Origin: an uncultured Blastocatellia bacterium
GTDB taxonomy: Bacteria > Acidobacteriota > Blastocatellia > HR10
Reading direction: 5' to 3'
Assembly (NCBI GenBank): GCA_937934295.1
Contig: CALHAI010000006.1
Location: forward strand, 124,001 to 188,000
Length of the DNA: 64,000 bases
Position numbers and translations under genes: made by a program. Every line of letters starts with the position of its first letter. Position 1 is the stretch's first letter. Under the pieces are notes generated by a model. It searched no databases and had not been told where the DNA came from. It saw only the letters and a program-made list of their open reading frames with translations. Positions 1-64,000 of this stretch are shown piece after piece.

Positions 1-144
1 GGCCTCGCGCGTGAAGAGGTGCCCGTACCGATCGTAGATCGGCTCCAGCTCCAGCGTCTCCTTGCGTCCCGAATAATGCTCGTATTCCTCGCGCGCGAGC
101 GCTTCGTGGAATCGGGTCAACTCCCCTCGATAGGCGTCGAGCAT
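1..144 (-). CDS. Unidentified protein, N-terminal 48 residues only
   Basis: The reading frame stays open from an ATG at 144 down to the window edge, so only the first 48 residues are visible and the C-terminus is outside. An in-frame TAG lies just upstream of the ATG, which fixes this as the first possible ATG. The peptide is charged and rich in Glu, Arg and Tyr and looks soluble; no signal peptide or recognisable motif is present. It is divergent from ubiX, with a weak TTGACA-like element between them. I do not recognise the family, and 48 residues are too few to assign one. Confidence 0.55.
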   Translation of the reverse strand, partial: MLDAYRGELTRFHEALAREEYEHYSGRKETLELEPIYDRYGHLFTREA

Positions 145-279
145 GTCCCACTACCAAACGATGATGGATCGAGGCCATTCGGGCTGTCAAGCTGAAGCTT
201 CCGCCTCGCCCGATGAGGCCAAGGAGCGGTTTCTTGACAAGCGCTTCCGAAGGTCGGTACGCTTGTCTCCTGAAACGCG

Positions 280-903
280 ATGGGCGCTATGGGTGAGGGA
301 ATCTCCATCACGGTCGCCGTCACGGGTGCCAGTGGCGCCTGCTACGCACAGCGGCTGCTGCAGCTGCTGGATGCGAGTCCGCGTGTCCGGCAGATCAATC
401 TGCTCATCAGCGACAACGGACGTCGCGTCTTCGCCGAGGAGTTGAATGTGGAGATACCTGCCCTGCTCAGTCCCGAGGTCGCCGACCAGCTCGGTCTCTC
501 TCGCCGCAAGCTCGTGTGTTTTCAACTGAACGACCTGGGCGCGCCCATCTCCAGCGGCTCCTATCCGGTGGATGGGATGGTCATCGTTCCCTGCAGCGTT
601 GGGACGCTCGGCGCGATCGCCACGGGGGCGACGATGAACTTGATCCATCGCGCCGCTGACGTGACGTTGAAAGAGGGGCGGCGCCTCGTTCTCGTCGTGC
701 GGGAGACACCGCTCAACGCGATCCACTTGCAAAACATGCTGACGCTGCGGCAACTGGGAGCGGTGATCCTGCCGGCCATGCCGGCCTTCTACCATCGCCC
801 GCGTACGATCGACGATCTGGTGCAGCACTTCGTCTATCGCATTCTCGACCATCTGGGGATCGAACATTCCCAAGAGACGATGTGGCGAGGAGGGCATGGG
901 TGA
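280..903 (+). CDS. ubiX: Flavin prenyltransferase UbiX/Pad1 family
   Basis: This 207-residue protein matches the UbiX family, which joins dimethylallyl phosphate to FMN to make the prenyl-FMN cofactor used by UbiD-type decarboxylases. The TGASGA loop (residues 15-20) is the FMN-binding signature, and the conserved [13 protein letters not shown] stretch and the ETPLNAIHL region are present. It precedes a UbiA-type prenyltransferase and mqnE. In menaquinone synthesis through futalosine, UbiX serves the UbiD-like decarboxylase (MqnL), which is not in this window. The start is either ATG 280 or ATG 289; neither has a clear ribosome site. Its stop overlaps the next start (TGATG), indicating translational coupling. 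Confidence 0.9.
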
Positions 904-1811
904 TGAGGAGCGCGATGTCGAAGATGTCCGCGCGGCCTTCTCCGGCAATGGCGCTGTGGCGAAACACGCATCTGACGCTGGAGATGATCAAGATTGAGCA
1001 CACGCTCTTCGCCTTACCGTTTGCGCTCTTAGGTGCGATTCTCGCTGCCGAGGGTCTGCCCGACGGGCGTACGCTCTTTTGGATTCTGGTCGCCATGGTG
1101 GGCGCGCGCAGTGCCGCGATGGCCTTCAACCGGCTCGTAGATTGCGAATTCGATCGCCAGAATCCGCGAACGCAGAATCGCGCACTGCCAGCCGGGCGCG
1201 TGAGCCCAGGCTACGTCCGCGCCTTCACGGTCGTCTCGGCGGCCGCGTTCCTAGTGGCGGCGGCCATGTTGAATCGGCTCACGCTGATGTTGGCCCCGGT
1301 GGCGCTCGCCTCGATCCTGCTCTACTCTTACACGAAGCGGTTCACCGCGTACTCGCATCTGGTGCTCGGCTGGTGCCTGGCCATCGCGCCGACAGGGGCC
1401 TGGATCGCCGTGCGCGGCGCTTTGGACGATTGGCTCCCCATCTCGGTGAGCCTCGCCGTCATGATGTGGGTGGCCGGCTTCGATGTGATCTACGCTTGTC
1501 AGGACGTGGACTTCGATCGGCGTGCGGGCTTGCACTCGCTCCCGGCGCGATTCGGCCTCCGACGCGCTCTCCGGATCGCACGGGTCTTTCACGGGATCGC
1601 CTTTGCCAGCCTCGTGTGGGCCTTCCGCTTAGCCGGACTGCGCTGGCTGGGCGGAGCGGGACTTGCGACGACGCTCTTGCTCCTCATCCGACAACATCGG
1701 CTCGTTCGCCCCGACGATCTCTCGCGGGTCAACGAAGCCTTCTTCACCACCAACGCCTGCGTGAGTCTCATCCTTTTATTCACGATGGGCGGGGAGGTGC
1801 TCTTGCGATGA
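903..1811 (+). CDS. ubiA: UbiA-family prenyltransferase, probably MqnP-type
   Basis: This is an integral membrane aromatic prenyltransferase of about 302 residues with seven to nine hydrophobic helices. The first Asp-rich motif, NRLVDCEFD (residues 76-84), and the second, [12 protein letters not shown] near residue 200, are the Mg-diphosphate binding sites typical of the family. It is likely to prenylate the aromatic menaquinone precursor in the futalosine pathway, since mqnE follows directly. The ATG at 903 shares bases with the ubiX stop (TGATG), which is why I prefer it; an in-frame ATG at 882 would add seven residues. Its own stop overlaps an in-frame ATG of the next gene. Confidence 0.85.
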
Positions 1812-1840
1812 CGCCCGCTCGCGCATGGAAGGGGGAGAGC

Positions 1841-2950
1841 ATGAAGATGTATATCGCACGTTCGGAACTGGCGCCGATCGTCGAGAAGGTTCTCGCTGGT
1901 GAGCGCCTCACGTTCGAGGATGGTGTGGCGCTCTATCGCTCGAACGATCTGCTGACGCTCGGCGCGCTCGCCAACTATGTGAAGGAGAAGAAGAACGGCA
2001 ACGTCGCCTACTACATCATCAACCGCCACATCAATCCGACCAACATTTGCTTCGTGGACTGCCAGCTCTGCGCCTTCGCGCGTAAGGTCGGGGAGGAGGG
2101 GGGATGGACAATGAGCATCGAAGAGGTCGTCCAGACGGCCGCGCGCGGATACACCGACTCCGTGCGCGAGTTCCACATCGTCGGCGGGTTGCATCCGTAT
2201 CTCCCCTTCCAATACTACGTGGACCTGCTGCGCGCGCTGAAATACCACTTCCCGAACGTACACCTGAAGGCCTTCACCTGCGTGGAGTTGGACTATCTGG
2301 CGAAGCTGGCGGGGAGATCCTTGCGCGAGACGATCGAGATCCTGAAAGAGGCAGGATTGGATTCGGTCCCCGGCGGTGGCGCTGAGATTTTCGCCCGGCG
2401 AGTGCGCGATCTCATCTGCACGCATAAGATCAGCGGCGAGCGCTGGTTGGAGGTCGCGCGCACCGTCCACGAATGTGGCCTGAAGTCCACGGCGACGATG
2501 CTCTATGGCCACGTCGAGACCTATGAAGAGCGCGTGGATCATCTGCTGCGGCTGCGCGCGCTGCAAGATGAGACGGGCGGCTTCACGGCGTTCATCCCGC
2601 TGGCGTTCCATCCGGAGAACACGCGGCTGAGCCATCTGCCGTGGACTACGGGCATGGACGATCTGAAGAACATCGCCGTCGCGCGCCTCCTGCTGGACAA
2701 CTTCGATCACATCAAGGCATATTGGATCATGATGGGGCCGAAGCTGGCGCAAGTCGCCCTGCGCTTCGGCGCCGATGATTTGGACGGGACGGTGGTCGAG
2801 GAGAAGATCTATCACATGGCGGGGGGGCAAACGCCACAAAGCCTGACGCGCGCGGAGATCGAGCACTTGATCCGACAAGCGGGGTGCCTTCCCGTCGAAC
2901 GAGATTCGCTCTATAACCCGGTCACTCCGGCCGCCGTGGGTTCCGCATGA
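1841..2950 (+). CDS. mqnE: Aminodeoxyfutalosine synthase (radical SAM)
   Basis: The 369-residue radical SAM protein joins the carboxyvinyl-oxybenzoate precursor to the ribose of S-adenosylmethionine in the futalosine route to menaquinone. The [4Fe-4S] motif is C70-x3-C74-x2-C77, and the HIVGGLHP, MLYGHVET and FIPLAFHPENT blocks match MqnE better than the related cyclase MqnC. The start is ATG 1841, preceded by GAAGGGGGAG; a longer frame opening at 1808 overlaps the ubiA stop but lacks that site. With ubiX and ubiA upstream this is a three-gene menaquinone block. The other mqn genes lie elsewhere. Confidence 0.92.
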   Translation: MKMYIARSELAPIVEKVLAGERLTFEDGVALYRSNDLLTLGALANYVKEKKNGNVAYYIINRHINPTNICFVDCQLCAFARKVGEEGGWTMSIEEVVQTAARGYTDSVREFHIVGGLHPYLPFQYYVDLLRALKYHFPNVHLKAFTCVELDYLAKLAGRSLRETIEILKEAGLDSVPGGGAEIFARRVRDLICTHKISGERWLEVARTVHECGLKSTATMLYGHVETYEERVDHLLRLRALQDETGGFTAFIPLAFHPENTRLSHLPWTTGMDDLKNIAVARLLLDNFDHIKAYWIMMGPKLAQVALRFGADDLDGTVVEEKIYHMAGGQTPQSLTRAEIEHLIRQAGCLPVERDSLYNPVTPAAVGSA

Positions 2951-3065
2951 ACGAAGGCGGTGGCGGCGAATCGCCCCGTTGCCAAATGGAAGACTCTCGC
3001 CTACAATGCCTCCGCATACGGCGCGGTGAACGACATCACGGACATGGAAAAGAGGCGAGTGAACC

Positions 3066-3503
3066 ATGAGATGTGAGTACTTCGTCTGGACGGATCGGAC
3101 TCGTCTCCCCTCGGTCTCGGATGTGATCGCCCAGCTCAAAGAGAGCGGGTATACCTGCCGCGTGCACCCGCGCGGCGGCGAGGCGCTGAACGCCGCTCAT
3201 TGGACGGCCCTTGAGATCGAGGCCGAGACCGAGCGCGGGCGCGAAGTCTGCACGATCACGGTCGCACATCCTTCGGCCGAGGAGATCGAAGAGTTGCGGC
3301 AGACGTATGAGTCTTTGCCCCTTCAAGTGAAGAAGGCGGCCCGTAAGTTCAAGATTGAAGCGGAAGTCGATGAGTATGGGCAGCCGACCGATTTCCATCT
3401 GAAGGTTATCGCGGCGCTGGCCCGCTTGACTCATGGCGTCGTGGATGACCCACAGGAGAACGGGCTCATGCTCCTGGAGGAGTTCGAGGAGTACATGAGC
3501 TGA
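3066..3503 (+). CDS. Conserved-looking hypothetical protein, 145 residues
   Basis: A soluble protein of 145 residues with mixed alpha/beta character and an acidic C-terminal tail. There is no signal peptide, membrane segment, Cys pair or known motif. The ATG follows AAAGAGGCGAG at a fair ribosome-site distance. It lies between mqnE and bshA on the same strand, 115 nt after mqnE and about 30 nt before bshA, so it may share a transcript with bshA. I do not recognise the family and suggest no function. Confidence 0.7.
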
Positions 3504-3543
3504 GACGTCCGCGGATCGGCGCCTCCGAACGGCGGTGGCTCTC

Positions 3544-4695
3544 ATGACACGCCCGTTGAAGATCGGGATCACGTGCTATCCCACCTATGGCGGCAGTGGC
3601 ATCGTCGCCGCCGAATTGGGGAAGGAGCTGGCGCGACGGGGCCACACGGTCCATTTCATCGCGGCCGCTTTGCCAACGCGACTCACCGAGCTGTCCGAGC
3701 GCCTCTTCTTTCACGAGGTCGAGATGCTCGACTATCCGCTCTTCGAGTATCTCCCCTACGACATGGCGCTCGCGACCAAGCAGTTTCGCGTCGCGCGCGA
3801 ATACGAGCTGGATCTCTTGCACGTCCACTATGCCATCCCCCATGCCATCAGCGCCTACCTGGCGCGCGAGATGCTCCGCCCTCATCGGTACCTGCCGGTG
3901 ATCACGACGCTGCATGGGACGGACATCACGCTCGTCGGGCGCGATCGCTCCTACTTGCCCATCACGCGCTTCGGCATCGCGCAAAGCGATGGCGTCACGG
4001 CCGTCTCGCAGTATCTGCGGCGCGCGACCTGCGAGATCTTCGGCCTCGGTGACATCCGAGTCATCCCGAACTTCATCAACGGCGAGGAATACGCGCGTCG
4101 GCCGCATCCGGAGTTGCGCGAGCGTTTCGCACCTTCGGGAGAGAAGGTCCTCGTGCACATCTCCAACTTCCGCCCGATCAAACGCGCTCCCGATTGCGTG
4201 GAGATCTTCGCCCGCGTGGTCGAGCGAGTTCCCGCCTCTCTCATCATGATCGGCGACGGACCGGATCGCGCGCGCGTCGAATGGCTCGTTGAACGCCATG
4301 GGCTCACCGGACGCGTCCATTGCGTGGGGAAGCAGCCCAATATCGTCGACTTCCTCTCGATCGCCGACCTGCTGCTGCTGCCGAGCGAAATGGAGGCGTT
4401 CGGATTGGCCGCGCTCGAAGCCATGGCCTGCGAAGTCCCCGTCATCGCCAGCCGTACCGGTGGCTTGCCCGAAGTCGTCGAAGATGGAGTGACGGGGTGC
4501 TTGCTCCCGTGCGGAGAGATCGCGGCGATGGCCGAAGCTGTCATCCGCCTGCTGCGAGATGACGCCCAACGCCGCGAGATGGGCCGACGGGCGCGCGAGC
4601 GCGCCCTCGCCGAATTCTCCAGCGAACGCATCATCCCCATGTACGAAGCCTATTATCGCGAAGTCCTCGCGCGAACCTCGGAGCCCCAACAATGA
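3544..4695 (+). CDS. bshA: N-acetyl-alpha-D-glucosaminyl L-malate synthase (bacillithiol)
   Basis: A GT-B fold glycosyltransferase of family GT4, about 383 residues. The N-terminal [14 protein letters not shown] block and later [13 protein letters not shown] are characteristic of BshA, which moves GlcNAc from UDP-GlcNAc to L-malate in the first step of bacillithiol synthesis. The nucleotide-sugar E-x7-E region ([11 protein letters not shown], about residue 285) is intact. The ATG at 3544 is preferred; a GTG at 3535 would add three residues. The stop overlaps the nth start (ATGA). The deacetylase for the next step, bshB1, is in this window at 12.3-13.1 kb; bshC is not seen. Confidence 0.9.
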
Positions 4696-5498
4696 TCGAA
4701 CGCCTGACGAACGCTCCGGTTCCTCCCCCGATGCGAGAACGCGTGCGAGAGATCCTCGAGCAGCTGGAAGCGGCCTACGGTGTGCCCCAGCTTCACCGCA
4801 ATCGCAACCCTTTGGACACGCTGATTGAAACCGTCCTCTCCCAATCCACGAACGATCGGAATCGTGATCGCGCGTTCGCTCGCCTGAAGGCGCGCTTTCC
4901 GACGTGGGACGCCGTGCGGCGCGCGTCCACGCGGGAGATCGCCGCGGCGATTCGCGTCGGCGGCTTGGCGCGAATCAAGTCGATGCGCATCAAACGCATC
5001 CTTCAAGAGATCGAGCGGCGTACGGGCGCGCTCGACCTCTCTTTCCTCTGCCGGGCACCGCTTGAGGAGGCGCTTGGCTTCCTGCGCTCGCTCGACGGCG
5101 TCGGCCCGAAGACGGCGGCCTGCGTCTTGCTCTTTGCCTGCGGGCGCCCAGTCTTCCCCGTGGACACGCACATTCGCCGCGTGGCGGGACGGCTCGGTTT
5201 GATCCCCCAACGCTGCTCCGACAAGCGCGCGCACCAGCAGCTTGGCCACCTCATCCCCGCCCGCCACTGTTATGCCGCGCACATCAACTTGATCCGCCTC
5301 GGACGCGACGTCTGCCGCCCGAGAAACCCGCGGTGCGAGGTCTGTTGCCTCATCCAATACTGCGCCTATGCCCATGAGACGGGGATGAGCTCGCTCAGCG
5401 AGAGACGACCGCGAGAGCGCCGTTCCCGCGAGAAGGCGCATCGCGCGCGAGCGCGCCTTCTGCTAAGCTCTTCATCTCCGGAGAAGACCTATGGATGA
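4692..5498 (+). CDS. nth: Endonuclease III family DNA glycosylase/AP lyase
   Basis: A helix-hairpin-helix GPD glycosylase of 268 residues. The hairpin [11 protein letters not shown] carries the catalytic Lys140, and the catalytic Asp158 is in VDTHIRRV. The C-terminal iron-sulfur loop has the canonical C208-x6-C215-x2-C218-x5-C224 spacing. It excises oxidised pyrimidines in base-excision repair. An Arg- and Ser-rich tail of about 35 residues follows the cluster loop and is not typical of E. coli Nth. It overlaps bshA by 4 nt and the next gene by 8 nt, so the three are probably co-translated. Confidence 0.9.
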
Positions 5499-6687
5499 CT
5501 TGGTCGCTCGTATCCAAACGGCGCTGAAGGAGGCTGGCGTGGACGGATGGCTCTTCTACGACTTCCGCAGGTCGGATCCGTTGGCCTATCGCATCCTCAA
5601 CCTCGACGAGCATCGCTTGGGGACGCGCCGCTGGTTCTATTTCATCCCGGCCGAGGGAGAGCCCATCAAGATCGTCCATCTCATCGAATCGGAGCAGCTC
5701 GATTCGCTTCCCGGGACGAAACTCATCTATTTGCCGTGGTCTCAGCTTCACGAACATCTGTACCAAATCCTGCGCGGATGCCGACGCATTGCCATGCAAT
5801 ACTCCCCGGACAACGCCATCCCCTACATCTCGCGCGTAGACGCCGGGACCATCGAGCTGCTCCGCCGCTTCGGCATTGAGATCGTCTCTTCGGCCGACCT
5901 CGTGCAACAGTTCGAAGCCGTCTGGAGCGAGGAGCAGCTACAGACGCATCTCCGCGCAGAGCCGAAGATGCGTCGGATCGTGGACGAGACGTTCGCCGAG
6001 ATCGCGCGGCGCGTCGCCTCCGGGCGGGCTCCCGATGAGTGCCAGATTCAGCAGTTCATCCTTCAGTGTTTCGAGCGCGAGGGACTGGTAGCCGATCATC
6101 CTCCGATCGTCGCCGCGGATGCCCATTCGGCGACCCCGCACTACAGCCCGACGCCGGACTCGGCCTGGCCGATCCGAGAGGGGACCTTCGTGCTCATCGA
6201 TCTCTGGGCGAAGCTGCGCGACGTTCCCCGCGCCGTCTACGTGGACATCACGTGGACGGGCTTCGTCGGCGACGTCGTGCCCGATCGCTACGCGCGCGTC
6301 TTCGGCGTCGTGCGCGAGGCGCGCGATCGGGCCATCGAGTTCGTGCGTGAGGCCGTGCGCGCGCGACGCCCGATTCGGGGATGGGAGGTGGACGAGGTCG
6401 CCCGCGAGGTGATCCGCCGGGCCGGACTTGGCGACTTCTTCATTCATCGCACCGGCCATTCCATCGGCGAGGACGTGCACGGCAACGGCGCCAACCTCGA
6501 TAACCTGGAGACGCGCGACGAGCGCCGCATCCTTCCGCACACGTGTTTCTCCATCGAGCCTGGTGTTTATCTGGAAGGAGAGTTCGGCGTGCGCAGCGAA
6601 GTGGATGTCTACGTGGGAGATGATGACGTGATCGTGACAGCTCGCCCGATTCAGACCGAGATCGTGCCCATCCTCACGCTCCTTTGA
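5491..6687 (+). CDS. M24 family metallopeptidase (Xaa-Pro aminopeptidase-like)
   Basis: A 398-residue pita-bread-fold peptidase with a creatinase-like N-terminal domain (about 1-150) and the M24 catalytic domain (about 160-390). Metal-ligand regions are visible: Asp in VLIDLWAKL and YVDITWTG, His in HRTGHSIGEDVHG, Glu in SIEPGVYL and Glu in VRSEVDV. It probably removes N-terminal residues before proline or acts as a dipeptidase in the cytoplasm; the substrate cannot be read from sequence. The ATG overlaps the nth stop region by 8 nt. It converges with the response regulator, whose stop is 3 nt away. Confidence 0.85.
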   Translation: MDDLVARIQTALKEAGVDGWLFYDFRRSDPLAYRILNLDEHRLGTRRWFYFIPAEGEPIKIVHLIESEQLDSLPGTKLIYLPWSQLHEHLYQILRGCRRIAMQYSPDNAIPYISRVDAGTIELLRRFGIEIVSSADLVQQFEAVWSEEQLQTHLRAEPKMRRIVDETFAEIARRVASGRAPDECQIQQFILQCFEREGLVADHPPIVAADAHSATPHYSPTPDSAWPIREGTFVLIDLWAKLRDVPRAVYVDITWTGFVGDVVPDRYARVFGVVREARDRAIEFVREAVRARRPIRGWEVDEVAREVIRRAGLGDFFIHRTGHSIGEDVHGNGANLDNLETRDERRILPHTCFSIEPGVYLEGEFGVRSEVDVYVGDDDVIVTARPIQTEIVPILTLL

Positions 6688-6689
6688 CG

Positions 6690-7355
6690 CTACGGGCGCA
6701 GCACGTATCCGACGCCGCGAACCGTGTGAATCAAGGGACGCGAGAAGACGCGATCGAGCTTCTTCCGCAAGGCAGTGATGTACACATCCACGATGTTGGT
6801 CAGCGCATCGAAGCGCTCCCCCCACGCTTCCTCCATCAGCCGAGCGCGCGTCAGCACTTCGTTCGGATGGCGCATGAGGCATTCGAGCAGGGCGAACTCC
6901 TTGGGCGTCAGGGCGATCGCACGACCGGCGCACGTGACGCGTCGCGTCACAGGATCGAGGACGAGATCGCCGACGCGCAGCCGCAGGTCCACATGCTGAC
7001 GACGGCGCACGAGCGCCCGCGCGCGCGCCAGCAATTCCGCGAAGGCGAACGGCTTGGTGAGATAATCATCGGCCCCACTTTCGAAGGCCTCGACCTTTAC
7101 CGCGACGGCATCGCGGACCGTCAGCATGAGGATGGGTGTCAGCACGCCATGCCGGCGCAGCTCGCGACACACTTCGATCCCATCGCGCTTGGGAAGCCGA
7201 ATGTCGAGGATGATGAGCTCGTACTCCCGCTCGCTCCCCAAACGCAGGCCGTCTTCCCCATCCGCGGCGATCTCCACGATATATCCCTCTTCCTCCAGAC
7301 CGCGCCGGAGTGCCTCGGCTATCTTCCGTTCGTCTTCGACGATCAAAACGCGCAT
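6690..7355 (-). CDS. OmpR/PhoB-type response regulator, orphan
   Basis: The 221-residue protein has an N-terminal receiver domain (acidic pocket E7/D8, phospho-acceptor D51, conserved K101 in DDYLTKPF) and a C-terminal winged helix ending in the TVRGVGYVLRP motif of the OmpR class. The start is ATG 7355, preceded by GAGGAGG, rather than 26 codons upstream. No histidine kinase is adjacent: it is flanked by a convergent peptidase and a small Cys-rich protein. The partner kinase must be elsewhere or the regulator is a true orphan. The target genes are unknown. Confidence 0.9.
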   Translation of the reverse strand: MRVLIVEDERKIAEALRRGLEEEGYIVEIAADGEDGLRLGSEREYELIILDIRLPKRDGIEVCRELRRHGVLTPILMLTVRDAVAVKVEAFESGADDYLTKPFAFAELLARARALVRRRQHVDLRLRVGDLVLDPVTRRVTCAGRAIALTPKEFALLECLMRHPNEVLTRARLMEEAWGERFDALTNIVDVYITALRKKLDRVFSRPLIHTVRGVGYVLRP

Positions 7356-7473
7356 CGCCTCCTCTTCAGGCATCGGCCGGGAGCCTTCGCTCAAGGGGCC
7401 ACCTCGGAGATCGAAATAACACCCTCCCCCCATGAAGAGCGTCCTCCACCCGAGCCCTCATGGGAACCACCGT

Positions 7474-7863
7474 TCACTTCTTGAACAAGCGATCGAAGGC
7501 CGCGCGCGGATCCTGAATCTGCATGGGCGAGGTGGTCGTTTCCCGTTCCACGACCTTTCGCGGCTCGAAGAACTCACACTCGTTCCGCACATCCTTTCGC
7601 GGGATGCGCGTGGGGATCGGCTCGGTGCATTCGAATCGACTCCGCGGATCGAAATGGAGGCAATTCTTACACGTGTGCAGATCGGCATGACACTTCGGGC
7701 ACTCACCGTCCACCGGGATACCGATCTCCATTGGGACGACAGCTCCGCAAATCGCACAGCGGAAGACCTCGCGAACGGTCAACAGATTCGGTTTTGGGAA
7801 ATCCCGCGAGCGTCGAGCGGCCTGTCGCCATTCGTCTTCCAGATGTTTGTACTTTTCGCTCAT
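7474..7863 (-). CDS. Small Cys-rich (zinc-ribbon-like) protein
   Basis: A 129-residue cytoplasmic protein of unknown function. Its centre contains CxxC pairs (CAIC, CPKC, CKNC) followed by isolated Cys residues in FECTEPI and NECEFF, a pattern that suggests bound zinc or a cluster. The N-terminus is a charged helix and the C-terminus is Arg/Lys-rich. The ATG at 7863 is preceded by AAGGAG with 8-nt spacing; a much longer frame upstream lacks support. It lies 118 nt upstream of the response regulator on the same strand. I recognise no family. Confidence 0.75.
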   Translation of the reverse strand: MSEKYKHLEDEWRQAARRSRDFPKPNLLTVREVFRCAICGAVVPMEIGIPVDGECPKCHADLHTCKNCLHFDPRSRFECTEPIPTRIPRKDVRNECEFFEPRKVVERETTTSPMQIQDPRAAFDRLFKK

Positions 7864-8050
7864 ACGCGCTCCTTCAGCTCTCACCTGGGATGTTGGACTC
7901 AGGGACGCCCAGCCCTTCGACTGGACACCGCGAGCAACGTCAGGCGTCATTATAAACCGACGCGGGCGCACTGGCAAATCCGCATGTTCCTCCTCGCGCC
8001 AGGTCGGATCCTCCTGAATGCGGCGCCCGTGTCCCGCACCGGAAGCCTCT

Positions 8051-8449
8051 TTATCGCACCCCGGAGACGTGTTCCGGGCGAATCTTGTAGAGGACGCGAA
8101 CCTCTCCCGGCTGACGATAAGGGTAGGTCTCCACACCCAGATATTTCTTGGCCAACTGATCGATGTGCACGTCCGCTCCCTCCTCGGTGATCTCGACGAC
8201 GCGCCCGCGAATCTCCACGTAGCGATATGGATTGTCCGGGTCCAAGATCACGAGCGCGACGCGCGGATCGCGCCGCATGTTCCGATCCTTCACGCGACCG
8301 CGCGCCGAATTCACGAGCACATGCGCCCCATCGAAATCGCACCACACCGGCGTCACCTGCGGGGAGCCATCGGGCATGAGCGTCGCCAAGACGGCGAACG
8401 CGCGCTTCTGGAAGAGGTCAAGATACGCGTTCGGAATCGTCTCCGGCAT
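8051..8449 (-). CDS. PPOX-class F420/FMN-dependent oxidoreductase
   Basis: A 132-residue split-barrel protein of the pyridoxamine-5-phosphate-oxidase-like superfamily. The FAVLATLMPDGSPQVTPVW segment and the VKDRNMRRDPRVAL segment match the small F420-dependent or FMN-dependent reductases (TIGR03618-like). Which cofactor it uses cannot be decided from the sequence. It has its own promoter on the minus strand (TTGCGG, 17 nt, TATACT) and is divergent from yacG. A GGGAG site stands directly before the ATG. Confidence 0.85.
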   Translation of the reverse strand: MPETIPNAYLDLFQKRAFAVLATLMPDGSPQVTPVWCDFDGAHVLVNSARGRVKDRNMRRDPRVALVILDPDNPYRYVEIRGRVVEITEEGADVHIDQLAKKYLGVETYPYRQPGEVRVLYKIRPEHVSGVR

Positions 8450-8486
8450 CTCCCATCAGCCTCCCGAATGAAGTGCGAGGGAAGTC

Positions 8487-8515
8487 AGTATATCAGAGGC
8501 TCTCGCGTGCCGCAA
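8487..8515 (-). promoter_or_regulatory. Sigma70-type promoter for the PPOX gene
   Basis: Read on the minus strand, TTGCGG (8510-8515) and TATACT (8487-8492) are separated by 17 nt, giving a leader of about 30 nt to the ATG at 8449. The -35 is imperfect and the -10 matches at five of six positions. Confidence 0.5.
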
Positions 8516-8535
8516 TGCGTCCTCACTCCCGCGCG

Positions 8536-8563
8536 TTGACGCCTGAGCGGTTTTGTGTATCAT
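8536..8563 (+). promoter_or_regulatory. Sigma70-type promoter for yacG, predicted near-leaderless transcript
   Basis: TTGACG (8536-8541) and TATCAT (8558-8563) are separated by 16 nt. A start site about 7 nt after the -10 would leave only about four bases before the yacG ATG at 8574, and no ribosome site is visible there. Confidence 0.55.
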
Positions 8564-8573
8564 TATCCTTCGT

Positions 8574-8783
8574 ATGAGGGTCAGATGCCCACGCTGCGGG
8601 AAGCGCGTCCCCTGGGAATCGAATCCGTTCCGTCCGTTCTGCTCGGAGCGGTGTAAGCTCGTGGATCTGGGGATGTGGGCGTCGGAGGCATATCGGATCG
8701 CCGGCCCATCGGTCGGCGTCGCCGTGAGAGAACGGGCGGAGACGGAATCAGCCAAAGGCGAGGAGGAACGTGGCGACCGCTGA
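8574..8783 (+). CDS. yacG: YacG-type zinc protein, DNA gyrase inhibitor family
   Basis: A 69-residue protein whose first 30 residues carry the YacG zinc finger: C5-x2-C8 and C23-x3-C27, with [15 protein letters not shown] typical of the family. In E. coli YacG binds GyrB and inhibits gyrase; whether it does so here is inferred only from family. The C-terminal half is charged and poorly conserved. The ATG at 8574 sits about 10 nt after a good -10 element with no Shine-Dalgarno, so it may be translated from a leaderless mRNA. Its 3' end overlaps the next gene by 14 nt. Confidence 0.85.
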
Positions 8784-9375
8784 GACGACATCGAGGCGCT
8801 CGGCTTCGGCGCGCCTGACGGCTCTACTGGTGATCGCCGGGATGGTAGCGGCTTGGGCCGTATACGTGGGCTTCTTCCGAAGCGGCGTGCGACCCTCGAC
8901 GGCAGCCATCGATGGCTTGCCGTGGGCGCCCGACGGCCATCGGCGCGCCCCCGACTTCCGCATCCGTACGCTTGAAGGCCGCGAGATCACCCTCTCAGAC
9001 TTTCGCGGCAAGGTCCTCATCGTCGATTTCTGGGCGACCTGGTGCCCCCCCTGTCGCGAGGAGATCCCGCTCTTGATCGAACTGAAGGGCGCGCACGGCG
9101 ATCGCGGATTGGAGATCCTCGGGCTCACGATTGAAGATCCGGAGCACGACGCCCAGCAGGTCCAACGATTCGTCCAACAATTCGGCGTGAACTACACGAT
9201 CGGCTTCGCTCCCGACGGCATGTTCGAAGCCTTCGTCGGGCCAGGTGAACACCCCATCCCGCAAACATTCCTCTTCGATCGAGAAGGGAAACTCCGCGAG
9301 CATCTGGTGGGATACGATCCTCTGACGGACGCCCGACGGCTGCGGCGCACGATCGCGCGACTCCTTCAAGAGTGA
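8770..9375 (+). CDS. Membrane-anchored TlpA/ResA-like thioredoxin
   Basis: A 201-residue thiol-disulfide oxidoreductase. One N-terminal membrane segment (about 16-36) anchors it outside the cytoplasmic membrane. A thioredoxin fold follows, with the active site W91-C92-P-P-C95 and the cis-proline region HPIPQTFLF. Such proteins reduce apocytochrome c or other exported thiols; no cytochrome genes are next to it, so the client is unknown. The GTG start at 8770 is supported by AGGAGG with 3-nt spacing. It overlaps yacG by 14 nt. Confidence 0.87.
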
Positions 9376-9457
9376 GTCACGGGACGCCCGCTTCTCGAAG
9401 ACGCGACTTGTCCGATGGCACCGATTTCGATATATTTTCCCTGCTCGACGAAGCGCT

Positions 9458-10018
9458 ATGGGTGAGAAGGGGACGACAGGGCGAATGCGATGGCGCGTGG
9501 CGGCGATCGCGCTACTGGCGACGTTCCTCAGCGCGACGGTCATCCTTCTGGTGACGCGCGAGCGCGCCTCGGGTGTGGTGAGCATTGCGACCGATCCGCC
9601 GAAGGCGACCGTCCTCATTGATGGCCGGTGGGTCGGCCATACGCCCTTGGTGATCGAATTGACGGCGGGAACCCACCGCATCGTCATCCAGAAAGAGGGG
9701 TATAAATCGATCGAGCGCGAGATCTTCGCCGATCCGTCAGAGCCGGAGGCGAGCTATGATTTTTCGCTTGAACTGGCGATCTCCTCAGATGCTTCCGACG
9801 ATCGGCAGGAACGCATCCGCCAGCTCAAGCTCTTGGTGGAGGAGGCCCTTCGACGCGGGAATTACGTCGCGCCGGAGAACGAGAACGCGCTCCACTACCT
9901 CAACCACTTGCGGCGTCTCGCCCCGGACGATCCCTTCGTCTCTGAGATGCGCGAGCGCATTCGTCGGATCCTTCGCCAGCAAGCGGAGACCACCCGTCGT
10001 CGAAAGCACCTCTCCTAG
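9458..10018 (+). CDS. Single-pass membrane protein with PEGA domain
   Basis: A 186-residue protein with a short cytoplasmic basic N-terminus, one membrane helix (about 12-33), a PEGA domain (about 40-110; SIATDPPKATVLIDGRWVGHTP and KEGYKS) and a C-terminal helical region rich in Arg and Glu. PEGA domains are extracytoplasmic beta-sandwich modules associated with surface and envelope proteins. No enzymatic domain is present. The ATG lies about 80 nt after the thioredoxin gene; no strong ribosome site is visible. It converges with the TPR gene at 10040. Confidence 0.8.
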   Translation: MGEKGTTGRMRWRVAAIALLATFLSATVILLVTRERASGVVSIATDPPKATVLIDGRWVGHTPLVIELTAGTHRIVIQKEGYKSIEREIFADPSEPEASYDFSLELAISSDASDDRQERIRQLKLLVEEALRRGNYVAPENENALHYLNHLRRLAPDDPFVSEMRERIRRILRQQAETTRRRKHLS

Positions 10019-10039
10019 GCCGACGGTTCTCCGAGAGGC

Positions 10040-11074
10040 TCAAAGCTGCCGGTTCTGCACGCGCACCAGCTCTCGCAACTTCTTCACCCGTTCGCGAATC
10101 TCGGCGGCGTTGGTCGCGTTCGGGACCTCTTCGAGATACTTCTCCGACTGCTCCAACGCGCGCGCGTACTCCCCGCGCCGCAGGAAGAGGTTCGCCAGAT
10201 GCAAGCGCACGATCGAGGCCGTCGGTGGAGGACCGAGCGAGAGCGCCCTCTGCAGCTCGTTCTCCGCGCGCTCGAGATCGCCCGTCTGCATGAGCGCGAT
10301 CCCATGCAGCATGCGCGCGGACCAATTGGCCGGATCGAGCGTCACAGCCTGCTGCAGATGCGCGAGCGCCGCTTCATATTCCCGTTGCAGCAGGTGGAGG
10401 AATCCCAGATTCACATGCGGATGGGGGGCCTGAGGGTCCACTTCGATGGCCTGTTGAAACGCCGTGCGCGCTTGGGCGAGCTCGTTCAGGCGGAGATACT
10501 GGACGCCGAGATCATTGAGCGCCTGGACGTATCGAGGATGAAGAGCGAGCGCCCGTTGGAAATGCGCGATCGCTTTTTGCGGATTCCCCTTTCGTGATTC
10601 TTTGGCCCCTTTTTCGTATGCCTTTCGCGCCTCTTTCGGGATCGCTTCGGCCAGACGCGCCACGGAGACCGTTCCGGCGGCTGGTCGTTCGGAGGCCACG
10701 CGCTCCTTCTCGCGCAAGAAGACGTTCTGCGTGAAGACGCGGGCAGCACGACTGAAGACCTCGATGCGCTCGACCTCGGTCGCGTATCGGTCCGTCTCCC
10801 ACACGACGATCTCGTAGGTCCCATTGGGCACACCGCGGAACTCGAAATTCCCCAGCGAATCCGTGAACGTCTCATTCACGACGCTCTGCCCGAACGTGCG
10901 CAGCGTCACACGAAAGCGCTCTTCGGCGGGCGCGCCCGTCGGGAGATAGACGCGCCCGCGAATCTGATGCAGCGCGGCACCGGGGCTGGACGCCGGCCGC
11001 CCTTGCCCCTCTTGACGCGCTCGCCCCTCAACAGCGAAGACCAAAGTGATGAGGATCACACAGGCGGCACGCAT
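10040..11074 (-). CDS. Exported protein: carboxypeptidase-regulatory-like domain plus TPR repeats
   Basis: The 344-residue protein begins with a cleavable-looking signal peptide (MRAACVILITLVFAVEGRA). A beta-sandwich of the CarboxypepD_reg/CNA-B type follows (about 36-120; IRGRVYLPTGAPAEE and NFEFRGVPNGTYEI). Then come tandem TPR units (about 148-320), for example KGNPQKAIAHFQRALALHPRY. It is likely a periplasmic or outer-membrane scaffold. It is the last gene of the long minus-strand run that begins at rpoZ, 35 nt after the HIT gene. Confidence 0.85.
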   Translation of the reverse strand: MRAACVILITLVFAVEGRARQEGQGRPASSPGAALHQIRGRVYLPTGAPAEERFRVTLRTFGQSVVNETFTDSLGNFEFRGVPNGTYEIVVWETDRYATEVERIEVFSRAARVFTQNVFLREKERVASERPAAGTVSVARLAEAIPKEARKAYEKGAKESRKGNPQKAIAHFQRALALHPRYVQALNDLGVQYLRLNELAQARTAFQQAIEVDPQAPHPHVNLGFLHLLQREYEAALAHLQQAVTLDPANWSARMLHGIALMQTGDLERAENELQRALSLGPPPTASIVRLHLANLFLRRGEYARALEQSEKYLEEVPNATNAAEIRERVKKLRELVRVQNRQL

Positions 11075-11109
11075 ATCCCTTGACTCCTCCTCATGGGACG
11101 AACGAGGAC

Positions 11110-11601
11110 TCAGCGAAGCGGGGCGTCCTCGAAATATCGCCGCAACTTTCGATAGGTCGTCTCCAAATCCTCGGGCAAGACGCGGGTCTCAGCGATGACG
11201 GTCGTGAAGTTCGTGTCGCCAAACCAACGCGGGAGCACATGCAGATGGAAATGATCGGCGATGCCCGCTCCGGCCGCCCGCCCCAAATTCATCCCGAGAT
11301 TCAAGCCATGCGGGCGGTAAACCTCCGTGAGCACCCGGCAGCAATACTTGGCCAGATCGGTCATCTCGTCGGTGAGGCTCTTGGGCGCTTCGGCAAAGGA
11401 CGCCAGATGCGCATAGGGCGCGATCATCAGATGGCCCGTCGTATAGGGATAGAGGTTCAGGATGATGAAATTCTCCCGCCCGCGATACAGGATCAAAGCC
11501 TGCTCATCGCTCAACCGAGGGGCCTCGCAAAAGACGCAGCGCGTTTGCTCCTCGGCCGTCGAGACGTAGCGGAATCGCCATGGACTCCAGAGAAGGTCCA
11601 T
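11110..11601 (-). CDS. HIT-family hydrolase/phosphorylase
   Basis: A 163-residue histidine-triad protein with the motif H117-F-H119-L-H121 followed by VLPRW. The N-terminal SPWRFRYV and CVFC (22-25) blocks resemble the branch that includes Ap4A phosphorylase and Fhit-like dinucleoside polyphosphate hydrolases. The substrate is probably a dinucleoside polyphosphate or an AMP conjugate. The ATG starts 2 nt after the HU gene stop, so translation is probably coupled. The surrounding proteostasis genes would suit an alarmone-clearing role, which is speculation. Confidence 0.88.
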   Translation of the reverse strand: MDLLWSPWRFRYVSTAEEQTRCVFCEAPRLSDEQALILYRGRENFIILNLYPYTTGHLMIAPYAHLASFAEAPKSLTDEMTDLAKYCCRVLTEVYRPHGLNLGMNLGRAAGAGIADHFHLHVLPRWFGDTNFTTVIAETRVLPEDLETTYRKLRRYFEDAPLR

Positions 11602-11603
11602 CC

Positions 11604-11930
11604 TTACTGATTGAGCAACTCCTTCAGCTCCTTCCCCGGCTTGAAATAGGGCATACGCTTGGGAGGGACATCCACCACCTCACCCGTCTTCGGATTCCGC
11701 CCGCGCCGAGGGCCACGCTCGCGAAAGCGGAAGGAACCGAAGCCGCGCAACTCGATCCCCTCGCCTCGCTTCAGCGCGCTGACCAAGCTCTCCAAGACCG
11801 TCTCGACGATGACCTGCGAGTCCTTTCGCGCGAGTTCGGCCGCACGAGCGACCTCCTCGATGAGATCCGCCTTCGTCAACGTCTTCTTCTTCGGCAACGA
11901 CACGCCTTCAATCGGCTCCTGTGCTTCCAT
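11604..11930 (-). CDS. HU/IHF-family DNA-bending protein
   Basis: A 108-residue histone-like protein. The KKTLTKADLIEEVA start and the arm region GFGSFRFRERGPRRGRNPKTGE, followed by PYFKPGKELKELLN, are diagnostic of the HU/IHF fold. It carries an N-terminal extension of about 18 residues compared with E. coli HU. The ATG at 11930 is preceded by GGGAGGGGAGG; an upstream ATG at 11954 would add eight residues. It dimerises and bends DNA. Naming it HU rather than IHF is not possible from sequence alone. Confidence 0.9.
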   Translation of the reverse strand: MEAQEPIEGVSLPKKKTLTKADLIEEVARAAELARKDSQVIVETVLESLVSALKRGEGIELRGFGSFRFRERGPRRGRNPKTGEVVDVPPKRMPYFKPGKELKELLNQ

Positions 11931-11984
11931 AGCCTCCCCTCCCGCAGAAGACACGCGCTAAGGTAACAAATCTCCCCCCACAGA

Positions 11985-12311
11985 TCAAGATGCGCTGAGG
12001 GATCGTTCGAGCCACTCCAAGTAGGCCTCCGAACCCTCCACGATGGGGAGGGCCAGGATCTCCGGGACTTGATAGCTATGCCGCTCCCTCACCGCCGCCA
12101 TGAGCATCGGCCACTTCGCTCGCGCCGTCTTCACCAGAAGCAGCACCTCGCGATCCCGAACGACCCGCCCCTCCCACCAATACACGGATTCGACCTCGGG
12201 GACGATCGTGACGCACGCGGCCAGCCGCTCGCGGACGAGCGCTTCGGCGATCCGCTCGGCCTCCTCGCGAGAACTCGTCGTGATCAACCCCACGCAATAT
12301 TCCCCGCTCAT
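11985..12311 (-). CDS. cutA: CutA1 divalent-cation tolerance protein
   Basis: A 108-residue protein matching CutA1 along its length: LITTSSREEAERIAEALV, ERLAACVTIVP, SVYWWEG, LLVKT and RHSYQVPEILALPI. CutA1 forms very stable trimers related to PII proteins. The copper-tolerance role in E. coli is weakly established, so the function here is uncertain. It lies 13 nt after bshB1, in a tight co-directional group. Confidence 0.92.
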   Translation of the reverse strand: MSGEYCVGLITTSSREEAERIAEALVRERLAACVTIVPEVESVYWWEGRVVRDREVLLLVKTARAKWPMLMAAVRERHSYQVPEILALPIVEGSEAYLEWLERSLSAS

Positions 12312-12324
12312 ACGGCCTCCGAAC

Positions 12325-13074
12325 TCAGAGGAGATAGGAGTAGATGTTCATCGGGCGCGTGAGCAGCGCGACGGGATCCTCGATGTTCAACGCTTCCCGC
12401 ACGAGAAACGCCTCGCCATGCTCGACGTCAATGAGCGCTCCGTAGTAGCGCTGCCGAGCTTCCACGCGCCGCAGGAACCCTTCCGTACTGATTCGCGTCT
12501 CCGGCTCCGGGCGCGAAGGATCATAGAGCTGCGAACGATGCGCGCGAATCGCCCGCTGCTTCTCCTCGGCGAACGCTGTGATATCCACGATGAAGCTCGG
12601 CGGAAGGGTGCGCGGGAAGAGGAAATACGCCACGGCGTTCGGCCGATGGCGCGCATGCCCCGTCTCGGGATCGTATTTGGGCAATCCCGCGAGGAATGCG
12701 GCCTCGCGCACGATCCGGCTCGTGTGCGCGTGATCCGGATGCGGATCCTCCCAATAGTGGGTGAAGACGATCTTCGGTCGGAGCCGTCGGAGCACGCGCA
12801 CGAAGGCACGTCGCGTTTCATCCATGTGGAGGACGCGGGTATCGGGCAGCCCGAGTGTCTCACGCACGGCGACGCGCAAGATGCGCGCCGCTTCGGCGGC
12901 CTCGCGCGCTCGTTCTTCGGGCGTCCCGCGCGTTCCAGCCTCCCCTTGCGTCATATCCACGATCCCCGTGCGGTACCCCAAGGAGGCCAACTTGAGCAAT
13001 GTCCCTCCCATCGCCAACTCGACATCATCGGGATGGGCCCCCACGGCCAGCACATCGATCGTCTCCTCGCTCAT
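12325..13074 (-). CDS. bshB1: Bacillithiol biosynthesis deacetylase BshB1
   Basis: A 249-residue PIG-L/LmbE-type zinc deacetylase. The metal site is in A13-H14-P15-D16-D17 and H112-P-D-H115. The [16 protein letters not shown] block is typical of BshB1, which removes the acetyl group from GlcNAc-malate, the product of bshA at 3.5 kb. It is the second bacillithiol gene in the window but lies in the chaperone/protease run rather than beside bshA. That placement is compatible with thiol protection during heat or oxidative stress (inference). Confidence 0.9.
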
Positions 13075-13090
13075 CGTCCCTCCTTACGGT

Positions 13091-14227
13091 TCAATAGCGC
13101 AGGAACGCGCCCAATCCTCCGGCCGCTTTCAGCTTCTCCGCCGCCGAACCCCGGACCTCTTCCACGCTCCCGCCCAAAGCGAGCGTGCGTTCCAGGACGC
13201 GGTCCAAGAAATCGGGCACCGCTTCTAACTTCCCGCCGCAATACCAACAGGTCTCGCGCTGTGGCTCCCAAAAGAGCGCGCCGCACTGCGCGCACGCCGA
13301 GCCCATGAGGGCATGGTTGCCGACGTAAATGAGCCGCCAGACGCGCCCCTCGTGAAGCGCTTCCAGCGTCGCCGTCGGACCGACAACGGCACGCTCGCCC
13401 TTGCCCGCCGCCGTCAGCAAAGACTCCACCAACTGGTGCTCCGTTTGCCGCTCGACCTGCTCCTCGAGGCGAAGCACCTCGGCGAGGACGTCCGACACCG
13501 ACGCCGTCACAGGGACGGAGATCGTGCCCGCCACACGCTCGCTCAAGCGCTTGGGCAGAACGCGCAGCAGTTCGCCCACGGCTTGCACCGTGCCCCCGAT
13601 AATGAGCCGATCGAAATGGTAGCGCTCAACTAACTCTCGCAATCGCTCGGCCACATGGGTGGCATGCCAATGCACGTGCATATCATGATGCCGCTGGAGA
13701 TTCTTCTGCGACCAGAGCCGATCCATGCTCGTCGTCACCGTGCGGCGCGGCACGTCGTCGAAGACCGCCTCATGCTCTTCGATCTCGCCCAGGTGCACGG
13801 TGAACAGGCGCGCCTTCTCCTTGTCTATGAGGACGACGCCGTATCGCTCATATTCGTCGAGGACTTCGATGAGCGGTCGAAGATACGGGGCTCGCTCAAA
13901 GCGAGCGAGGTTCGGCAAGAGGACGGGCAGCTCGCGATCCCACCAAAACTCATGTCGCACATCGGAGAAGATGACCACACCCTTTTTCCTCGGCTCATAG
14001 CTCTGCAGGAACCGCAGCACGCGCGCTCGGTTCGCCGCGAACTCCTCGCGGGCGTGCTCGTCCACCCCCCGCTCGACTTCCCGCAGGAGATTCTGCAGCA
14101 CCGTCTCGAACCCCCGCTTCAAATTGCTCGCCTTCGACTGATCCACATCCAGATACACGCTCAAGACCCATCCATCGCCTTGCGGCCCATAGGCCTTCAA
14201 TCTCTCGATGTCCGCGTACGAGACCAT
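13091..14227 (-). CDS. Bacterial eRF1/Pelota-like protein with zinc ribbon
   Basis: The 378-residue protein has the layout of archaeal/eukaryotic class I release factors. It has an N-terminal domain (about 1-125), a central RNase-H-like domain (about 128-265; YGVVLIDKEKARLFTVHLGE) and a C-terminal L7Ae-like domain (about 266-378) that ends GLGAFLRY. A zinc ribbon is inserted there with C312, C315, C327 and C330. At the place where release factors carry GGQ, this protein reads W172-S-Q174, keeping only the glutamine. Bacterial members (baeRF families) are proposed to act in ribosome rescue or peptidyl-tRNA hydrolysis, but few are characterised. It sits 29 nt after the MEMO-AMMECR1 gene. Confidence 0.75.
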   Translation of the reverse strand: MVSYADIERLKAYGPQGDGWVLSVYLDVDQSKASNLKRGFETVLQNLLREVERGVDEHAREEFAANRARVLRFLQSYEPRKKGVVIFSDVRHEFWWDRELPVLLPNLARFERAPYLRPLIEVLDEYERYGVVLIDKEKARLFTVHLGEIEEHEAVFDDVPRRTVTTSMDRLWSQKNLQRHHDMHVHWHATHVAERLRELVERYHFDRLIIGGTVQAVGELLRVLPKRLSERVAGTISVPVTASVSDVLAEVLRLEEQVERQTEHQLVESLLTAAGKGERAVVGPTATLEALHEGRVWRLIYVGNHALMGSACAQCGALFWEPQRETCWYCGGKLEAVPDFLDRVLERTLALGGSVEEVRGSAAEKLKAAGGLGAFLRY

Positions 14228-14256
14228 AGCGCCCCTCCGAATGAGAAGTCCATCGC

Positions 14257-15645
14257 TCAGGCTTCGGCGTCCGTCGCCGCGCGTTCGTGCTCTCGAATTC
14301 GCCGAACGGTGAAGCGATAGATTTGAATCGGCTCGTCCGGCCGAACGCCGGCCTTCGCGCGCGCGTAATGGAGCTGTCGTTCGACGGTCTCAATCCCCGG
14401 CAGATCCGGCAACAGCAACCCGCGCCGTCCGTCCTCGGCCTCCACGATGACGCCATATCGCTTCGGATCAAGATCGTGCGGATCGGCGACTGGTTCCGGC
14501 GGAGAGAGGATGTCCACCGAGAAGACCAGCTCATCGAGTTCGTCCGCGCGTACCGGATCGAATCGCGGATCGCGCGTCGCGGCGGCGATGGCATTGTGGA
14601 TGACCTCGCGCGCCACGTTCTCTTGAGTGGGCTCGATGGTTCCGATGCACCCACGCAACTGGCCCTGACGCGTCTTGATGCTGACGAAGACGCCGGCGCG
14701 CTCGGCCGCGCCCCCGTGAAGCAGCAGTGGGGGATCGAGAATGCGCCCCTCCGTCACATACGCGTGAACGGCTCGCCGCGCGAGCGCGGGCAGATCCGAC
14801 TCGCCGATGCTCTCCGCCGGCGATTCCGCCTCTGACGCTTGATCAGAATAATCGGCGAGCACGGCTGCCATGTATCCGACGCCGAAAGGACCTTCGTAGG
14901 AGAAGACCTCCGGACGATGCAGCGCGCGGCCTAGGGCCCCATAGGCGATCAGCAACGAGCGATAGATGTCCTCACCAGCCTCTTCCCGCAGGTCGGGATC
15001 AATGCGCAGGATGCGCTCGAAATCGCCCGCGCGAATCGCTTCCACGATCGCCTCATCATATCGGTGCGCTTCGGGGTGATATCCGGCCGGCGCCCCCGGT
15101 TTCAACCGGTGACTCATATCGCCGCTGGCGCAAAGCGCCAGGCGCAGGCCCAGCTGCGCAGCTGCCTCGGCAAGGCATTCGCCGAAGCGAATGTGATCCT
15201 CGAACGGCCGCAGCGACAGCCCGACAACCAGCACGCTCGAGCGCCAGCCCGCCTGAAGCAGATAGTACAGCGGGACCATCGTGCCATGATCCAATCGCCG
15301 TCCGGCCGGAACGAGCCACATCGGCAGGCCGCGCTCATGCGCGACGGCAGCCAGGCGCGAGAGCAGGACGACATGATTGGGGACGTCGAATTCGACCTGC
15401 GGCGCGCCAAACTCCCAGAAATCGCCCCGTAGCCGAGGTCCGCTGTAGGCGCTGAAACTTCGGGGATCGAGCGGCGCGTGCGGGCTGATGATGAGGACGA
15501 CATCCGGCCGCGCGGCGACCAGACGGCGCATCATCTCCTGGACGCCGCGCACCGTCGCCTCCACGTCCTTCAGGTGTCGCCCGCCGATCTCCGGGACGAT
15601 GATCGGAGGATGCGGAGAGACTCCGACAAAGACGACGGCCGACAT
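14257..15645 (-). CDS. MEMO-like/AMMECR1 fusion protein
   Basis: A 462-residue fusion. Residues 1 to about 265 form a MEMO-like domain of the class III extradiol dioxygenase fold ([46 protein letters not shown]). About 290-462 is an AMMECR1 domain ([53 protein letters not shown]). The two domains are known partners of a radical SAM enzyme in the AmmeMemoRadiSam grouping, but no radical SAM gene is adjacent. The reaction is unknown. The start at 15645 follows GCGAGGTGG and is 19 codons inside the longest frame. Confidence 0.85.
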
Positions 15646-15721
15646 AGCCCACCTCGCTTTCCCCTCCCAGAACGAGGCCGCGCGCCGGAGGCGCTCGATC
15701 ACCCTCGTTCCGAATCGGCCT

Positions 15722-17575
15722 TCACGTGACCGGCGCGTGCGTCGCGACGGCCATGCTCTCGCGCACTAACTGTTCCAACTCCTCGCGATCCAAGGTCTCG
15801 CGTCTGATCAGTTCTCGCGCCACATGGTGAAGCACCGCGTGCTTCTCACGCAAGATCGTCCGCGCGCGCTCGTAGGCCTCGGTCACCACTTGCTGCACCT
15901 CCTCATCGATCATGCGCGCCGTGTGTTCGCTGAAATTCCGCTCCTCGCCCACCGGGGCGGAGGCCTGCAGGAACTGTCCGGTCCATGGGCGCCCATAGGT
16001 TAGCGGCCCCAAGCGCTCGCTCATGCCGAAGCGCATGACCATCTGCCGCGCGATCTCGGTCGCGCGTTCCAGGTCATCATGCGCCCCCGTGGAGACATCG
16101 CCGAAGATCAACTCCTCGGCAGCGCGCCCCCCAAGCAGCACGACCAAGCGGTCTTTCAATTGCGGCTTCGTCAGCAGATACCGATCCTCCGTCGGCAATT
16201 GCAGCGTCGCGCCGAGCGCGCCGATCGTGCGAGGAATGATCGTGACCTTGTGCACGGGATCGGCATGCGGGACCCAAAGGGCACAGAGCGCATGTCCGAT
16301 CTCGTGATACGCCACCCGCTCTTTCTCCTCGGGCGACATGACCCGCCCCTTCTTCTCCAAGCCGAGCAAGACGCGATCAATGGCGTTCTCGAAATCTCGC
16401 ATCTCGACGGCCTCCGCTCCACGGCGCGCGGCCAAGAGCGCGGCCTCGTTCACGATGTTGGCCAAATCGGCGCCGACCATCCCCGGCGTCCGCGCCGCGA
16501 TGACGCGCAGATCCACGTCCGGCGCCAATCGAATCTTCCGAACGTGCACGCGCAGGATCTGCTCGCGCTCCCTCACATCGGGCTTATCAATGACGATCCG
16601 CCGATCGAAGCGCCCGGCCCGCAGCAGCGCCGGATCCAGAATCTCCGGCCGATTGGTCGCCGCCATGATGATCACGCCCTTGGACGAATCGAATCCGTCC
16701 ATCTCGACAAGCAGTTGATTGAGCGTCTGCTCGCGCTCATCATGAGCGCCGGCGAGCCCGCCGCCGACGGCCCGCATCTTCCCAATGGCATCCAGCTCGT
16801 CAATGAAGACGATGCACGGAGCGCGCCGCTTCGCCTGCTCGAAGAGATCACGCACGCGAGCCGCGCCGACGCCGACGAACATCTCGACGAACTCTGAGCC
16901 CGAGATGGCGAAGAAGGGCACACCGGCTTCGCCCGCTACCGCGCGCGCCAGAAGCGTCTTGCCCGTCCCCGGCGGCCCAATGAGCAACACGCCTTTCGGG
17001 ATACGTCCGCCCAACCGTTGATACCGGGCCGGATGCTTCAGGAAATCCACAATCTCCATCAGTTCGGCCTTCGCCTCGTCTACGCCCGCGACATCGGCGA
17101 AGGTCACGCGATTCTCGCTGCTCGTGTCATAGATCTTCGCCTTGCTCCGACCGAAGGTGAGCACGCCGCCTCCGCCCTGCCCCAAGCGTCGCATCCCATA
17201 GCCCCAGAGAGCACCCAAGATCAAAAGCGGCAAGACCCAGTAGAGGAAGACCTGCTCCCACCATGACGTGCGCTCAATCACGCCGGAGAATTTCACCCGA
17301 TGTTCTTCGAGCGCCTTGAGCAAGGCCGTCTCCTCGATCCCCGGCACGCGCGTGGCGACCACGAGCTTCCCCGCCGTGGAGAGACGCGCGCGAATCTCGT
17401 TCTCGCTGATCCACGCCTCGGCGACCTGACCGCTGCGCACGGCCTCGAGCAACTCGCTGTAGGCGATCGGCTGCGGCCTCACCCGCGCATACTGGTGGAT
17501 GGAGAACAAGACCCCCAGCATGAAGAGCAAATAAAGGCCACTGAAGATCCACTTCTGCTTCGTGAGCTTGTCCAT
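15722..17575 (-). CDS. ftsH: ATP-dependent zinc metalloprotease FtsH
   Basis: A 617-residue membrane AAA protease. Two N-terminal membrane helices (about 9-27 and 105-125) flank a periplasmic domain. The AAA module follows, with Walker A GPPGTGKT near residue 195, Walker B FIDELDA and the second-region-of-homology block [18 protein letters not shown]. The zinc protease motif HEIGH lies near 423 and a downstream Asp-bearing region [10 protein letters not shown] follows. It degrades misfolded membrane and regulatory proteins. The ATG at 17575 follows AAAGGGAGGGG; the longest frame starts 40 codons upstream without such a site. Confidence 0.95.
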
Positions 17576-17639
17576 ATGCCCCTCCCTTTTGGGCGAGCGC
17601 CCCTTCCCCGCGCCCTTCTCTCCAAAGGGACAGCGCCCG

Positions 17640-17933
17640 TTATGCCGCCTTCGGGAGCACCACTTGGCCGAAGACCTCCTCCGGCGAGATCTCACGCCCG
17701 GTCCTCAAATCCGGATCTCGGCCATCCACGAGGAAGAAGCGAAGCGGACGATCGCCGAACCACCGCCTGAGCACGCGTTCGTCTGCTGGAGCCAGTACGT
17801 AGACCATCAGATCCGGGTTCGCGCTCTTACTGCGCCGCACATCTTGTTCCTCAGCCCAGACGGCGATGTAGGAGACGCCCCCTCGCTGGAGCGTGAAGAT
17901 CTCGCCATTGGCTCGCCGCAAGATGTAGAACAT
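17640..17933 (-). CDS. Small hypothetical protein between degP and ftsH
   Basis: A 97-residue soluble protein with alternating hydrophobic strands and conserved-looking Trp and Arg residues; it has no Cys pairs or membrane segment. I do not recognise a family. The ATG at 17933 has an excellent ribosome site (GGAGAGGAGGG), so the gene is very likely expressed. A GTG at 17960 that overlaps the degP stop would add nine residues. Its position between two envelope proteases hints at a shared role in protein quality control, by context only. Confidence 0.7.
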
Positions 17934-17956
17934 CGCCCTCCTCTCCGCCTGATGGT

Positions 17957-19492
<1,536 letters not shown>

Positions 19493-19509
19493 CCCCTCCC
19501 TCCAGGCGC

Positions 19510-22152
19510 TCATTCGGCCACCGACACCTCCTTCGGCTGAACCGAGAAGGTGAGGCGGCCGCCATCCTCATCCACGATCACGAGAGAATTATCTCGCACC
19601 TCTCCCTGCAAGATCAATTTTGCCAGCGGCGTCTCCACCTCCCGCTGGATCACCCGCTTGAGCGGCCGCGCGCCGAAGACGGGATCATAGCCCCACTCGG
19701 CCAGGCGCGTCTTCGCTCGCTCGGTCAGTTCCAACTCGATCTGCCGATCCCGCACGCGGTGCCGCAGTCGTTCGAGTTGGATCTCCACGATGCGCTTCAG
19801 ATGCGCCTCCGTCAGCGCATGGAAGACGACGATCTCGTCCACGCGGTTCAGAAATTCTGGGCGAAACGTCCGCCGCAATTCGGCGAGCACGGTCTCTTTC
19901 ATCCGCTCGTAATCCTCACCCCTCTCGCCACGATGCTCGAGGATCAAATGGCTCCCAATGTTCGACGTCATGATGATGATCGTGTTCTTGAAATCCACCG
20001 TCCGACCATGACTGTCGGTGAGCCGTCCGTCATCGAGGATCTGCAGGAGGATGTTGAAGATATCCCAATGCGCCTTCTCCAGCTCATCGAAGAGGATGAC
20101 CGAATACGGCCGACGGCGCACGGCCTCGGTGAGCTGCCCCCCTTCTTCGTATCCGACGTAGCCAGGCGGCGCACCGATCAATCGAGCGACCGAATGCTTC
20201 TCCATGTATTCGGACATGTCGATCCGAATGAGGGCGCGTTCGTCATCGAAGAGACACTCGGCGAGGGCGCGGGCCAGCTCCGTCTTCCCGACGCCGGTCG
20301 GACCGAGAAAGATGAAGCTGCCGATTGGGCGATTCGGATCTTTCAAGCCCGCGCGTGCCCGACGCACGGCCTCGGCCACGGCGCGAACGGCTTCCTCCTG
20401 GCCGACGACGCGGCGGTGCAACTCGTCCTCGAGCCGCAGCAGCTTCTGAATCTCCCCTTCGAGCAGACGGCTCACGGGGATGCCCGTCCAACGGCTCACC
20501 ACCTCGGCGATGTCCTCCTCATCCACCTCCTCTTTGAGCAAGCGCACGCCACCATGTCGCGACGCCAGCTCCGCGAGCTGTGTCTCTTGCTCGCGCATCT
20601 GCCGCTCCAACTCGACCAAACGCCCGTAGCGTAACTCGGCCGCACGATTGAGATCATAGGCCCGCTCGGCTTGCTCGATGAGGATCTTCGTCTGCTCGAT
20701 CTGCTCGCGCAACTCGCGCAAGCGGGCGAGGATCTGCTTCTCCTCCTCCCACTGCGCGCGGAGCCGATCCGCACGCATGCGCAATTCGGCCAGCTCCTCC
20801 TCGATCTTACGCAATCGCTCGCGCGAAGCCGGATCGGTCTCCCGCTTCAACCCCTCGCGCTCGATCTCCAGTTGCATGATCCGCCGCAGGATCTCATCCA
20901 ACTCCGAGGGCATCGAGTCGATCTCGGTCCGCAACCGCGCCGCCGCCTCGTCCACAAGATCGATCGCTTTGTCCGGCAAGAAGCGATCGGAGATATAGCG
21001 ATGGCTGAGCATTGCCGCAGCCACCAGTGCCGAGTCCTTAATGCGCACGCCATGATGGACCTCGTATCGCTCCTTCAACCCGCGCAAGATCGAGATCGTG
21101 TCTTCGACCGAGGGCTCGCCGACTAGGATCGGTTGGAAGCGGCGTTCGAGCGCGGCATCCTTCTCGATGTACTTGCGATATTCGTCGAGCGTCGTCGCCC
21201 CGATGCAGCGCAGCTCGCCGCGCGCGAGCATCGGCTTCAGCAGATTGCTGGCATCCATCGTCGCGCCTTCGGCCCGACCGGCGCCCACGACCGTATGCAA
21301 CTCGTCAATGAAGAGGACGATCTCGCCCTGCGACTCCTGCACCTCGCGGAGCACGGCCTTCAGCCGCTCTTCGAATTCGCCACGATATTTCGCGCCCGCG
21401 ATGAGCGCCCCCATGTCCAGTTGAATGACGCGCTTGTTCTTCAAGCCCTCGGGGACATCCCCGCGCACGATGCGCTGCGCCAGCCCCTCGACGATGGCCG
21501 TCTTGCCGACGCCCGGCTCACCAATCAGGACCGGATTGTTCTTAGTCCGACGCGAGAGCACCTGAATCACTCGTCGGATCTCATCGTCCCGTCCGATGAC
21601 GGGATCGAGCTTCCCTTGGGCGGCGAGCCGGGTCAGATCGCGCCCATAGCGCTCGAGCGCTTGATACGTCGCTTCCGGCGTCGGGCTGGTCACCCGCTGC
21701 GTGCCGCGAATCTGCTGCAAGGCCTTCATCAGGCGATCCCGATCCAGGCCAAGGTCCAGCAGGATGCGTCCAGCCGCGCCACTGCGCCCCTCCTCCAGGA
21801 TCGCCAGCAGGATGTGCTCGACGCTCACATATTCGTCCTTGAGCCGCGCCGCTTCATCCTCGGCCACCGCGAACAGACGATTGAGCCGCCCGGTGATGTA
21901 GACGTAGTCGGGGCCGGCCGCCGGACCGCTCACCTTCGGCCAGCGCGCCAGCTCCTGTTCCAAGCGGGTTCGGACGAGCTTCGGATCCACACCCGCCTTC
22001 TCCAGAATCGCCGAGGCCAAACCGCCTTCTTGCTGCAGGAGCGCCAGCAGCAGATGCTCGACGTCAATTTGTTGATGGCTATAGCGCGCCGCGAGGCTTT
22101 GCGCTGCGCGCACCGCCTCTTGCACCTTCTCCGTCAGGCGATTGAAATCCAT
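19510..22152 (-). CDS. clpB: Disaggregase ClpB
   Basis: The 880-residue Hsp100 protein has all ClpB parts. These are an N-domain of two repeats (1-145), NBD1 with Walker A GEPGVGKT (about 205), and a long coiled-coil middle domain (about 405-530) rich in Glu, Arg and Leu. NBD2 has Walker A GPTGVGKT near 610, and a C-terminal oligomerisation domain completes it. The middle domain and lack of a ClpP loop separate it from ClpA/C. It extracts polypeptides from aggregates together with DnaK. It lies 60 nt after the dnaJ-like gene in the HspR-type chaperone run. Confidence 0.96.
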
Positions 22153-22212
22153 AGCCCCTCTCCCAACCCTGATCTCTTCAGAAGCGCATCTCGATGAGGC
22201 TCTGCACGATGC

Positions 22213-23142
22213 TCACTGTCGCGGGTTGAAGCTCGACTCGCGCGCCAATTGCTCGAACAAGCGACGCTCGGCCGGCGTCGGATTCGTGGGGACGACGATC
22301 CGAAGCTGCACATACTGATCGCCGCGTCCACCGCGCCGACGGTTCAAGCCCTGACCACGCAGCCGGAGCTTCTGCCCGCTCTGCGAGCCTGGCGGGAGCG
22401 TCACCTCCACGGTGCCCTCCAACGTGGGAACCCGGATCTTCCCCCCTAGCACGGCCTCCCAGGGCGTGATCGGGACCTCGACGTAGACATCGTCGCCGGA
22501 GACCGTGAAGATCGGATGCTTCTGCAACCGGACCTTCAAGTAGAGATCGCCTGCCTGACCGCCCAGGCCTGGTTCGCCTTGTCCCGCGAGCCGAATCACC
22601 GAACCCTCACGCACGCCAGCTGGGATCTTCACCTCGACCGTCCGCCCATTGGGGAGCGTGACCCGTCGCGTCGTCCCGCGATGTGCTTCCTCAAGCGTGA
22701 GCGTCAGCTCGGACTCGATGTCGTTCCCTCGAATCCCCCACCCGACACGCGTGCCCGTCGCCGAACGGCGCGATGCCGCCCGACCACGCAGCCCCCCAAA
22801 GAGCGCCTCGAAGAAATCGCTGAAGCTCCCGGGCCTACCCGTGAAGAAGTCGAAATCGCCGAAGTCGATCCGAATCTTCTCCCAATCCGGCGGTGGCGTG
22901 AAGTCCGCGCCCGCTCTCCAATGCGGTCCCAACCGATCGTAGAGTTCGCGCTTCTTGGGATCCCCCAGGACCTCGTAGGCCTCGTTGATCTCTTTGAATT
23001 TCTCCTCCGCCTGCTTATCCCCCGGATTCAAATCCGGATGATACTTTCGGGCCAAGCGGCGGAAAGCCGCCTTGATCTCATCTTGAGTGGCCGTTCGAGG
23101 GACACCCAGGATCCCGTAGTAGTCTTTGTACTTGACCGCCAT
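22213..23142 (-). CDS. DnaJ/CbpA-type Hsp40 co-chaperone without zinc domain
   Basis: A 309-residue class II J-protein. The J domain (1-70) has the HPD tripeptide in [11 protein letters not shown] Gly/Phe region (about 85-130) follows, then two beta-sandwich peptide-binding domains ([53 protein letters not shown]). The four CxxCxGxG zinc repeats of DnaJ are absent, as in CbpA. It stimulates DnaK ATPase and delivers clients. It sits between the acidic protein gene and clpB. No classical dnaJ is in the window. Confidence 0.93.
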
Positions 23143-23220
23143 AGCCCATCCCCAGCAGGGGGTGGCTCAGTTTGGGCCCTCTTGGCCTTGTGGCCTTGGC
23201 CAGGAGCGCGCCATGCCTGT

Positions 23221-23712
23221 TCATCCTCGCCAATTCAGGGCCTGAATCAGCTCGGCCCGCGCCAGGTTCTCCTCCCGCCGCGCCGCGCTCAGCTCAGCAA
23301 TAGCTCGCTGATATTGCTCCTTCAGGCGGTCGGGCGGACGAGGTCCGGCATCGCGCAACTGCGCGTTGATGTCGCGCACGCGCTCCAAGGTCGCCCGTAC
23401 GCGCTCGCGCGCCGCCAGCAGCCGTCGCATGAGCCGCGCCAGCATCTCCTGGCGCGTCTCATACCGAGGAGCAACCGGCTCGACCATCTCTTCCTCAGGC
23501 TCGGATACCGCCTCCGAGATCGGCACTTCCTCCTCCTCGACCCCCTCTTCGGCGAGCTCTAAGGGCTCTTCCTCTACGGCGAAATCGTCCTCGTAGTAGT
23601 CCTCCTCGAGGACATCATTATAGGGTTCGATCGGTTCTTCATAGGTGGAAGCCGGCTCTTCCGGCGTGGGGAGAGCCGGCTCTTCGGCTTGCGTCTTCTT
23701 CCGACGTGGCAT
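23221..23712 (-). CDS. Acidic coiled-coil protein in the grpE position
   Basis: This 163-residue protein has a disordered, very acidic N-terminal half (about 10-80, mostly Glu, Pro, Tyr, Asp). The C-terminal half (about 85-160) is strongly helical and rich in Arg, Glu, Leu and Ala, probably a coiled coil, ending near ALNWRG. It has no GrpE beta domain and I recognise no family. It occupies the slot between dnaK and dnaJ that grpE fills in many genomes, with gaps of 36 and 78 nt. A role as a chaperone accessory protein is inferred from position only. Confidence 0.75.
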   Translation of the reverse strand: MPRRKKTQAEEPALPTPEEPASTYEEPIEPYNDVLEEDYYEDDFAVEEEPLELAEEGVEEEEVPISEAVSEPEEEMVEPVAPRYETRQEMLARLMRRLLAARERVRATLERVRDINAQLRDAGPRPPDRLKEQYQRAIAELSAARREENLARAELIQALNWRG

Positions 23713-23748
23713 AGGATGCCTCCACTAGGTTCCACGCCATGGCTGACC

Positions 23749-25632
23749 TCAATGACTGGGTTTGAATTCCGCATCAATCACATCATCGGATCCGCCATCG
23801 GATCGGCTCGACGTTCCTGCCCCAGCCGAGGTCGCATGCCCATACGCGATGGCTGCGATCTGATGCGCGACCTGTTGCAACTCGGACGTGAGCTGGCGAA
23901 TCCGCTCGATCCCCGCCTCCTCCTTGACGGCTTGGCGGATCTCCTGGATCAAATGCTCGGCGCGCGCGCGCTCCGGCGCTGGCACCTTGTCGCCCAGATC
24001 GCGCAAGGTGCGCTCGACCTGATAGGCAAGGCTATCGGCCTGATTGCGCGCTTCGACCAGCTCGCGCCGCCGCCGATCCTCCTCCGCGTACATCTCCGCC
24101 TCGCGGATCATCCGTTCGATCTCCTCCTTGGAGAGTTGCGTCGAGCCGGTGATCGTGATCTTGGCCTCGCGCCCGGTCGCCTTATCGCGCGCGTTCACAT
24201 GCAGGATGCCATTGGCATCAATATCGAACGTCACCTCGATCTGCGGGACGCCGCGCGGCGCTGGCGCGATGCCCTCCAGACGGAACCGCCCGAGCGTGCG
24301 GTTATCGCGCGCCATCTCGCGCTCGCCCTGCAGGATGTGAATGTCCACGGCCGTCTGATTGTCCTCGGCCGTCGTGAAGATCTCCGTCCGCCGCACAGGA
24401 ATGGTCGTGTTCCGCTCGATGATCTTCGTCATCACGCCTCCGAGCGTCTCCACCCCCAGTGAGAGCGGGACGACATCCAGCAGCAGGACCTCCTTGACCT
24501 CACCCGCCAGCACGCCCGCCTGAATGGCCGCCCCGATGGCCACCACTTCGTCCGGGTTCACCGACTGATTCGGCTCCTTCCCGAGCAACCGCCGCACCAG
24601 CTGCTGCACGGCCGGGATACGCGTCGCTCCCCCGACGAGGATGACTTCATGAATGTCCCGCTCAGTCATCTTCGCATCGGCGAGCGCTTGCTGGACCGGC
24701 CCAATGCAGCGTTCGACCAGATCGGCCGTCAACTGCTCGAACTTCGAGCGCGTCAGCTTCATCTCCAGATGCTTCGGTCCGGTGGCATCAGCCGTGATGA
24801 AGGGGAGACTGATAATCGTCTCCATGACGCTCGAGAGCTCGATCTTCGCCTTCTCGGCCGCCTCGGTCAACCGCTGCAGCGCCTGGCGATCCTTGCGCAA
24901 ATCAATCCCATACTCCCGCTTGAACTCCTCGGCCAGCCAATCCACGATCCGTTTGTCGAAATCATCGCCGCCAAGATGCGTGTCGCCGCTTGTCGCCTTC
25001 ACCTCGAAGACCCCATCGCCAACCTCCAGGATGGAGACGTCAAAAGTCCCTCCCCCGAGATCGAAGACCAGGATGGTCTCATTCTTCTTCTTGTCCAATC
25101 CATAGGCGAGGGCCGCTGCCGTCGGCTCGTTAATGATCCGCAGGACGTTTAACCCAGCGATCTTCCCGGCATCGCGCGTGGCCGTCCGCTGCGCGTCGTT
25201 GAAGTACGCCGGAACGGTGATCACCGCATCGGTGATCTTCTCGCCGAGATAACGCGAGGCATCCTCCACGAGTTTGCGCAGGATCATGGCCGAGATCTCC
25301 TCCGGCGAGTAGAGCTTCCCCATGATGTCAAACCGCACGGCATCATTGGGTCCAGCCACAACCCTGTATGGGACATTGCGGATCTCGCTCGTCACCTCCG
25401 AATAGCGCCGCCCCATGAACCGCTTGACCGAATAGATCGTGTTCTCCGGATTCAAGATCGCTTGCCGCTTGGCCAACTGCCCGACGAGCCGCTCCCCCGC
25501 CTTGGTGAACGCGACGACAGAAGGGGTCAAACGACTCCCCTCACTGTTGATGATGACCGTCGGCTTGCCCCCCTCCATGACAGCGATCACGGAGTTCGTC
25601 GTCCCTAAGTCAATGCCTACGGCCTTCGCCAT
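23749..25632 (-). CDS. dnaK: Chaperone DnaK (Hsp70)
   Basis: A full-length 627-residue Hsp70. The ATPase domain (1-380) shows [24 protein letters not shown] and [10 protein letters not shown]. The substrate domain (about 390-505) begins after the conserved linker [13 protein letters not shown], and the helical lid ends in [10 protein letters not shown]. It folds and disaggregates proteins with the J-protein and ClpB encoded downstream. It is the second gene after rpoZ in the run controlled by the HAIR-like operator. No grpE is in the window. Confidence 0.97.
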
Positions 25633-25671
25633 GGTCCCTCCCTCCTCGGCAAGATTCGGCTGTCGGCCCCC

Positions 25672-25911
25672 TCAGCGAGCAGCCCGACTGCGTCGGCCAC
25701 GACGCGCCTGTGGCTTCTCCAACTCCGGTTGCTCGAAGGGGATCTTCCCCTCGTTCAACTCCTTCAACGCCTGAGTGATAGCCCACGCCAGCCCCTGGCT
25801 CTCCGGATGCTTCACCAGCTGCTTGGCGCGCTTGGCCACAATCGAGCAAATCAAATAGCGACTGTCAAACCTTGAGAGGGCCTCCTCCGCCAGCTTCACC
25901 CTCGTCGTCAT
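25672..25911 (-). CDS. rpoZ: RNA polymerase omega subunit
   Basis: A 79-residue protein. The RYLICSIVAKRAKQL segment (about 19-33) and AITQALKELNEGKI (about 44-57) are the two conserved omega helices; the tail is basic. Omega assists assembly of the core polymerase. It is the first gene after the operator-bearing promoter and is followed 39 nt later by dnaK. That makes it the leading gene of a heat-shock transcription unit, which I consider unusual. A GGAGGGA site precedes the ATG. Confidence 0.88.
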   Translation of the reverse strand: MTTRVKLAEEALSRFDSRYLICSIVAKRAKQLVKHPESQGLAWAITQALKELNEGKIPFEQPELEKPQARRGRRSRAAR

Positions 25912-26056
25912 TGTCCCTCCCTCCTGGTCGTGAAGTCTGCAAGGACTCCTTGCGAGCCCTCTCCCTCGCGCCAGGAGATTATATTCAATGAACAGCTCAC
26001 GTTCAAATACCCCTGCTGCGGCTAAAAGCAGAACTGCAAGCTTTTAGCCAATTCTT

Positions 26057-26085
26057 ATAATAAAATATGAGTCCGAGTTTGTCAA
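26057..26085 (-). promoter_or_regulatory. Promoter of the rpoZ-dnaK run
   Basis: On the minus strand TTGACA (26080-26085) and TATTAT (26057-26062) are separated by exactly 17 nt. This is the strongest promoter match in the window. The -35 lies inside the HAIR-like element, so a bound repressor would exclude RNA polymerase. Confidence 0.75.
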
Positions 26086-26086
26086 G
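26066..26086 (-). promoter_or_regulatory. HAIR-like HspR operator, left copy
   Basis: On the minus strand this reads CTTGACA-N7-ACTCATA. The consensus HAIR is CTTGAGT-N7-ACTCAAG, so five of seven bases match in each half with the spacing conserved. It is the mirror image of the copy at 26148-26168: 19 of 23 aligned bases are identical and only the four central spacer bases differ. Confidence 0.7.
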
Positions 26087-26147
26087 TCCCCCATAAGGCG
26101 CATCCCGCCGATTCCCTCTCCCCAGAGATAGAATGGACCGGCGAAAA

Positions 26148-26168
26148 CTTGACAAAGCTAGACTCATA
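26148..26168 (+). promoter_or_regulatory. HAIR-like HspR operator, right copy
   Basis: CTTGACA-N7-ACTCATA on the plus strand, overlapping the -35 of the hspR promoter. The centre lies 82 bp from the centre of the left copy. This would let HspR repress both the chaperone run and its own gene. Confidence 0.7.
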
Positions 26169-26177
26169 TATTAGCAT
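26149..26177 (+). promoter_or_regulatory. Promoter of hspR-infA
   Basis: TTGACA (26149-26154), a 17-nt spacer and TAGCAT (26172-26177). The -35 is perfect and the -10 matches at four of six positions, so it is predicted to be weaker than the divergent promoter. Confidence 0.55.
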
Positions 26178-26229
26178 TCCCTTTTGGAAACGAGGGTATG
26201 TCTCGTCCTCCAAATCGCGGGAACGGGAG

Positions 26230-26682
26230 ATGGCCAATGGGGTGAAAAAGCGGAGAGAGAAAGGCTACACAATCAGCGCAGTCTCTGAGGCCTATGGGAT
26301 TCACCCTCAGACACTGCGGCTCTACGAGCGGCATGGGCTATTGAAACCTTCCCGCTCAAAGGGGAACACGCGGTACTATTCTGAGGAAGACCTCGAGCGA
26401 TTGGAGTTCATCCTGACACTCACGCGCGAGTTGGGTGTGAATCTGGCAGGAGTGGAGATCATCCTCAATATGCGGGACAAGATGGATGCCATGCAGCGAG
26501 AGATACAGCGGTTCTTGGAGTATCTGCGGATGGAGGTGGGCGAGCGCCTGGTCTCGCAAGTGACGGAGAAGTTCGCGCTGGTGCCGCTCAACTATAGCGC
26601 GTGGCTGCGCGTGCGCGCTTCGGCTTCGGAGGCGGAGGATGAGCACGATGCCTCGTTCACCTACATCGAACACGATCACTGA
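26230..26682 (+). CDS. hspR: HspR-type MerR-family heat-shock repressor
   Basis: A 150-residue regulator of the MerR family. The N-terminal winged helix-turn-helix (about 13-60; YTISAVSEAYGIHPQTLRLYERHGLL, then GNTRYYSEEDL) and the ELGVNLAGVEIIL block are hallmarks of HspR, which represses chaperone genes by binding HAIR sites with DnaK as co-repressor. Two HAIR-like elements lie in its upstream region. A coiled-coil segment (about 85-115) and an acidic tail follow. The ATG at 26230 is preceded closely by GGGAG; GTG 26242 is an alternative. infA follows 19 nt later. Confidence 0.9.
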   Translation: MANGVKKRREKGYTISAVSEAYGIHPQTLRLYERHGLLKPSRSKGNTRYYSEEDLERLEFILTLTRELGVNLAGVEIILNMRDKMDAMQREIQRFLEYLRMEVGERLVSQVTEKFALVPLNYSAWLRVRASASEAEDEHDASFTYIEHDH

Positions 26683-26701
26683 GTGAAGGAGGTGAACGCC
26701 T

Positions 26702-26926
26702 ATTAGCAAAGAGGATATGATTCCGGTGGATGGAACGGTCGTTGAGGCGCTGCCCAATGCGACCTTCCGCGTGAAGCTCGATGGCGACGGCCATGAAGTA
26801 CTCGCGCACCTCTCTGGGAAGATGCGGAAGAACTACATCCGCGTCCTGCCTGGGGATCGCGTGCGCGTGGAGCTCTCCCCGTATGATCTGACGCGAGGAC
26901 GGATCACCTATCGCTACAGCAAGTGA
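26702..26926 (+). CDS. infA: Translation initiation factor IF-1, apparent AUU start
   Basis: An S1/OB-fold protein matching IF-1 along its length ([44 protein letters not shown]). The usual IF-1 N-terminus is M-S/A-K-E-D-M-I. Here ATT AGC AAA GAG GAT ATG ATT encodes (start)-S-K-E-D-M-I, and AAGGAGGTG (26686-26694) stands 9 nt before the ATT. Starting at the internal ATG 26717 would delete the conserved SKED residues and leave only a poor site. The AUU start gives 74 residues. The gene is 19 nt after hspR, so infA may share its heat-shock control. Confidence 0.85.
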
Positions 26927-27096
26927 CGAGTGCTCTCGCGCTCGAGCTCTGCTGCGCCCTGTCCACTGAAGCCGAACATGAGGGCCCTCTGGGCGAAAAG
27001 GGTGTGATGCCTCCGCTTGGGGCCGGAGACCGAACGGTCTATTGCCCTGACCGCTGAGCTCCCCCGAAATCATCATCCCGTTTTACCAAACTCAGC

Positions 27097-27126
27097 TTGA
27101 CAAATGCGGGCCTCATGTGATATGGT
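27097..27126 (+). promoter_or_regulatory. Probable promoter of the tetR gene
   Basis: TTGACA (27097-27102), an 18-nt spacer and TATGGT (27121-27126), giving a short leader before ATG 27144/27150. The 170-nt stretch upstream, back to infA, contains several GC-rich hairpins but no gene that I can support. Confidence 0.5.
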
Positions 27127-27149
27127 CCCCTCCTTTTGTGAGGATGTTC

Positions 27150-27782
27150 ATGCCGAGGATAGGCGGGGTGGTCGTTCATAAAGAGCTGAAGGAGGCGCGG
27201 CGGAATCAGATCCTCTTCTTCGCCAAACAGGTCTTCTCGCAGAAGGGGTATCACAACGCGAGCGTCTCGGACATCATCGAAAGCGCGGGCATCGCGCGGG
27301 GGACGTTCTATCTCTATTTCACGAGTAAGCGCGATATCTTCGACAGTCTCCTGGATGAAGTCCTCAAGGAACTGCGCCAACGGATTCGGCCCATTGACCT
27401 CAGCCCGGGTGCGCCCGATCCGCTCGCGCAGGTCAAGGCGAACATCGGTCGCGTCCTGGAGTTTCTTGTTCACGATCCCGAGCTGACGAAGATTCTCCTC
27501 CATCAGGCAGCAGGCTTGGACGAACGCTCGGCCGCCATGCTGCAGACCTTCTACGATCGCGTCCTGTCGCTCATCGAACGCTCTCTGGAACATGGGATTC
27601 GCATGGGCCTGGTGCGTCCTTGTCGAACGCGCATTGTCGCGTCCTGCATCTTGGGGACGATGAAGGAGGTGGCCGATCAATTGACAACTCAGCGCGAGGA
27701 TCTTCCGCCGCTTGAGGTTGTCATCGAGGAACTCTTCAACTTTGGCCTGCGCGGCGTCTTCGCCCGCTCGGCCACGTCGTGA
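27150..27782 (+). CDS. TetR-family transcriptional regulator
   Basis: A 210-residue regulator. The helix-turn-helix is in the first 60 residues (ASVSDIIESAGIARGTFYLYFTSKRDIF), and the C-terminal helical ligand domain resembles the FadR/AcrR group that often senses acyl-CoA or hydrophobic compounds. GTGAGG lies 6 nt before ATG 27150; ATG 27144 is an alternative. Its stop is 14 nt before a perfect 30-bp palindrome that precedes the activase/dehydratase genes, so it is the obvious candidate to control them. Confidence 0.88.
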   Translation: MPRIGGVVVHKELKEARRNQILFFAKQVFSQKGYHNASVSDIIESAGIARGTFYLYFTSKRDIFDSLLDEVLKELRQRIRPIDLSPGAPDPLAQVKANIGRVLEFLVHDPELTKILLHQAAGLDERSAAMLQTFYDRVLSLIERSLEHGIRMGLVRPCRTRIVASCILGTMKEVADQLTTQREDLPPLEVVIEELFNFGLRGVFARSATS

Positions 27783-27796
27783 AATTTTTTTACCTC

Positions 27797-27826
27797 CCCA
27801 CTAGACTGACATGTCAGTCTAGTGGG
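27797..27826. promoter_or_regulatory. Perfect 30-bp palindrome, predicted TetR operator
   Basis: Each 15-nt half (CCCACTAGACTGACA and its complement) pairs without a mismatch. The core GACTGACATGTCAGTC has the form of many TetR-family sites. It lies between the tetR stop and the first catalytic gene of the operon, 26 nt before ATG 27853. Confidence 0.7.
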
Positions 27827-27852
27827 TGGCACCACAGATGGGAGATGCGCCT

Positions 27853-29370
27853 ATGGAGACGATCCAGAGGATCAACCACTACACGGCCTATCGGCCTCGC
27901 CCCTTTACGCGAGAGGAGCGGGCAACGGTGACGATTCTCTTCGGAGGATTGACCTGGAAGCACGAGCGATTGATCCAGGGCGTACTGCACAATCTGGGCT
28001 ATAAGGCCCAGCCGCTGCCGAACATCACGCGGGCGGATTTGGATGCGGGGAAGGAGCTGATTGATGTCGGGGCGTGCTGTCCGACGATCTTCACGACGGG
28101 GAATCTGGCGAATTTCCTCAAGTCGGAGATGGCCGTACTGGGCCGCGACGAGGTCATGAAGCGCTATGTCTTTCTGACGGCGGGAGCGTGTGGTCCCTGC
28201 CGGTTTGGGCAGTATCATGAATCGTACACGATGGCGCTTGACGGGCTTGGACTTCGGGACTTCCGCCTATTCTTGCTGGCACAGAACCAGCTTGATCAGG
28301 GCGCGACCCACGGCGGGGGGTTAGAGATCAATCTCCCCTTGAGCTTGGGGCTCATCTGGGCGATCCTCTGCGCCGATGTATTGACCGATCTCGAATACAT
28401 GACGCGTCCCTACGAGATCGTCCCCGGGGAGACGGATGAGGTCCTGCGCGAGAGTATCGCGTATCTGTATGACGTCTTCCGTAATCGGCCTCCGGAGAAG
28501 CTGTGTGGAGGGAAGCTGAAGGTCTTCGCGTGGCATGTCCTGACCGACTACTTCACCGATGCCTTGCGTGAAGTGCGGAAGCGATGGGATGCCATTCGCG
28601 TGGATCGGCTTCAGGTCAAGCCGAAGGTGAAGATCACGGGCGAATTCTGGCTCCAGACGCATGAGGGCGATGGCAACTACAACATCAAGCGGTGGCTCGA
28701 GCAGGAGGGGGCGGAGGTCATTCCGCCGCCGATCGCCGTTTGGCTCGACTATCTGCTGCATTCGCCGATCACCTCCGAGGAATGGAAGGGTGCCGAGCGC
28801 AATCGCAAGAAGATCGCGCTTCTTCGAGCCGTGGAGCAGATCTATCACTTCGTCTACAATCGTTTCCGCAAGGCGCTCGGCAATCTCCCCTATGAGCTTC
28901 CCGATCAAGAGGAGCTCAAGCACTTGGCCAAACCCTACTACCACTACGAACTGCGCGGGGGCGAAGGGCATATGCTCGTGGGGAAAGCCCTCTATGCCTA
29001 TCGGCATAAAAAGGCGCACATGATCTGCGAGCTGTCGCCCTACTCCTGTATGCCGAACACGATGTCCATCGGCGCGATGGCCAACGTGCTCGGCCGCTAT
29101 CCGGATCTGCTCTATGCACCGATCGAGGTGAAGGGGGATGCCGAAGTGCACGCGCTCTCCCGATGCCAGATGATCCTGACCGAAGCCAAGCGGCGCGCTC
29201 ATGCGGAATTTGAGGAGGTGCTCGCCAAGACCGGCCTCACCGTGGAGGCGATCCGCCGTTACGAGGAGCGGCATCCGGAGGTGCAACGGAGCACCTATCG
29301 GATCCCGCACTACGGCTACGCGGGCACGGCGGCCAATTACGTCTTGCACCTAGCGCGGAAGATGCGGTGA
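27853..29370 (+). CDS. HgdB/BcrC-like component of a 2-hydroxyacyl-CoA dehydratase-type system
   Basis: A 505-residue protein of the large group that includes 2-hydroxyglutaryl-CoA dehydratase and benzoyl-CoA reductase subunits. Candidate cluster ligands are Cys75/76 (VGACCPTIF), Cys113/116 (GACGPC) and Cys392/399 (CELSPYSC), with Cys438 later. Such proteins hold [4Fe-4S] or double-cubane clusters and receive low-potential electrons from an ATP-driven activase, which is the next gene. The reaction and substrate are unknown. The ATG at 27853 follows GGGAG with 7-nt spacing; a GTG nine codons earlier falls at the edge of the operator palindrome. No subunit with a recognisable acyl-CoA specificity is nearby. 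Confidence 0.8.
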   Translation: METIQRINHYTAYRPRPFTREERATVTILFGGLTWKHERLIQGVLHNLGYKAQPLPNITRADLDAGKELIDVGACCPTIFTTGNLANFLKSEMAVLGRDEVMKRYVFLTAGACGPCRFGQYHESYTMALDGLGLRDFRLFLLAQNQLDQGATHGGGLEINLPLSLGLIWAILCADVLTDLEYMTRPYEIVPGETDEVLRESIAYLYDVFRNRPPEKLCGGKLKVFAWHVLTDYFTDALREVRKRWDAIRVDRLQVKPKVKITGEFWLQTHEGDGNYNIKRWLEQEGAEVIPPPIAVWLDYLLHSPITSEEWKGAERNRKKIALLRAVEQIYHFVYNRFRKALGNLPYELPDQEELKHLAKPYYHYELRGGEGHMLVGKALYAYRHKKAHMICELSPYSCMPNTMSIGAMANVLGRYPDLLYAPIEVKGDAEVHALSRCQMILTEAKRRAHAEFEEVLAKTGLTVEAIRRYEERHPEVQRSTYRIPHYGYAGTAANYVLHLARKMR

Positions 29371-29418
29371 GCGCCGGGAGACGTCTCGACGAGAGGCTGC
29401 TGGCAAGGAGGGGAGGCG

Positions 29419-31596
29419 ATGATTTGCGGCATTGATGTCGGCAGTACGACGTGCAAATACGTTTTGGCCTCGTCCGAAGGGGAGATCTTGGCACAAGCCT
29501 ACGAACGGCACAACACGCGACAAGCGGAGAAGGTCCTGGAATTCCTCACCCGCCTGGAGCGCGAACATGGGCTGACGCCGGGGCGAGACCGCGTCTTCTT
29601 CACCGGGTCGGGAGCCGGCATGATCGCTTCGCTCGTGGGCGCTCGGGTCGTTCAGGAAGTCGTTGCCGTGGCGGCGGCCGTCGAGCGCTTGCATCCGGCC
29701 GTTCGGTTCGTCAGCGAGATCGGGGGCGAGGACATGAAGACGATCTTCTTCACTGGCGACGGTTCCTCCAAGGGGAAGCACGTCCTCATGCAGAGCGCCT
29801 GCTCGGGGGGGACGGGCACGTTCATCGAGAAGACGGCACGCAAGTTGCAGATCCCGTTGGAGCAATTGGCGGAGATGCGCTACGAGGGGTATCCGCTCCA
29901 TAAGATCAGCAGCAAGTGCGGCATCTTCGCCGAGGCGGATGCCAATACGCTGCTGAAGGCGGGCGTTCCTGTCGAGGAGATCATCGCTTCGCTCTTTGAG
30001 GCCGTCGTCTATCAAAATCTCGCGACGCTCACCCGCGGCAACACGCCGATGCCGGAGGTCCTGCTCCTTGGCGGGCCCAACCTCTTCTTCAAAGGCTTGC
30101 AAGAAGCCTGGCGCCACCACCTGCTCAAGATCTGGAAGGAGCGTAAGGTCCCACTGCCGGAAGATCAAGACCCGGCCTTGCTCATCAGCGTCCCCAAGAA
30201 TGCGCTCTATTACGCGGCCCTCGGATGCATCGAGATCGCGCGACGTGAGCCGGAGCATGTCGGGGTGTACCAGGGTGGAGAGAGGCTTCGGTGGTGGATC
30301 GAGGAGGGGCAGTACGAGGAGAAGAAGCGAGAGGGGCGAAGGGGCCTCTGGACGACGCCAGAGGAGCTGCAGCAGTTTCGGATCATCTACGGGAACAGTG
30401 GGCGCTCCGATTCTCGACTCTCCCTTCGGAAGGGGCGCACAGCTCCCGATCTCTCGCGCGTGATCCTCGGGTGCGATTTCGGCTCGACGACGGCCAAAGC
30501 CGTTTGTCTCTCGCCTGAGAAAGAACTGGTCTTCTCCTGCTACGCCCTCAGCCGCGGCAACCCCATCGAGGATGCCAAAGCGCTCTTTCGCCAGATTCGA
30601 GCGGCCGTCGGAGATGGGGAGATCCTGGCCGTCGGCATCACCGGTTATGGGAAGGACCTGCTCAAGGGGATCATCGGGGCCGATTGCGCGGTGGTGGAGA
30701 CGATCGCGCATGCGACGGCCGGACTCTATGTCTTCCCCGATGCCGATTGCATCTGTGATGTGGGAGGGGTGGACGTCAAGATCATGATCCTCAAAAACGG
30801 CACGGTCTCGGACTTTCGGCTCAACTCGCAATGCTCGTCGGGAAATGGCGCCTTCCTTCAAGGCGTGGCCGAGCGCTTCGGTATCCCCCTGGAGCAGATC
30901 GCCGACTATGCCTTTCGCGCGCAGGCCATGCCGCAGTTGACGATGGGCTGCGGCGTCTTCCTCCAGAGCGACATCGTGAACCAACAACGCAAGGGCTGGC
31001 AGGCTGAGGAGATCCTCGCCGGACTCTGCACCATCCTCCCGCTGAACGTGTGGATCTACGCCGGAGGGTTGAACAATCTCGCGCAGGTCGGACGAAAATT
31101 CATCCTCCAGGGGGGGACGCATAAGAACTTGGCCGTCGTTAAGGCGCAGGTGGATTTCATCAAGTCGAAGGTCCCGGAGGCCGAGATCGTCGTCCATCCA
31201 TATTCGGGCGAGGCGGGGGCCATCGGCGCGGCGCTCATCGCCCACGAATGGTGGGAGTGCGGCGGGCGCACCCGTTTCCGTGGCTTCGACGTCATCGAGA
31301 ACCTCACTTACAAGACGACGACTTCGCCCGATACGGTGTGCAAATGGTGTCCCGTCAACTGTCAGCGCAGCTTCATTGACGTCGAACTGCCGGGCGGCAA
31401 GGGGCGTCCGTGGAGCAAAGTGCCTCTCCCCGAAGGATGGGAGCGCGTGATCGTGAACAATTCGTGCCCGAAGGGGCTTGTCGAGGATGTCAACGAGATG
31501 AAGGTCATTAAAGCCGCACTGGAGAAGACGAAAAATGCGTATCCCAACATTGCGGATTTTGTTCGGAAAGAAGGCTTCCGCCGCGTCGCCACCTAA
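29419..31596 (+). CDS. Tandem-fused acyl-CoA dehydratase/reductase activase (BcrAD/BadFG/HgdC family)
   Basis: A 725-residue ATPase made of two activase domains in one chain. Domain 1 (about 1-270) has GIDVGSTTCKYV and C128/C167. Domain 2 (about 348-610) has GCDFGSTTAKAV and C472/C511. Both Cys pairs are 39 residues apart, as in the homodimeric HgdC activator, where two subunits share one [4Fe-4S] cluster. Here all four ligands would be on one polypeptide. A C-terminal block with C641-x2-C644-x3-C648 and C683 may bind another metal centre. It hydrolyses ATP to inject electrons into the partner component. The ATG follows AAGGAGGGGAGG; the gene overlaps the next by 62 nt. Confidence 0.85.
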   Translation: MICGIDVGSTTCKYVLASSEGEILAQAYERHNTRQAEKVLEFLTRLEREHGLTPGRDRVFFTGSGAGMIASLVGARVVQEVVAVAAAVERLHPAVRFVSEIGGEDMKTIFFTGDGSSKGKHVLMQSACSGGTGTFIEKTARKLQIPLEQLAEMRYEGYPLHKISSKCGIFAEADANTLLKAGVPVEEIIASLFEAVVYQNLATLTRGNTPMPEVLLLGGPNLFFKGLQEAWRHHLLKIWKERKVPLPEDQDPALLISVPKNALYYAALGCIEIARREPEHVGVYQGGERLRWWIEEGQYEEKKREGRRGLWTTPEELQQFRIIYGNSGRSDSRLSLRKGRTAPDLSRVILGCDFGSTTAKAVCLSPEKELVFSCYALSRGNPIEDAKALFRQIRAAVGDGEILAVGITGYGKDLLKGIIGADCAVVETIAHATAGLYVFPDADCICDVGGVDVKIMILKNGTVSDFRLNSQCSSGNGAFLQGVAERFGIPLEQIADYAFRAQAMPQLTMGCGVFLQSDIVNQQRKGWQAEEILAGLCTILPLNVWIYAGGLNNLAQVGRKFILQGGTHKNLAVVKAQVDFIKSKVPEAEIVVHPYSGEAGAIGAALIAHEWWECGGRTRFRGFDVIENLTYKTTTSPDTVCKWCPVNCQRSFIDVELPGGKGRPWSKVPLPEGWERVIVNNSCPKGLVEDVNEMKVIKAALEKTKNAYPNIADFVRKEGFRRVAT

Positions 31597-32755
31597 GGAT
31601 CGCTCGTCGGTGCGCGTGGGGATCCCGAAGGTCCTCAATATCTGGAGCACCCATCAATTCTGGGTGGGATTTCTGACGGCTCTGGGGATCGCGCCCGAGA
31701 ACATTGTCTTCAGCTCCGACACTTCTGAAGAGCAATATCGCGAGTACGGCAAGGGGCGCGGTACGGTGGACTGCTGCTATCCGGTCAAGTGCATGAGCGG
31801 ACACTACGGGGAATTGATCTTCGGCCAGAAGAAGAAGATCGACATCCTGCTGAGCCCGATGATCTATTCCCTGCCCTCCTTTCTGCGCGGCCATGTGCTG
31901 GACACGCTCACCTGCACGCGGGTGATGGCGGGACCGGAGAACATCAAGGCGGGATTTCTCAAAGAGCGCGACGTCTTCGCCGAGAATGGGATTCGATACG
32001 TCTCGCCGTTTGTCTCGCTCGGTGAGCCGGAGAAGGTCCCGAAGCAACTCCATCTCGCGCTCAAAGACGTCCTCGACCTCGACGAAGAGGAGACAGCGCG
32101 GGCCGTCGAAGCCGGATACCGGGCCCTGGAAGCGTTCACTCAGAAGATGCGGCAGAAGAGCCGGGAGATCCTCACCTGGTGCGCGCGTCACGACCGCCCG
32201 TGCATTCTGGTGTTAGCGCGCCCGTATCACATGGACCCGGGCATTGGGCATGAGATCGAAGCCGAACTGCAGGCACACGGATTTCCTATCCTCTGGATGC
32301 AGTACCTCCCCATCGACGACGATCTCATGCAGTGGCTCTTTGGCGAGGAGATCCGCGCCGGACGGATCAAGAGCCCCTTCGATATCTCGGACGTCTGGCC
32401 TTCGTCCTACAGCAGCAACACGAACGAGATCCTGTGGGGAGCGAAGGTCGCCGCTCGCTGCCCGTGGATCACCTGCGTCATCCGCTTCTCCAGCTACGAA
32501 TGCGGGATGGATCAGCCGACCTATACGCCAACGCAAAAGATCGTCGAGGCCTCGGGCACGCTCTATTTCAAATTCGGCGATCTGGATGCCACGAAGCCGG
32601 CCGGCAGTATCAAGATTCGCGTCGAGACGATCGTGCACTATGTTGAGAAGTACTCGCGCGACCTCATTCGGCGCAAGCTCGCGGCGTTGCCCCCGCGCTG
32701 TCCGCTTCTGGAGGACGCGGCCCCGACCTCTGAGAGCGCATCGCTGGCGGCCTGA
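31535..32755 (+). CDS. Second HgdB/BcrC-like component (DUF2229-type)
   Basis: A 406-residue protein related to the 2-hydroxyacyl-CoA dehydratase D-component superfamily and to the DUF2229 region of giant CoA-activase fusions. Candidate ligands are C80, C81 and C86 (TVDCCYPVKC) and C127 (TLTCTRV). A late block CILVLARPYHMDPG and SSYECGMDQPTY are also conserved-looking. The ATG at 31535 lies inside the activase gene with GGAG 9 nt before; GTG 31610 would remove the overlap. With the other two genes it forms a three-subunit low-potential reductase or dehydratase of unknown substrate. Confidence 0.8.
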   Translation: MRIPTLRILFGKKASAASPPKDRSSVRVGIPKVLNIWSTHQFWVGFLTALGIAPENIVFSSDTSEEQYREYGKGRGTVDCCYPVKCMSGHYGELIFGQKKKIDILLSPMIYSLPSFLRGHVLDTLTCTRVMAGPENIKAGFLKERDVFAENGIRYVSPFVSLGEPEKVPKQLHLALKDVLDLDEEETARAVEAGYRALEAFTQKMRQKSREILTWCARHDRPCILVLARPYHMDPGIGHEIEAELQAHGFPILWMQYLPIDDDLMQWLFGEEIRAGRIKSPFDISDVWPSSYSSNTNEILWGAKVAARCPWITCVIRFSSYECGMDQPTYTPTQKIVEASGTLYFKFGDLDATKPAGSIKIRVETIVHYVEKYSRDLIRRKLAALPPRCPLLEDAAPTSESASLAA

Positions 32756-32764
32756 CCGATGCGT

Positions 32765-34216
32765 TCATGACCGCACGCGCACCCGGTAAATGAGCTTGGC
32801 TTCGGCACCGCGCGCGATCGGGACTATAAATCGAATCGCGAAGGCCCCAGCCCGTTCCCAAGGGAAGGTCGAATGGATGACCTCCCAATCTCCCCCGACG
32901 GGTTCGATGACCGTGAGCGTGATGTCTTCATCTTTGCGATTGCGCACAAGCAGCTCGTACTCCGACTCAGAAACATCGCGACCGATCCGCTGAAAGGCCG
33001 TCTGCCGGCGCTCGACAACGAGATCGAACGCGCGTCCGACACTGACCCGCACCCACTCGTCGCGCGGAGTATGCGAAAGGCGATCTTCGCCAAGGAATTG
33101 CGGGCCGGCCTGTGGATCCCTCTTGTAGATGCGAACCGTTCCGGCCGGGAGTGGAAGGCCGAGGCCATGATCTTTCGCATTCTTGAAGCTGAGCGTCACG
33201 CGCACGGGTTCGCGGATGGGCTGTCCGGGTTCGACCGGCTGACGGTAATAGTATCCCTGCCCAGTCACCACGTACTCTTTCCTCAGGCTCACGTCGCGAG
33301 CCGTCACTAACGCCAGGTGTTTCGTCTCGTTGTGTTCGAGAGTTACCGGACGATCGAAGGCGTAGAGGTGATACTCGAAGACTTCCTGCTCGCGCACCTC
33401 AGGCATGGGGACTTCGCGGGCGAGCGCGTAGAGTTCGGCTTCGCGCGGCCGCGGTCGCCCTTGCCCGATGCGCTGTATCTCACCGGCTATCAAGCGCAGC
33501 TCGGCGTCGCGAAAGGCGAGGCCGCTTTGGTTCGTGACCGTCGCCCAAACGCTCAAATCGGCCGCGCGCTCGGCCTCATCTATCGTCAGGACGTAATGCG
33601 CTTCCCAGCGGAGGCCGCTGGCCAGGTAAGACACTTCCAGCTCTCTCTCGCTCCCGGCCTCATTCCGCACTGTCCAAATGAGCGTCGGATGAACCGTCAA
33701 CCCCTCTGGGATCGAGGGGAATCGAATCTCCGCAATCGCCGGTTGGATGACGATCTCGTCGCCGATCCTCCACACGGCCTGACCATCCCGATAGGTGAGG
33801 AGCACGGCTTTGATCGGAACTAACTGCTCGACGCCGTTCACCAGGAGGCGACGAACGAGCGTCAGTTCCTTCCCCACCGAACGTTCGAGTAGTCGGTCGG
33901 GCTTGAGGACGTCGTACGCGTAGGCTTGTTCCAGCACGGCGAATGCCGCGCCACGATCGCGCGCCGTCACGGAGATGGTCGCCGGATCGAGCGTGCTCGC
34001 CACATCTTGAACGCGAACGCGCGTCATCCCGCGCGGCAGGCGCAGCCGACGGATCTCGCGAACGAGGCCGAGGTCATTCCCGTAAATGGTCAGCGTGATG
34101 CGTTGCCGATCGTTCTGGGTCGTCGTTACGTCCTGAGCGAGAACGAGCGGCGGGGAGACTCGCCCGATCCCCACGCAGAGCGCGCCGACTCCAAGGAGAC
34201 GAAGCCAATCGTTCAT
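32765..34216 (-). CDS. Exported DUF4139-type protein
   Basis: The 483-residue protein has an N-terminal signal peptide (about 1-28, ending VLAQ). A beta-rich body follows with the DUF4139 signature region (VSYLASGLRWEAHYVLTID and WATVTNQSGLAFRDAELRLIAGE). It probably resides in the periplasm or on the surface; the family function is unknown. The C-terminus is also beta-rich, without a membrane segment. It converges with the dehydratase-type operon (9 nt between stops). The start is preceded by GAAGGAGGGA, a strong ribosome site. Confidence 0.85.
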   Translation of the reverse strand: MNDWLRLLGVGALCVGIGRVSPPLVLAQDVTTTQNDRQRITLTIYGNDLGLVREIRRLRLPRGMTRVRVQDVASTLDPATISVTARDRGAAFAVLEQAYAYDVLKPDRLLERSVGKELTLVRRLLVNGVEQLVPIKAVLLTYRDGQAVWRIGDEIVIQPAIAEIRFPSIPEGLTVHPTLIWTVRNEAGSERELEVSYLASGLRWEAHYVLTIDEAERAADLSVWATVTNQSGLAFRDAELRLIAGEIQRIGQGRPRPREAELYALAREVPMPEVREQEVFEYHLYAFDRPVTLEHNETKHLALVTARDVSLRKEYVVTGQGYYYRQPVEPGQPIREPVRVTLSFKNAKDHGLGLPLPAGTVRIYKRDPQAGPQFLGEDRLSHTPRDEWVRVSVGRAFDLVVERRQTAFQRIGRDVSESEYELLVRNRKDEDITLTVIEPVGGDWEVIHSTFPWERAGAFAIRFIVPIARGAEAKLIYRVRVRS

Positions 34217-34816
34217 TGTTCCCTCCTTCTCGAAGGCTCTCGCTCATACGGATGCCCGGAACTCGACACCCGTTGTCCTGTTCAAGCCTACCCCACGTCA
34301 GCGCCCGCTCACAATGGCGGCCCGCAGTCTCCTCGAGGGAGCGAAGAACGACTTCTCACCCGCGTAGGAAGGCGCCTCCTCTCTTCTACCTTCACGCGCA
34401 TCGCGAGCGGCGCAGCGTCGTCTCGCGCTGGGGCCGAGCGCCGATCGGCTCGCTGAGGGAGAGCGAGGGGGGCACCGTCGCCGTCTGCACGAGCAGACAC
34501 CCGGTGATCACACAAGGCCGCCAAGCGATGGGGCGACCGTTGAAGACTCAGTATCCCTTCACATAGCCCCCTTTCGCGAGGACGCGGACTTTGATCCTCG
34601 TCAGGGTGTGATGCGCTCAAGCGCGCGGCCATCCTATTCCAAATGCGAGGCGAGCGCAAGAGGCGCGAGGGTTCTCCGGAGCGTCGGATGCGAGACACTC
34701 ACTCGGTCGAACGGACGACGGCTCTCGACGCGGCAAGCGGATTCGGCTAAGCTTACGACCTCTCCGGCGGCGATGGTTCGCATAGGAGCTGTTCGAAGGG
34801 ATTCCGGGAGGTGATG
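34217..34816. other. 600-nt intergenic region without a supported gene
   Basis: This stretch separates two divergent genes. Open frames of 60-130 codons exist on both strands but have no ribosome site, no family resemblance and an unnatural composition rich in Arg and Ser, so I treat them as noise. I see no tRNA, RNase P, tmRNA or riboswitch signature. A GGGAGGTG site for the PhzF gene lies at its right end. Confidence 0.6.
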
Positions 34817-35608
34817 ATGGGGACGCCAATTTTTCAGGTCAACGCCTTCACGGATACGCCGTTCTCGGGCAATCCGGCCGCCGTGTGCGTGCTCTCAGAG
34901 CCGAGAGACGCATCGTGGATGCAACGGGTCGCAGGGGAGATGAATCTCTCGGAGACGGCCTTCCTTTGGCCAGGCCAAGAGGGGTTTCATCTCCGATGGT
35001 TCACGCCGACTGTCGAGGTCGAATTATGCGGTCATGCGACGTTGGCGAGCGCGCACATTTTGTGGACGGAAGGGTACGTCGCCACGTATGTGCCGATTCG
35101 TTTCTTCACGCGAAGCGGTGTGCTCGTGGCGGCGCGCGGCGGCGAATGGATCGAATTAGATTTTCCGGCGACGCCGGCTGAGCCGACGGAGGCCCCTCCC
35201 TTGCTTCAGGAGAGCTTAGGCGTGACGCCGCGTTTCGTCGGTCGGAGTTGCTTCGATTATCTCGTCGAAGTCGAATCCGAAGATGTCGTGCGGCAGCTCG
35301 CCCCGAATTTCTCCCTGTTGGAGGCGATCCCCACACGGGGTGTCATCATCACCAGTCGTTCAGCGACGCCGCCCTTTGATTTCGTCTCACGCTTTTTCGC
35401 GCCGCGCGTCGGCGTGCGAGAGGATCCGGTCACGGGATCGGCGCACTGTTGCTTGGGGCCGTTCTGGGGGCAGAGGCTCGGACGCACGGAGCTGCTCGCC
35501 TTTCAAGCCTCCGCGCGAGGAGGTGTGGTCCGGATTCGTCTCGCTGGTGATCGTGTCCTTCTCGGTGGGCAGGCCATCACAATGTGGCGCGGCGAATGGC
35601 TCTGGTGA
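34817..35608 (+). CDS. PhzF-family isomerase/epimerase-like protein
   Basis: A 263-residue protein of the PhzF/diaminopimelate-epimerase fold. The catalytic Glu46 lies in NLSETAFLWP. The two halves carry FSGNPAAVCVL, VELCGHATLASAH and EDPVTGSAHCCLGPFW, all typical of the family. The substrate is unknown: most family members outside phenazine clusters are uncharacterised, and no phenazine genes are here. The start is one of two adjacent ATGs (34814, 34817) after GGGAGGTG. The M20 peptidase gene follows at once. Confidence 0.88.
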   Translation: MGTPIFQVNAFTDTPFSGNPAAVCVLSEPRDASWMQRVAGEMNLSETAFLWPGQEGFHLRWFTPTVEVELCGHATLASAHILWTEGYVATYVPIRFFTRSGVLVAARGGEWIELDFPATPAEPTEAPPLLQESLGVTPRFVGRSCFDYLVEVESEDVVRQLAPNFSLLEAIPTRGVIITSRSATPPFDFVSRFFAPRVGVREDPVTGSAHCCLGPFWGQRLGRTELLAFQASARGGVVRIRLAGDRVLLGGQAITMWRGEWLW

Positions 35609-35619
35609 GGGTCGGACAT

Positions 35620-36762
35620 ATGCGCGGATGGACGATTCGACTTCTGCGCGATCTGGTAGCCATCAATTCGGTGAACCCTTCGCTGGTGCCCGGTGGGGCG
35701 GGGGAGAGGGAGATCGCCGAGCTGGTAGCCGTGACGCTTCGACGGCTCGGCCTGGACGTCGAAGTCACGGAAGTCGCTCCCTATCGTCCAAACGTCGTCG
35801 CCGTGCTGGAGGGGCGCGCGCCGGGCCGTTCCTTGATGTGGTGCGGGCATCTGGATACGGTCGGCGTGGCAGGCATGAGCGCTCCGTTTGAGCCCAGGGA
35901 ACGGGACGGGCGCCTCTATGGGCGCGGCGCGTTGGACATGAAGGGGGGATTAGCCGCGATGCTCGGGGCAGCACGCGCGGTGGTGCAAAAAGGGGGCGTG
36001 CGGCGCGGTCGCGTGATCCTCGCCGCTGTCAGTGACGAAGAGTATGCGAGTTTGGGCGCCGAGGCCTTAGTGAGTGCGTGGACGGCGGATGCCGCCGTGG
36101 TCTTGGAGCCGACCGATCTTCGGATCGGCATCGCGCATAAGGGATTCGCATGGATCGAAGTGGTGACCACGGGCATCGCAGCGCACGGGAGCCGCCCGCA
36201 AGAAGGTCGAGACGCCATCCTGCGCATGGGGCGCGTGTTGCAGCGGCTGGAGACGCTCGATCGGCGACTACAAGCGCAGCTGCCACATCCGCGGCTCGGA
36301 ACGGCCTCCCTTCATGCTTCGCTGATCCGCGGTGGGCGCGAGCTGAGCACGTATCCCGATGAGTGCGTTCTCCAGCTAGAGCGGCGGACGCTCGCCGGAG
36401 AGCCCCCGGGTACAGCGCTGCGCGAGGTGGAGGAGCTCCTCGCCGATGCGCGACGCGAAGATGCGGAATTCATCGGCCATGCCCGATTACTCTTGGAACG
36501 ACCACCCTATGAGACCCCTCCAGATCACGAACTGCCCCGCCAGCTCGGAGAGGCATTGACGCGAATTGGTGGTTCGCCAAGCTATGTGGGATTGAGTTTC
36601 TGGACGGATGCCGCGATTCTCGGCCGCGCGGGCATCCCAACGGTGATCTTCGGCCCCGGAGGGGAAGGCCTTCACGGCTCAGAGGAATACGTGCGCGTGG
36701 ACGATGTCCTCGCGTGCGCGCGCGCTCTCATCGAGCTGGCCGCTCTCGCCACGGCGTGGTGA
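35620..36762 (+). CDS. M20-family amidohydrolase (ArgE/DapE/ACY1-like)
   Basis: A cytoplasmic zinc hydrolase of about 380 residues. Metal-ligand blocks are visible: MWCGHLDTVG (first His and Asp), GRGALDMKGGLAAM (bridging Asp), SDEEYASLG (catalytic and ligand Glu) and EPTDLRI further on. The late HGSEEYVRV block supplies the last His. It may be an acetylornithine/succinyl-diaminopimelate deacylase or a carboxypeptidase; the sequence does not decide. The start at ATG 35620 follows GTGAGGG; in-frame ATGs at 35584 and 35596 would overlap the PhzF gene. Confidence 0.87.
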   Translation: MRGWTIRLLRDLVAINSVNPSLVPGGAGEREIAELVAVTLRRLGLDVEVTEVAPYRPNVVAVLEGRAPGRSLMWCGHLDTVGVAGMSAPFEPRERDGRLYGRGALDMKGGLAAMLGAARAVVQKGGVRRGRVILAAVSDEEYASLGAEALVSAWTADAAVVLEPTDLRIGIAHKGFAWIEVVTTGIAAHGSRPQEGRDAILRMGRVLQRLETLDRRLQAQLPHPRLGTASLHASLIRGGRELSTYPDECVLQLERRTLAGEPPGTALREVEELLADARREDAEFIGHARLLLERPPYETPPDHELPRQLGEALTRIGGSPSYVGLSFWTDAAILGRAGIPTVIFGPGGEGLHGSEEYVRVDDVLACARALIELAALATAW

Positions 36763-37145
36763 AGGCGTGGAAGGGATAAGGGGGCTGAGCGAGTTGTTTC
36801 TCGCCAACTTACGCTCAGCGGATTCGCTCCCTATGTGGCGACGAGCATCGCCGAGCTGCTCCACATGTTCGTCTCCCATCGGGCGGAGGCCGCTCCGAAG
36901 GGACAGAGCGACGAACATCCCTGGGCATCCTGATCGCTCCAAAATGGGCAGGTCCCCGCTGAGGGGCCGCGCGCTTGGTTCGCGCGGATGCTCGTGCTCA
37001 ATCAGAGTGTCCATCCTCGCGGGTAGGCTCTTGGTCCACCTGCGAGTTCAGAACGTCCCCCTGCTGTGGGTCTATGAACCGACGGCGGATGAACCGCACC
37101 GGTAGAGCGAGGACGGATTGATCGCCGCCCCGGGTCGGGAGCTTC
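36763..37145. other. 383-nt intergenic region between convergent genes
   Basis: Apart from the stem at 36784-36819 and a second GC-rich stem near 36967-36987 (CCGCGCG with CGCGCGG), I see nothing here. Open frames crossing the region on either strand lack ribosome sites and family resemblance. Confidence 0.6.
36784..36819. terminator. Hairpin after the M20 gene, possible terminator
   Basis: GCTGAGCG and AGTTG pair with CAACT and CGCTCAGC around an 8-nt loop, giving a 13-bp stem with one 2-nt bulge. It lies 21 nt after the stop at 36762. No T-run follows, so it is not a classical intrinsic terminator. Confidence 0.4.
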
Positions 37146-38174
37146 TCACCGCGACGGGGGTTTCGCGGCGTCTTTCTTCGGGGCATAGTATCCGGCGCGC
37201 GTTCGCGCCGTGAGCGGACCGCGCTCTTTGTCAGGCGTGACTTCGACGCGGACTGTGCGCCAACTGCCATCTCGCTCGGGGCTGCTCGGGTAGTAACCGA
37301 TGGCGTATTGCGTGCGCAGCTCTCGCGCGATGGTGCTGGCGATGGTCTCCAGCTCGTCAAGACCTTGCGGAAAGAAAGCGCGCCCGCCGGATTCGCGCGC
37401 CAGCTCCTCGAGGAGCTTGCGCGCTTTCTTCTCCTGACCGCTCAAGCGGCGGCTCTCGGTTTGCCGAAAGATGGCCGCTTCGCCGAGCCCTTCGGTGAAG
37501 CCGACGGCGTAGACCTGCACGTCGGACCCGCGCAGCCGCTCAAGCACTTGCTCTCGGGTGTAGTAACTGTCGCGCTCCTCGCCATCGGTGACGACGAGGA
37601 TCGCCTTGCGCCGATGCGTGCCGTATTTCTGCGCATGCTCGACCGAGAGATAGATGGCGTCCAAGAGAGCCGTCTGTCCGCTCGCGATGAGGTTATCGAG
37701 GGCATCGTGAATGAGGGAGACATCCCGCGTGAAGTCCTCCAGCAGTTCCACCTCACCCTTGAACTCGACCAGGAAATACTCGTCCTCGGGATGGCTCTGG
37801 CGCATGAGGCTCTTGGCGGCCGCGATGACCTTACCGAGTTTGCGCCGCATGCTCCCACTGGTGTCGAGCACCAGGCCGAGGCTCACCGGCGTCTCCTCCC
37901 GGCTGAAGAATGCGATCTCCTGCCGCACGCCGTTCTCGTAGACGGTGAAGCGATCCTTCTCCAGATCGGCGACGACGTGATGGCGCCGATCCACGACCGT
38001 GACATCGAGGATGACCAACTCGGCCGTCAAGGCGACGACGTCGCCAACCTCCTCGCCCCGCGACTGAGGGACGCTCTTCTTCCGCTGCCCCTCGGCCGGG
38101 GGCACTTGCTGTGGCCATAGAGCGAAGGGGATGCCGAGCCACATCGCGAGCGCCCACGAAAGCGCGCGCTTCAT
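37146..38174 (-). CDS. Exported VWFA-domain protein, Acidobacteria type (copy 1)
   Basis: A 342-residue exported protein with an N-terminal signal segment (about 1-22). A short beta domain comes next (FTVYENGVRQEIAFFSREE), then a von Willebrand A domain with the metal site DTSGS near residue 107 and VTDGEERDS. It ends in the YAIGYYPSSPERDGSWRTVRVEV and ARTRAGYYAP blocks that define the VWFA-related family common in Acidobacteriota (TIGR03436-like). It probably mediates adhesion or protein contact at the surface. It is a tandem paralogue of the next gene, 40 nt away. The start at 38174 gives the signal peptide. Confidence 0.85.
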   Translation of the reverse strand: MKRALSWALAMWLGIPFALWPQQVPPAEGQRKKSVPQSRGEEVGDVVALTAELVILDVTVVDRRHHVVADLEKDRFTVYENGVRQEIAFFSREETPVSLGLVLDTSGSMRRKLGKVIAAAKSLMRQSHPEDEYFLVEFKGEVELLEDFTRDVSLIHDALDNLIASGQTALLDAIYLSVEHAQKYGTHRRKAILVVTDGEERDSYYTREQVLERLRGSDVQVYAVGFTEGLGEAAIFRQTESRRLSGQEKKARKLLEELARESGGRAFFPQGLDELETIASTIARELRTQYAIGYYPSSPERDGSWRTVRVEVTPDKERGPLTARTRAGYYAPKKDAAKPPSR

Positions 38175-38214
38175 GCGGAGACGGTGATGGGGCTTCGCGC
38201 CGCGCATTGGGTGA

Positions 38215-39180
38215 TCACTGTAGGGAGATGGCGTAGTACCCCTCGCGCGCGCGGACAGTCAGCCGCGGCAGCCCGCGCGGCGGGTTGACGCGCACGCGAA
38301 TCCGGCGCCACTCGCCTTCGCGCGAGGCGTTCGTCGGATAGAATCCCAGACTATACTGATGGCGCAGCTCCAACGCAATGCGCGTGAGCACGTCATCGAG
38401 TTCGACGGGCGTATCCGGGAAGAACGCTCGCCCTCCCGTGAGCGAAGTGATCTCTTCCAAGATCGAGCGACCGAGCGCCTCGTTCGAGGTGGCGCGCTCA
38501 TTCAATCCGAAGATGCCGATGGCGTAGATCTGCACGTCGGACTCTTTCACCAGCTCGCGCAACTGGCCGTAGGTGTAGCGCGAGGAGTTATCCTGCCCGT
38601 CGCTGATGATGAGCAAGGCCTTGCGCGCATGCTTGCCTTGTCGGACCTTCTCCAATCCCAGATAGACGGCGTCGTAGAGCGCCGTGCGCCCCTCCGGCGC
38701 GATCAGCACCAACCGCTGAATGATCGTCTCGGCGCTCGTGGTGAAGTCTTGGACAAGCTGCACCTGGTGGTTGAAGGCGATGACGAAGAACTCATCCTCA
38801 GGATGACTGGTGTCCAGAAACCGCCGCAGGGCGACGCGGGCACGGGTGATCTTCTCGCGCATGCTGCCCGAAACGTCGAAGATGAGGCCGACAGAGAGGG
38901 GGGCATCTTCCTCACTGAAGAAGACGATCTCTTGCTTGACCTTCTCATCGTAGATCTCGAAATGCTCCTTCTTGAGCCCCGTGACGAACCGATCGTACGG
39001 GTCCATGACCGTGACCGGGACGATGACGAGGTTCGTGCCAAGCCGGACGGCTGGCAGTTGCTCCAGGGAGGCTCGTTGACCGAGAGGACTGGTCCCCTGA
39101 GTAGAGGCCGTCTGCGCCAGGACAAGCGGAGCTGCGAGCCAGAGGAGAAAACCGATCAGAGCGGCGCTCAGGGTGTTCAT
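38215..39180 (-). CDS. Exported VWFA-domain protein, Acidobacteria type (copy 2)
   Basis: A 321-residue paralogue of its downstream neighbour with the same architecture. It has a signal peptide (about 1-22, ending VLAQ), a beta domain (HFEIYDEKVKQEIVFFSEED) and a VWA domain with intact metal site DVSGS and ISDGQDNSS. The C-terminal blocks YSLGFYPTNASREGEWRRI and RAREGYYAI complete it. A GGAGGGGAGAG site precedes the ATG. The pair arose by tandem duplication. Function is unknown beyond likely surface or periplasmic binding. Confidence 0.87.
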   Translation of the reverse strand: MNTLSAALIGFLLWLAAPLVLAQTASTQGTSPLGQRASLEQLPAVRLGTNLVIVPVTVMDPYDRFVTGLKKEHFEIYDEKVKQEIVFFSEEDAPLSVGLIFDVSGSMREKITRARVALRRFLDTSHPEDEFFVIAFNHQVQLVQDFTTSAETIIQRLVLIAPEGRTALYDAVYLGLEKVRQGKHARKALLIISDGQDNSSRYTYGQLRELVKESDVQIYAIGIFGLNERATSNEALGRSILEEITSLTGGRAFFPDTPVELDDVLTRIALELRHQYSLGFYPTNASREGEWRRIRVRVNPPRGLPRLTVRAREGYYAISLQ

Positions 39181-39320
39181 CTCTCCCCTCCGAACACTCT
39201 TTGAGCGGCCAATTCACGCCCATCACACGTCAAGCAGGCGCCTCGATTGGCCGAAAGGTATTTTAGCACTGCAGAGCCGCCGCTCGCCACCTGCGCGTGA
39301 CCTCCAGGGGGCGGGCACCT

Positions 39321-40655
39321 CTACTCTTGCCAGAGATTCTCGAACCGCGTGAACTCCTTCACGAAGGCCAGCTGAACGCTTCCTGTCGGTCCGTTGCGTT
39401 GTTTCCCGATGATGATCTCGGCGATCCCTTCGTTCTCCTCTGTAGGATTGTACATCTCTTCCCGGTAGACGAAGAGCACCACATCGGCATCCTGTTCGAG
39501 CGAGCCCGAGTCGCGCAGGTCCGAGAGCTGCGGCCGGTGGCTGATCCGCGCCTCGGGCGCGCGCGAGAGCTGACTCACGGCGATGAGCGGGACGTTCAAA
39601 TCCTTGGCAATCTGTTTCAGCTCGCGCGAGATCGCCGAGACCTCCTGCTGCCGATTCTCGAAGCGTCCTCGCGTGGCCATCATCTGCAGATAATCCACAA
39701 TGAGCAGGTCCAGTCCCGTTTCATGCTTGAGGCGTCGCGCCTTGGCGCGCAGCTCCAGCGCCGTCACGGCGGGCGTATCGTCAATGAAGATCTTGGCAGC
39801 CGCTAGCCGCCCCAAAGCTTCCGCCAAGCGCCCCCATTCTTCGCGGCTCAAGAACCCTCCGCGAAAGCGGTGGAGATTAATCCGCGCGGCCGAGCAGAGC
39901 AGGCGTTGCACAAGTTGCTCCTTGCTCATCTCGAGGCTGGCGATTCCGACGACGTATCCGGCGGCGGCGACGTTCTGAGCGATCGAGAGGGCGAAGCTCG
40001 TCTTCCCCGAGGAAGGCCGCCCGGCGACGATGATCATATCTCCGGGCTGCAGGCCTGAGGTCATCTGATCCAAATCGGTGAATCCCGTCGGCAGCCCCGT
40101 GAGCATTTGCGGCCGACCGGCCATCTGCTCGACCTGAAAGAGCTCGGCGCGCGCGATCTCCCCGATGCCGACAAAGCCTCGGCCTGGGCGCTCCTCGGCA
40201 ATGCGCAGGATCGCGGCTTGGGCGCGATCTAAGACTTCCTCGGGATCTTCCGGAGCGGCCAAGGCTTCGGTGATGATCTGATTGGCCGCGCGAATCAACT
40301 TCCGCAGAAGCGACTTCTCACGAACGATGCGGACGTAGTGCTCGACGTGTGAAAGCTGCGGCAAGCCGTCCACCAATCGGGCCAGGGCCGCCGAGCCCCC
40401 CACCCGCTCCAATTCGCCTGAGGCCGCCAGTTCCTCCCTGAGCGTGATCGGGTCTACAGGACGCCCCTTCTCGTAGAGCGCGAGCATCTTCTCGAAGATG
40501 CGCCGATGGGCGTCTAGATAAAAGTCCTCACCCGAAAGCTGAGATACGACGACGTGGAGCACCGAATTATCGAGCAAGATGAGGCCGAGGATCGAACGTT
40601 CCGTCTCGACGGCATGGGGCAACAGAGCCGCCGAACCTTCGTAGACACTCGACAT
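39321..40655 (-). CDS. dnaB: Replicative DNA helicase DnaB
   Basis: A 444-residue DnaB. The N-terminal helical domain (about 1-120) begins [19 protein letters not shown] linker and the RecA-like motor follow, with Walker [13 protein letters not shown] near residue 213, Walker [11 protein letters not shown], and the arginine-finger and DNA-loop region [31 protein letters not shown]. No intein is present. The ATG at 40655 follows GGGGAGGGGATCA; the longest frame starts 28 codons earlier. Two identical minus-strand -10-like boxes lie upstream. Confidence 0.95.
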
Positions 40656-40679
40656 TGATCCCCTCCCCGCCGAAGGGGG

Positions 40680-40751
40680 ATTATAGCGCATCGCGGTCAT
40701 GAAAACGCAAGGGAGATTTTTACGTCTCGAAAAAGCCAAAGGAGGATTATA
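40680..40751 (-). promoter_or_regulatory. Two repeated -10-like boxes upstream of dnaB
   Basis: The 12-mer GGATTATAGCGC occurs twice, around 40680-40685 and 40746-40751 (the TATAAT complements), 66 nt apart. On the minus strand each reads GCGCTATAATCC, a perfect -10, but no convincing -35 sits 16-18 nt upstream of either. Confidence 0.4.
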
Positions 40752-40779
40752 GCGCGCTGCCGCGCAAAAGGCTCTCCGG

Positions 40780-40809
40780 TGGACAAGAGCCGTGTTTTCA
40801 CCGTATGAT
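40780..40809 (+). promoter_or_regulatory. Probable promoter of the TIG/beta-propeller gene
   Basis: TGGACA (40780-40785), 18 nt and TATGAT (40804-40809), about 45 nt before ATG 40854. It is a five-of-six match at both boxes but with a long spacer. Confidence 0.45.
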
Positions 40810-40853
40810 TATACATCGCGTGTGCCGAAAGGCCCACATGAGATGATGTCAAT

Positions 40854-41888
40854 ATGAGGCCAGTGATCATCAGTGTCTCGCCGCCGGCTGGCATTGATGG
40901 CGGAGAGGTGATCATCACGTGCCAGAATCTGGATACGAGTCGCTTCGGCCACTTCCGCGTTCTCTTCGGGAACGTGGCCGGGCGCATCGTCGGCGCCTCG
41001 CCGCATCGGGTGACGGTCGCTGTTCCCGGCGAGGCTGGACGAGAACCGCAGCCAGTGCCGCTGGTGATCGAGGTCAACGGCGAGCGCAGTCCGAGCGTCC
41101 CCTTTCTGGTCGGCCGCTTGATCGCCACCGAGCTGCACCCGGTGACGAATCCCGCTTACGATGTCGAGAGCGGGTACATCTACGTCACCTATAGCGGCAG
41201 CCGAGGACAAAAGGTCCCCTGTTCGATCTACCGCATCTCGCCCCTTGGGGAGAAGAGCGAGTTCCTGCACGACATCATGAATGCGACGGCCATCGCCTTC
41301 GATCGCGAGGGGATGATGTTCGTGACGAGCCGTTACGATGGCACGGTCTATCGGATTTCGCCCTTCAAAGAAGCGGAGCCGTTCGCCCGCGATCTGGGTA
41401 TTGCGACAGGCCTGGCGTTCGATCGTGAGGGGCGCATGTTCGTCGGCGATCGAAGTGGGACGATCTTCGCCGTGAACGAGATCGGCGAGGCGAAACCCTT
41501 CGCGGAACTGGAACCGAGTGTCTCGGCGTATCATTTGGCCTTCAGCCCCGATGAACATCTCTACGTGACGGGGCCGACGGCTTCCAGCAATGAGTCGATT
41601 TATCGGATTTCGCCCGATGGGGAGGTGAGCGTCTTCTTCACGGGACTTGGGCGACCGCAAGGGCTCGCCTTTGACGTGGAGGGGAATCTCTACGTGGCCG
41701 CCAGTTGGCGCGGGCGCCGCGGCATCGTCAAGATCACTCCGCAAGGCGAAGTGGATCTCTTCGTCGCGGGGAAGACGCTTGTCGGCTTGGCCTTCGATGA
41801 TGCCGGCAATATGATCCTGGCCAGCACGCAAGGGGAGCTGTACATGCTCCCTCTTGGCATTCGGGGATACCTGCTCGAGCTCTGGTGA
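40854..41888 (+). CDS. IPT/TIG plus NHL/SMP-30-like beta-propeller protein
   Basis: A 344-residue protein with an N-terminal immunoglobulin-like IPT/TIG domain (about 1-88; IISVSPPAGIDGGEVIITCQNL) and a six-bladed propeller made of repeats such as ATGLAFDREGRMFVGDRSG and PQGLAFDVEGNLYVAASWRG. There is no signal peptide or membrane helix. Propellers of this kind bind ligands or act as lactonase-like enzymes, but no catalytic residues can be assigned. It ends 27 nt before the site-2 protease gene and may be co-transcribed with it. Confidence 0.83.
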   Translation: MRPVIISVSPPAGIDGGEVIITCQNLDTSRFGHFRVLFGNVAGRIVGASPHRVTVAVPGEAGREPQPVPLVIEVNGERSPSVPFLVGRLIATELHPVTNPAYDVESGYIYVTYSGSRGQKVPCSIYRISPLGEKSEFLHDIMNATAIAFDREGMMFVTSRYDGTVYRISPFKEAEPFARDLGIATGLAFDREGRMFVGDRSGTIFAVNEIGEAKPFAELEPSVSAYHLAFSPDEHLYVTGPTASSNESIYRISPDGEVSVFFTGLGRPQGLAFDVEGNLYVAASWRGRRGIVKITPQGEVDLFVAGKTLVGLAFDDAGNMILASTQGELYMLPLGIRGYLLELW

Positions 41889-41915
41889 GCGGGTCCCGGA
41901 AAGGAGCGAGCGACC

Positions 41916-42590
41916 TTGATCGAACGCAGCATTGGCGATTTCATCCTCTGGTTCGTCGTCTTCCTCTTCTCCCTCTCACTGCACGAAGCGGCGCACGCGT
42001 GGACGGCGAACCGATTCGGGGATTACACGGCGTATTATCTCGGGCGGGTGACGCTCAATCCGGCCGCCCATGTGGACGTGTTCGGCACGATCCTGTTCCC
42101 GATCTTCAGCTTTTTCTCGGGCGTGCCCCTGATCGGATGGGCGAAGCCGGTCCCGGTGAACCCCCTTCATCTGCGCGAGACGCGAAAGCATCACATTCTG
42201 GTCTCGCTGGCCGGTCCGGGGAGCAATCTGTTTCTGGCTGGCATCTTTCTGGGGCTCATCCTGCTACTTAGCATGAGTTGGGAGGCGACGGCGCGAAGCT
42301 TAGGGGGCTTGTTCACCCCATTGGGGAAGATGCTCCTCATCGGCCTAATGCTGAATGTCGCGCTGGCCGTCTTCAATCTCATCCCGATCCCACCGCTTGA
42401 TGGACATTGGGTCCTCTATCATCTCCTGCCGGAGAGCATGGCCGAGGTGTTCGATCAGATTCGCCCGCTGGGCATCTTCGTGCTCTACGGCTTGATGCTT
42501 CTGGGCGTCTTGCGCCTGGTCTTCGTTCCCGTCTTCTGGCTGGTCATGAACATCCGGCCAGTGACCGAACTCTATCTTCTCGTCCGATGA
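41916..42590 (+). CDS. Site-2 protease family (M50) membrane metalloprotease
   Basis: A 224-residue polytopic protein with about five to six membrane helices. The zinc motif H23-E24-A-A-H27 lies in helix 1 and the third ligand is Asp in NLIPIPPLDGHWVL (about 153). The VNPLHLRETRKHHILVSLAGPGSN block is typical of the short S2P-like group without a PDZ domain. Members of this group cut membrane-bound substrates; the target is unknown. The start is TTG at 41916, preceded by AAAGGAGCGAGCGACC. trpS follows 10 nt later. Confidence 0.87.
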   Translation: MIERSIGDFILWFVVFLFSLSLHEAAHAWTANRFGDYTAYYLGRVTLNPAAHVDVFGTILFPIFSFFSGVPLIGWAKPVPVNPLHLRETRKHHILVSLAGPGSNLFLAGIFLGLILLLSMSWEATARSLGGLFTPLGKMLLIGLMLNVALAVFNLIPIPPLDGHWVLYHLLPESMAEVFDQIRPLGIFVLYGLMLLGVLRLVFVPVFWLVMNIRPVTELYLLVR

Positions 42591-42600
42591 AGGAGGCCCT

Positions 42601-43584
42601 ATGCCGCGCGTGGTGAGCGGAATGCGACCGACGGGAAAGTTGCATCTCGGCCATCTGGAAGGAGCCTTGAAGAACTGGATGCGGCTTCAGCATGAGTACG
42701 AGTGTTTCTTCTTCGTCGCCGATTGGCATGCGCTCACGACAGATTATGCCGATCCATCGCCGATTCGCCCGAACACGCTGCTCATGGTCGGGGATTGGCT
42801 GGCGGTAGGGCTCGATCCGAACCGCGCGACGCTCTTTGTGCAATCGCTTGTGCCTGAGCATGCGGAGCTGCATCTGTTGCTCTCCTGCGTGACGCCGCTT
42901 GGATGGCTCGAGCGCGTTCCGACCTATAAGGAACAGCGGGAGAACATCCGGGACAAGGACTTGGGGAACTACGCCTTCCTCGGCTATCCGGTCTTACAAG
43001 CCGCCGACATCTTGATCTACCAGGCCCATTTCGTCCCAGTGGGGGAGGATCAGGTGCCGCACATCGAGTTGACGCGCGAGATCGCCCGGCGGTTCAACAA
43101 GCTCTACGGAGAGGTCTTCCCCGAGCCGCAGGCGCTCTTGACGCAAGCCCCGCGACTGCCCGGTACCGATGGCCGGAAGATGAGCAAAAGCTACGGCAAC
43201 GACATCCGCCTGACCGACCCGCCCGAGCTGATGTGGGAGAAGCTGCGGACGATGGTGACCGATCCGGCCCGCGTGCGTCGCACCGATCCGGGGAATCCGG
43301 ACGTCTGTCCGGTCTATGCGCTGCATCGCGTCTTCAGCCCGCCGGAGCATCAGGTGCATGTGAACGCAGAGTGTCGTCGGGCCGGCATTGGCTGCGTGGA
43401 CTGCAAGCATATCCTTTACGAGAACCTCCGCGAACGGCTCGCTCCGATCGCAGACAAAAGCGCCTATTACGAGGGCCATCCCGAAGAGGTGCGAGAGCTC
43501 CTTATCGAAGGCTCGCGTCGAGCCCGCCAGTGCGCTGCCGAGACGATGGCGCGCGTTCGCGCGGCCATGCGGATGGCCGTATAG
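42601..43584 (+). CDS. trpS: Tryptophanyl-tRNA synthetase
   Basis: A class I synthetase of 327 residues, the normal bacterial size. The HIGH-like motif is in PTGKLHLGHLEGAL (about 10-23) and the KMSKS motif is GRKMSKSYGN (about 195). The DWHALTT and VGEDQVPHIELTREIARRFN blocks form the Trp and adenylate pocket. It charges tRNA-Trp. The ATG follows AAGGAGG. It begins a tight run trpS-scpA-scpB-rluB. Confidence 0.95.
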   Translation: MPRVVSGMRPTGKLHLGHLEGALKNWMRLQHEYECFFFVADWHALTTDYADPSPIRPNTLLMVGDWLAVGLDPNRATLFVQSLVPEHAELHLLLSCVTPLGWLERVPTYKEQRENIRDKDLGNYAFLGYPVLQAADILIYQAHFVPVGEDQVPHIELTREIARRFNKLYGEVFPEPQALLTQAPRLPGTDGRKMSKSYGNDIRLTDPPELMWEKLRTMVTDPARVRRTDPGNPDVCPVYALHRVFSPPEHQVHVNAECRRAGIGCVDCKHILYENLRERLAPIADKSAYYEGHPEEVRELLIEGSRRARQCAAETMARVRAAMRMAV

Positions 43585-43593
43585 GAGAGGACC

Positions 43594-44394
43594 GTGCGCA
43601 TGGACGACTGGCTTGATCGTCTCGAAGAGATCCCCCCTCGGGAACCGGAGTGCGACAGGGAGCCGCCTCACCGTTACATGGTCAAGCTCGACGTCTTCGA
43701 GGGTCCGCTCGATCTGCTGCTCCATCTCATCAAGCAGGAGCAGGTGAGCATCTACGACATCCCCATCGCGCGCATCACCGAGCAATATCTCGAATACCTC
43801 CGCCGCATGGAGGAGCTGGACCTGACAATCGCCGGCGAATATCTGGTCATGGCGGCGACGCTCATCTACATCAAGTCGAAGATGCTGCTGCCGCGAGATC
43901 CGATGCTGGCCCCGGAGGCGGAGGGTGAAGAGGATCCCCGTCGAGAACTCGTCCAACGCTTGCTCGAATATCAGAAGTACAAGGTGGCTGCCGAACGCCT
44001 CTGGTCGAAGGCTGAGCGAGAGCAGGCCGTCTTCACGCGCGGCCGCCTGGAGACCGATGAGGCGAATTCGGAGGTGAACGCCACGCTGTTTGATCTCTTC
44101 CGCGCCTTCCAACGCGCTATGGAACGGCTCAAGGAGCGGCGAGAGCTGACCATCGCTCGCGAGGAGATCACGATGGCCGAGAAGATCGCCGAGCTGCGGG
44201 CCCTACTTGAGCGAGAAGAACGCGTGGACATCACGGCGCTCTTTGAGGCCGCGCGCTCGCGGCGCGAGCTGTTGATCCTCTTCCTCGCCGTGCTAGAATT
44301 AGTACGGATCGCCGTCATTCGGCTGGTGCAGACGGAACGGTTTGGTCGCCTCCTGGCTCTTCGAGCGCGCGCTTTGGCAGAGATCATGGCGTGA
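43594..44394 (+). CDS. scpA: Chromosome segregation/condensation protein ScpA
   Basis: A 266-residue kleisin. The N-terminal block FEGPLDLLLHLIKQEQVSIYDIPIARITEQYLEYL and then GEYLVMAATLIYIKSKMLLP are diagnostic. A winged helix closes the C-terminus (about 185-260). It bridges the heads of the SMC dimer together with ScpB, encoded next. The GTG at 43594 is 6 nt after AGGAG; ATG 43600 is a less well spaced alternative. No smc gene is in the window. Confidence 0.92.
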   Translation: MRMDDWLDRLEEIPPREPECDREPPHRYMVKLDVFEGPLDLLLHLIKQEQVSIYDIPIARITEQYLEYLRRMEELDLTIAGEYLVMAATLIYIKSKMLLPRDPMLAPEAEGEEDPRRELVQRLLEYQKYKVAAERLWSKAEREQAVFTRGRLETDEANSEVNATLFDLFRAFQRAMERLKERRELTIAREEITMAEKIAELRALLEREERVDITALFEAARSRRELLILFLAVLELVRIAVIRLVQTERFGRLLALRARALAEIMA

Positions 44395-44978
44395 GCCGAT
44401 GGGACCTCGCGCGAGGGGATGGCCATCGAGAGATGACCATGACGATTGAGGAGCTCAAGCCGATCCTCGAGGCCTTGATCTTCGTCGCTTCGGAGCCGAT
44501 CACCGAGGAGGAGCTCGTGCGGATCCTCCCGGAAGTGGATCGGGCGAGCCTCGAAGCAGCCCTGGGCGCGCTCCGGCAGGAGTACGAGGCCGACGGGCGC
44601 GGGTTAGAGCTGCGGCGCATCGCCGGGGGGTATCGGATCACCACGCGCCCGGAATATCACGACTATATCCGACGGTATTTGAAGACGCGACCCTCGGCCC
44701 GCCTCTCGATGGCCGCGCTGGAGACGTTGGCCGTCATCGCCTACAAGCAGCCGATCACGCTGCCGGAGATCCAAGAGATCCGCGGCGTCAACTCCGCGCG
44801 CGCGGTGAAGACGCTGCTGGAGAAGCGCCTCATTGAGCCGAAAGGGCGAAAGCCGGTCGTCGGCCGCCCGATCCTGTATGGGACCTCCCGGGAGTTCCTC
44901 ATCCAATTCGGCTTGCATGACCTGAGCGAGCTGCCGACGATCGAGGACCTTGAGGAGCTCGGATCGGAAGGCTCATGA
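44391..44978 (+). CDS. scpB: Chromosome segregation/condensation protein ScpB
   Basis: A protein of about 195 residues made of two winged helices. The blocks LKPILEALIFVASEPITEEEL, LETLAVIAYKQPITLPEIQEIRGVNS and GRPILYGTSREFLIQFGL define ScpB. It dimerises and binds the ScpA kleisin in the SMC complex. The GTG at 44391 overlaps the scpA stop (GTGA); ATG 44433 or 44439 with GAGAG upstream are plausible shorter starts. It lies 6 nt before the pseudouridine synthase gene. Confidence 0.92.
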   Translation: MSRWDLARGDGHREMTMTIEELKPILEALIFVASEPITEEELVRILPEVDRASLEAALGALRQEYEADGRGLELRRIAGGYRITTRPEYHDYIRRYLKTRPSARLSMAALETLAVIAYKQPITLPEIQEIRGVNSARAVKTLLEKRLIEPKGRKPVVGRPILYGTSREFLIQFGLHDLSELPTIEDLEELGSEGS

Positions 44979-44984
44979 ACGGCC

Positions 44985-45764
44985 ATGGAAGTGCGTTTGC
45001 AGAAGTTGATCGCCGAAGCGGGGATCGCCTCTCGGCGAAAAGCCGAGGAGTTGATCCGCATGGGGCTGGTGACCATCAACGGACAAGTCGTCACGAAACT
45101 GGGGACGAAGGCTGATCCCGAGCGGGACCACATCAAGGTTCGGGGGAAACTGATCAATCCCCTTCTGCGTTCGCGGAAGAAGCTCTACATTGTGCTCAAC
45201 AAACCAAAGGGGTATCTCTCGAGCCTCTATGATCCGCAGGGGCGCCCACTGGTGACGAAATTGCTGCCGCCACTTCCGGGGCGCGTGCATCCGGTGGGAC
45301 GGTTGGATTTCAACACGGAAGGGTTGTTGCTGCTGACGAACGACGGAGAATTCACCTCTCTCATCACCTCGGCGAAGTTTCGGATCCCCAAGGTCTATCA
45401 CGTGAAGGTCAAAGGCATCCCGGAGGAGAAGGCCCTCGAACGCTTGCGGCGCGGTGTGGTCATTGACGGTAAGCGCACCGCGCCGTGCGAGATCGTCGAG
45501 CTCGAACGCACACGGACGAACGCTTGGTATGCCGTGACGCTCTATCAGGGGATCAGCCGACAGATTCGGAAGATGTTCGACCTGATCGGCCACTCCGTCC
45601 TCAAGCTGCGGCGCGTGGCCATCGGGTTTCTCACCGATGAGGGGCTGAAACCGGGCATGTGGCGATACCTCACGCCCGAAGAAGTGCGTCGCTTCTTCGC
45701 CGTGCGCGAGGGGAAGACGATCGCCCCGGTCGTCCCCATGACGGTGCGACGGACAGAAAGGTGA
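44985..45764 (+). CDS. rluB: RluB/RsuA-family pseudouridine synthase
   Basis: A 259-residue enzyme with an N-terminal S4 RNA-binding domain (about 1-55; RLQKLIAEAGIASRRKAEELI) and an RsuA-type catalytic domain. The catalytic Asp108 is in VGRLDFNTEGLLLLTNDGE, and GISRQIRKMFDLIGH is the family C-motif. It converts a uridine in rRNA to pseudouridine. The scpA-scpB-rluB order is common in bacteria, which supports the RluB name, though RluE or RsuA specificity cannot be excluded. Confidence 0.88.
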   Translation: MEVRLQKLIAEAGIASRRKAEELIRMGLVTINGQVVTKLGTKADPERDHIKVRGKLINPLLRSRKKLYIVLNKPKGYLSSLYDPQGRPLVTKLLPPLPGRVHPVGRLDFNTEGLLLLTNDGEFTSLITSAKFRIPKVYHVKVKGIPEEKALERLRRGVVIDGKRTAPCEIVELERTRTNAWYAVTLYQGISRQIRKMFDLIGHSVLKLRRVAIGFLTDEGLKPGMWRYLTPEEVRRFFAVREGKTIAPVVPMTVRRTER

Positions 45765-45767
45765 GAT

Positions 45768-47441
45768 ATGACCGAACGCTTGCGTCGAAGCGATCCCTCG
45801 CCGACGCCGCTCTCACCTGAACCGGGGCAAGGCGCTCAGCCGCGGACGCTGCGCCAGCGGGTGGAAGAGCTGCGCGCGTTGGAAGCCCGCGTGCGTCTGG
45901 GCGGCGGTCCGGAGAAGATCGCCCGCCAGCATCGGCAGGGCAAGCTGACGGCCCGCGAGCGGATCGAGCGCTTGCTGGATCCGGGCAGTGACTTCCTGGA
46001 GATCGGGCTTCTGGTCGCCTACGACCAGTATGAGGGGGAAGCGCCTGCGGCCGGTGTCGTCACGGGCATCGGGATGATCCATGGCCGTCCGGTCGTCATC
46101 GTCGCCAATGACGCGACGGTCAAGGCTGGGGCGTGGTGGCCGGAGACGATCAAGAAGATCCTGCGTATGCAAGAGATCACCATGCGCAATCGTGTCCCGA
46201 TCGTGTACTTGGTGGATTCGGCGGGCGTTAATCTCCCCTATCAGAGCGGCGTCTTTCCCGGACAATACGGAGCGGGGCGCATCTTCTACTACAACTCGAT
46301 CATGCGGCGGTATCTGAAGGTCCCGCAGATCGCCGCCGTCATGGGACCTTGCATCGCCGGAGGCGCATACTTGCCCGCGTTGAGCGACGTGATCCTCATG
46401 GTCGAGAAGACCTCGTTCATGGGGCTGGGCGGGCCGAATCTGGTCAAAGGCGCGACGGGGCAGACTGTAGACAGCGAGACACTCGGTGGCGCGTGGACGC
46501 ATAATGCGCTGAGCGGCGTCGCGCACTATCGTGTGAGAGACGACGAAGCCTGCCTGAGGAAGATTCGCGATTTGGTCGCGCTGTTGCCCCCTCCTCCGCC
46601 TCCCCGGCTGCCGATCGCTGAGCCGCGACCTCCGCTTCATCCCCCGGAGGAGATCTACGATATCTTGCCGGCCGATCATCGCCAGGCCTACGACATGTAC
46701 CAGATCCTCGTGCGCCTCTTCGACGGCGGGGAGATCACGGAATTCCAAGCCGATTACGCGCGCGAGATGATCTGCGGGTATGCGCGCATTGAGGGCATCC
46801 CTGTCGGCTTTCTGGCCAACCAACGTGGGCTCGTCAAGAATCCGAAAGGGGGGCCGCCGCGCTTGGGCGGGATCCTCTACACGGAGAGCGCGGAGAAGTC
46901 GGCCTACTTCATCGAGACGTGCAACCGCGAGGGCTTGCCCCTTCTCTTCATCCAAGACGTCTCCGGATTCATGGTCGGGCCCGAGGCCGAACAGAGCGGG
47001 ATCATCCGCGCTGGAGCGCGCATGGTCGAAGCGATGGCGACGGCGACTGTCCCGCGCCTGGTCCTCACCATCAACCATGCCAGCGGAGCTGGATATTATG
47101 CGATGGCCGGTCAGGGCTTCGATCCCGACTTCATCTTCACCTGGCCCACAGGACGCATGGGCGTGATGGAGGGGGATACGGCCATTTACGCCGTGCTCGG
47201 CCCGCAGTTGGAGAAGGCGAAGGAGACCGGACAGATGAGCGACGAGCTGCGCGCGGCCGTCGAGCGCATGCACGCCGAGTACGAACATACGCTCGATGCG
47301 CGGTTCGCCGCCGCGCGTGGTTTCGTGGACGCCATCATCGCGCCGGAGGAGACGCGCCGCGTTCTCGCCCTGGCCTTGCGCGTGACGCTGCACAATCCTG
47401 GCCCGCATATTGGGCCCTTCCATATCCCTGCACTGGAGTGA
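45768..47441 (+). CDS. Acyl-CoA carboxylase, carboxyltransferase subunit
   Basis: A 557-residue carboxyltransferase of the propionyl/methylcrotonyl-CoA carboxylase beta type, with N- and C-terminal crotonase-like halves. The blocks GKLTARERIERLLDPGSDFLE, VMGPCIAGGAYLPALSD and the C-terminal GYYAMAGQGFDPDFIFTWP are conserved. It moves carboxyl from biotin to an acyl-CoA, as in methylcrotonyl-CoA carboxylase. No biotin carboxylase or biotin carrier gene is near, so those subunits must be elsewhere. It starts 3 nt after the rluB stop. Confidence 0.9.
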   Translation: MTERLRRSDPSPTPLSPEPGQGAQPRTLRQRVEELRALEARVRLGGGPEKIARQHRQGKLTARERIERLLDPGSDFLEIGLLVAYDQYEGEAPAAGVVTGIGMIHGRPVVIVANDATVKAGAWWPETIKKILRMQEITMRNRVPIVYLVDSAGVNLPYQSGVFPGQYGAGRIFYYNSIMRRYLKVPQIAAVMGPCIAGGAYLPALSDVILMVEKTSFMGLGGPNLVKGATGQTVDSETLGGAWTHNALSGVAHYRVRDDEACLRKIRDLVALLPPPPPPRLPIAEPRPPLHPPEEIYDILPADHRQAYDMYQILVRLFDGGEITEFQADYAREMICGYARIEGIPVGFLANQRGLVKNPKGGPPRLGGILYTESAEKSAYFIETCNREGLPLLFIQDVSGFMVGPEAEQSGIIRAGARMVEAMATATVPRLVLTINHASGAGYYAMAGQGFDPDFIFTWPTGRMGVMEGDTAIYAVLGPQLEKAKETGQMSDELRAAVERMHAEYEHTLDARFAAARGFVDAIIAPEETRRVLALALRVTLHNPGPHIGPFHIPALE

Positions 47442-47451
47442 CGCGCCCATC

Positions 47452-48390
47452 ATGCGTGACGATTTCGAGCATCGGCTCCCTGAGGGCAAGCCCTTCGACG
47501 CCGTCGGCTTCGGTCTGAACGCGGTGGATTATTTGATCACCGTCCCACAATATCCGGCGTTCAACACGAAGGTGCAACTCCGCGAGCACGTCGTGCGCCC
47601 GGGTGGGCAAGTGGCCACGGCGATGGTCGCCTTGGCGCGGTTGGGTTGCCGCACGCGCTACATCGGGAAGGTCGGCGATGATGAGTTCGGACGGCTGCAA
47701 CTGCAGTCGCTCGCCGAGGCTGGCGTGGAGCACTCTCAGGTGAAGATCGTCCCGGGCGCCACGAGCCAGCTCGCCTTCATCCTCATTGATGAACGGAGCG
47801 GCGAACGGACGATCATCTGGGGGCGCGATCCCCGCTTAGTCATGCGCCCGGAAGAATTGAGTCGCGAGGCGATCACCGCAGGGCGCATCCTTCATCTGGA
47901 TGGCCACGATGTCGCCGCTGCCGTTCAAGCCGCTCGGTGGGCGCGCGCGGACGGCATCCCCGTCGTCATTGACCTGGACACCTTCTACCCGGGCGTCGAG
48001 GACTTGTTGCCGCTTGTGGATTATCTCATCACGTCAGCCGAATTTCCGAAGCAGTTCCTGGGGATCACCGAACCGGAAGAAGCCCTGCGCGCGCTCAAGC
48101 GATGGTACAAAAATCACTTCGTGGCCATCACGCTCGGCGATCAAGGCGCCATCGCCTATTATCACGGCGTCTTCATCCACTCGCCAGCCTTTCGCGTCCC
48201 GTGTCGAGATACGACGGGTGCGGGCGACGCCTTTCGCGGCGGCTTCATCTACGGGCTCTTGAAGGGCATGAGCGTCACCGAGACGCTGCGCTTCGCCAAC
48301 GCCGTCGCGGGGTTGAACTGTCGGGGCGTGGGCGCTCGCGGCGGTCTGCCGACGCTCGCGGAGGTCGAGGAGCTCCTCCGCACGCAGTGA
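47452..48390 (+). CDS. PfkB-family carbohydrate/nucleoside kinase
   Basis: A 312-residue ribokinase-fold kinase. The N-terminal GLNAVDYLITVP and VRPGGQVATAMVALARLG blocks are the first PfkB signature region. DTTGAGDAFRGGF (about 253-265), with catalytic Asp259, is the second. The sugar or nucleoside substrate cannot be told from the sequence. It lies 10 nt after the acyl-CoA carboxylase gene and 33 nt before the glycosyltransferase gene. Confidence 0.87.
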   Translation: MRDDFEHRLPEGKPFDAVGFGLNAVDYLITVPQYPAFNTKVQLREHVVRPGGQVATAMVALARLGCRTRYIGKVGDDEFGRLQLQSLAEAGVEHSQVKIVPGATSQLAFILIDERSGERTIIWGRDPRLVMRPEELSREAITAGRILHLDGHDVAAAVQAARWARADGIPVVIDLDTFYPGVEDLLPLVDYLITSAEFPKQFLGITEPEEALRALKRWYKNHFVAITLGDQGAIAYYHGVFIHSPAFRVPCRDTTGAGDAFRGGFIYGLLKGMSVTETLRFANAVAGLNCRGVGARGGLPTLAEVEELLRTQ

Positions 48391-48423
48391 CCGAGTGCGC
48401 ACCTTTGCAGTGACGAGCGAAAG

Positions 48424-49668
48424 ATGGGAAGCGATGCCATCCGCCTCGCCCTGATCTCGCCAGAATTCCCCGCTCCGCCGACCAGCGGGGGGAAGAAGCG
48501 GACGTTTCATCTGCTCGATGCCCTCGCTCGCCTCGGAACGGTGGATCTCATCACCTTCTCCGAGCATCCGGAGGCCGAAACGCCGCAACTCTTGCACGCG
48601 ATATGCCGACGCGTGGACATCATTCGCCTGCCCGAGCACTCGCGACGACTCCTCCCCTTCCTCATTCGGAATCTCCGACGCGCCGCGCGAGGGATCAACC
48701 CATTGATTGATCGCTTCTCCGAATCCTCCGTGTGCGAGACCCTGTGGCGCCGCCTCCACCATGAGACATACGACCTCGTCGTCCTCGAACATTCTTGGAT
48801 CGCGCATTATATCTCACTTGTGCGGGACGTGCAGCCGCAGGCTCGGATCATCCTCGACTGCCACAACATCGAATCCGATCTCTGGCGCCAGTATTACGAG
48901 CATCCGCCGAAGTTCTGGCACAAGCTGGCGGCTTATCGCTTCTGGCGATCGGCGCTCGAGCAGGAGCGGACGTATCTGCGGCTCGCCGATCTCGTCTGGG
49001 TCGTCTCCGAAACCGATGCCGAGCGCGCTCGCGCCCTCGCGCCATCGGCGCGCGTTCGGGTGATCCCGAATGGGACGATCCCCCTCCCGAGAGAAGCCCT
49101 CTCCGCGAACGTGACCGGACCTCCGATCATCGGCTTCCTCGGCTCCTTGGACTATCCCCCGAATGAGAGTGGGATGCGGTTCTTCTTGGATCGCATCTGG
49201 CCCGCGATTCGAGCGGCCGTGCCGGATGCGCGCCTGATGGTCATCGGGCGACCGAGCGCCTGGCTGTTACGGCGCGCGCGCACCGATGCCCATCTGTTCG
49301 TGGTCGGGGAGGTCTCAGACATCACCCCATACCTTCGACAATGGGCGCTCATGGTCGTCCCCCTGCTATATGGAGGGGGGACGCGGATGAAGATCCTCGA
49401 TGCGTGGGCTCATGGGATCGCCGTCGTCTCCACGAGCAAAGGAGCCGAGGGGATTCATACCAGGCCCGGCGAAGAGGTGTGGATCGCCGATGCCCCGAAC
49501 GAGTTCGCGCATGCCGTCATCCATCTGTTGCGCGATGCGGCGGAACGTCACCGTTTGGCCCGCAGCGGATACGAGCGCGCCAGATGCGACTATAGCTGGG
49601 ATACCATCGCCGAACGCGCGCGCCATCAGGTCATCACGCTGCTCACCGGGAACGACGTTTCGCTTTAG
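48424..49668 (+). CDS. GT4-family glycosyltransferase
   Basis: A 414-residue GT-B glycosyltransferase. The N-terminal LALISPEFPAPPTSGGKKR loop and the C-terminal VVPLLYGGGTRMKILDAWAHGIAVVST block resemble the sugar transferases of exopolysaccharide and PEP-CTERM/EpsH-type loci. It probably adds a sugar to a lipid-linked or surface glycan. There is no membrane segment. Its 3' end overlaps the convergent SufR-like gene by 26 nt. Confidence 0.85.
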   Translation: MGSDAIRLALISPEFPAPPTSGGKKRTFHLLDALARLGTVDLITFSEHPEAETPQLLHAICRRVDIIRLPEHSRRLLPFLIRNLRRAARGINPLIDRFSESSVCETLWRRLHHETYDLVVLEHSWIAHYISLVRDVQPQARIILDCHNIESDLWRQYYEHPPKFWHKLAAYRFWRSALEQERTYLRLADLVWVVSETDAERARALAPSARVRVIPNGTIPLPREALSANVTGPPIIGFLGSLDYPPNESGMRFFLDRIWPAIRAAVPDARLMVIGRPSAWLLRRARTDAHLFVVGEVSDITPYLRQWALMVVPLLYGGGTRMKILDAWAHGIAVVSTSKGAEGIHTRPGEEVWIADAPNEFAHAVIHLLRDAAERHRLARSGYERARCDYSWDTIAERARHQVITLLTGNDVSL

Positions 49669-50419
49669 AAGAGGCGGCTCGACGCCGGCGAGTCTCGGAC
49701 GCCTCGGGCTGACGCGCGCTCTCCGGAGGCATCGCCCTCCGACGCAAGGAGATCGGAGCCGACTCGTGGATGACGTACGAGCAACAGGTCCCCCCACTGG
49801 CGATGTGATTGATGCGCGTCACTTCGACGCCGAGCAATTCCCGAATGAAGGCCAACTCCGTCTGACACGGCTGCGGATAGACGCGCGCGACGTGATACAG
49901 GGCGCAGTTGTGCTCGGTGAGCACATATCCTCGTTCCGTCTTCTGCCATCGCGCCATGTAACCGTTCTCGCTCATGATGCGCGCGATCTCGGCCACACGC
50001 TCTTCGAGCGTCTTCCCCTCAAGGCGCGGCGCATACGTAGCGATCAGTCGTTCCTTGCGGTGCTCGAACAGCTCGTCAACACGCCCCATCCCTTCCTCGG
50101 CCGCGAGGCATTCGAGCAGATTCAGGACGAGCTGATGATACCCCTTCGGGAAGAGTGCCTCCGCCTCTTCCGTGAGCTTATACACGTGGGTCGGACGCCC
50201 CATCGGGCGACGCTCAATCTCGATCCGCACCAAGTCGGCGTTCTCCAAGGCCAGCAAATGGCGTCGCACGCCCATTGGCGTGATGTTCAACGCCGCCGCC
50301 ATCTCCTCGACCGTCGCGCGGCCGCGCCGCTTGAGCAGATCGAGGATCTGACGCCGCGTCGAATCCCGGACCCATTTGTCCGTCTGCAGCTCATTGATCT
50401 CGCGCAACTCGAGCGTCAT
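49643..50419 (-). CDS. SufR-like iron-sulfur transcriptional regulator
   Basis: A 258-residue DNA-binding protein. The N-terminal winged helix (about 16-75; RRQILDLLKRRGRATVEEMAAALN) is of the DeoR/ArsR type. The C-terminal part has C172-x12-C185 (HNCALYHVARVYPQPC) and C212-C213 (GGTCCSY). The x12 spacing is that of the cluster-binding region in SufR, a repressor of Fe-S assembly genes. No suf genes are here, so the targets lie elsewhere. The basic tail after residue 225 is unusual. GAGGGGG precedes ATG 50419. Confidence 0.82.
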   Translation of the reverse strand: MTLELREINELQTDKWVRDSTRRQILDLLKRRGRATVEEMAAALNITPMGVRRHLLALENADLVRIEIERRPMGRPTHVYKLTEEAEALFPKGYHQLVLNLLECLAAEEGMGRVDELFEHRKERLIATYAPRLEGKTLEERVAEIARIMSENGYMARWQKTERGYVLTEHNCALYHVARVYPQPCQTELAFIRELLGVEVTRINHIASGGTCCSYVIHESAPISLRRRAMPPESARQPEASETRRRRAASSKAKRRSR

Positions 50420-50549
50420 CGTCCCCCTCTTGAAGACCCATCGCTCAGCACCAGCGCGACGCGCGCCTGGCACGATGCCCTTCCCGCAAGGCCTCTGGTG
50501 CCGTTCGGGGCGCTCGCTCCTCTCCCGATCATTACGGCTTCATTATAGG

Positions 50550-51137
50550 TCAATTCCGAGCGCTCCTTCCACCATGCGGAGTCCCGGTCGCTCGCTTCCA
50601 TATCCACAGGACGAGAACGGCCAAGAGCGCCCCCCCGAGATCGATCCCCCAATCGCGGAGTGAACCGGTCCGCGCCGTCAAGAGGCTCTGCCGATATTCA
50701 TCCACAGCGGCCACGACGGCGACCAGCAGAAGCGCGCGCCTGACATCGCGAGCACCTGCGATGCCCAATCGTCCGCTCCAGGCGCGGATGAAGAGCACCG
50801 CCAGGATCGCGTACTCGACCACGTGAGCGAGTTTGCGAATCCCCAAGTGCAGCGCATCGAGCAGCTCGGGATCAGCTGCAGGGAACATCCAGCGTAACAG
50901 CGGCAACAACAGGCGCGACGTCTGCGTCGCCGCGAATGTTTGCGACGAGAAGCCCAACACCAGACTCGTCCATAACAGCGCGGGGAGCCATCGAATGGCG
51001 AAGTCCCGAAGGGCAGAACCCTTCCACGAAGAAGGAGATGCCCGATGCTCTCGCGATGGTTTTCGAGCGCGCGACGCCCGCCCATCGGCAGCGATCGCCG
51101 AACCTTTCGATATGGCGCATCCTCGTCTTCGGTTCAT
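50550..51137 (-). CDS. VanZ-like membrane protein
   Basis: A 195-residue protein with a basic N-terminal tail (about 1-43) and four membrane helices. The RKLAHVVEYAILAVLF block and the DEYRQSLLTARTGSLRDWGIDLGG block are the two VanZ-family signatures. Glycopeptide resistance through VanZ is known only for a few members; most have no assigned role. The start ATG overlaps the stop of the upstream hypothetical gene (ATGA). Part of the N-terminal tail may not be translated if a later start is used. Confidence 0.82.
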   Translation of the reverse strand: MNRRRGCAISKGSAIAADGRASRARKPSREHRASPSSWKGSALRDFAIRWLPALLWTSLVLGFSSQTFAATQTSRLLLPLLRWMFPAADPELLDALHLGIRKLAHVVEYAILAVLFIRAWSGRLGIAGARDVRRALLLVAVVAAVDEYRQSLLTARTGSLRDWGIDLGGALLAVLVLWIWKRATGTPHGGRSARN

Positions 51138-51727
51138 GAGGACCTTCGCCTTCTCGGTTCCGGCATACCCACCATGGTGAAATCCACCAAATTCACCGTT
51201 GCGTAGACGGCTGGTCGGAACGAGCGCAAGAGCAGGAGCGAGAGGACACCGCCCTCACGCCGACCGGCGAATTGATGGACGAGCTGCGGGAAATCCCGCA
51301 CTTCGCGAAGACCATGGCGCGAGATCGAGAACTCCAGCGCTCTCACCAAAGCGAGGAATTCCGCCCTGCGTCCTTCCTCCAAAGGCTCGGGCACGCGACA
51401 GATCATCGGCACGTTGCGCTCCGTGAAGTGCTGCATGACCGTCTCAGGGGTCCGCATCAAGCGCCCGACCACGAAGGCGACGCGTGGGGCGTGAACGCAC
51501 CGCCATCCCCGCCGATGGAGCACGCCCGGTGCCACCAATTCCTGCACGAGGCGGACGATCCCGCACTTTCGAGCCATGGGGAAGTTCGCGGAGAGCTGCC
51601 GCAGCAGCTCGCCCCGTGTCCATCCGCGCGTGACCTGCGGCGCGCGCCCCCCTGTGGGGGACGCGCGCTCCAACAGCTCGAACGCCGCCGCGTAGAGCCG
51701 CCACATCATCCCCGAGGCTCCAGACAC
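51134..51727 (-). CDS. Hypothetical protein upstream of the VanZ-like gene
   Basis: A 197-residue protein rich in Arg, Leu and Val, without Cys motifs, signal peptide or clear membrane helices. I recognise no family. Its stop overlaps the start of the VanZ-like gene by 4 nt, which supports translation. It has ATG codons at 51727 and 51709-51706; no strong ribosome site decides between them. The two genes may act together in envelope biology, by context alone. Confidence 0.6.
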   Translation of the reverse strand: MSGASGMMWRLYAAAFELLERASPTGGRAPQVTRGWTRGELLRQLSANFPMARKCGIVRLVQELVAPGVLHRRGWRCVHAPRVAFVVGRLMRTPETVMQHFTERNVPMICRVPEPLEEGRRAEFLALVRALEFSISRHGLREVRDFPQLVHQFAGRREGGVLSLLLLRSFRPAVYATVNLVDFTMVGMPEPRRRRSS

Positions 51728-51842
51728 GTGAAGGTTGAGTCTGACAGATCCCCCCAGTCCCGGTAAAGCCGGTCCAGGGCCCTCACGCCGATGCGCCGGT
51801 CAAAGAGGGCATGTCCTTGAGACGGCGCCGCTTAGCCGAGAC

Positions 51843-51856
51843 CACAATATCTTGTG
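51843..51856 (+). promoter_or_regulatory. NrdR-like box 1
   Basis: CACAATATCTTGTG: the palindromic arms CACAA and TTGTG flank four A/T-rich bases, as in NrdR boxes. It lies directly upstream of the -35. Confidence 0.6.
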
Positions 51857-51866
51857 ATCTTTTCTC

Positions 51867-51895
51867 TTGACAAGCCAGCATATTGTGCATACACT
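51867..51895 (+). promoter_or_regulatory. Promoter of nrdJ
   Basis: TTGACA (51867-51872), 17 nt and TACACT (51890-51895). NrdR-like box 2 lies within the spacer, so a bound repressor would block polymerase. Confidence 0.65.
51874..51887 (+). promoter_or_regulatory. NrdR-like box 2, degenerate
   Basis: Only the right half (TTGTG) is kept; the left half matches weakly. Its centre is exactly 31 bp from that of box 1, the three-helical-turn spacing usual for paired NrdR boxes. Confidence 0.5.
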
Positions 51896-52068
51896 AGGGG
51901 CCGTCACGCTGGTGAGCGGTTCGACCGGCGTCGCCGCAGTCAAAGTGAGAGCGCGCGAAAAGAGGGGGATTTTTCCCCGCGAAGGCCCCGTCGTTAGGGG
52001 TGAGGGGGCCCTTGGGCGCGCTAGGTGGCCGCGGCGCGAAGATACGCTCAACGTGAGGAGGGTGACCT

Positions 52069-54837
52069 ATGCAGAAGCGGGAAGAGATCGGCCCTGTGTC
52101 CTTCGGCGATACTGTCCTAATCCAACGATTCTTCACGCGTCCGGGCATACATCCTTTTGACGAAATTCCGTGGGAGCGACGAACGGCGCGCATTCTCGGC
52201 AGCGATGGCTCGGTCGTCTTTGAGCAAACGGATGTGGAATTCCCGGCCTTCTGGTCGCAGTTGGCGACCGACATCGTGGCGCAGAAATATTTTCGCGGAC
52301 GGCTCGGCTCTCCTGAGCGAGAGTCCAGTGTGCGCCAATTGATCGGGCGCGTCGTCAACACGCTCACCGAGTGGGGGATCAGAGGCAGCTATTTCGCCTC
52401 TCCCGAAGCTGCCGAGACCTTCCGCGCTGAGCTGACCTATCTCCTGCTGCACCAGATGGCCTCGTTCAATAGCCCTGTGTGGTTCAACGTCGGCGTCGAG
52501 CCCCATCCGCAATGTTCGGCCTGCTTCATCCTCTCCATTGAGGACAGCATGGATTCGATCTTGGAGTGGTACAAGACCGAGGGCAAGATCTTCCAAGGTG
52601 GATCGGGATCGGGGATCAACCTCTCGAAGCTCCGCTCCTCGAAGGAATACCTCTCCAAAGGGGGGAGGGCATCAGGCCCTGTCTCCTTCATGCGCGGTGC
52701 GGATGCCATTGCCGGGACGATCAAAAGCGGCGGGAAGACGCGGCGCGCGGCCAAGATGGTCGTGCTCAATGTGGATCACCCCGACATCCTCGAATTCATC
52801 TGGTGCAAGGCGAAGGAGGAGCGGAAAGCCTACGCGCTCGCCGAAGCCGGATACGACATGTCCTCCCTCGATTCCGAAGGTTGGATCTCGATCCAGTATC
52901 AGAACGCCAATAACTCCGTCCGCGTCACAGACGAGTTCATGCGCGCGGTGCTCGAGGATCGAGAATGGCCGTTACGTGCCGTCACGACCGGGGAAGTCGT
53001 GGAGGTGCTGCGGGCACGAGAGATCCTGCGCCAGATCGCGCAAGCGGCATGGGAGTGCGGCGATCCGGGGATACAGTTCGATACGACGATCAATGCCTGG
53101 CATACCTGTCCAAACAGTGGGCGAATCCATGCCAGTAACCCGTGCTCCGAGTATATGCACTTGGACGACAGCGCCTGTAACTTAGCCTCGCTCAACCTGA
53201 TGAGGTTCCTCCGCCCTGATGGCGAGTTCGATATCGCGGCATTTCGACATGCTGTTTCGGTCATGATCCTGGCCCAGGAGATCATCGTCGGGAATTCGAG
53301 CTATCCGACGCCGAAGATCGCGCACAATGCCGTCGCCTTTCGGCAATTGGGCCTGGGCTATGCTAATCTCGGCGCTCTGCTCATGTCGCACGGTCTCCCG
53401 TACGATTCCGAGGAAGGGCGGGCGTATGCGGCGGCGATCACGGCCCTGATGACCGGACAGGCCTATCTGACCTCGGCGCGGATCGCCGAGCGCATGGGCC
53501 CCTTCGCCGGTTTCGCGCTCAATCGCGATCCCATGCTGCGCGTCATTCGCAAGCACCGCGACAGCCTGGCCCGCATTGACGCGCGGCTGGTCCCCCCCGA
53601 ACTCCTGGGAGCGGCTCACGAGGTCTGGGAAGAAGCCCTCCGCCTGGGCGAGCTCTATGGGTATCGCAACGCGCAGGTGACGGTGCTCGCTCCGACAGGA
53701 ACGATCTCGTTCATGATGGACTGCGATACGACGGGGATCGAGCCCGACATCGCTCTGGTCAAGTACAAGAGGCTCGTCGGCGGCGGCGTCATCAAGATCG
53801 TCAATCAAACGGTCCCACGCGCCCTTCGTCAATTGGGCTACGAGGAAGGACAGATCCGCGAGATCATGGCGTATCTCGAAGAGCGCGGGACGATCGAGGG
53901 CGCCCCGCATCTCAAGGAGGGGCATGAGCCGGTCTTCGATTGCGCCTTTCGTCCGGCCAATGGTCGGCGCTCGATTCATTATATGGGGCATGTGCGGATG
54001 ATGGCCGCCGTGCAACCCTTCCTGAGTGGCGCCATCAGTAAGACGTGCAATCTCCCGCACGACATCACGGTCGAGGAGATCGAGCAGCTCTTCATTGACG
54101 CCTGGAGGATGGGGCTCAAGGCCATCGCCATTTACCGCGATGGGTCCAAGCGCACGCAGCCGCTCTCGACGGGTGAGAAAGAGAGCGCTCGATCACCCGC
54201 CGATGAGAGAAAGGTCGCGGAGACGACAGCTTCCGGAGCGTCGCATCGTCCGATCCGGCGCCGATTGCCCGATACCCGTCGGGCGATCACGCATCATTTC
54301 ACGATCACGACGCAAGATGGGTCGGTCCACGATGGCTACATCACCGTGGGCATGTATGAGGACGGCAGTCCCGGAGAGATCTTCGTCACCGTCGCCAAGG
54401 AGGGGAGCACGATCTCCGGCCTGATGGATGCCTTCGCGACGGCGATCTCCATCGCCCTGCAGTACGGCGTTCCTCTGGAAGTCCTCGTGCGGAAGTTCAG
54501 CCACATGCGGTTTGAACCCTCGGGGGTGACGACCAATCCGGAGATTCGCGTGGCGAAGTCGCTCGTGGACTACATCTTCCGTTGGCTCGCCTCGCAGTTC
54601 CTGGATGCGGAGACGCAAGCGCAGCTGGGCGTGCTGACGCCACAAGTGCGCGCGCGGCTCGTCGCCGAAGCGGAACGGCCCCCGACCGCCGAGGAGCGAC
54701 AAAGAGCCCTCATCGCGCACGACACCTACATCACCCAAGCCGATGCTCCCGTGTGCCCGGACTGCGGGACCATCATGGTGCGCAACGGCTCGTGTTACCG
54801 TTGCTTCAACTGTGGCGAGACGACCGGATGCTCGTGA
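52069..54837 (+). CDS. nrdJ: Class II (B12-dependent) ribonucleoside-diphosphate reductase
   Basis: A 922-residue single-chain reductase of the adenosylcobalamin type; no beta subunit gene follows. The first redox Cys is in PHPQCSACFIL (about 149-152). The catalytic loop NPCSEYMHLDDSACNLASLNL lies at about 357-377, with the second block CDTTGIEPD near 550. The C-terminus has a zinc ribbon (CPDCGTIM, CYRCFNCGETTGC). It makes deoxynucleotides without oxygen, which suits an anaerobic or facultative organism. The full length is present with no intein. Two NrdR-like boxes lie at the promoter. Confidence 0.95.
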   Translation: MQKREEIGPVSFGDTVLIQRFFTRPGIHPFDEIPWERRTARILGSDGSVVFEQTDVEFPAFWSQLATDIVAQKYFRGRLGSPERESSVRQLIGRVVNTLTEWGIRGSYFASPEAAETFRAELTYLLLHQMASFNSPVWFNVGVEPHPQCSACFILSIEDSMDSILEWYKTEGKIFQGGSGSGINLSKLRSSKEYLSKGGRASGPVSFMRGADAIAGTIKSGGKTRRAAKMVVLNVDHPDILEFIWCKAKEERKAYALAEAGYDMSSLDSEGWISIQYQNANNSVRVTDEFMRAVLEDREWPLRAVTTGEVVEVLRAREILRQIAQAAWECGDPGIQFDTTINAWHTCPNSGRIHASNPCSEYMHLDDSACNLASLNLMRFLRPDGEFDIAAFRHAVSVMILAQEIIVGNSSYPTPKIAHNAVAFRQLGLGYANLGALLMSHGLPYDSEEGRAYAAAITALMTGQAYLTSARIAERMGPFAGFALNRDPMLRVIRKHRDSLARIDARLVPPELLGAAHEVWEEALRLGELYGYRNAQVTVLAPTGTISFMMDCDTTGIEPDIALVKYKRLVGGGVIKIVNQTVPRALRQLGYEEGQIREIMAYLEERGTIEGAPHLKEGHEPVFDCAFRPANGRRSIHYMGHVRMMAAVQPFLSGAISKTCNLPHDITVEEIEQLFIDAWRMGLKAIAIYRDGSKRTQPLSTGEKESARSPADERKVAETTASGASHRPIRRRLPDTRRAITHHFTITTQDGSVHDGYITVGMYEDGSPGEIFVTVAKEGSTISGLMDAFATAISIALQYGVPLEVLVRKFSHMRFEPSGVTTNPEIRVAKSLVDYIFRWLASQFLDAETQAQLGVLTPQVRARLVAEAERPPTAEERQRALIAHDTYITQADAPVCPDCGTIMVRNGSCYRCFNCGETTGCS

Positions 54838-54914
54838 GCGAGACCCGACCCCGCGCGCTCGGCCTCGTCGCACCAGCGCGCGGGGCGCGTTCCTCTCCCT
54901 TCTGAGGAGCGCCC

Positions 54915-55544
54915 ATGATCCGAGCGATCCTCGCCGTGAGCGCGGGCGCGCATGCTCTCTTCTGGTTCACCACGTGGCGCCGTCTCCGACGGACGCAGCG
55001 GGGATGGTCGAAGGCGATCATCGCTTCGACGGCCGTTCCCCGCCTCGGACTCGCGCTCTCGCTCCTTGGCTATGCCGGATGGTTTCTCGGTTCCCTCAGC
55101 TATGCGGTGAATCCCACGTCGCTGCTTTTTCAAGTGCTCTCTCCGAAACTTTTCTTCCCCCGCGTGGGGCTTGGGCTTCTCGTCAGCGGTCACGGACTGG
55201 TCATATGGGCCACGCTCTCTCTGGGTTCTTCCTTCGGCCTGCTCCCTCGCATCATCGCCGAGCATCGCCTCATCCGGCATGGACCGTATCGCGTCGTCCG
55301 ACACCCTCTCTACACGGGAGTGCATGCGCTGTATGTGGGAACCTTCCTGCTGGTCCCCTGTGCGTTCTTCCTCCTGAGCGCCATCGCCGCCGTAATCGGA
55401 AACGCATGGCGGGCGCACGCTGAAGAACGCCTCCTCTCTGCGCATTATGGTGAAGCGTATCGAGCATATGCGCGATCGGTCGGACGCTTCCTCCCGAAGG
55501 TGGGCCTTTTCGATCGGAGGTGCGAGCGCGCCCCTCACGAGTGA
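54915..55544 (+). CDS. Isoprenylcysteine methyltransferase-like membrane protein
   Basis: A 209-residue protein with about five membrane helices and the ICMT/PEMT-family signature HGPYRVVRHPLYTGVHALYVG (about 126-146), followed by HAEERLLSAHYGEAYRAYARSVGRFLP. The family methylates isoprenylcysteine or phospholipids, and the bacterial members are largely uncharacterised. The ATG follows TGAGGAG. It converges with cmk, overlapping it by 10 nt. Confidence 0.82.
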   Translation: MIRAILAVSAGAHALFWFTTWRRLRRTQRGWSKAIIASTAVPRLGLALSLLGYAGWFLGSLSYAVNPTSLLFQVLSPKLFFPRVGLGLLVSGHGLVIWATLSLGSSFGLLPRIIAEHRLIRHGPYRVVRHPLYTGVHALYVGTFLLVPCAFFLLSAIAAVIGNAWRAHAEERLLSAHYGEAYRAYARSVGRFLPKVGLFDRRCERAPHE

Positions 55545-56239
55545 ACGGAACGAGATGACGTCTCCTCAGACAGCCGCTGCCGGATGATCTCCAGCATATA
55601 TTCGACGACCTGCTCGATGCTCATCTCGGAGGAATCGAGGTAGATGGCCTCCTCCGCCCGCCGGAGGGGGGAAGCCGAGCGCTCTTGATCTCGATGATCG
55701 CGCTCGAGCGTCTCCCGCAACGTCTCCTCGAAAGAGACGTCACGGCCCTGCGCGCGCTCTTGCTCCAGTCGCCGTCGAGCGCGCACCTCGGGGCGCGCGT
55801 CTAAGAAGAATTTCACGTCGGCATCGGGGAAGACGACCGTCCCCGTATCTCGACCTTCGAGCACGACGCCGCCATCTCGCCCCATCTCGCGCTGCGCGGC
55901 GACGATCGCTCGACGAACGCCTTCGATCGTCGCGATGAGGGAAGCGGCGCGGCTGATCTCTGGGGAGCGGATCGCCTCGGTCACGTCGCGACCATCAATG
56001 GCGACGCGCACATGGTCGGGATCTCCGGAGAGCGTGATACGCGAGACCTCGGCCAAGCGCGTGAGCGCCTCCGAATCCTCCAAGGCGATCCCCATGTGGA
56101 GGGCTTTCCACGCGAGCGCGCGATACATCGCGCCCGTGTCCATGTAGAGGTAGCCGAGCCGTTGGGCCAAGAGCCGTCCTACCGTGCTCTTTCCCGATCC
56201 GGCCGGTCCATCGATGGTGATGATCCCCCTGCGCGGCAT
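55535..56239 (-). CDS. cmk: Cytidylate kinase
   Basis: A P-loop kinase of 234 residues. The Walker A GPAGSGKST (11-19), the LGYLYMDTGAMYRALAWKA block and the GRDTGTVVFPDADVKFFLDA block identify CMP/dCMP kinase. It makes CDP and dCDP for RNA, DNA and CDP-lipid synthesis. I start at ATG 56239, which puts the P-loop ten residues in; the longest frame adds fourteen codons that overlap the upstream gene. The gene overlaps the ICMT-like gene at its 3' end. Confidence 0.92.
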   Translation of the reverse strand: MPRRGIITIDGPAGSGKSTVGRLLAQRLGYLYMDTGAMYRALAWKALHMGIALEDSEALTRLAEVSRITLSGDPDHVRVAIDGRDVTEAIRSPEISRAASLIATIEGVRRAIVAAQREMGRDGGVVLEGRDTGTVVFPDADVKFFLDARPEVRARRRLEQERAQGRDVSFEETLRETLERDHRDQERSASPLRRAEEAIYLDSSEMSIEQVVEYMLEIIRQRLSEETSSRSVHS

Positions 56240-56246
56240 TGGAGCC

Positions 56247-57299
56247 CTACGCGCTCGCTCCCGGAGCTTCCTGAAGGACATCGCGAATGAGGCGGAGCGC
56301 CGTCAGGCAATCGTCGCGGCTGACCTCATAATGCGTCACGAAGCGGACGGTCGTCGCGTTGAGGCTCCCTACGAAAACTCCTCGCGCCCGAAGTCGCTCG
56401 GCGAACTCGGCTGCCGTCCATCCGGTCCCCGCGACGTCCACGATGACGATGTTCGTCTGGACCTTCTCGGGATCGAGCACGAGCCCAGGGAGCTCGGCCA
56501 ACCCACGGGCGAGCAGGCGCGCGTTCTCGTGATCCTCGATGAGGCGCGCGGGCATCTCCTCCAAGGCGATCAATCCGGCGGCGGCGAGCACGCCCACCTG
56601 CCGCATCCCTCCGCCGAGCATCTTGCGCACGGCGCGCGCCTCCTGGATGAATGCGCGCGAGCCGAGGATGAGCGAGCCGACGGGAGCGCCGAGCCCCTTC
56701 GAGAGGCACACCATCACGGAATCGAAAGGCTCCGCCAGCTCTGCGACCGATCGCCCACATGCGATGGCGGCATTGAACAAGCGCGCTCCATCCAGATGCA
56801 CGGGCACGCCGCGCTCATGGGCGCGCGCGCAGATCTCGCGCGCCGTCTCTACGGGTAGGACCGTCCCCCCCGCCAGATTGTGCGTGTTCTCCAGACAAAT
56901 CAGTCCCGTCGGCGCGCGATAATAGACCGCCGGGCTCAGCGCCGCTTCGATCGTCGGCCAGTCCAGCAGCCCATCGCGCCCCCGCACGACGCGCGGGAGC
57001 GTCCCCGAGATCACAGCCATCGCGGCCATCTCGAAGTTGTAAATGTGGCTCTTCTCCTCGAGGATCACCTCCTGTCCTGGCCGCGTCTGCACTTTCACGC
57101 AAATCTGGTTCCCCATCGTCCCCGAGGGGACGAAGAGCGCCGCCTCTTTCCGAAAGATCTCGGCCGCGCGCTCCTGCAACCGATTCACCGTCGGATCTTC
57201 CAGATAAACATCGTCGCCGACCTCGGCACGGGCCATCGCCTCGCGCATCTCCGGCGTCGGCCGCGTCACGGTGTCGCTGCGAAGATCAATGAGCCGCAT
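56247..57299 (-). CDS. Low-specificity L-threonine aldolase
   Basis: A PLP-dependent fold-type I enzyme of 350 residues. [18 protein letters not shown] opens the protein, and [11 protein letters not shown] (about 168-178) and [16 protein letters not shown] follow, with Lys201 as the PLP Schiff-base residue. It cleaves L-threonine/allo-threonine to glycine and acetaldehyde. The ATG at 57299 is preceded by GGGGAGGGGAAG; the longest frame begins 47 codons upstream without support. It stands 7 nt upstream of cmk. Confidence 0.92.
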
Positions 57300-57343
57300 C
57301 TTCCCCTCCCCAGGCCTTCGCGAGAGGGTAAATGTACCCGACC

Positions 57344-58483
57344 TCAGACGAAGACGGCAAACACCTCGTTGGCCAAGACCAAGCCTTTGCGCGTGAGACG
57401 CAGGATGCCTCCACCGATCTCCACAAGCCCGGCCTCGCACAGCGACGCGAGCTGATCACCGTAGCGGTCGAGGACGTCCACGCCATAACGATCTCGAAAG
57501 GCGCGGAGATCCACCCCCGAACGTCGGCGCAGCCCGAGCATGAGCGCGTCTTCGATCCGCCGCTGCTCGGTCATGGGGATTCGGCCCGCGACGGCTTCCC
57601 CCCGCTCGCGCATCGCTTCCACATAGGCCCACGGCGTCGCCAGATTCCATCGCCGCTCTCGGAAATCATACGAATGCGCGCTGCAGCCGAAGCCGAGGTA
57701 CGGTTCGTCGGACCAATACTTGAGATTGTGCCGAGAGGCGAATCCCGGATGGGAGAAGTTCGAGATCTCATAGTGCTCATATCCCTCGGCTTCGGCCCGC
57801 TCAAGAAACCGATCGTACATTTGAACGGTGAGCGCCTCGTCCGGTTCGACAAGGACGCCGCGCACCAATTGAGCCGCCAGCGGCGTCCCCTCATGAACCT
57901 CCAGCATGTAGACCGAAAGATGCGTCGGCCGCAGCGAGAAGGCGCGATCCATCGCCTGCTCCCAACTCCCCAGGCTTTGACCGGGGATCCCAATGAGCAG
58001 GTCCAGGTTCACGTTCTCCACACCAGCCTCCCGCAGGAGAGCCACGGATTCCCCAATCTGCTCCACCGTATGACGACGCCCGAGCACGCGCAGGTCGCGT
58101 TCGGAGAAGGTCTGCGCTCCAAGGCTCACGCGATTCACGCCGAGCTGACGGAGCGCTCGCGCCTTCTCCACCGTGATCGTCCCCGGATTCGCCTCGAGCG
58201 TGATCTCCGCCTCCGGTCGGATGACGAAATGATGGCGAATAGTCCGAAGGAGATCTCCGAGTGTTTCCGGATCAAGCAGAGAGGGCGTCCCGCCGCCGAT
58301 GTAGATCGTATCCGCCACGAGATCGTCGGGGCTGAGGACGGCACTCGTTCGCGCGATCTCTTCCCGCAAAGCGGCGAGATAGGCGGAGACCATCGGCTCC
58401 GGATAGACGCCGGAGTCGAAGTCGCAATACGCGCATTTATACGGGCAGACCGGAATGTGCACGTAGATGCCCCACGGCGCCAT
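57344..58483 (-). CDS. hemW: HemW, radical SAM heme chaperone-type protein
   Basis: A radical SAM protein of about 379 residues. C13-x3-C17-x2-C20 ([10 protein letters not shown]) binds the cluster. The FGGGTPSLL-type motif is present as [10 protein letters not shown], and the block [21 protein letters not shown] with HNxxYW separates HemW from HemN. It is thought to insert or carry heme and does not act as a coproporphyrinogen dehydrogenase. I start at ATG 58483; -10 TATACT at 58491-58496 ends 7 nt before it, so the transcript may be leaderless. Confidence 0.9.
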
Positions 58484-58556
58484 ACGTGTCAGTATAGCAC
58501 GATCTGGCCCCCTCCTCAGGGTGCCCGGCGGGCCGGATGAGAGGGCAAGCCTCTGC

Positions 58557-58585
58557 TTGACGCTCAGAGAGGAATGGCCTATCAT
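58557..58585 (+). promoter_or_regulatory. Promoter of the 2-oxoacid:ferredoxin oxidoreductase operon
   Basis: TTGACG (58557-58562), a spacer of exactly 17 nt and TATCAT (58580-58585), leaving a leader of about 110 nt to ATG 58701. I see no clear regulatory RNA in the leader. Confidence 0.65.
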
Positions 58586-58700
58586 TGTAGCTTAATCGTG
58601 AAGCGAGGTGAGGGGAACAAGACCGTATCCCGGCGATGGGAGGATCGCACAAGCCATCGCCCCCTCTGTTCTCATCATCCTTGAACAAGGAGAGGATACC

Positions 58701-60683
58701 ATGCGAGAAGTCACCGTCGGCATTGGTGGAGCGGCCGGCGATGGCCTGGATAAGACGGGGGATACCTTGGCTAAGACGGCCGCTCGACTCGGCCTGTACG
58801 TCTACGCCTACAACAGCTACCAATCCGTCATTCGCGGTGGGCACATTTGGCTGCGCGTTCGAATTGGGGAGAAGAGGGTGACCTCTCACGGAGACCACCT
58901 GAACGTCCTCATCGCCCTGAATCAGGATTCGATCGAGCGCCATGCCCGCGAGGTCGAACCCGGTGGGGCGGTCATCTACAACTCCGACAAGTTGAAGCTC
59001 GATCCGACGCTTTTGCGGAATAACGTGTTGCCGGTCCCGCTGCCGGTCTCCGCGATCACGAAGCCGCTCGGAAAGATCCCACCGGTCATGCAAAACACGG
59101 TAGCGCTCGGTGCCCTGCTCTTTCTGATCGGATTGGATTTCGAGACGGCGGCGAGCGTGCTCACCGATACGTTCAAGCACAAAGGACAGGCCGTCATTGA
59201 TCAGAACGTCGCCATCGCGCGGGCGGGATATGACTATGCCAGGGAGCATTTCGTCCCGCTCGGCTACACATGGACGTTCACTCACATACGTCGGCCCTTC
59301 ATCACGGGGAACGAGGCTTTCGCCATCGGGGCCGTGATGGCCGGATGCAAGTTCTATTCGGCTTATCCGATGACGCCGGCCTCCTCGATCTTGCACTGGA
59401 TGGCCGCTCACGCCGAGCGATGCGGCATCGTCGTCAAGCAGTGCGAGGATGAGTTAGCCGTTGTGAATATGGCGATCGGGGCCGGATATGCGGGCGTCCG
59501 GGCTATGTGCGGGACATCGGGCGGCGGGTTCGCCCTGATGACGGAGGCGATCGGACAGGCCGGGATGATCGAAGCGCCTCTGGTCGTCATTGAGGTGCAG
59601 CGCGGAGGGCCTTCAACGGGCTTGCCGACGAAGACCGAGCAAGGTGACCTCAATCAGGTCTTCGGCGCTTCGCAAGGGGATTATCCACGAGTCATCATCG
59701 CTCCGGGAGATGTGGCGGATTGCTTCGCGACGGTCGTCGAAGCGTTCAATCTCGCCGAGAAGTATCAACTGCCCGTGATCATCATGAGCGATCTGCTGCT
59801 CAGCGAGCATCCGGAGACGATCGAGCCCGAAGCTCTGCGCTACGATGTCCCCATCGAGCGAGGAGAGCTGGTGACCGAATGGGATGAATCTCAGGGAAGA
59901 TACAAGCGCTACGTGTTCACGCGCTCGGGTGTCTCCCCCCGCGCGCTTCCGGGAACCGAAGGCGCCGTTCATGTCGCCGCCACGGACGATCACGATGAGG
60001 AGGGGATCTTGATCAGCGACATCTTCACTTCCCCCCCGGTGCGACGCAAGATTCATGAGAAGCGGATGCGCAAGCTCGAAGCCGTCCTCCGCGAGCTTCC
60101 GCCGCCTGTACTGGAAGGGCCGGAGGACGCCGACGTGACGCTGATCGGCTGGGGCTCGACCAAAGGCGTCATTCAAGAGGCCGCCGAGAAACTCGCCCGG
60201 GAGGGGATTCGGGCCAATCACTTGCACATCAAGTACCTCTTCCCCTTCCACGCGCGCGAAGTGACCGAGATCCTGCGACGCTGCCGGAAGATAGTGGGCG
60301 TCGAGGCGAATTACAGCGGACAATTCGCGCGCTACCTGAGGGCGGAGACGGGCATCTCCGTGGACGCGCTCATTCGCAAATACGACGGCGAGCCGTTTGA
60401 GCCCCATCAGATCGTCGAGTCGGTGAAGGCGATCCTCCAGGGGAAGCCGCGCACGCTCGACGTCGCTGAAGACGAAGCGTGCGAGATCGCCAATCACTAC
60501 ATCCGCACCCATCTTGATGACGATGCGCGGCCTGGGCGCGTCTCCCGCCTCGAGCGCGATGGATTCGAGGAACCCCTCTGGAGCGTGGAGATCATCTCGC
60601 GCGAGACGGGACAGAGGCGCGGGCGATTGCTCATCGGCGTCGAGACCGGTTCGACCTATCGCTGGGAGGAATCGGCATCTTGA
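58701..60683 (+). CDS. korA: 2-oxoacid:ferredoxin oxidoreductase, fused gamma-alpha subunit
   Basis: A 660-residue protein with the gamma domain at the N-terminus (about 1-190; VGIGGAAGDGLDKTGD, YNSYQSVIRGGHIWLRV) and the alpha domain after it (about 205-590; GNEAFAIGAVMAGCKFYSAYPMTPASS, GTSGGGFALMTEAIG). The next gene encodes the TPP-binding beta subunit. Together they oxidise a 2-oxoacid, most likely 2-oxoglutarate, to acyl-CoA and reduce ferredoxin. AAGGAGAGG precedes ATG 58701; the longest frame starts 31 codons earlier. The name korA is by resemblance; pyruvate is possible. Confidence 0.9.
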   Translation: MREVTVGIGGAAGDGLDKTGDTLAKTAARLGLYVYAYNSYQSVIRGGHIWLRVRIGEKRVTSHGDHLNVLIALNQDSIERHAREVEPGGAVIYNSDKLKLDPTLLRNNVLPVPLPVSAITKPLGKIPPVMQNTVALGALLFLIGLDFETAASVLTDTFKHKGQAVIDQNVAIARAGYDYAREHFVPLGYTWTFTHIRRPFITGNEAFAIGAVMAGCKFYSAYPMTPASSILHWMAAHAERCGIVVKQCEDELAVVNMAIGAGYAGVRAMCGTSGGGFALMTEAIGQAGMIEAPLVVIEVQRGGPSTGLPTKTEQGDLNQVFGASQGDYPRVIIAPGDVADCFATVVEAFNLAEKYQLPVIIMSDLLLSEHPETIEPEALRYDVPIERGELVTEWDESQGRYKRYVFTRSGVSPRALPGTEGAVHVAATDDHDEEGILISDIFTSPPVRRKIHEKRMRKLEAVLRELPPPVLEGPEDADVTLIGWGSTKGVIQEAAEKLAREGIRANHLHIKYLFPFHAREVTEILRRCRKIVGVEANYSGQFARYLRAETGISVDALIRKYDGEPFEPHQIVESVKAILQGKPRTLDVAEDEACEIANHYIRTHLDDDARPGRVSRLERDGFEEPLWSVEIISRETGQRRGRLLIGVETGSTYRWEESAS

Positions 60684-60698
60684 AGGAGAGGAGAGCGT

Positions 60699-61580
60699 AT
60701 GGCGACCGTCATTGAGCTTCCGATCGAGACGTATGCGGGACCGGTTGATCCCGATTGGTGCCCGGGTTGCGGGGACTTCGGCGTTCTGAAAGCCGTGAAG
60801 GTGGCGGCCGGAAAGCTCGGCATCAAGCCGAAGGACCTGGTGGTCGTCTCCGGTATCGGCTGCTCCTCGAACCTGCCGGGTTTCATTCACGCCTATGGCG
60901 TTCACAGCCTTCATGGACGCGCCGTCGCCGTGGCCCAGGGGATCAAGCTCGCCAATCACGATCTGCACGTCGTCGTCACCGGAGGCGACGGGGATGGGTA
61001 CGGCATCGGTATCGGACATTTCATTCACGCCATGCGCCGGAACATTGACATCACCTACGTCGTGATGAACAACCAGATCTACGGCCTCACCACGGGGCAA
61101 GCGTCGCCGACGACGATGAAGGACGTGCGGACGAAATCCACGCCGCGCGGGAACGCGGAGCCGCCGATCAATCCCATTGCGTTGGCGCTCGTCTCCGGAG
61201 CGACCTATGTCGCGCGCGGCTTCTCGGGAGAGCCCGAGCATCTGGCGCAGTTGATCGCCGGAGGGATCGCACACCGCGGATTCGCGCTCATAGACGTCTT
61301 CAGCCCGTGTGTGACCTACAACAAGGTCAACACCTACCCGTGGTTCAAGCAGCGCATCTATAAGCTCGAGGAAGAGGTCGGATACGATCCGTCTGACGCC
61401 ATGGCCGCGCTGCAGAAATCCTTCGAGTGGGGCGACCGCATCCCCATTGGCCTCTTCTACAAAGACGCGCATCCGATCTACGAGGACAGCGAACCGGCCT
61501 TGCGAAGAGGGCCGCTAGTGCGCCACCCCTTGAGACCGGAGCGCGCCATCTTTGAGGAGTTGCTCGCAGAGCTGATGTAG
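60699..61580 (+). CDS. korB: 2-oxoacid:ferredoxin oxidoreductase, TPP-binding beta subunit
   Basis: A 293-residue protein. WCPGCGDFGVLKAV (about 20-33) gives the first cluster Cys residues, and GIGCSSNLPGF and the late FSPCVTYNK supply further ones. GGDGDGYGIGIGHFIHAMRRN is the TPP- and magnesium-binding motif, followed by VMNNQIYGLTTGQASPTT. It completes the two-subunit enzyme with korA and starts 15 nt after it. This enzyme is oxygen-tolerant in some aerobes and part of the reductive TCA cycle in others. Confidence 0.9.
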   Translation: MATVIELPIETYAGPVDPDWCPGCGDFGVLKAVKVAAGKLGIKPKDLVVVSGIGCSSNLPGFIHAYGVHSLHGRAVAVAQGIKLANHDLHVVVTGGDGDGYGIGIGHFIHAMRRNIDITYVVMNNQIYGLTTGQASPTTMKDVRTKSTPRGNAEPPINPIALALVSGATYVARGFSGEPEHLAQLIAGGIAHRGFALIDVFSPCVTYNKVNTYPWFKQRIYKLEEEVGYDPSDAMAALQKSFEWGDRIPIGLFYKDAHPIYEDSEPALRRGPLVRHPLRPERAIFEELLAELM

Positions 61581-61584
61581 CGCG

Positions 61585-62385
61585 GTGCCGACGGTTCTGG
61601 CCAACGGCGTTCGGCTCTACTACGAGACGCACGGGACCGGCGCGCCGCTGCTGCTCATCGCTGGGCTCGGCGTAGGGAGCTGGATCTGGTACAAGCAGAT
61701 CCCGGCCTTCTCCCCCCACTTCCACACGATCGTCTTCGACAACCGAGGGATCGGGGCCTCGGAATTGGGCGAGGCCCCCTTCACAATGCGCACGCTCGCC
61801 GAGGATGCCGCGGCACTGCTTGGAGCGCTCGGGATCAAACGGGCACACATTTTGGGCGCCTCAATGGGGGGATTTATCGCGCAGGAGCTGGCCCTGATGT
61901 ATCCGGCGCTCGTCGAGCGGCTCGTCCTCGTGTGCACGAGCTTCGGAGGACCAAACCATATCCCCGCTTCCCCGGAGATCGTTCACGCGTTCCTCTCCCC
62001 GGAGGGGTTGAACACCGAGGAGCGCGTGCGCGCTGGCCTGCCCATCGCCGTCACGCCGCGATTCCTGGCGGAGCATCCCGATGAAGTCGAAGACCTCGTG
62101 CGACGCCGGCTCGCACACCCGGTCTCCGAGCCAACGTTCCTCGCGCAGATTCAAGCGGTGATGGCATTCGATGTCGAAGACCGCGTCCCCGCTCTCCAAG
62201 CGCCGACGCTCGTCATCACCGGAGATGCGGACCTCTTGATCCCGCCGGAGAATTCGCAGAATCTCGCCGCACGAATCCCTAATGCCCGACTGCACATCGT
62301 CGAAGGGGCCGGACACGCCGTCTTCATCGAGCAGGCCGACGCTTTCAATCGCGCCGTCTTGGAGTTCTTGGGCGTGACCGCATGA
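61585..62385 (+). CDS. Alpha/beta-fold hydrolase
   Basis: A 266-residue hydrolase with a canonical alpha/beta core. The nucleophile elbow is GASMGG (Ser about 93), the acid is likely Asp in VITGDADLLIPP, and the His is in EGAGHAVFIE. The oxyanion region ... GLGVGSWIWY is typical of the epoxide-hydrolase/haloperoxidase-like group. The substrate is unknown. It starts with GTG 4 nt after the korB stop, so it is probably co-transcribed with the oxidoreductase, without a clear functional link. Confidence 0.87.
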   Translation: MPTVLANGVRLYYETHGTGAPLLLIAGLGVGSWIWYKQIPAFSPHFHTIVFDNRGIGASELGEAPFTMRTLAEDAAALLGALGIKRAHILGASMGGFIAQELALMYPALVERLVLVCTSFGGPNHIPASPEIVHAFLSPEGLNTEERVRAGLPIAVTPRFLAEHPDEVEDLVRRRLAHPVSEPTFLAQIQAVMAFDVEDRVPALQAPTLVITGDADLLIPPENSQNLAARIPNARLHIVEGAGHAVFIEQADAFNRAVLEFLGVTA

Positions 62386-62386
62386 G

Positions 62387-63166
62387 CTATTCTGTTGCAA
62401 GTGGATGCCCCCATCCCTTGGGGAAGCGCGCGCGCTCCCAGAGCTTGGCATTCTTGAGGAAGACATAGTAGGCGGCAAAGCCCGAGATCACCAGCCCGGG
62501 AATTCCATCGCGAAAGCCCTGCCGGAGCACATAACTTCTCAGGAAGGCCAGCAGCGGTCGCACGCACAAGGCGAACCACCCGGCACGCTTCCCGTGAGCG
62601 AAGGCTTCTTCGGCCGCGAGCGTCGTGTAACGATTCAGGACCTCGTGATGCTCGCTCAAGCTGCGCCGCGTCATGTGCCAGAGATCTCCCTCGAGCGTTC
62701 CCACGCTCCCTTCCACGTGCACGGATTCATGGACGTAGTCGCCGACCCATCGAGCCCGATCGCGGCGATAGAGGCGAAGCTGATAATCCGGGTACCAGCC
62801 GCTGTGCCGAATCCACCGTCCGAGATACCAGGCGCGGCGCGCGACGCGATAGCCCTCATGTCGCGGCCCTTCGCGCTTCAGGCGCTCGATCGAGCACCGC
62901 AATTCGGGCGAGACGCGCTCGTCGGCATCGAGAGAGAAGATCCATTCGTGTGTAGCTTGTGCGTCGGCGAATCGCTTCTGCGCGGCATAGCCGGACCAAG
63001 GACGCACGAAGACGCGGTCCGTGTACTGTCGAGCGATCTCCGCCGTGCGATCCGTGCTGCGGGCATCCACGACGACGATGATCTCATCCGCCCACGTGAC
63101 GGACGCCAGTGCGTCGCCGATCCGATCCTCTTCATTGCCGGCGATGAGCGTGGCTGAGATCTTCAT
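62387..63166 (-). CDS. GT2-family glycosyltransferase
   Basis: A 259-residue GT-A glycosyltransferase. KISATLIAGNEEDRIGDALASV opens the protein; VDARSTDRTAEIA and FSLDADERVSPEL supply the metal and sugar-nucleotide acidic residues. The layout resembles the WaaE/KdtX group, which adds sugars to lipopolysaccharide core. A single hydrophobic stretch near 195-235 may form a membrane hairpin. It converges with the hydrolase gene: the stops are 1 nt apart. Confidence 0.86.
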   Translation of the reverse strand: MKISATLIAGNEEDRIGDALASVTWADEIIVVVDARSTDRTAEIARQYTDRVFVRPWSGYAAQKRFADAQATHEWIFSLDADERVSPELRCSIERLKREGPRHEGYRVARRAWYLGRWIRHSGWYPDYQLRLYRRDRARWVGDYVHESVHVEGSVGTLEGDLWHMTRRSLSEHHEVLNRYTTLAAEEAFAHGKRAGWFALCVRPLLAFLRSYVLRQGFRDGIPGLVISGFAAYYVFLKNAKLWERARFPKGWGHPLATE

Positions 63167-63254
63167 ACACAGGTGGGGAAGCCCTCCCCGACTCCCGCGC
63201 GGGGGATGCGCAAGTGAGAGGCCCCATCTCGGGCGACGAGGCCTCCGAGAGCCC

Positions 63255-64000
63255 TCACCTGCCGGACTGCGCGGAGATCCTGATATTGTATGCGTCCAGC
63301 GTCGTGGACATCACGCGCTGGAGGTTGGCGATCGCTTTGTTGTAGTTGACCAGCGCTTGCAATTCCTGCGCCCGCGCGGCGGCCAGGAAGTTCTGGAACT
63401 GCAGGACGAAGAAGGTCGTCGAGAGCCCGGCCTCAAACTTCTTCTGCTCGCCCTCCAGCTGACGCTCGCGCGCGATCCGCTCGGCGCGCGCGGCTTCGAT
63501 ATTCTGGCGCGCGACCTCCACCTGTTGCAGCGCGTTCCGAACTTCGACGCTGATCTGTTGGATCAACTGCCGCTCTTGAAAATCGAGGCTGCGCCGTTGC
63601 GCCAGCGCCGCGCCGAAGTTCCCCTCGGCCGTTCGATTCCGCAAGGGGAAGCTGAATGAGAGGCCGAAGCTGTAAGAGCGAAAATCGTTCGAGAACGCCG
63701 TGCGCAGGGCTTTGGCCGCCCCGCCGATGAAGCGCGGTGACACATCGCGCGGGACGCGCTCCAGGACGGGCTCCCCCGTATCCGGATCCGTGATCGGATT
63801 CCCATCCTCGTCCAGCTTAATACGCGTCACCATTGTCGGCGTCCCCGCCAAGCCCGAACTCCCATACGTCGCCACGAGATCGATCTGCGGGCGCATTTGG
63901 TTCCGGAAGTACTTCAGATCAATCTCGTTTTGCGCCCTTCGAAAGCGCAACTGCTCCAGCTCCGGACGATTCTGGAGCGCCATCCGCAGCGCACTCTCGA
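63255..64000 (-). CDS. TolC-like outer-membrane efflux protein, N-terminus outside the window
   Basis: The visible 248 residues match the C-terminal half of the outer-membrane efflux family. ALRMALQNRPELEQL (at the visible start), GLSFSFPLRNRTAEGNFGAALAQRR and long amphipathic helices rich in Gln, Ala and Arg (about 130-230) are typical of the second TolC repeat. The reading frame continues beyond 64000, so the signal peptide and first repeat are not seen. It forms the outer-membrane tunnel of a tripartite exporter or type I secretion system. The partners should lie upstream, outside this window. Confidence 0.87.
   Translation of the reverse strand, partial: ESALRMALQNRPELEQLRFRRAQNEIDLKYFRNQMRPQIDLVATYGSSGLAGTPTMVTRIKLDEDGNPITDPDTGEPVLERVPRDVSPRFIGGAAKALRTAFSNDFRSYSFGLSFSFPLRNRTAEGNFGAALAQRRSLDFQERQLIQQISVEVRNALQQVEVARQNIEAARAERIARERQLEGEQKKFEAGLSTTFFVLQFQNFLAAARAQELQALVNYNKAIANLQRVMSTTLDAYNIRISAQSGR

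Follow-up and report, generated by a model that had tools for sequence, protein, structure and literature searches.

The plasmalogen synthase PlsA-PlsR and the glycerol ester reductase Ger convert ester bonds of lipids into (vinyl) ether bonds (PMC12838417, PMC13274423). Their published architecture combines two activase domains with the reductase units Red1 and Red2 (PMC12838417, PMC13274423, PMC8788747). The 64,000-nucleotide stretch of DNA from an uncultured Blastocatellia bacterium analysed here (the window) contains, at positions 27150–32755, three genes, A, B and C, which correspond to these units. Sequence comparison makes it probable (roughly 0.7) that in this hot-spring-type acidobacterium the three genes encode one complex of the PlsA-PlsR/Ger lineage that makes ether lipids from ester lipids.

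The genes follow a tetR gene and a perfect palindrome, and all the open reading frames lie on the same strand (Table 1). The initial annotation, which had listed these elements, was confirmed by our ORF and Pfam check. Its assignment of the module to the ATP-driven reductases of the BCR/HAD superfamily, with a double activase, was also upheld, as was the predicted control by TetR through the palindrome, since the putative operator and tetR are kept together across phyla.

Table 1. Features of the three-gene module and its upstream region (positions in the window).
Feature	Position	Strand	Basis or remark
tetR, TetR-family repressor (TetR_C_24 type)	27150..27782	+	Pfam TetR_N + TetR_C_24
Perfect 30-bp palindrome CCCACTAGACTGACATGTCAGTCTAGTGGG, predicted TetR operator	27797..27826	.	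directly upstream of gene A
Gene A, 505 aa, Red2/PlsR-like reductase subunit	27853..29370	+	alignment, tree, fold, cysteines
Gene B, 725 aa, fused double activase (Act1-Act2)	29419..31596	+	Pfam BcrAD_BadFG (PF01869) twice
Gene C, 406 aa, Red1/DUF2229 reductase subunit	31535..32755	+	Pfam DUF2229, 148.7 bits
B/C overlap, 62 nt, different frames	31535..31596	+	C start inside B

Domain by domain, B, C and A are collinear with Act1-Act2, Red1 and Red2 of fused proteins of ~1400 aa and of two-gene, PlsA-PlsR-like proteins. B aligns with the fused relatives over both activase domains and a C-terminal four-Cys motif, and A matches the Red2 regions with E-values from 3e-8 to 9e-27. In the phylogeny, A falls into the Red2 group (support 100/99) and C into the Red1 group (72/86), both outside the characterised dehydratase and benzoyl-CoA reductase clades; a branch with 100/99 support splits HAD, BCR and DCCP from the A/C lineage. 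The module had been put forward as a candidate for an undescribed system, with its substrate open. This claim does not stand, as each of its proteins has a counterpart in the PlsA-PlsR/Ger architecture: B in Act1-Act2, C in Red1 and A in Red2 (PMC12838417, PMC13274423). The label ‘HgdB/BcrC-like’ given to A is correct for the fold only; the nearer kin of both A and C are the DUF2229/PlsAR-type proteins, HgdB and BcrC being more distant.

Neither Pfam nor NCBIfam has a model that matches the product of gene A. When the fused relatives were scanned with NCBIfam, the only models hit were those of activase domains and of unrelated kinases, none of them for PlsA or Ger. Searching the PDB with A and C, both as single sequences and as profiles, yielded nothing meaningful, the link to known structures being made by fold search only. 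The literature under the DUF2229 and COG identifiers is almost nil, and the connection was found via the papers on plasmalogen synthase.

The version present in the window forms a distinct branch, clade I, which is found in many phyla. Its proteins share about 20–30% identity with those of clade III, fused proteins called PlsA/Ger-like by their architecture, and at this distance the substrate could differ from that of clade III. Because the tree contained no experimentally validated PlsA or Ger, the function in ether-lipid synthesis is one that we infer. The gene order is also permuted, with Red2 (A) first, then Act1-Act2 (B) and Red1 (C), and departs from the domain order Act1-Act2-Red1-Red2 of PlsA-PlsR/Ger. 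Since the known one-gene and two-gene forms are already split differently, we take domain order as a variable rather than a defining trait, and consequently call the module a variant of the PlsA-PlsR/Ger lineage.

Cysteines 75, 116 and 399 of A and 81, 127 and 323 of C are conserved in all clades, as are cysteines 128/167 and 472/511 of B together with its four-Cys motif (641, 644, 648, 683). Within clade I, cysteines 76, 113, 392 and 438 of A are additionally near-invariant, so that A-type proteins of this clade have seven such residues versus three in clade III. The four extra cysteines suggest a second or larger Fe–S site in A. This raises the alternative of a double-cubane-type (DCCP-like) reductase of a small molecule or metabolite, derived from the PlsA/Ger architecture but having lost its action on lipids. 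DCCP is indeed the best fold match of A, the other confident Foldseek match of its model being 3-methylbenzoyl-CoA reductase (MbdO), and BzdN holds an [8Fe-9S] cluster by six cysteines (PMC11971306). However, the chain positions differ (36/73/100/263/293/327 in BzdN, 75/76/113/116/392/399/438 in A). DCCP and its activase DCCP-R resemble the module in the fold of A and C and in the use of an HgdC-type activase that transfers electrons at the expense of ATP, but DCCP is a homodimer served by a single-domain activase, whereas the window encodes two different reductase subunits and a double activase, and the tree places both A and C apart from the DCCP branch. The genomic context of the relatives leans the other way: no lipid gene adjoined the operon among those examined, which fits a DCCP-like enzyme and weighs against the ether-lipid reading. 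No shared operon partner revealing the substrate was found, as the neighbours (MFS and TRAP transporters, FeoB, GCV_H, argininosuccinate synthase and others) vary between lineages. On balance, we regard a DCCP-like small-molecule reductase as unlikely.

A 2-hydroxyacyl-CoA dehydratase or a benzoyl-CoA-reductase-like enzyme for the catabolism of CoA esters appears very improbable. The class I benzoyl-CoA reductases (BzdNO, MbdONPQ) and 2-hydroxyisocaproyl-CoA dehydratase (HadBC) have in common with the module the superfamily fold, the three-cysteine [4Fe-4S] pattern and the family of ATP-driven activases, and the twelve best Foldseek matches of the C model are HAD, DCCP and BzdNO. Nevertheless, HadBC, BzdNO and MbdNO are separated from A and C by the 100/99 branch and lack DUF2229, and their activases, each of one domain, are not long enough to include the four-Cys motif at the C-terminus. 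No HGD-D match was obtained for A; of 49 A-type members, 11 hit DUF2229 in its place. The benzoyl-CoA-reductase-like set of this genome is located elsewhere (L007), and no CoA ligase, CoA transferase or aromatic-pathway gene lies near the module.

Translation of C appears to begin within B. The frame offset between the two genes is constant, and a programmed frameshift fusing B and C was considered; it was rejected, since C has its own start codon inside B, at a position conserved in clade I across phyla. C of relatives without the overlap starts with a similar peptide, and together with the conserved start codon this makes overlapping initiation the simpler reading. Gene A is preceded by GGGAGA before its ATG at 27853. 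The tetR reading frame opens with GTG at 27117, but relatives align from residue 14 of this longer ORF, and ATG 27150 is the likely start.

The palindrome is probably the operator of TetR. The second-longest perfect palindrome within the window measures 16 bp, and the core of the 30-bp element occurs once in the 2.79-Mb genome. An identical core accompanies tetR in three phyla (Acidobacteriota, one planctomycete and Aquificaceae), and in other tetR-bearing genomes it is positioned upstream of A or of tetR-A. Of 30 Aquificaceae loci, 10 have tetR; the motif was present in 9 of these, the sequence of the tenth being cut off upstream, and in none of the 20 loci without tetR. The predicted pairing of TetR with this operator is thus strongly supported by comparative data. 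We rejected a terminator role for the palindrome, as neither strand has a T-run after it and the sequence itself is conserved, rather than showing compensating changes. The nearest NCBIfam model of TetR is FadR of Bacillus, with a score below the cut-off.

In the ester-to-ether reading, B would be a pseudo-dimeric ATPase with an Fe–S cluster between its halves, which would spend ATP to drive single low-potential electrons into an A–C heterodimer. The Fe–S clusters of the latter would be held by the three conserved cysteines of each subunit, plus the extra cysteine-rich site in A. Given the match of B to Act1-Act2, of C to Red1 and of A to Red2, the substrate is likely to be a phospholipid ester bond and not free acyl-CoA, which would account for the missing CoA-ligase and aromatic-pathway genes. 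In the heterodimer, a membrane glycerolipid would have its acyl ester bond reduced, giving an alkyl (or alkenyl) ether lipid. Bound at the palindrome directly upstream of A, TetR would repress the operon and would probably be released by a fatty-acid-related ligand. Synthesis of vinyl ethers (plasmalogens) instead of saturated alkyl ethers is a rather unlikely version of this scheme: sequence does not distinguish PlsA from Ger, but alkyl ethers correlate with two activation domains (PMC13274423) and have been reported for Aquificales (PMC4339782) and Solibacter (PMC10087280).

The DUF2229 profile matched only 4 of 14 control genomes, including Thermotoga maritima and Lactococcus lactis, both species with a tested Ger/PlsA. 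Members of clade I are present in both Acidobacteriota and Aquificaceae. Of the 10 Aquificaceae genomes checked, 9 have the clade I gene as their sole DUF2229 gene, and the tenth showed none; a match to A is absent from 19 of 64 Aquificaceae genomes. Many hosts of the module belong to groups having aerobic members, while most members of the family are oxygen-sensitive, which weighs against the ether-lipid reading. Cultured Aquificales contain mono- and diether lipids (PMC4339782), and Solibacter usitatus makes ethers, for which PlsAR homologs have been proposed as the route (PMC10087280). Tentatively, and at somewhat less than even odds, clade I could represent a lipid ester reductase type of its own that extends to lineages with aerobic members, has a Red2 with an enlarged (8Fe-type or second) Fe–S cluster and is partly under a dedicated fatty-acid-sensing TetR; it would then supply the ether-lipid enzyme that is missing for Aquificaceae and likewise for several acidobacterial and proteobacterial lineages.

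The ‘lipid divide’ question rests on bacterial ether lipids, and so does the brGDGT palaeothermometer. To our knowledge, the bacterial ether-lipid enzyme has been tested in a few anaerobes only. The module offers a concrete three-gene candidate for Acidobacteriota, for Aquificaceae, whose ether lipids have long been known from cultures, and for lineages with aerobic relatives. The regulator and its predicted operator would provide a direct handle on the timing of ether-lipid production, and the extra cysteines of A raise the question of an 8Fe cluster in lipid reduction.

Compared with PlsA-PlsR of Clostridium perfringens and the single-gene PlsA of Enterococcus, Lactococcus and Bifidobacterium, the module shares the two activase domains, Red1, Red2 and the BCR/HAD superfamily. 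It differs in being divided into three genes, of which Red2 comes first, Act1-Act2 second and Red1 last, in the extra cysteines of A, in the replacement of the glutamine of the Act2 GGQD motif by V/C/T and in having a TetR with a conserved operator. With Ger of T. maritima and Desulfatibacillum alkenivorans it has the double activation domain in common, and reduction of esters to alkyl ethers would be expected. Ger has been described as a PlsA homolog of different domain architecture, whereas the form found here is a three-gene set.

The ATP-driven operon of the Blastocatellia genome is best read as a lipid ester-to-ether reductase, a reading to which we give a probability of about 70 per cent. 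The initial annotation had described a tetR gene and a perfect 30-bp palindrome followed by three genes, one of them a double activase, and open reading frames and Pfam searches agree with this layout. A is the Red2/PlsR-like subunit, B the double activase and C the Red1/DUF2229 subunit. The internal start of C and its frame offset from B are kept in nearly all loci of the window's own branch, clade I, across phyla. A heat-shock block adjoins the operon (19510-26682: ClpB-like, DnaJ-like, likely GrpE, DnaK-like and an HspR-like MerR regulator).

Features of the tetR-A-B-C region (window positions)
Feature	Position	Strand	Pfam
tetR	27117/27150-27782	+	TetR_N/TetR_C_24
Perfect 30-mer palindrome, predicted TetR operator	27797-27826		
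Gene A	27853-29370	+	no matches
Gene B	29419-31596	+	BcrAD_BadFG, twice
Gene C	31535-32755	+	DUF2229
B/C overlap, 62 nt, different frames	31535-31596	+	

Relatives were sought by scanning public bacterial and archaeal genomes. Close relatives of A fall into two layers. Clade I (53-94% identity to A) keeps the A-B-C layout with B and C unfused. Its hosts, mostly MAGs and named from record titles, belong to Acidobacteriota, Aquificota, Rokubacteria, Beta- and Gammaproteobacteria, Hyphomicrobiales and Binatia, together with one planctomycete and one spirochaete. In clade II (40-46%), B and C are joined in one chain encoded after A; this form is frequent among Solibacter-like acidobacteria and Bryobacteraceae. 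A third layer, at ~20-30% identity (clade III), comprises fused ~1400-aa proteins or a ~1030-aa and ~430-aa pair, to consecutive stretches of which B, C and A align in the order Act1-Act2 (activase), Red1, Red2 (reductase). A DUF2229 gene is present in 9 of 10 sampled genomes of the window's order and in 0 of 108 others of its class. In Rokubacteria, a ~280-aa gene overlaps the start of A (L062, 80-958; L068, 3017-3853; L072, 5091-5912); one copy weakly matches fatty acid desaturase 2, below the cut-off.

The initial annotation proposed a phylogeny with known dehydratases and reductases as a check. In our maximum-likelihood tree, whose several long branches make fine placement unsure, the genome's own benzoyl-CoA-reductase-like pair shares one side of a 100/99 branch with HadBC, BzdNO, MbdNO and DCCP, and A and C lie outside it, A with Red2 (100/99) and C with Red1 (72/86). 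A and C are also linked to each other by profile comparison (hhalign E 1.7e-4, probability 50%), in which Cys75 and Cys399 of A align with Cys81 and Cys323 of C, respectively. Confident fold matches of their AlphaFold models (mean pLDDT 87.9 and 89.6) were confined to the benzoyl-CoA reductase/2-hydroxyacyl-CoA dehydratase superfamily, at modest TM-scores (0.34-0.48). Placement in this superfamily and in the PlsA/Ger lineage is highly probable. The genome also carries a separate four-gene set (L007, contig C3 122000-141999, at 8022-12166) that follows an SDR and an amidohydrolase-like gene. Two of its products are single activases; the other two are HGD-D proteins, with MbdN/MbdO of 3-methylbenzoyl-CoA reductase as their nearest matches (E 1e-80 and 2e-70).

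Every clade has Cys75, 116 and 399 in A and Cys81, 127 and 323 in C, consistent with a single [4Fe-4S] site bound by three cysteines in each subunit, like that described for BzdO (PMC11971306). In all clades B keeps the activase pairs Cys128/167 and 472/511, along with a C-terminal motif of four cysteines. Further cysteines occur in A of clade I, namely Cys76 (45 of 47) and Cys113, 392 and 438 (each 47 of 47); only 113 is retained in clade II and none in clade III. Less strictly kept in clade I are the extra C Cys80, 86, 216, 223 and 314, with 80, 86 and 314 jointly absent from Aquificaceae-type rows. These additional residues may bind a further or larger cluster; an enlarged cluster in A is a tentative suggestion. 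In the GGQD motif of the second activase domain (window B residues 449-454, GGVD), clades II and III keep the glutamine, but all of clade I has V, C or T instead; in the first domain clade I has E. Such changes may make the two ATP sites of B unequal.

Support for ether formation beyond homology comes from the Aquificales, cultures of which contain mono- and dialkyl glycerol ethers (PMC4339782). A relative of A was found in 45 of 64 Aquificaceae genomes, ~36 of clade I (at least 70% identity to a Hydrogenobacter-type query) and the remainder near 42% identity. Exactly one DUF2229 gene was present in nine of ten clade I genomes checked; its absence from the tenth, G196, is probably due to genome incompleteness. 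Ethers are also made by Solibacter usitatus, which is related to clade II hosts and lacks ElbD; PlsAR homologs have been proposed to act instead (PMC10087280), which we also count as support. Against this function stand the low identity to the fused forms and the lack of an adjoining lipid gene among the relatives examined.

TetR control through the palindrome, claimed initially, is strongly supported by comparison of loci. The next longest perfect palindrome in the 64-kb window is 16 bp, and the 2.79-Mb genome contains a single copy of the 18-bp core, even when three mismatches are tolerated. The core ACTAGACTGACATGTCAGTCTAGT lies upstream of A, identical in the window, the close relatives HR08 and HR10, a same-order genome and one planctomycete, whose TetR is 49% identical; in four further genomes of the genus the 18-bp core adjoins tetR and A. 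In two genomes of a sister genus (L124 and L125, from G168 and G157) two copies, 174 bp apart, lie between tetR and A; one has an altered centre. Aquificaceae have a near-identical sequence, TTAGACTGACATGTCAGTTCAG, just 5' of tetR, with A next in one apparent operon. Of 30 Aquificaceae loci, 9 include both tetR and the DNA upstream of it, and all 9 have the motif; none of the 20 that lack tetR has it, although kinship means that these are not 29 independent trials. This co-occurrence is strong phylogenetic footprinting. TetR_C_24 and similarity to FadR, the nearest model (68.6 bits, cut-off 200), loosely suggest fatty-acid-related effectors. A TetR gene also lies 3' of a fused PlsA/Ger-like gene in Collinsella aerofaciens (NZ_OY725717; L188, 5912-6601).

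PlsA-PlsR of C. perfringens and single-chain PlsA of Enterococcus and Lactococcus are plasmalogen synthases, and Ger is a glycerol ester reductase (PMC12838417, PMC13274423, PMC8788747, PMC11150832). Of 14 control genomes, 4 gave a DUF2229 match, T. maritima and L. lactis among them; in these two species Ger and PlsA, respectively, have been tested (PMC12838417, PMC11150832). Third-layer proteins share the published architecture of these enzymes, and are likened to them by architecture, the tree being built without tested PlsA/Ger sequences. The operon differs from PlsA/Ger in its permuted order, three genes, TetR control and distinctive cysteine pattern. Rather than the undescribed system with an open substrate first proposed, architecture and tree identify it as a variant form within the PlsA/Ger lineage, not undescribed chemistry.
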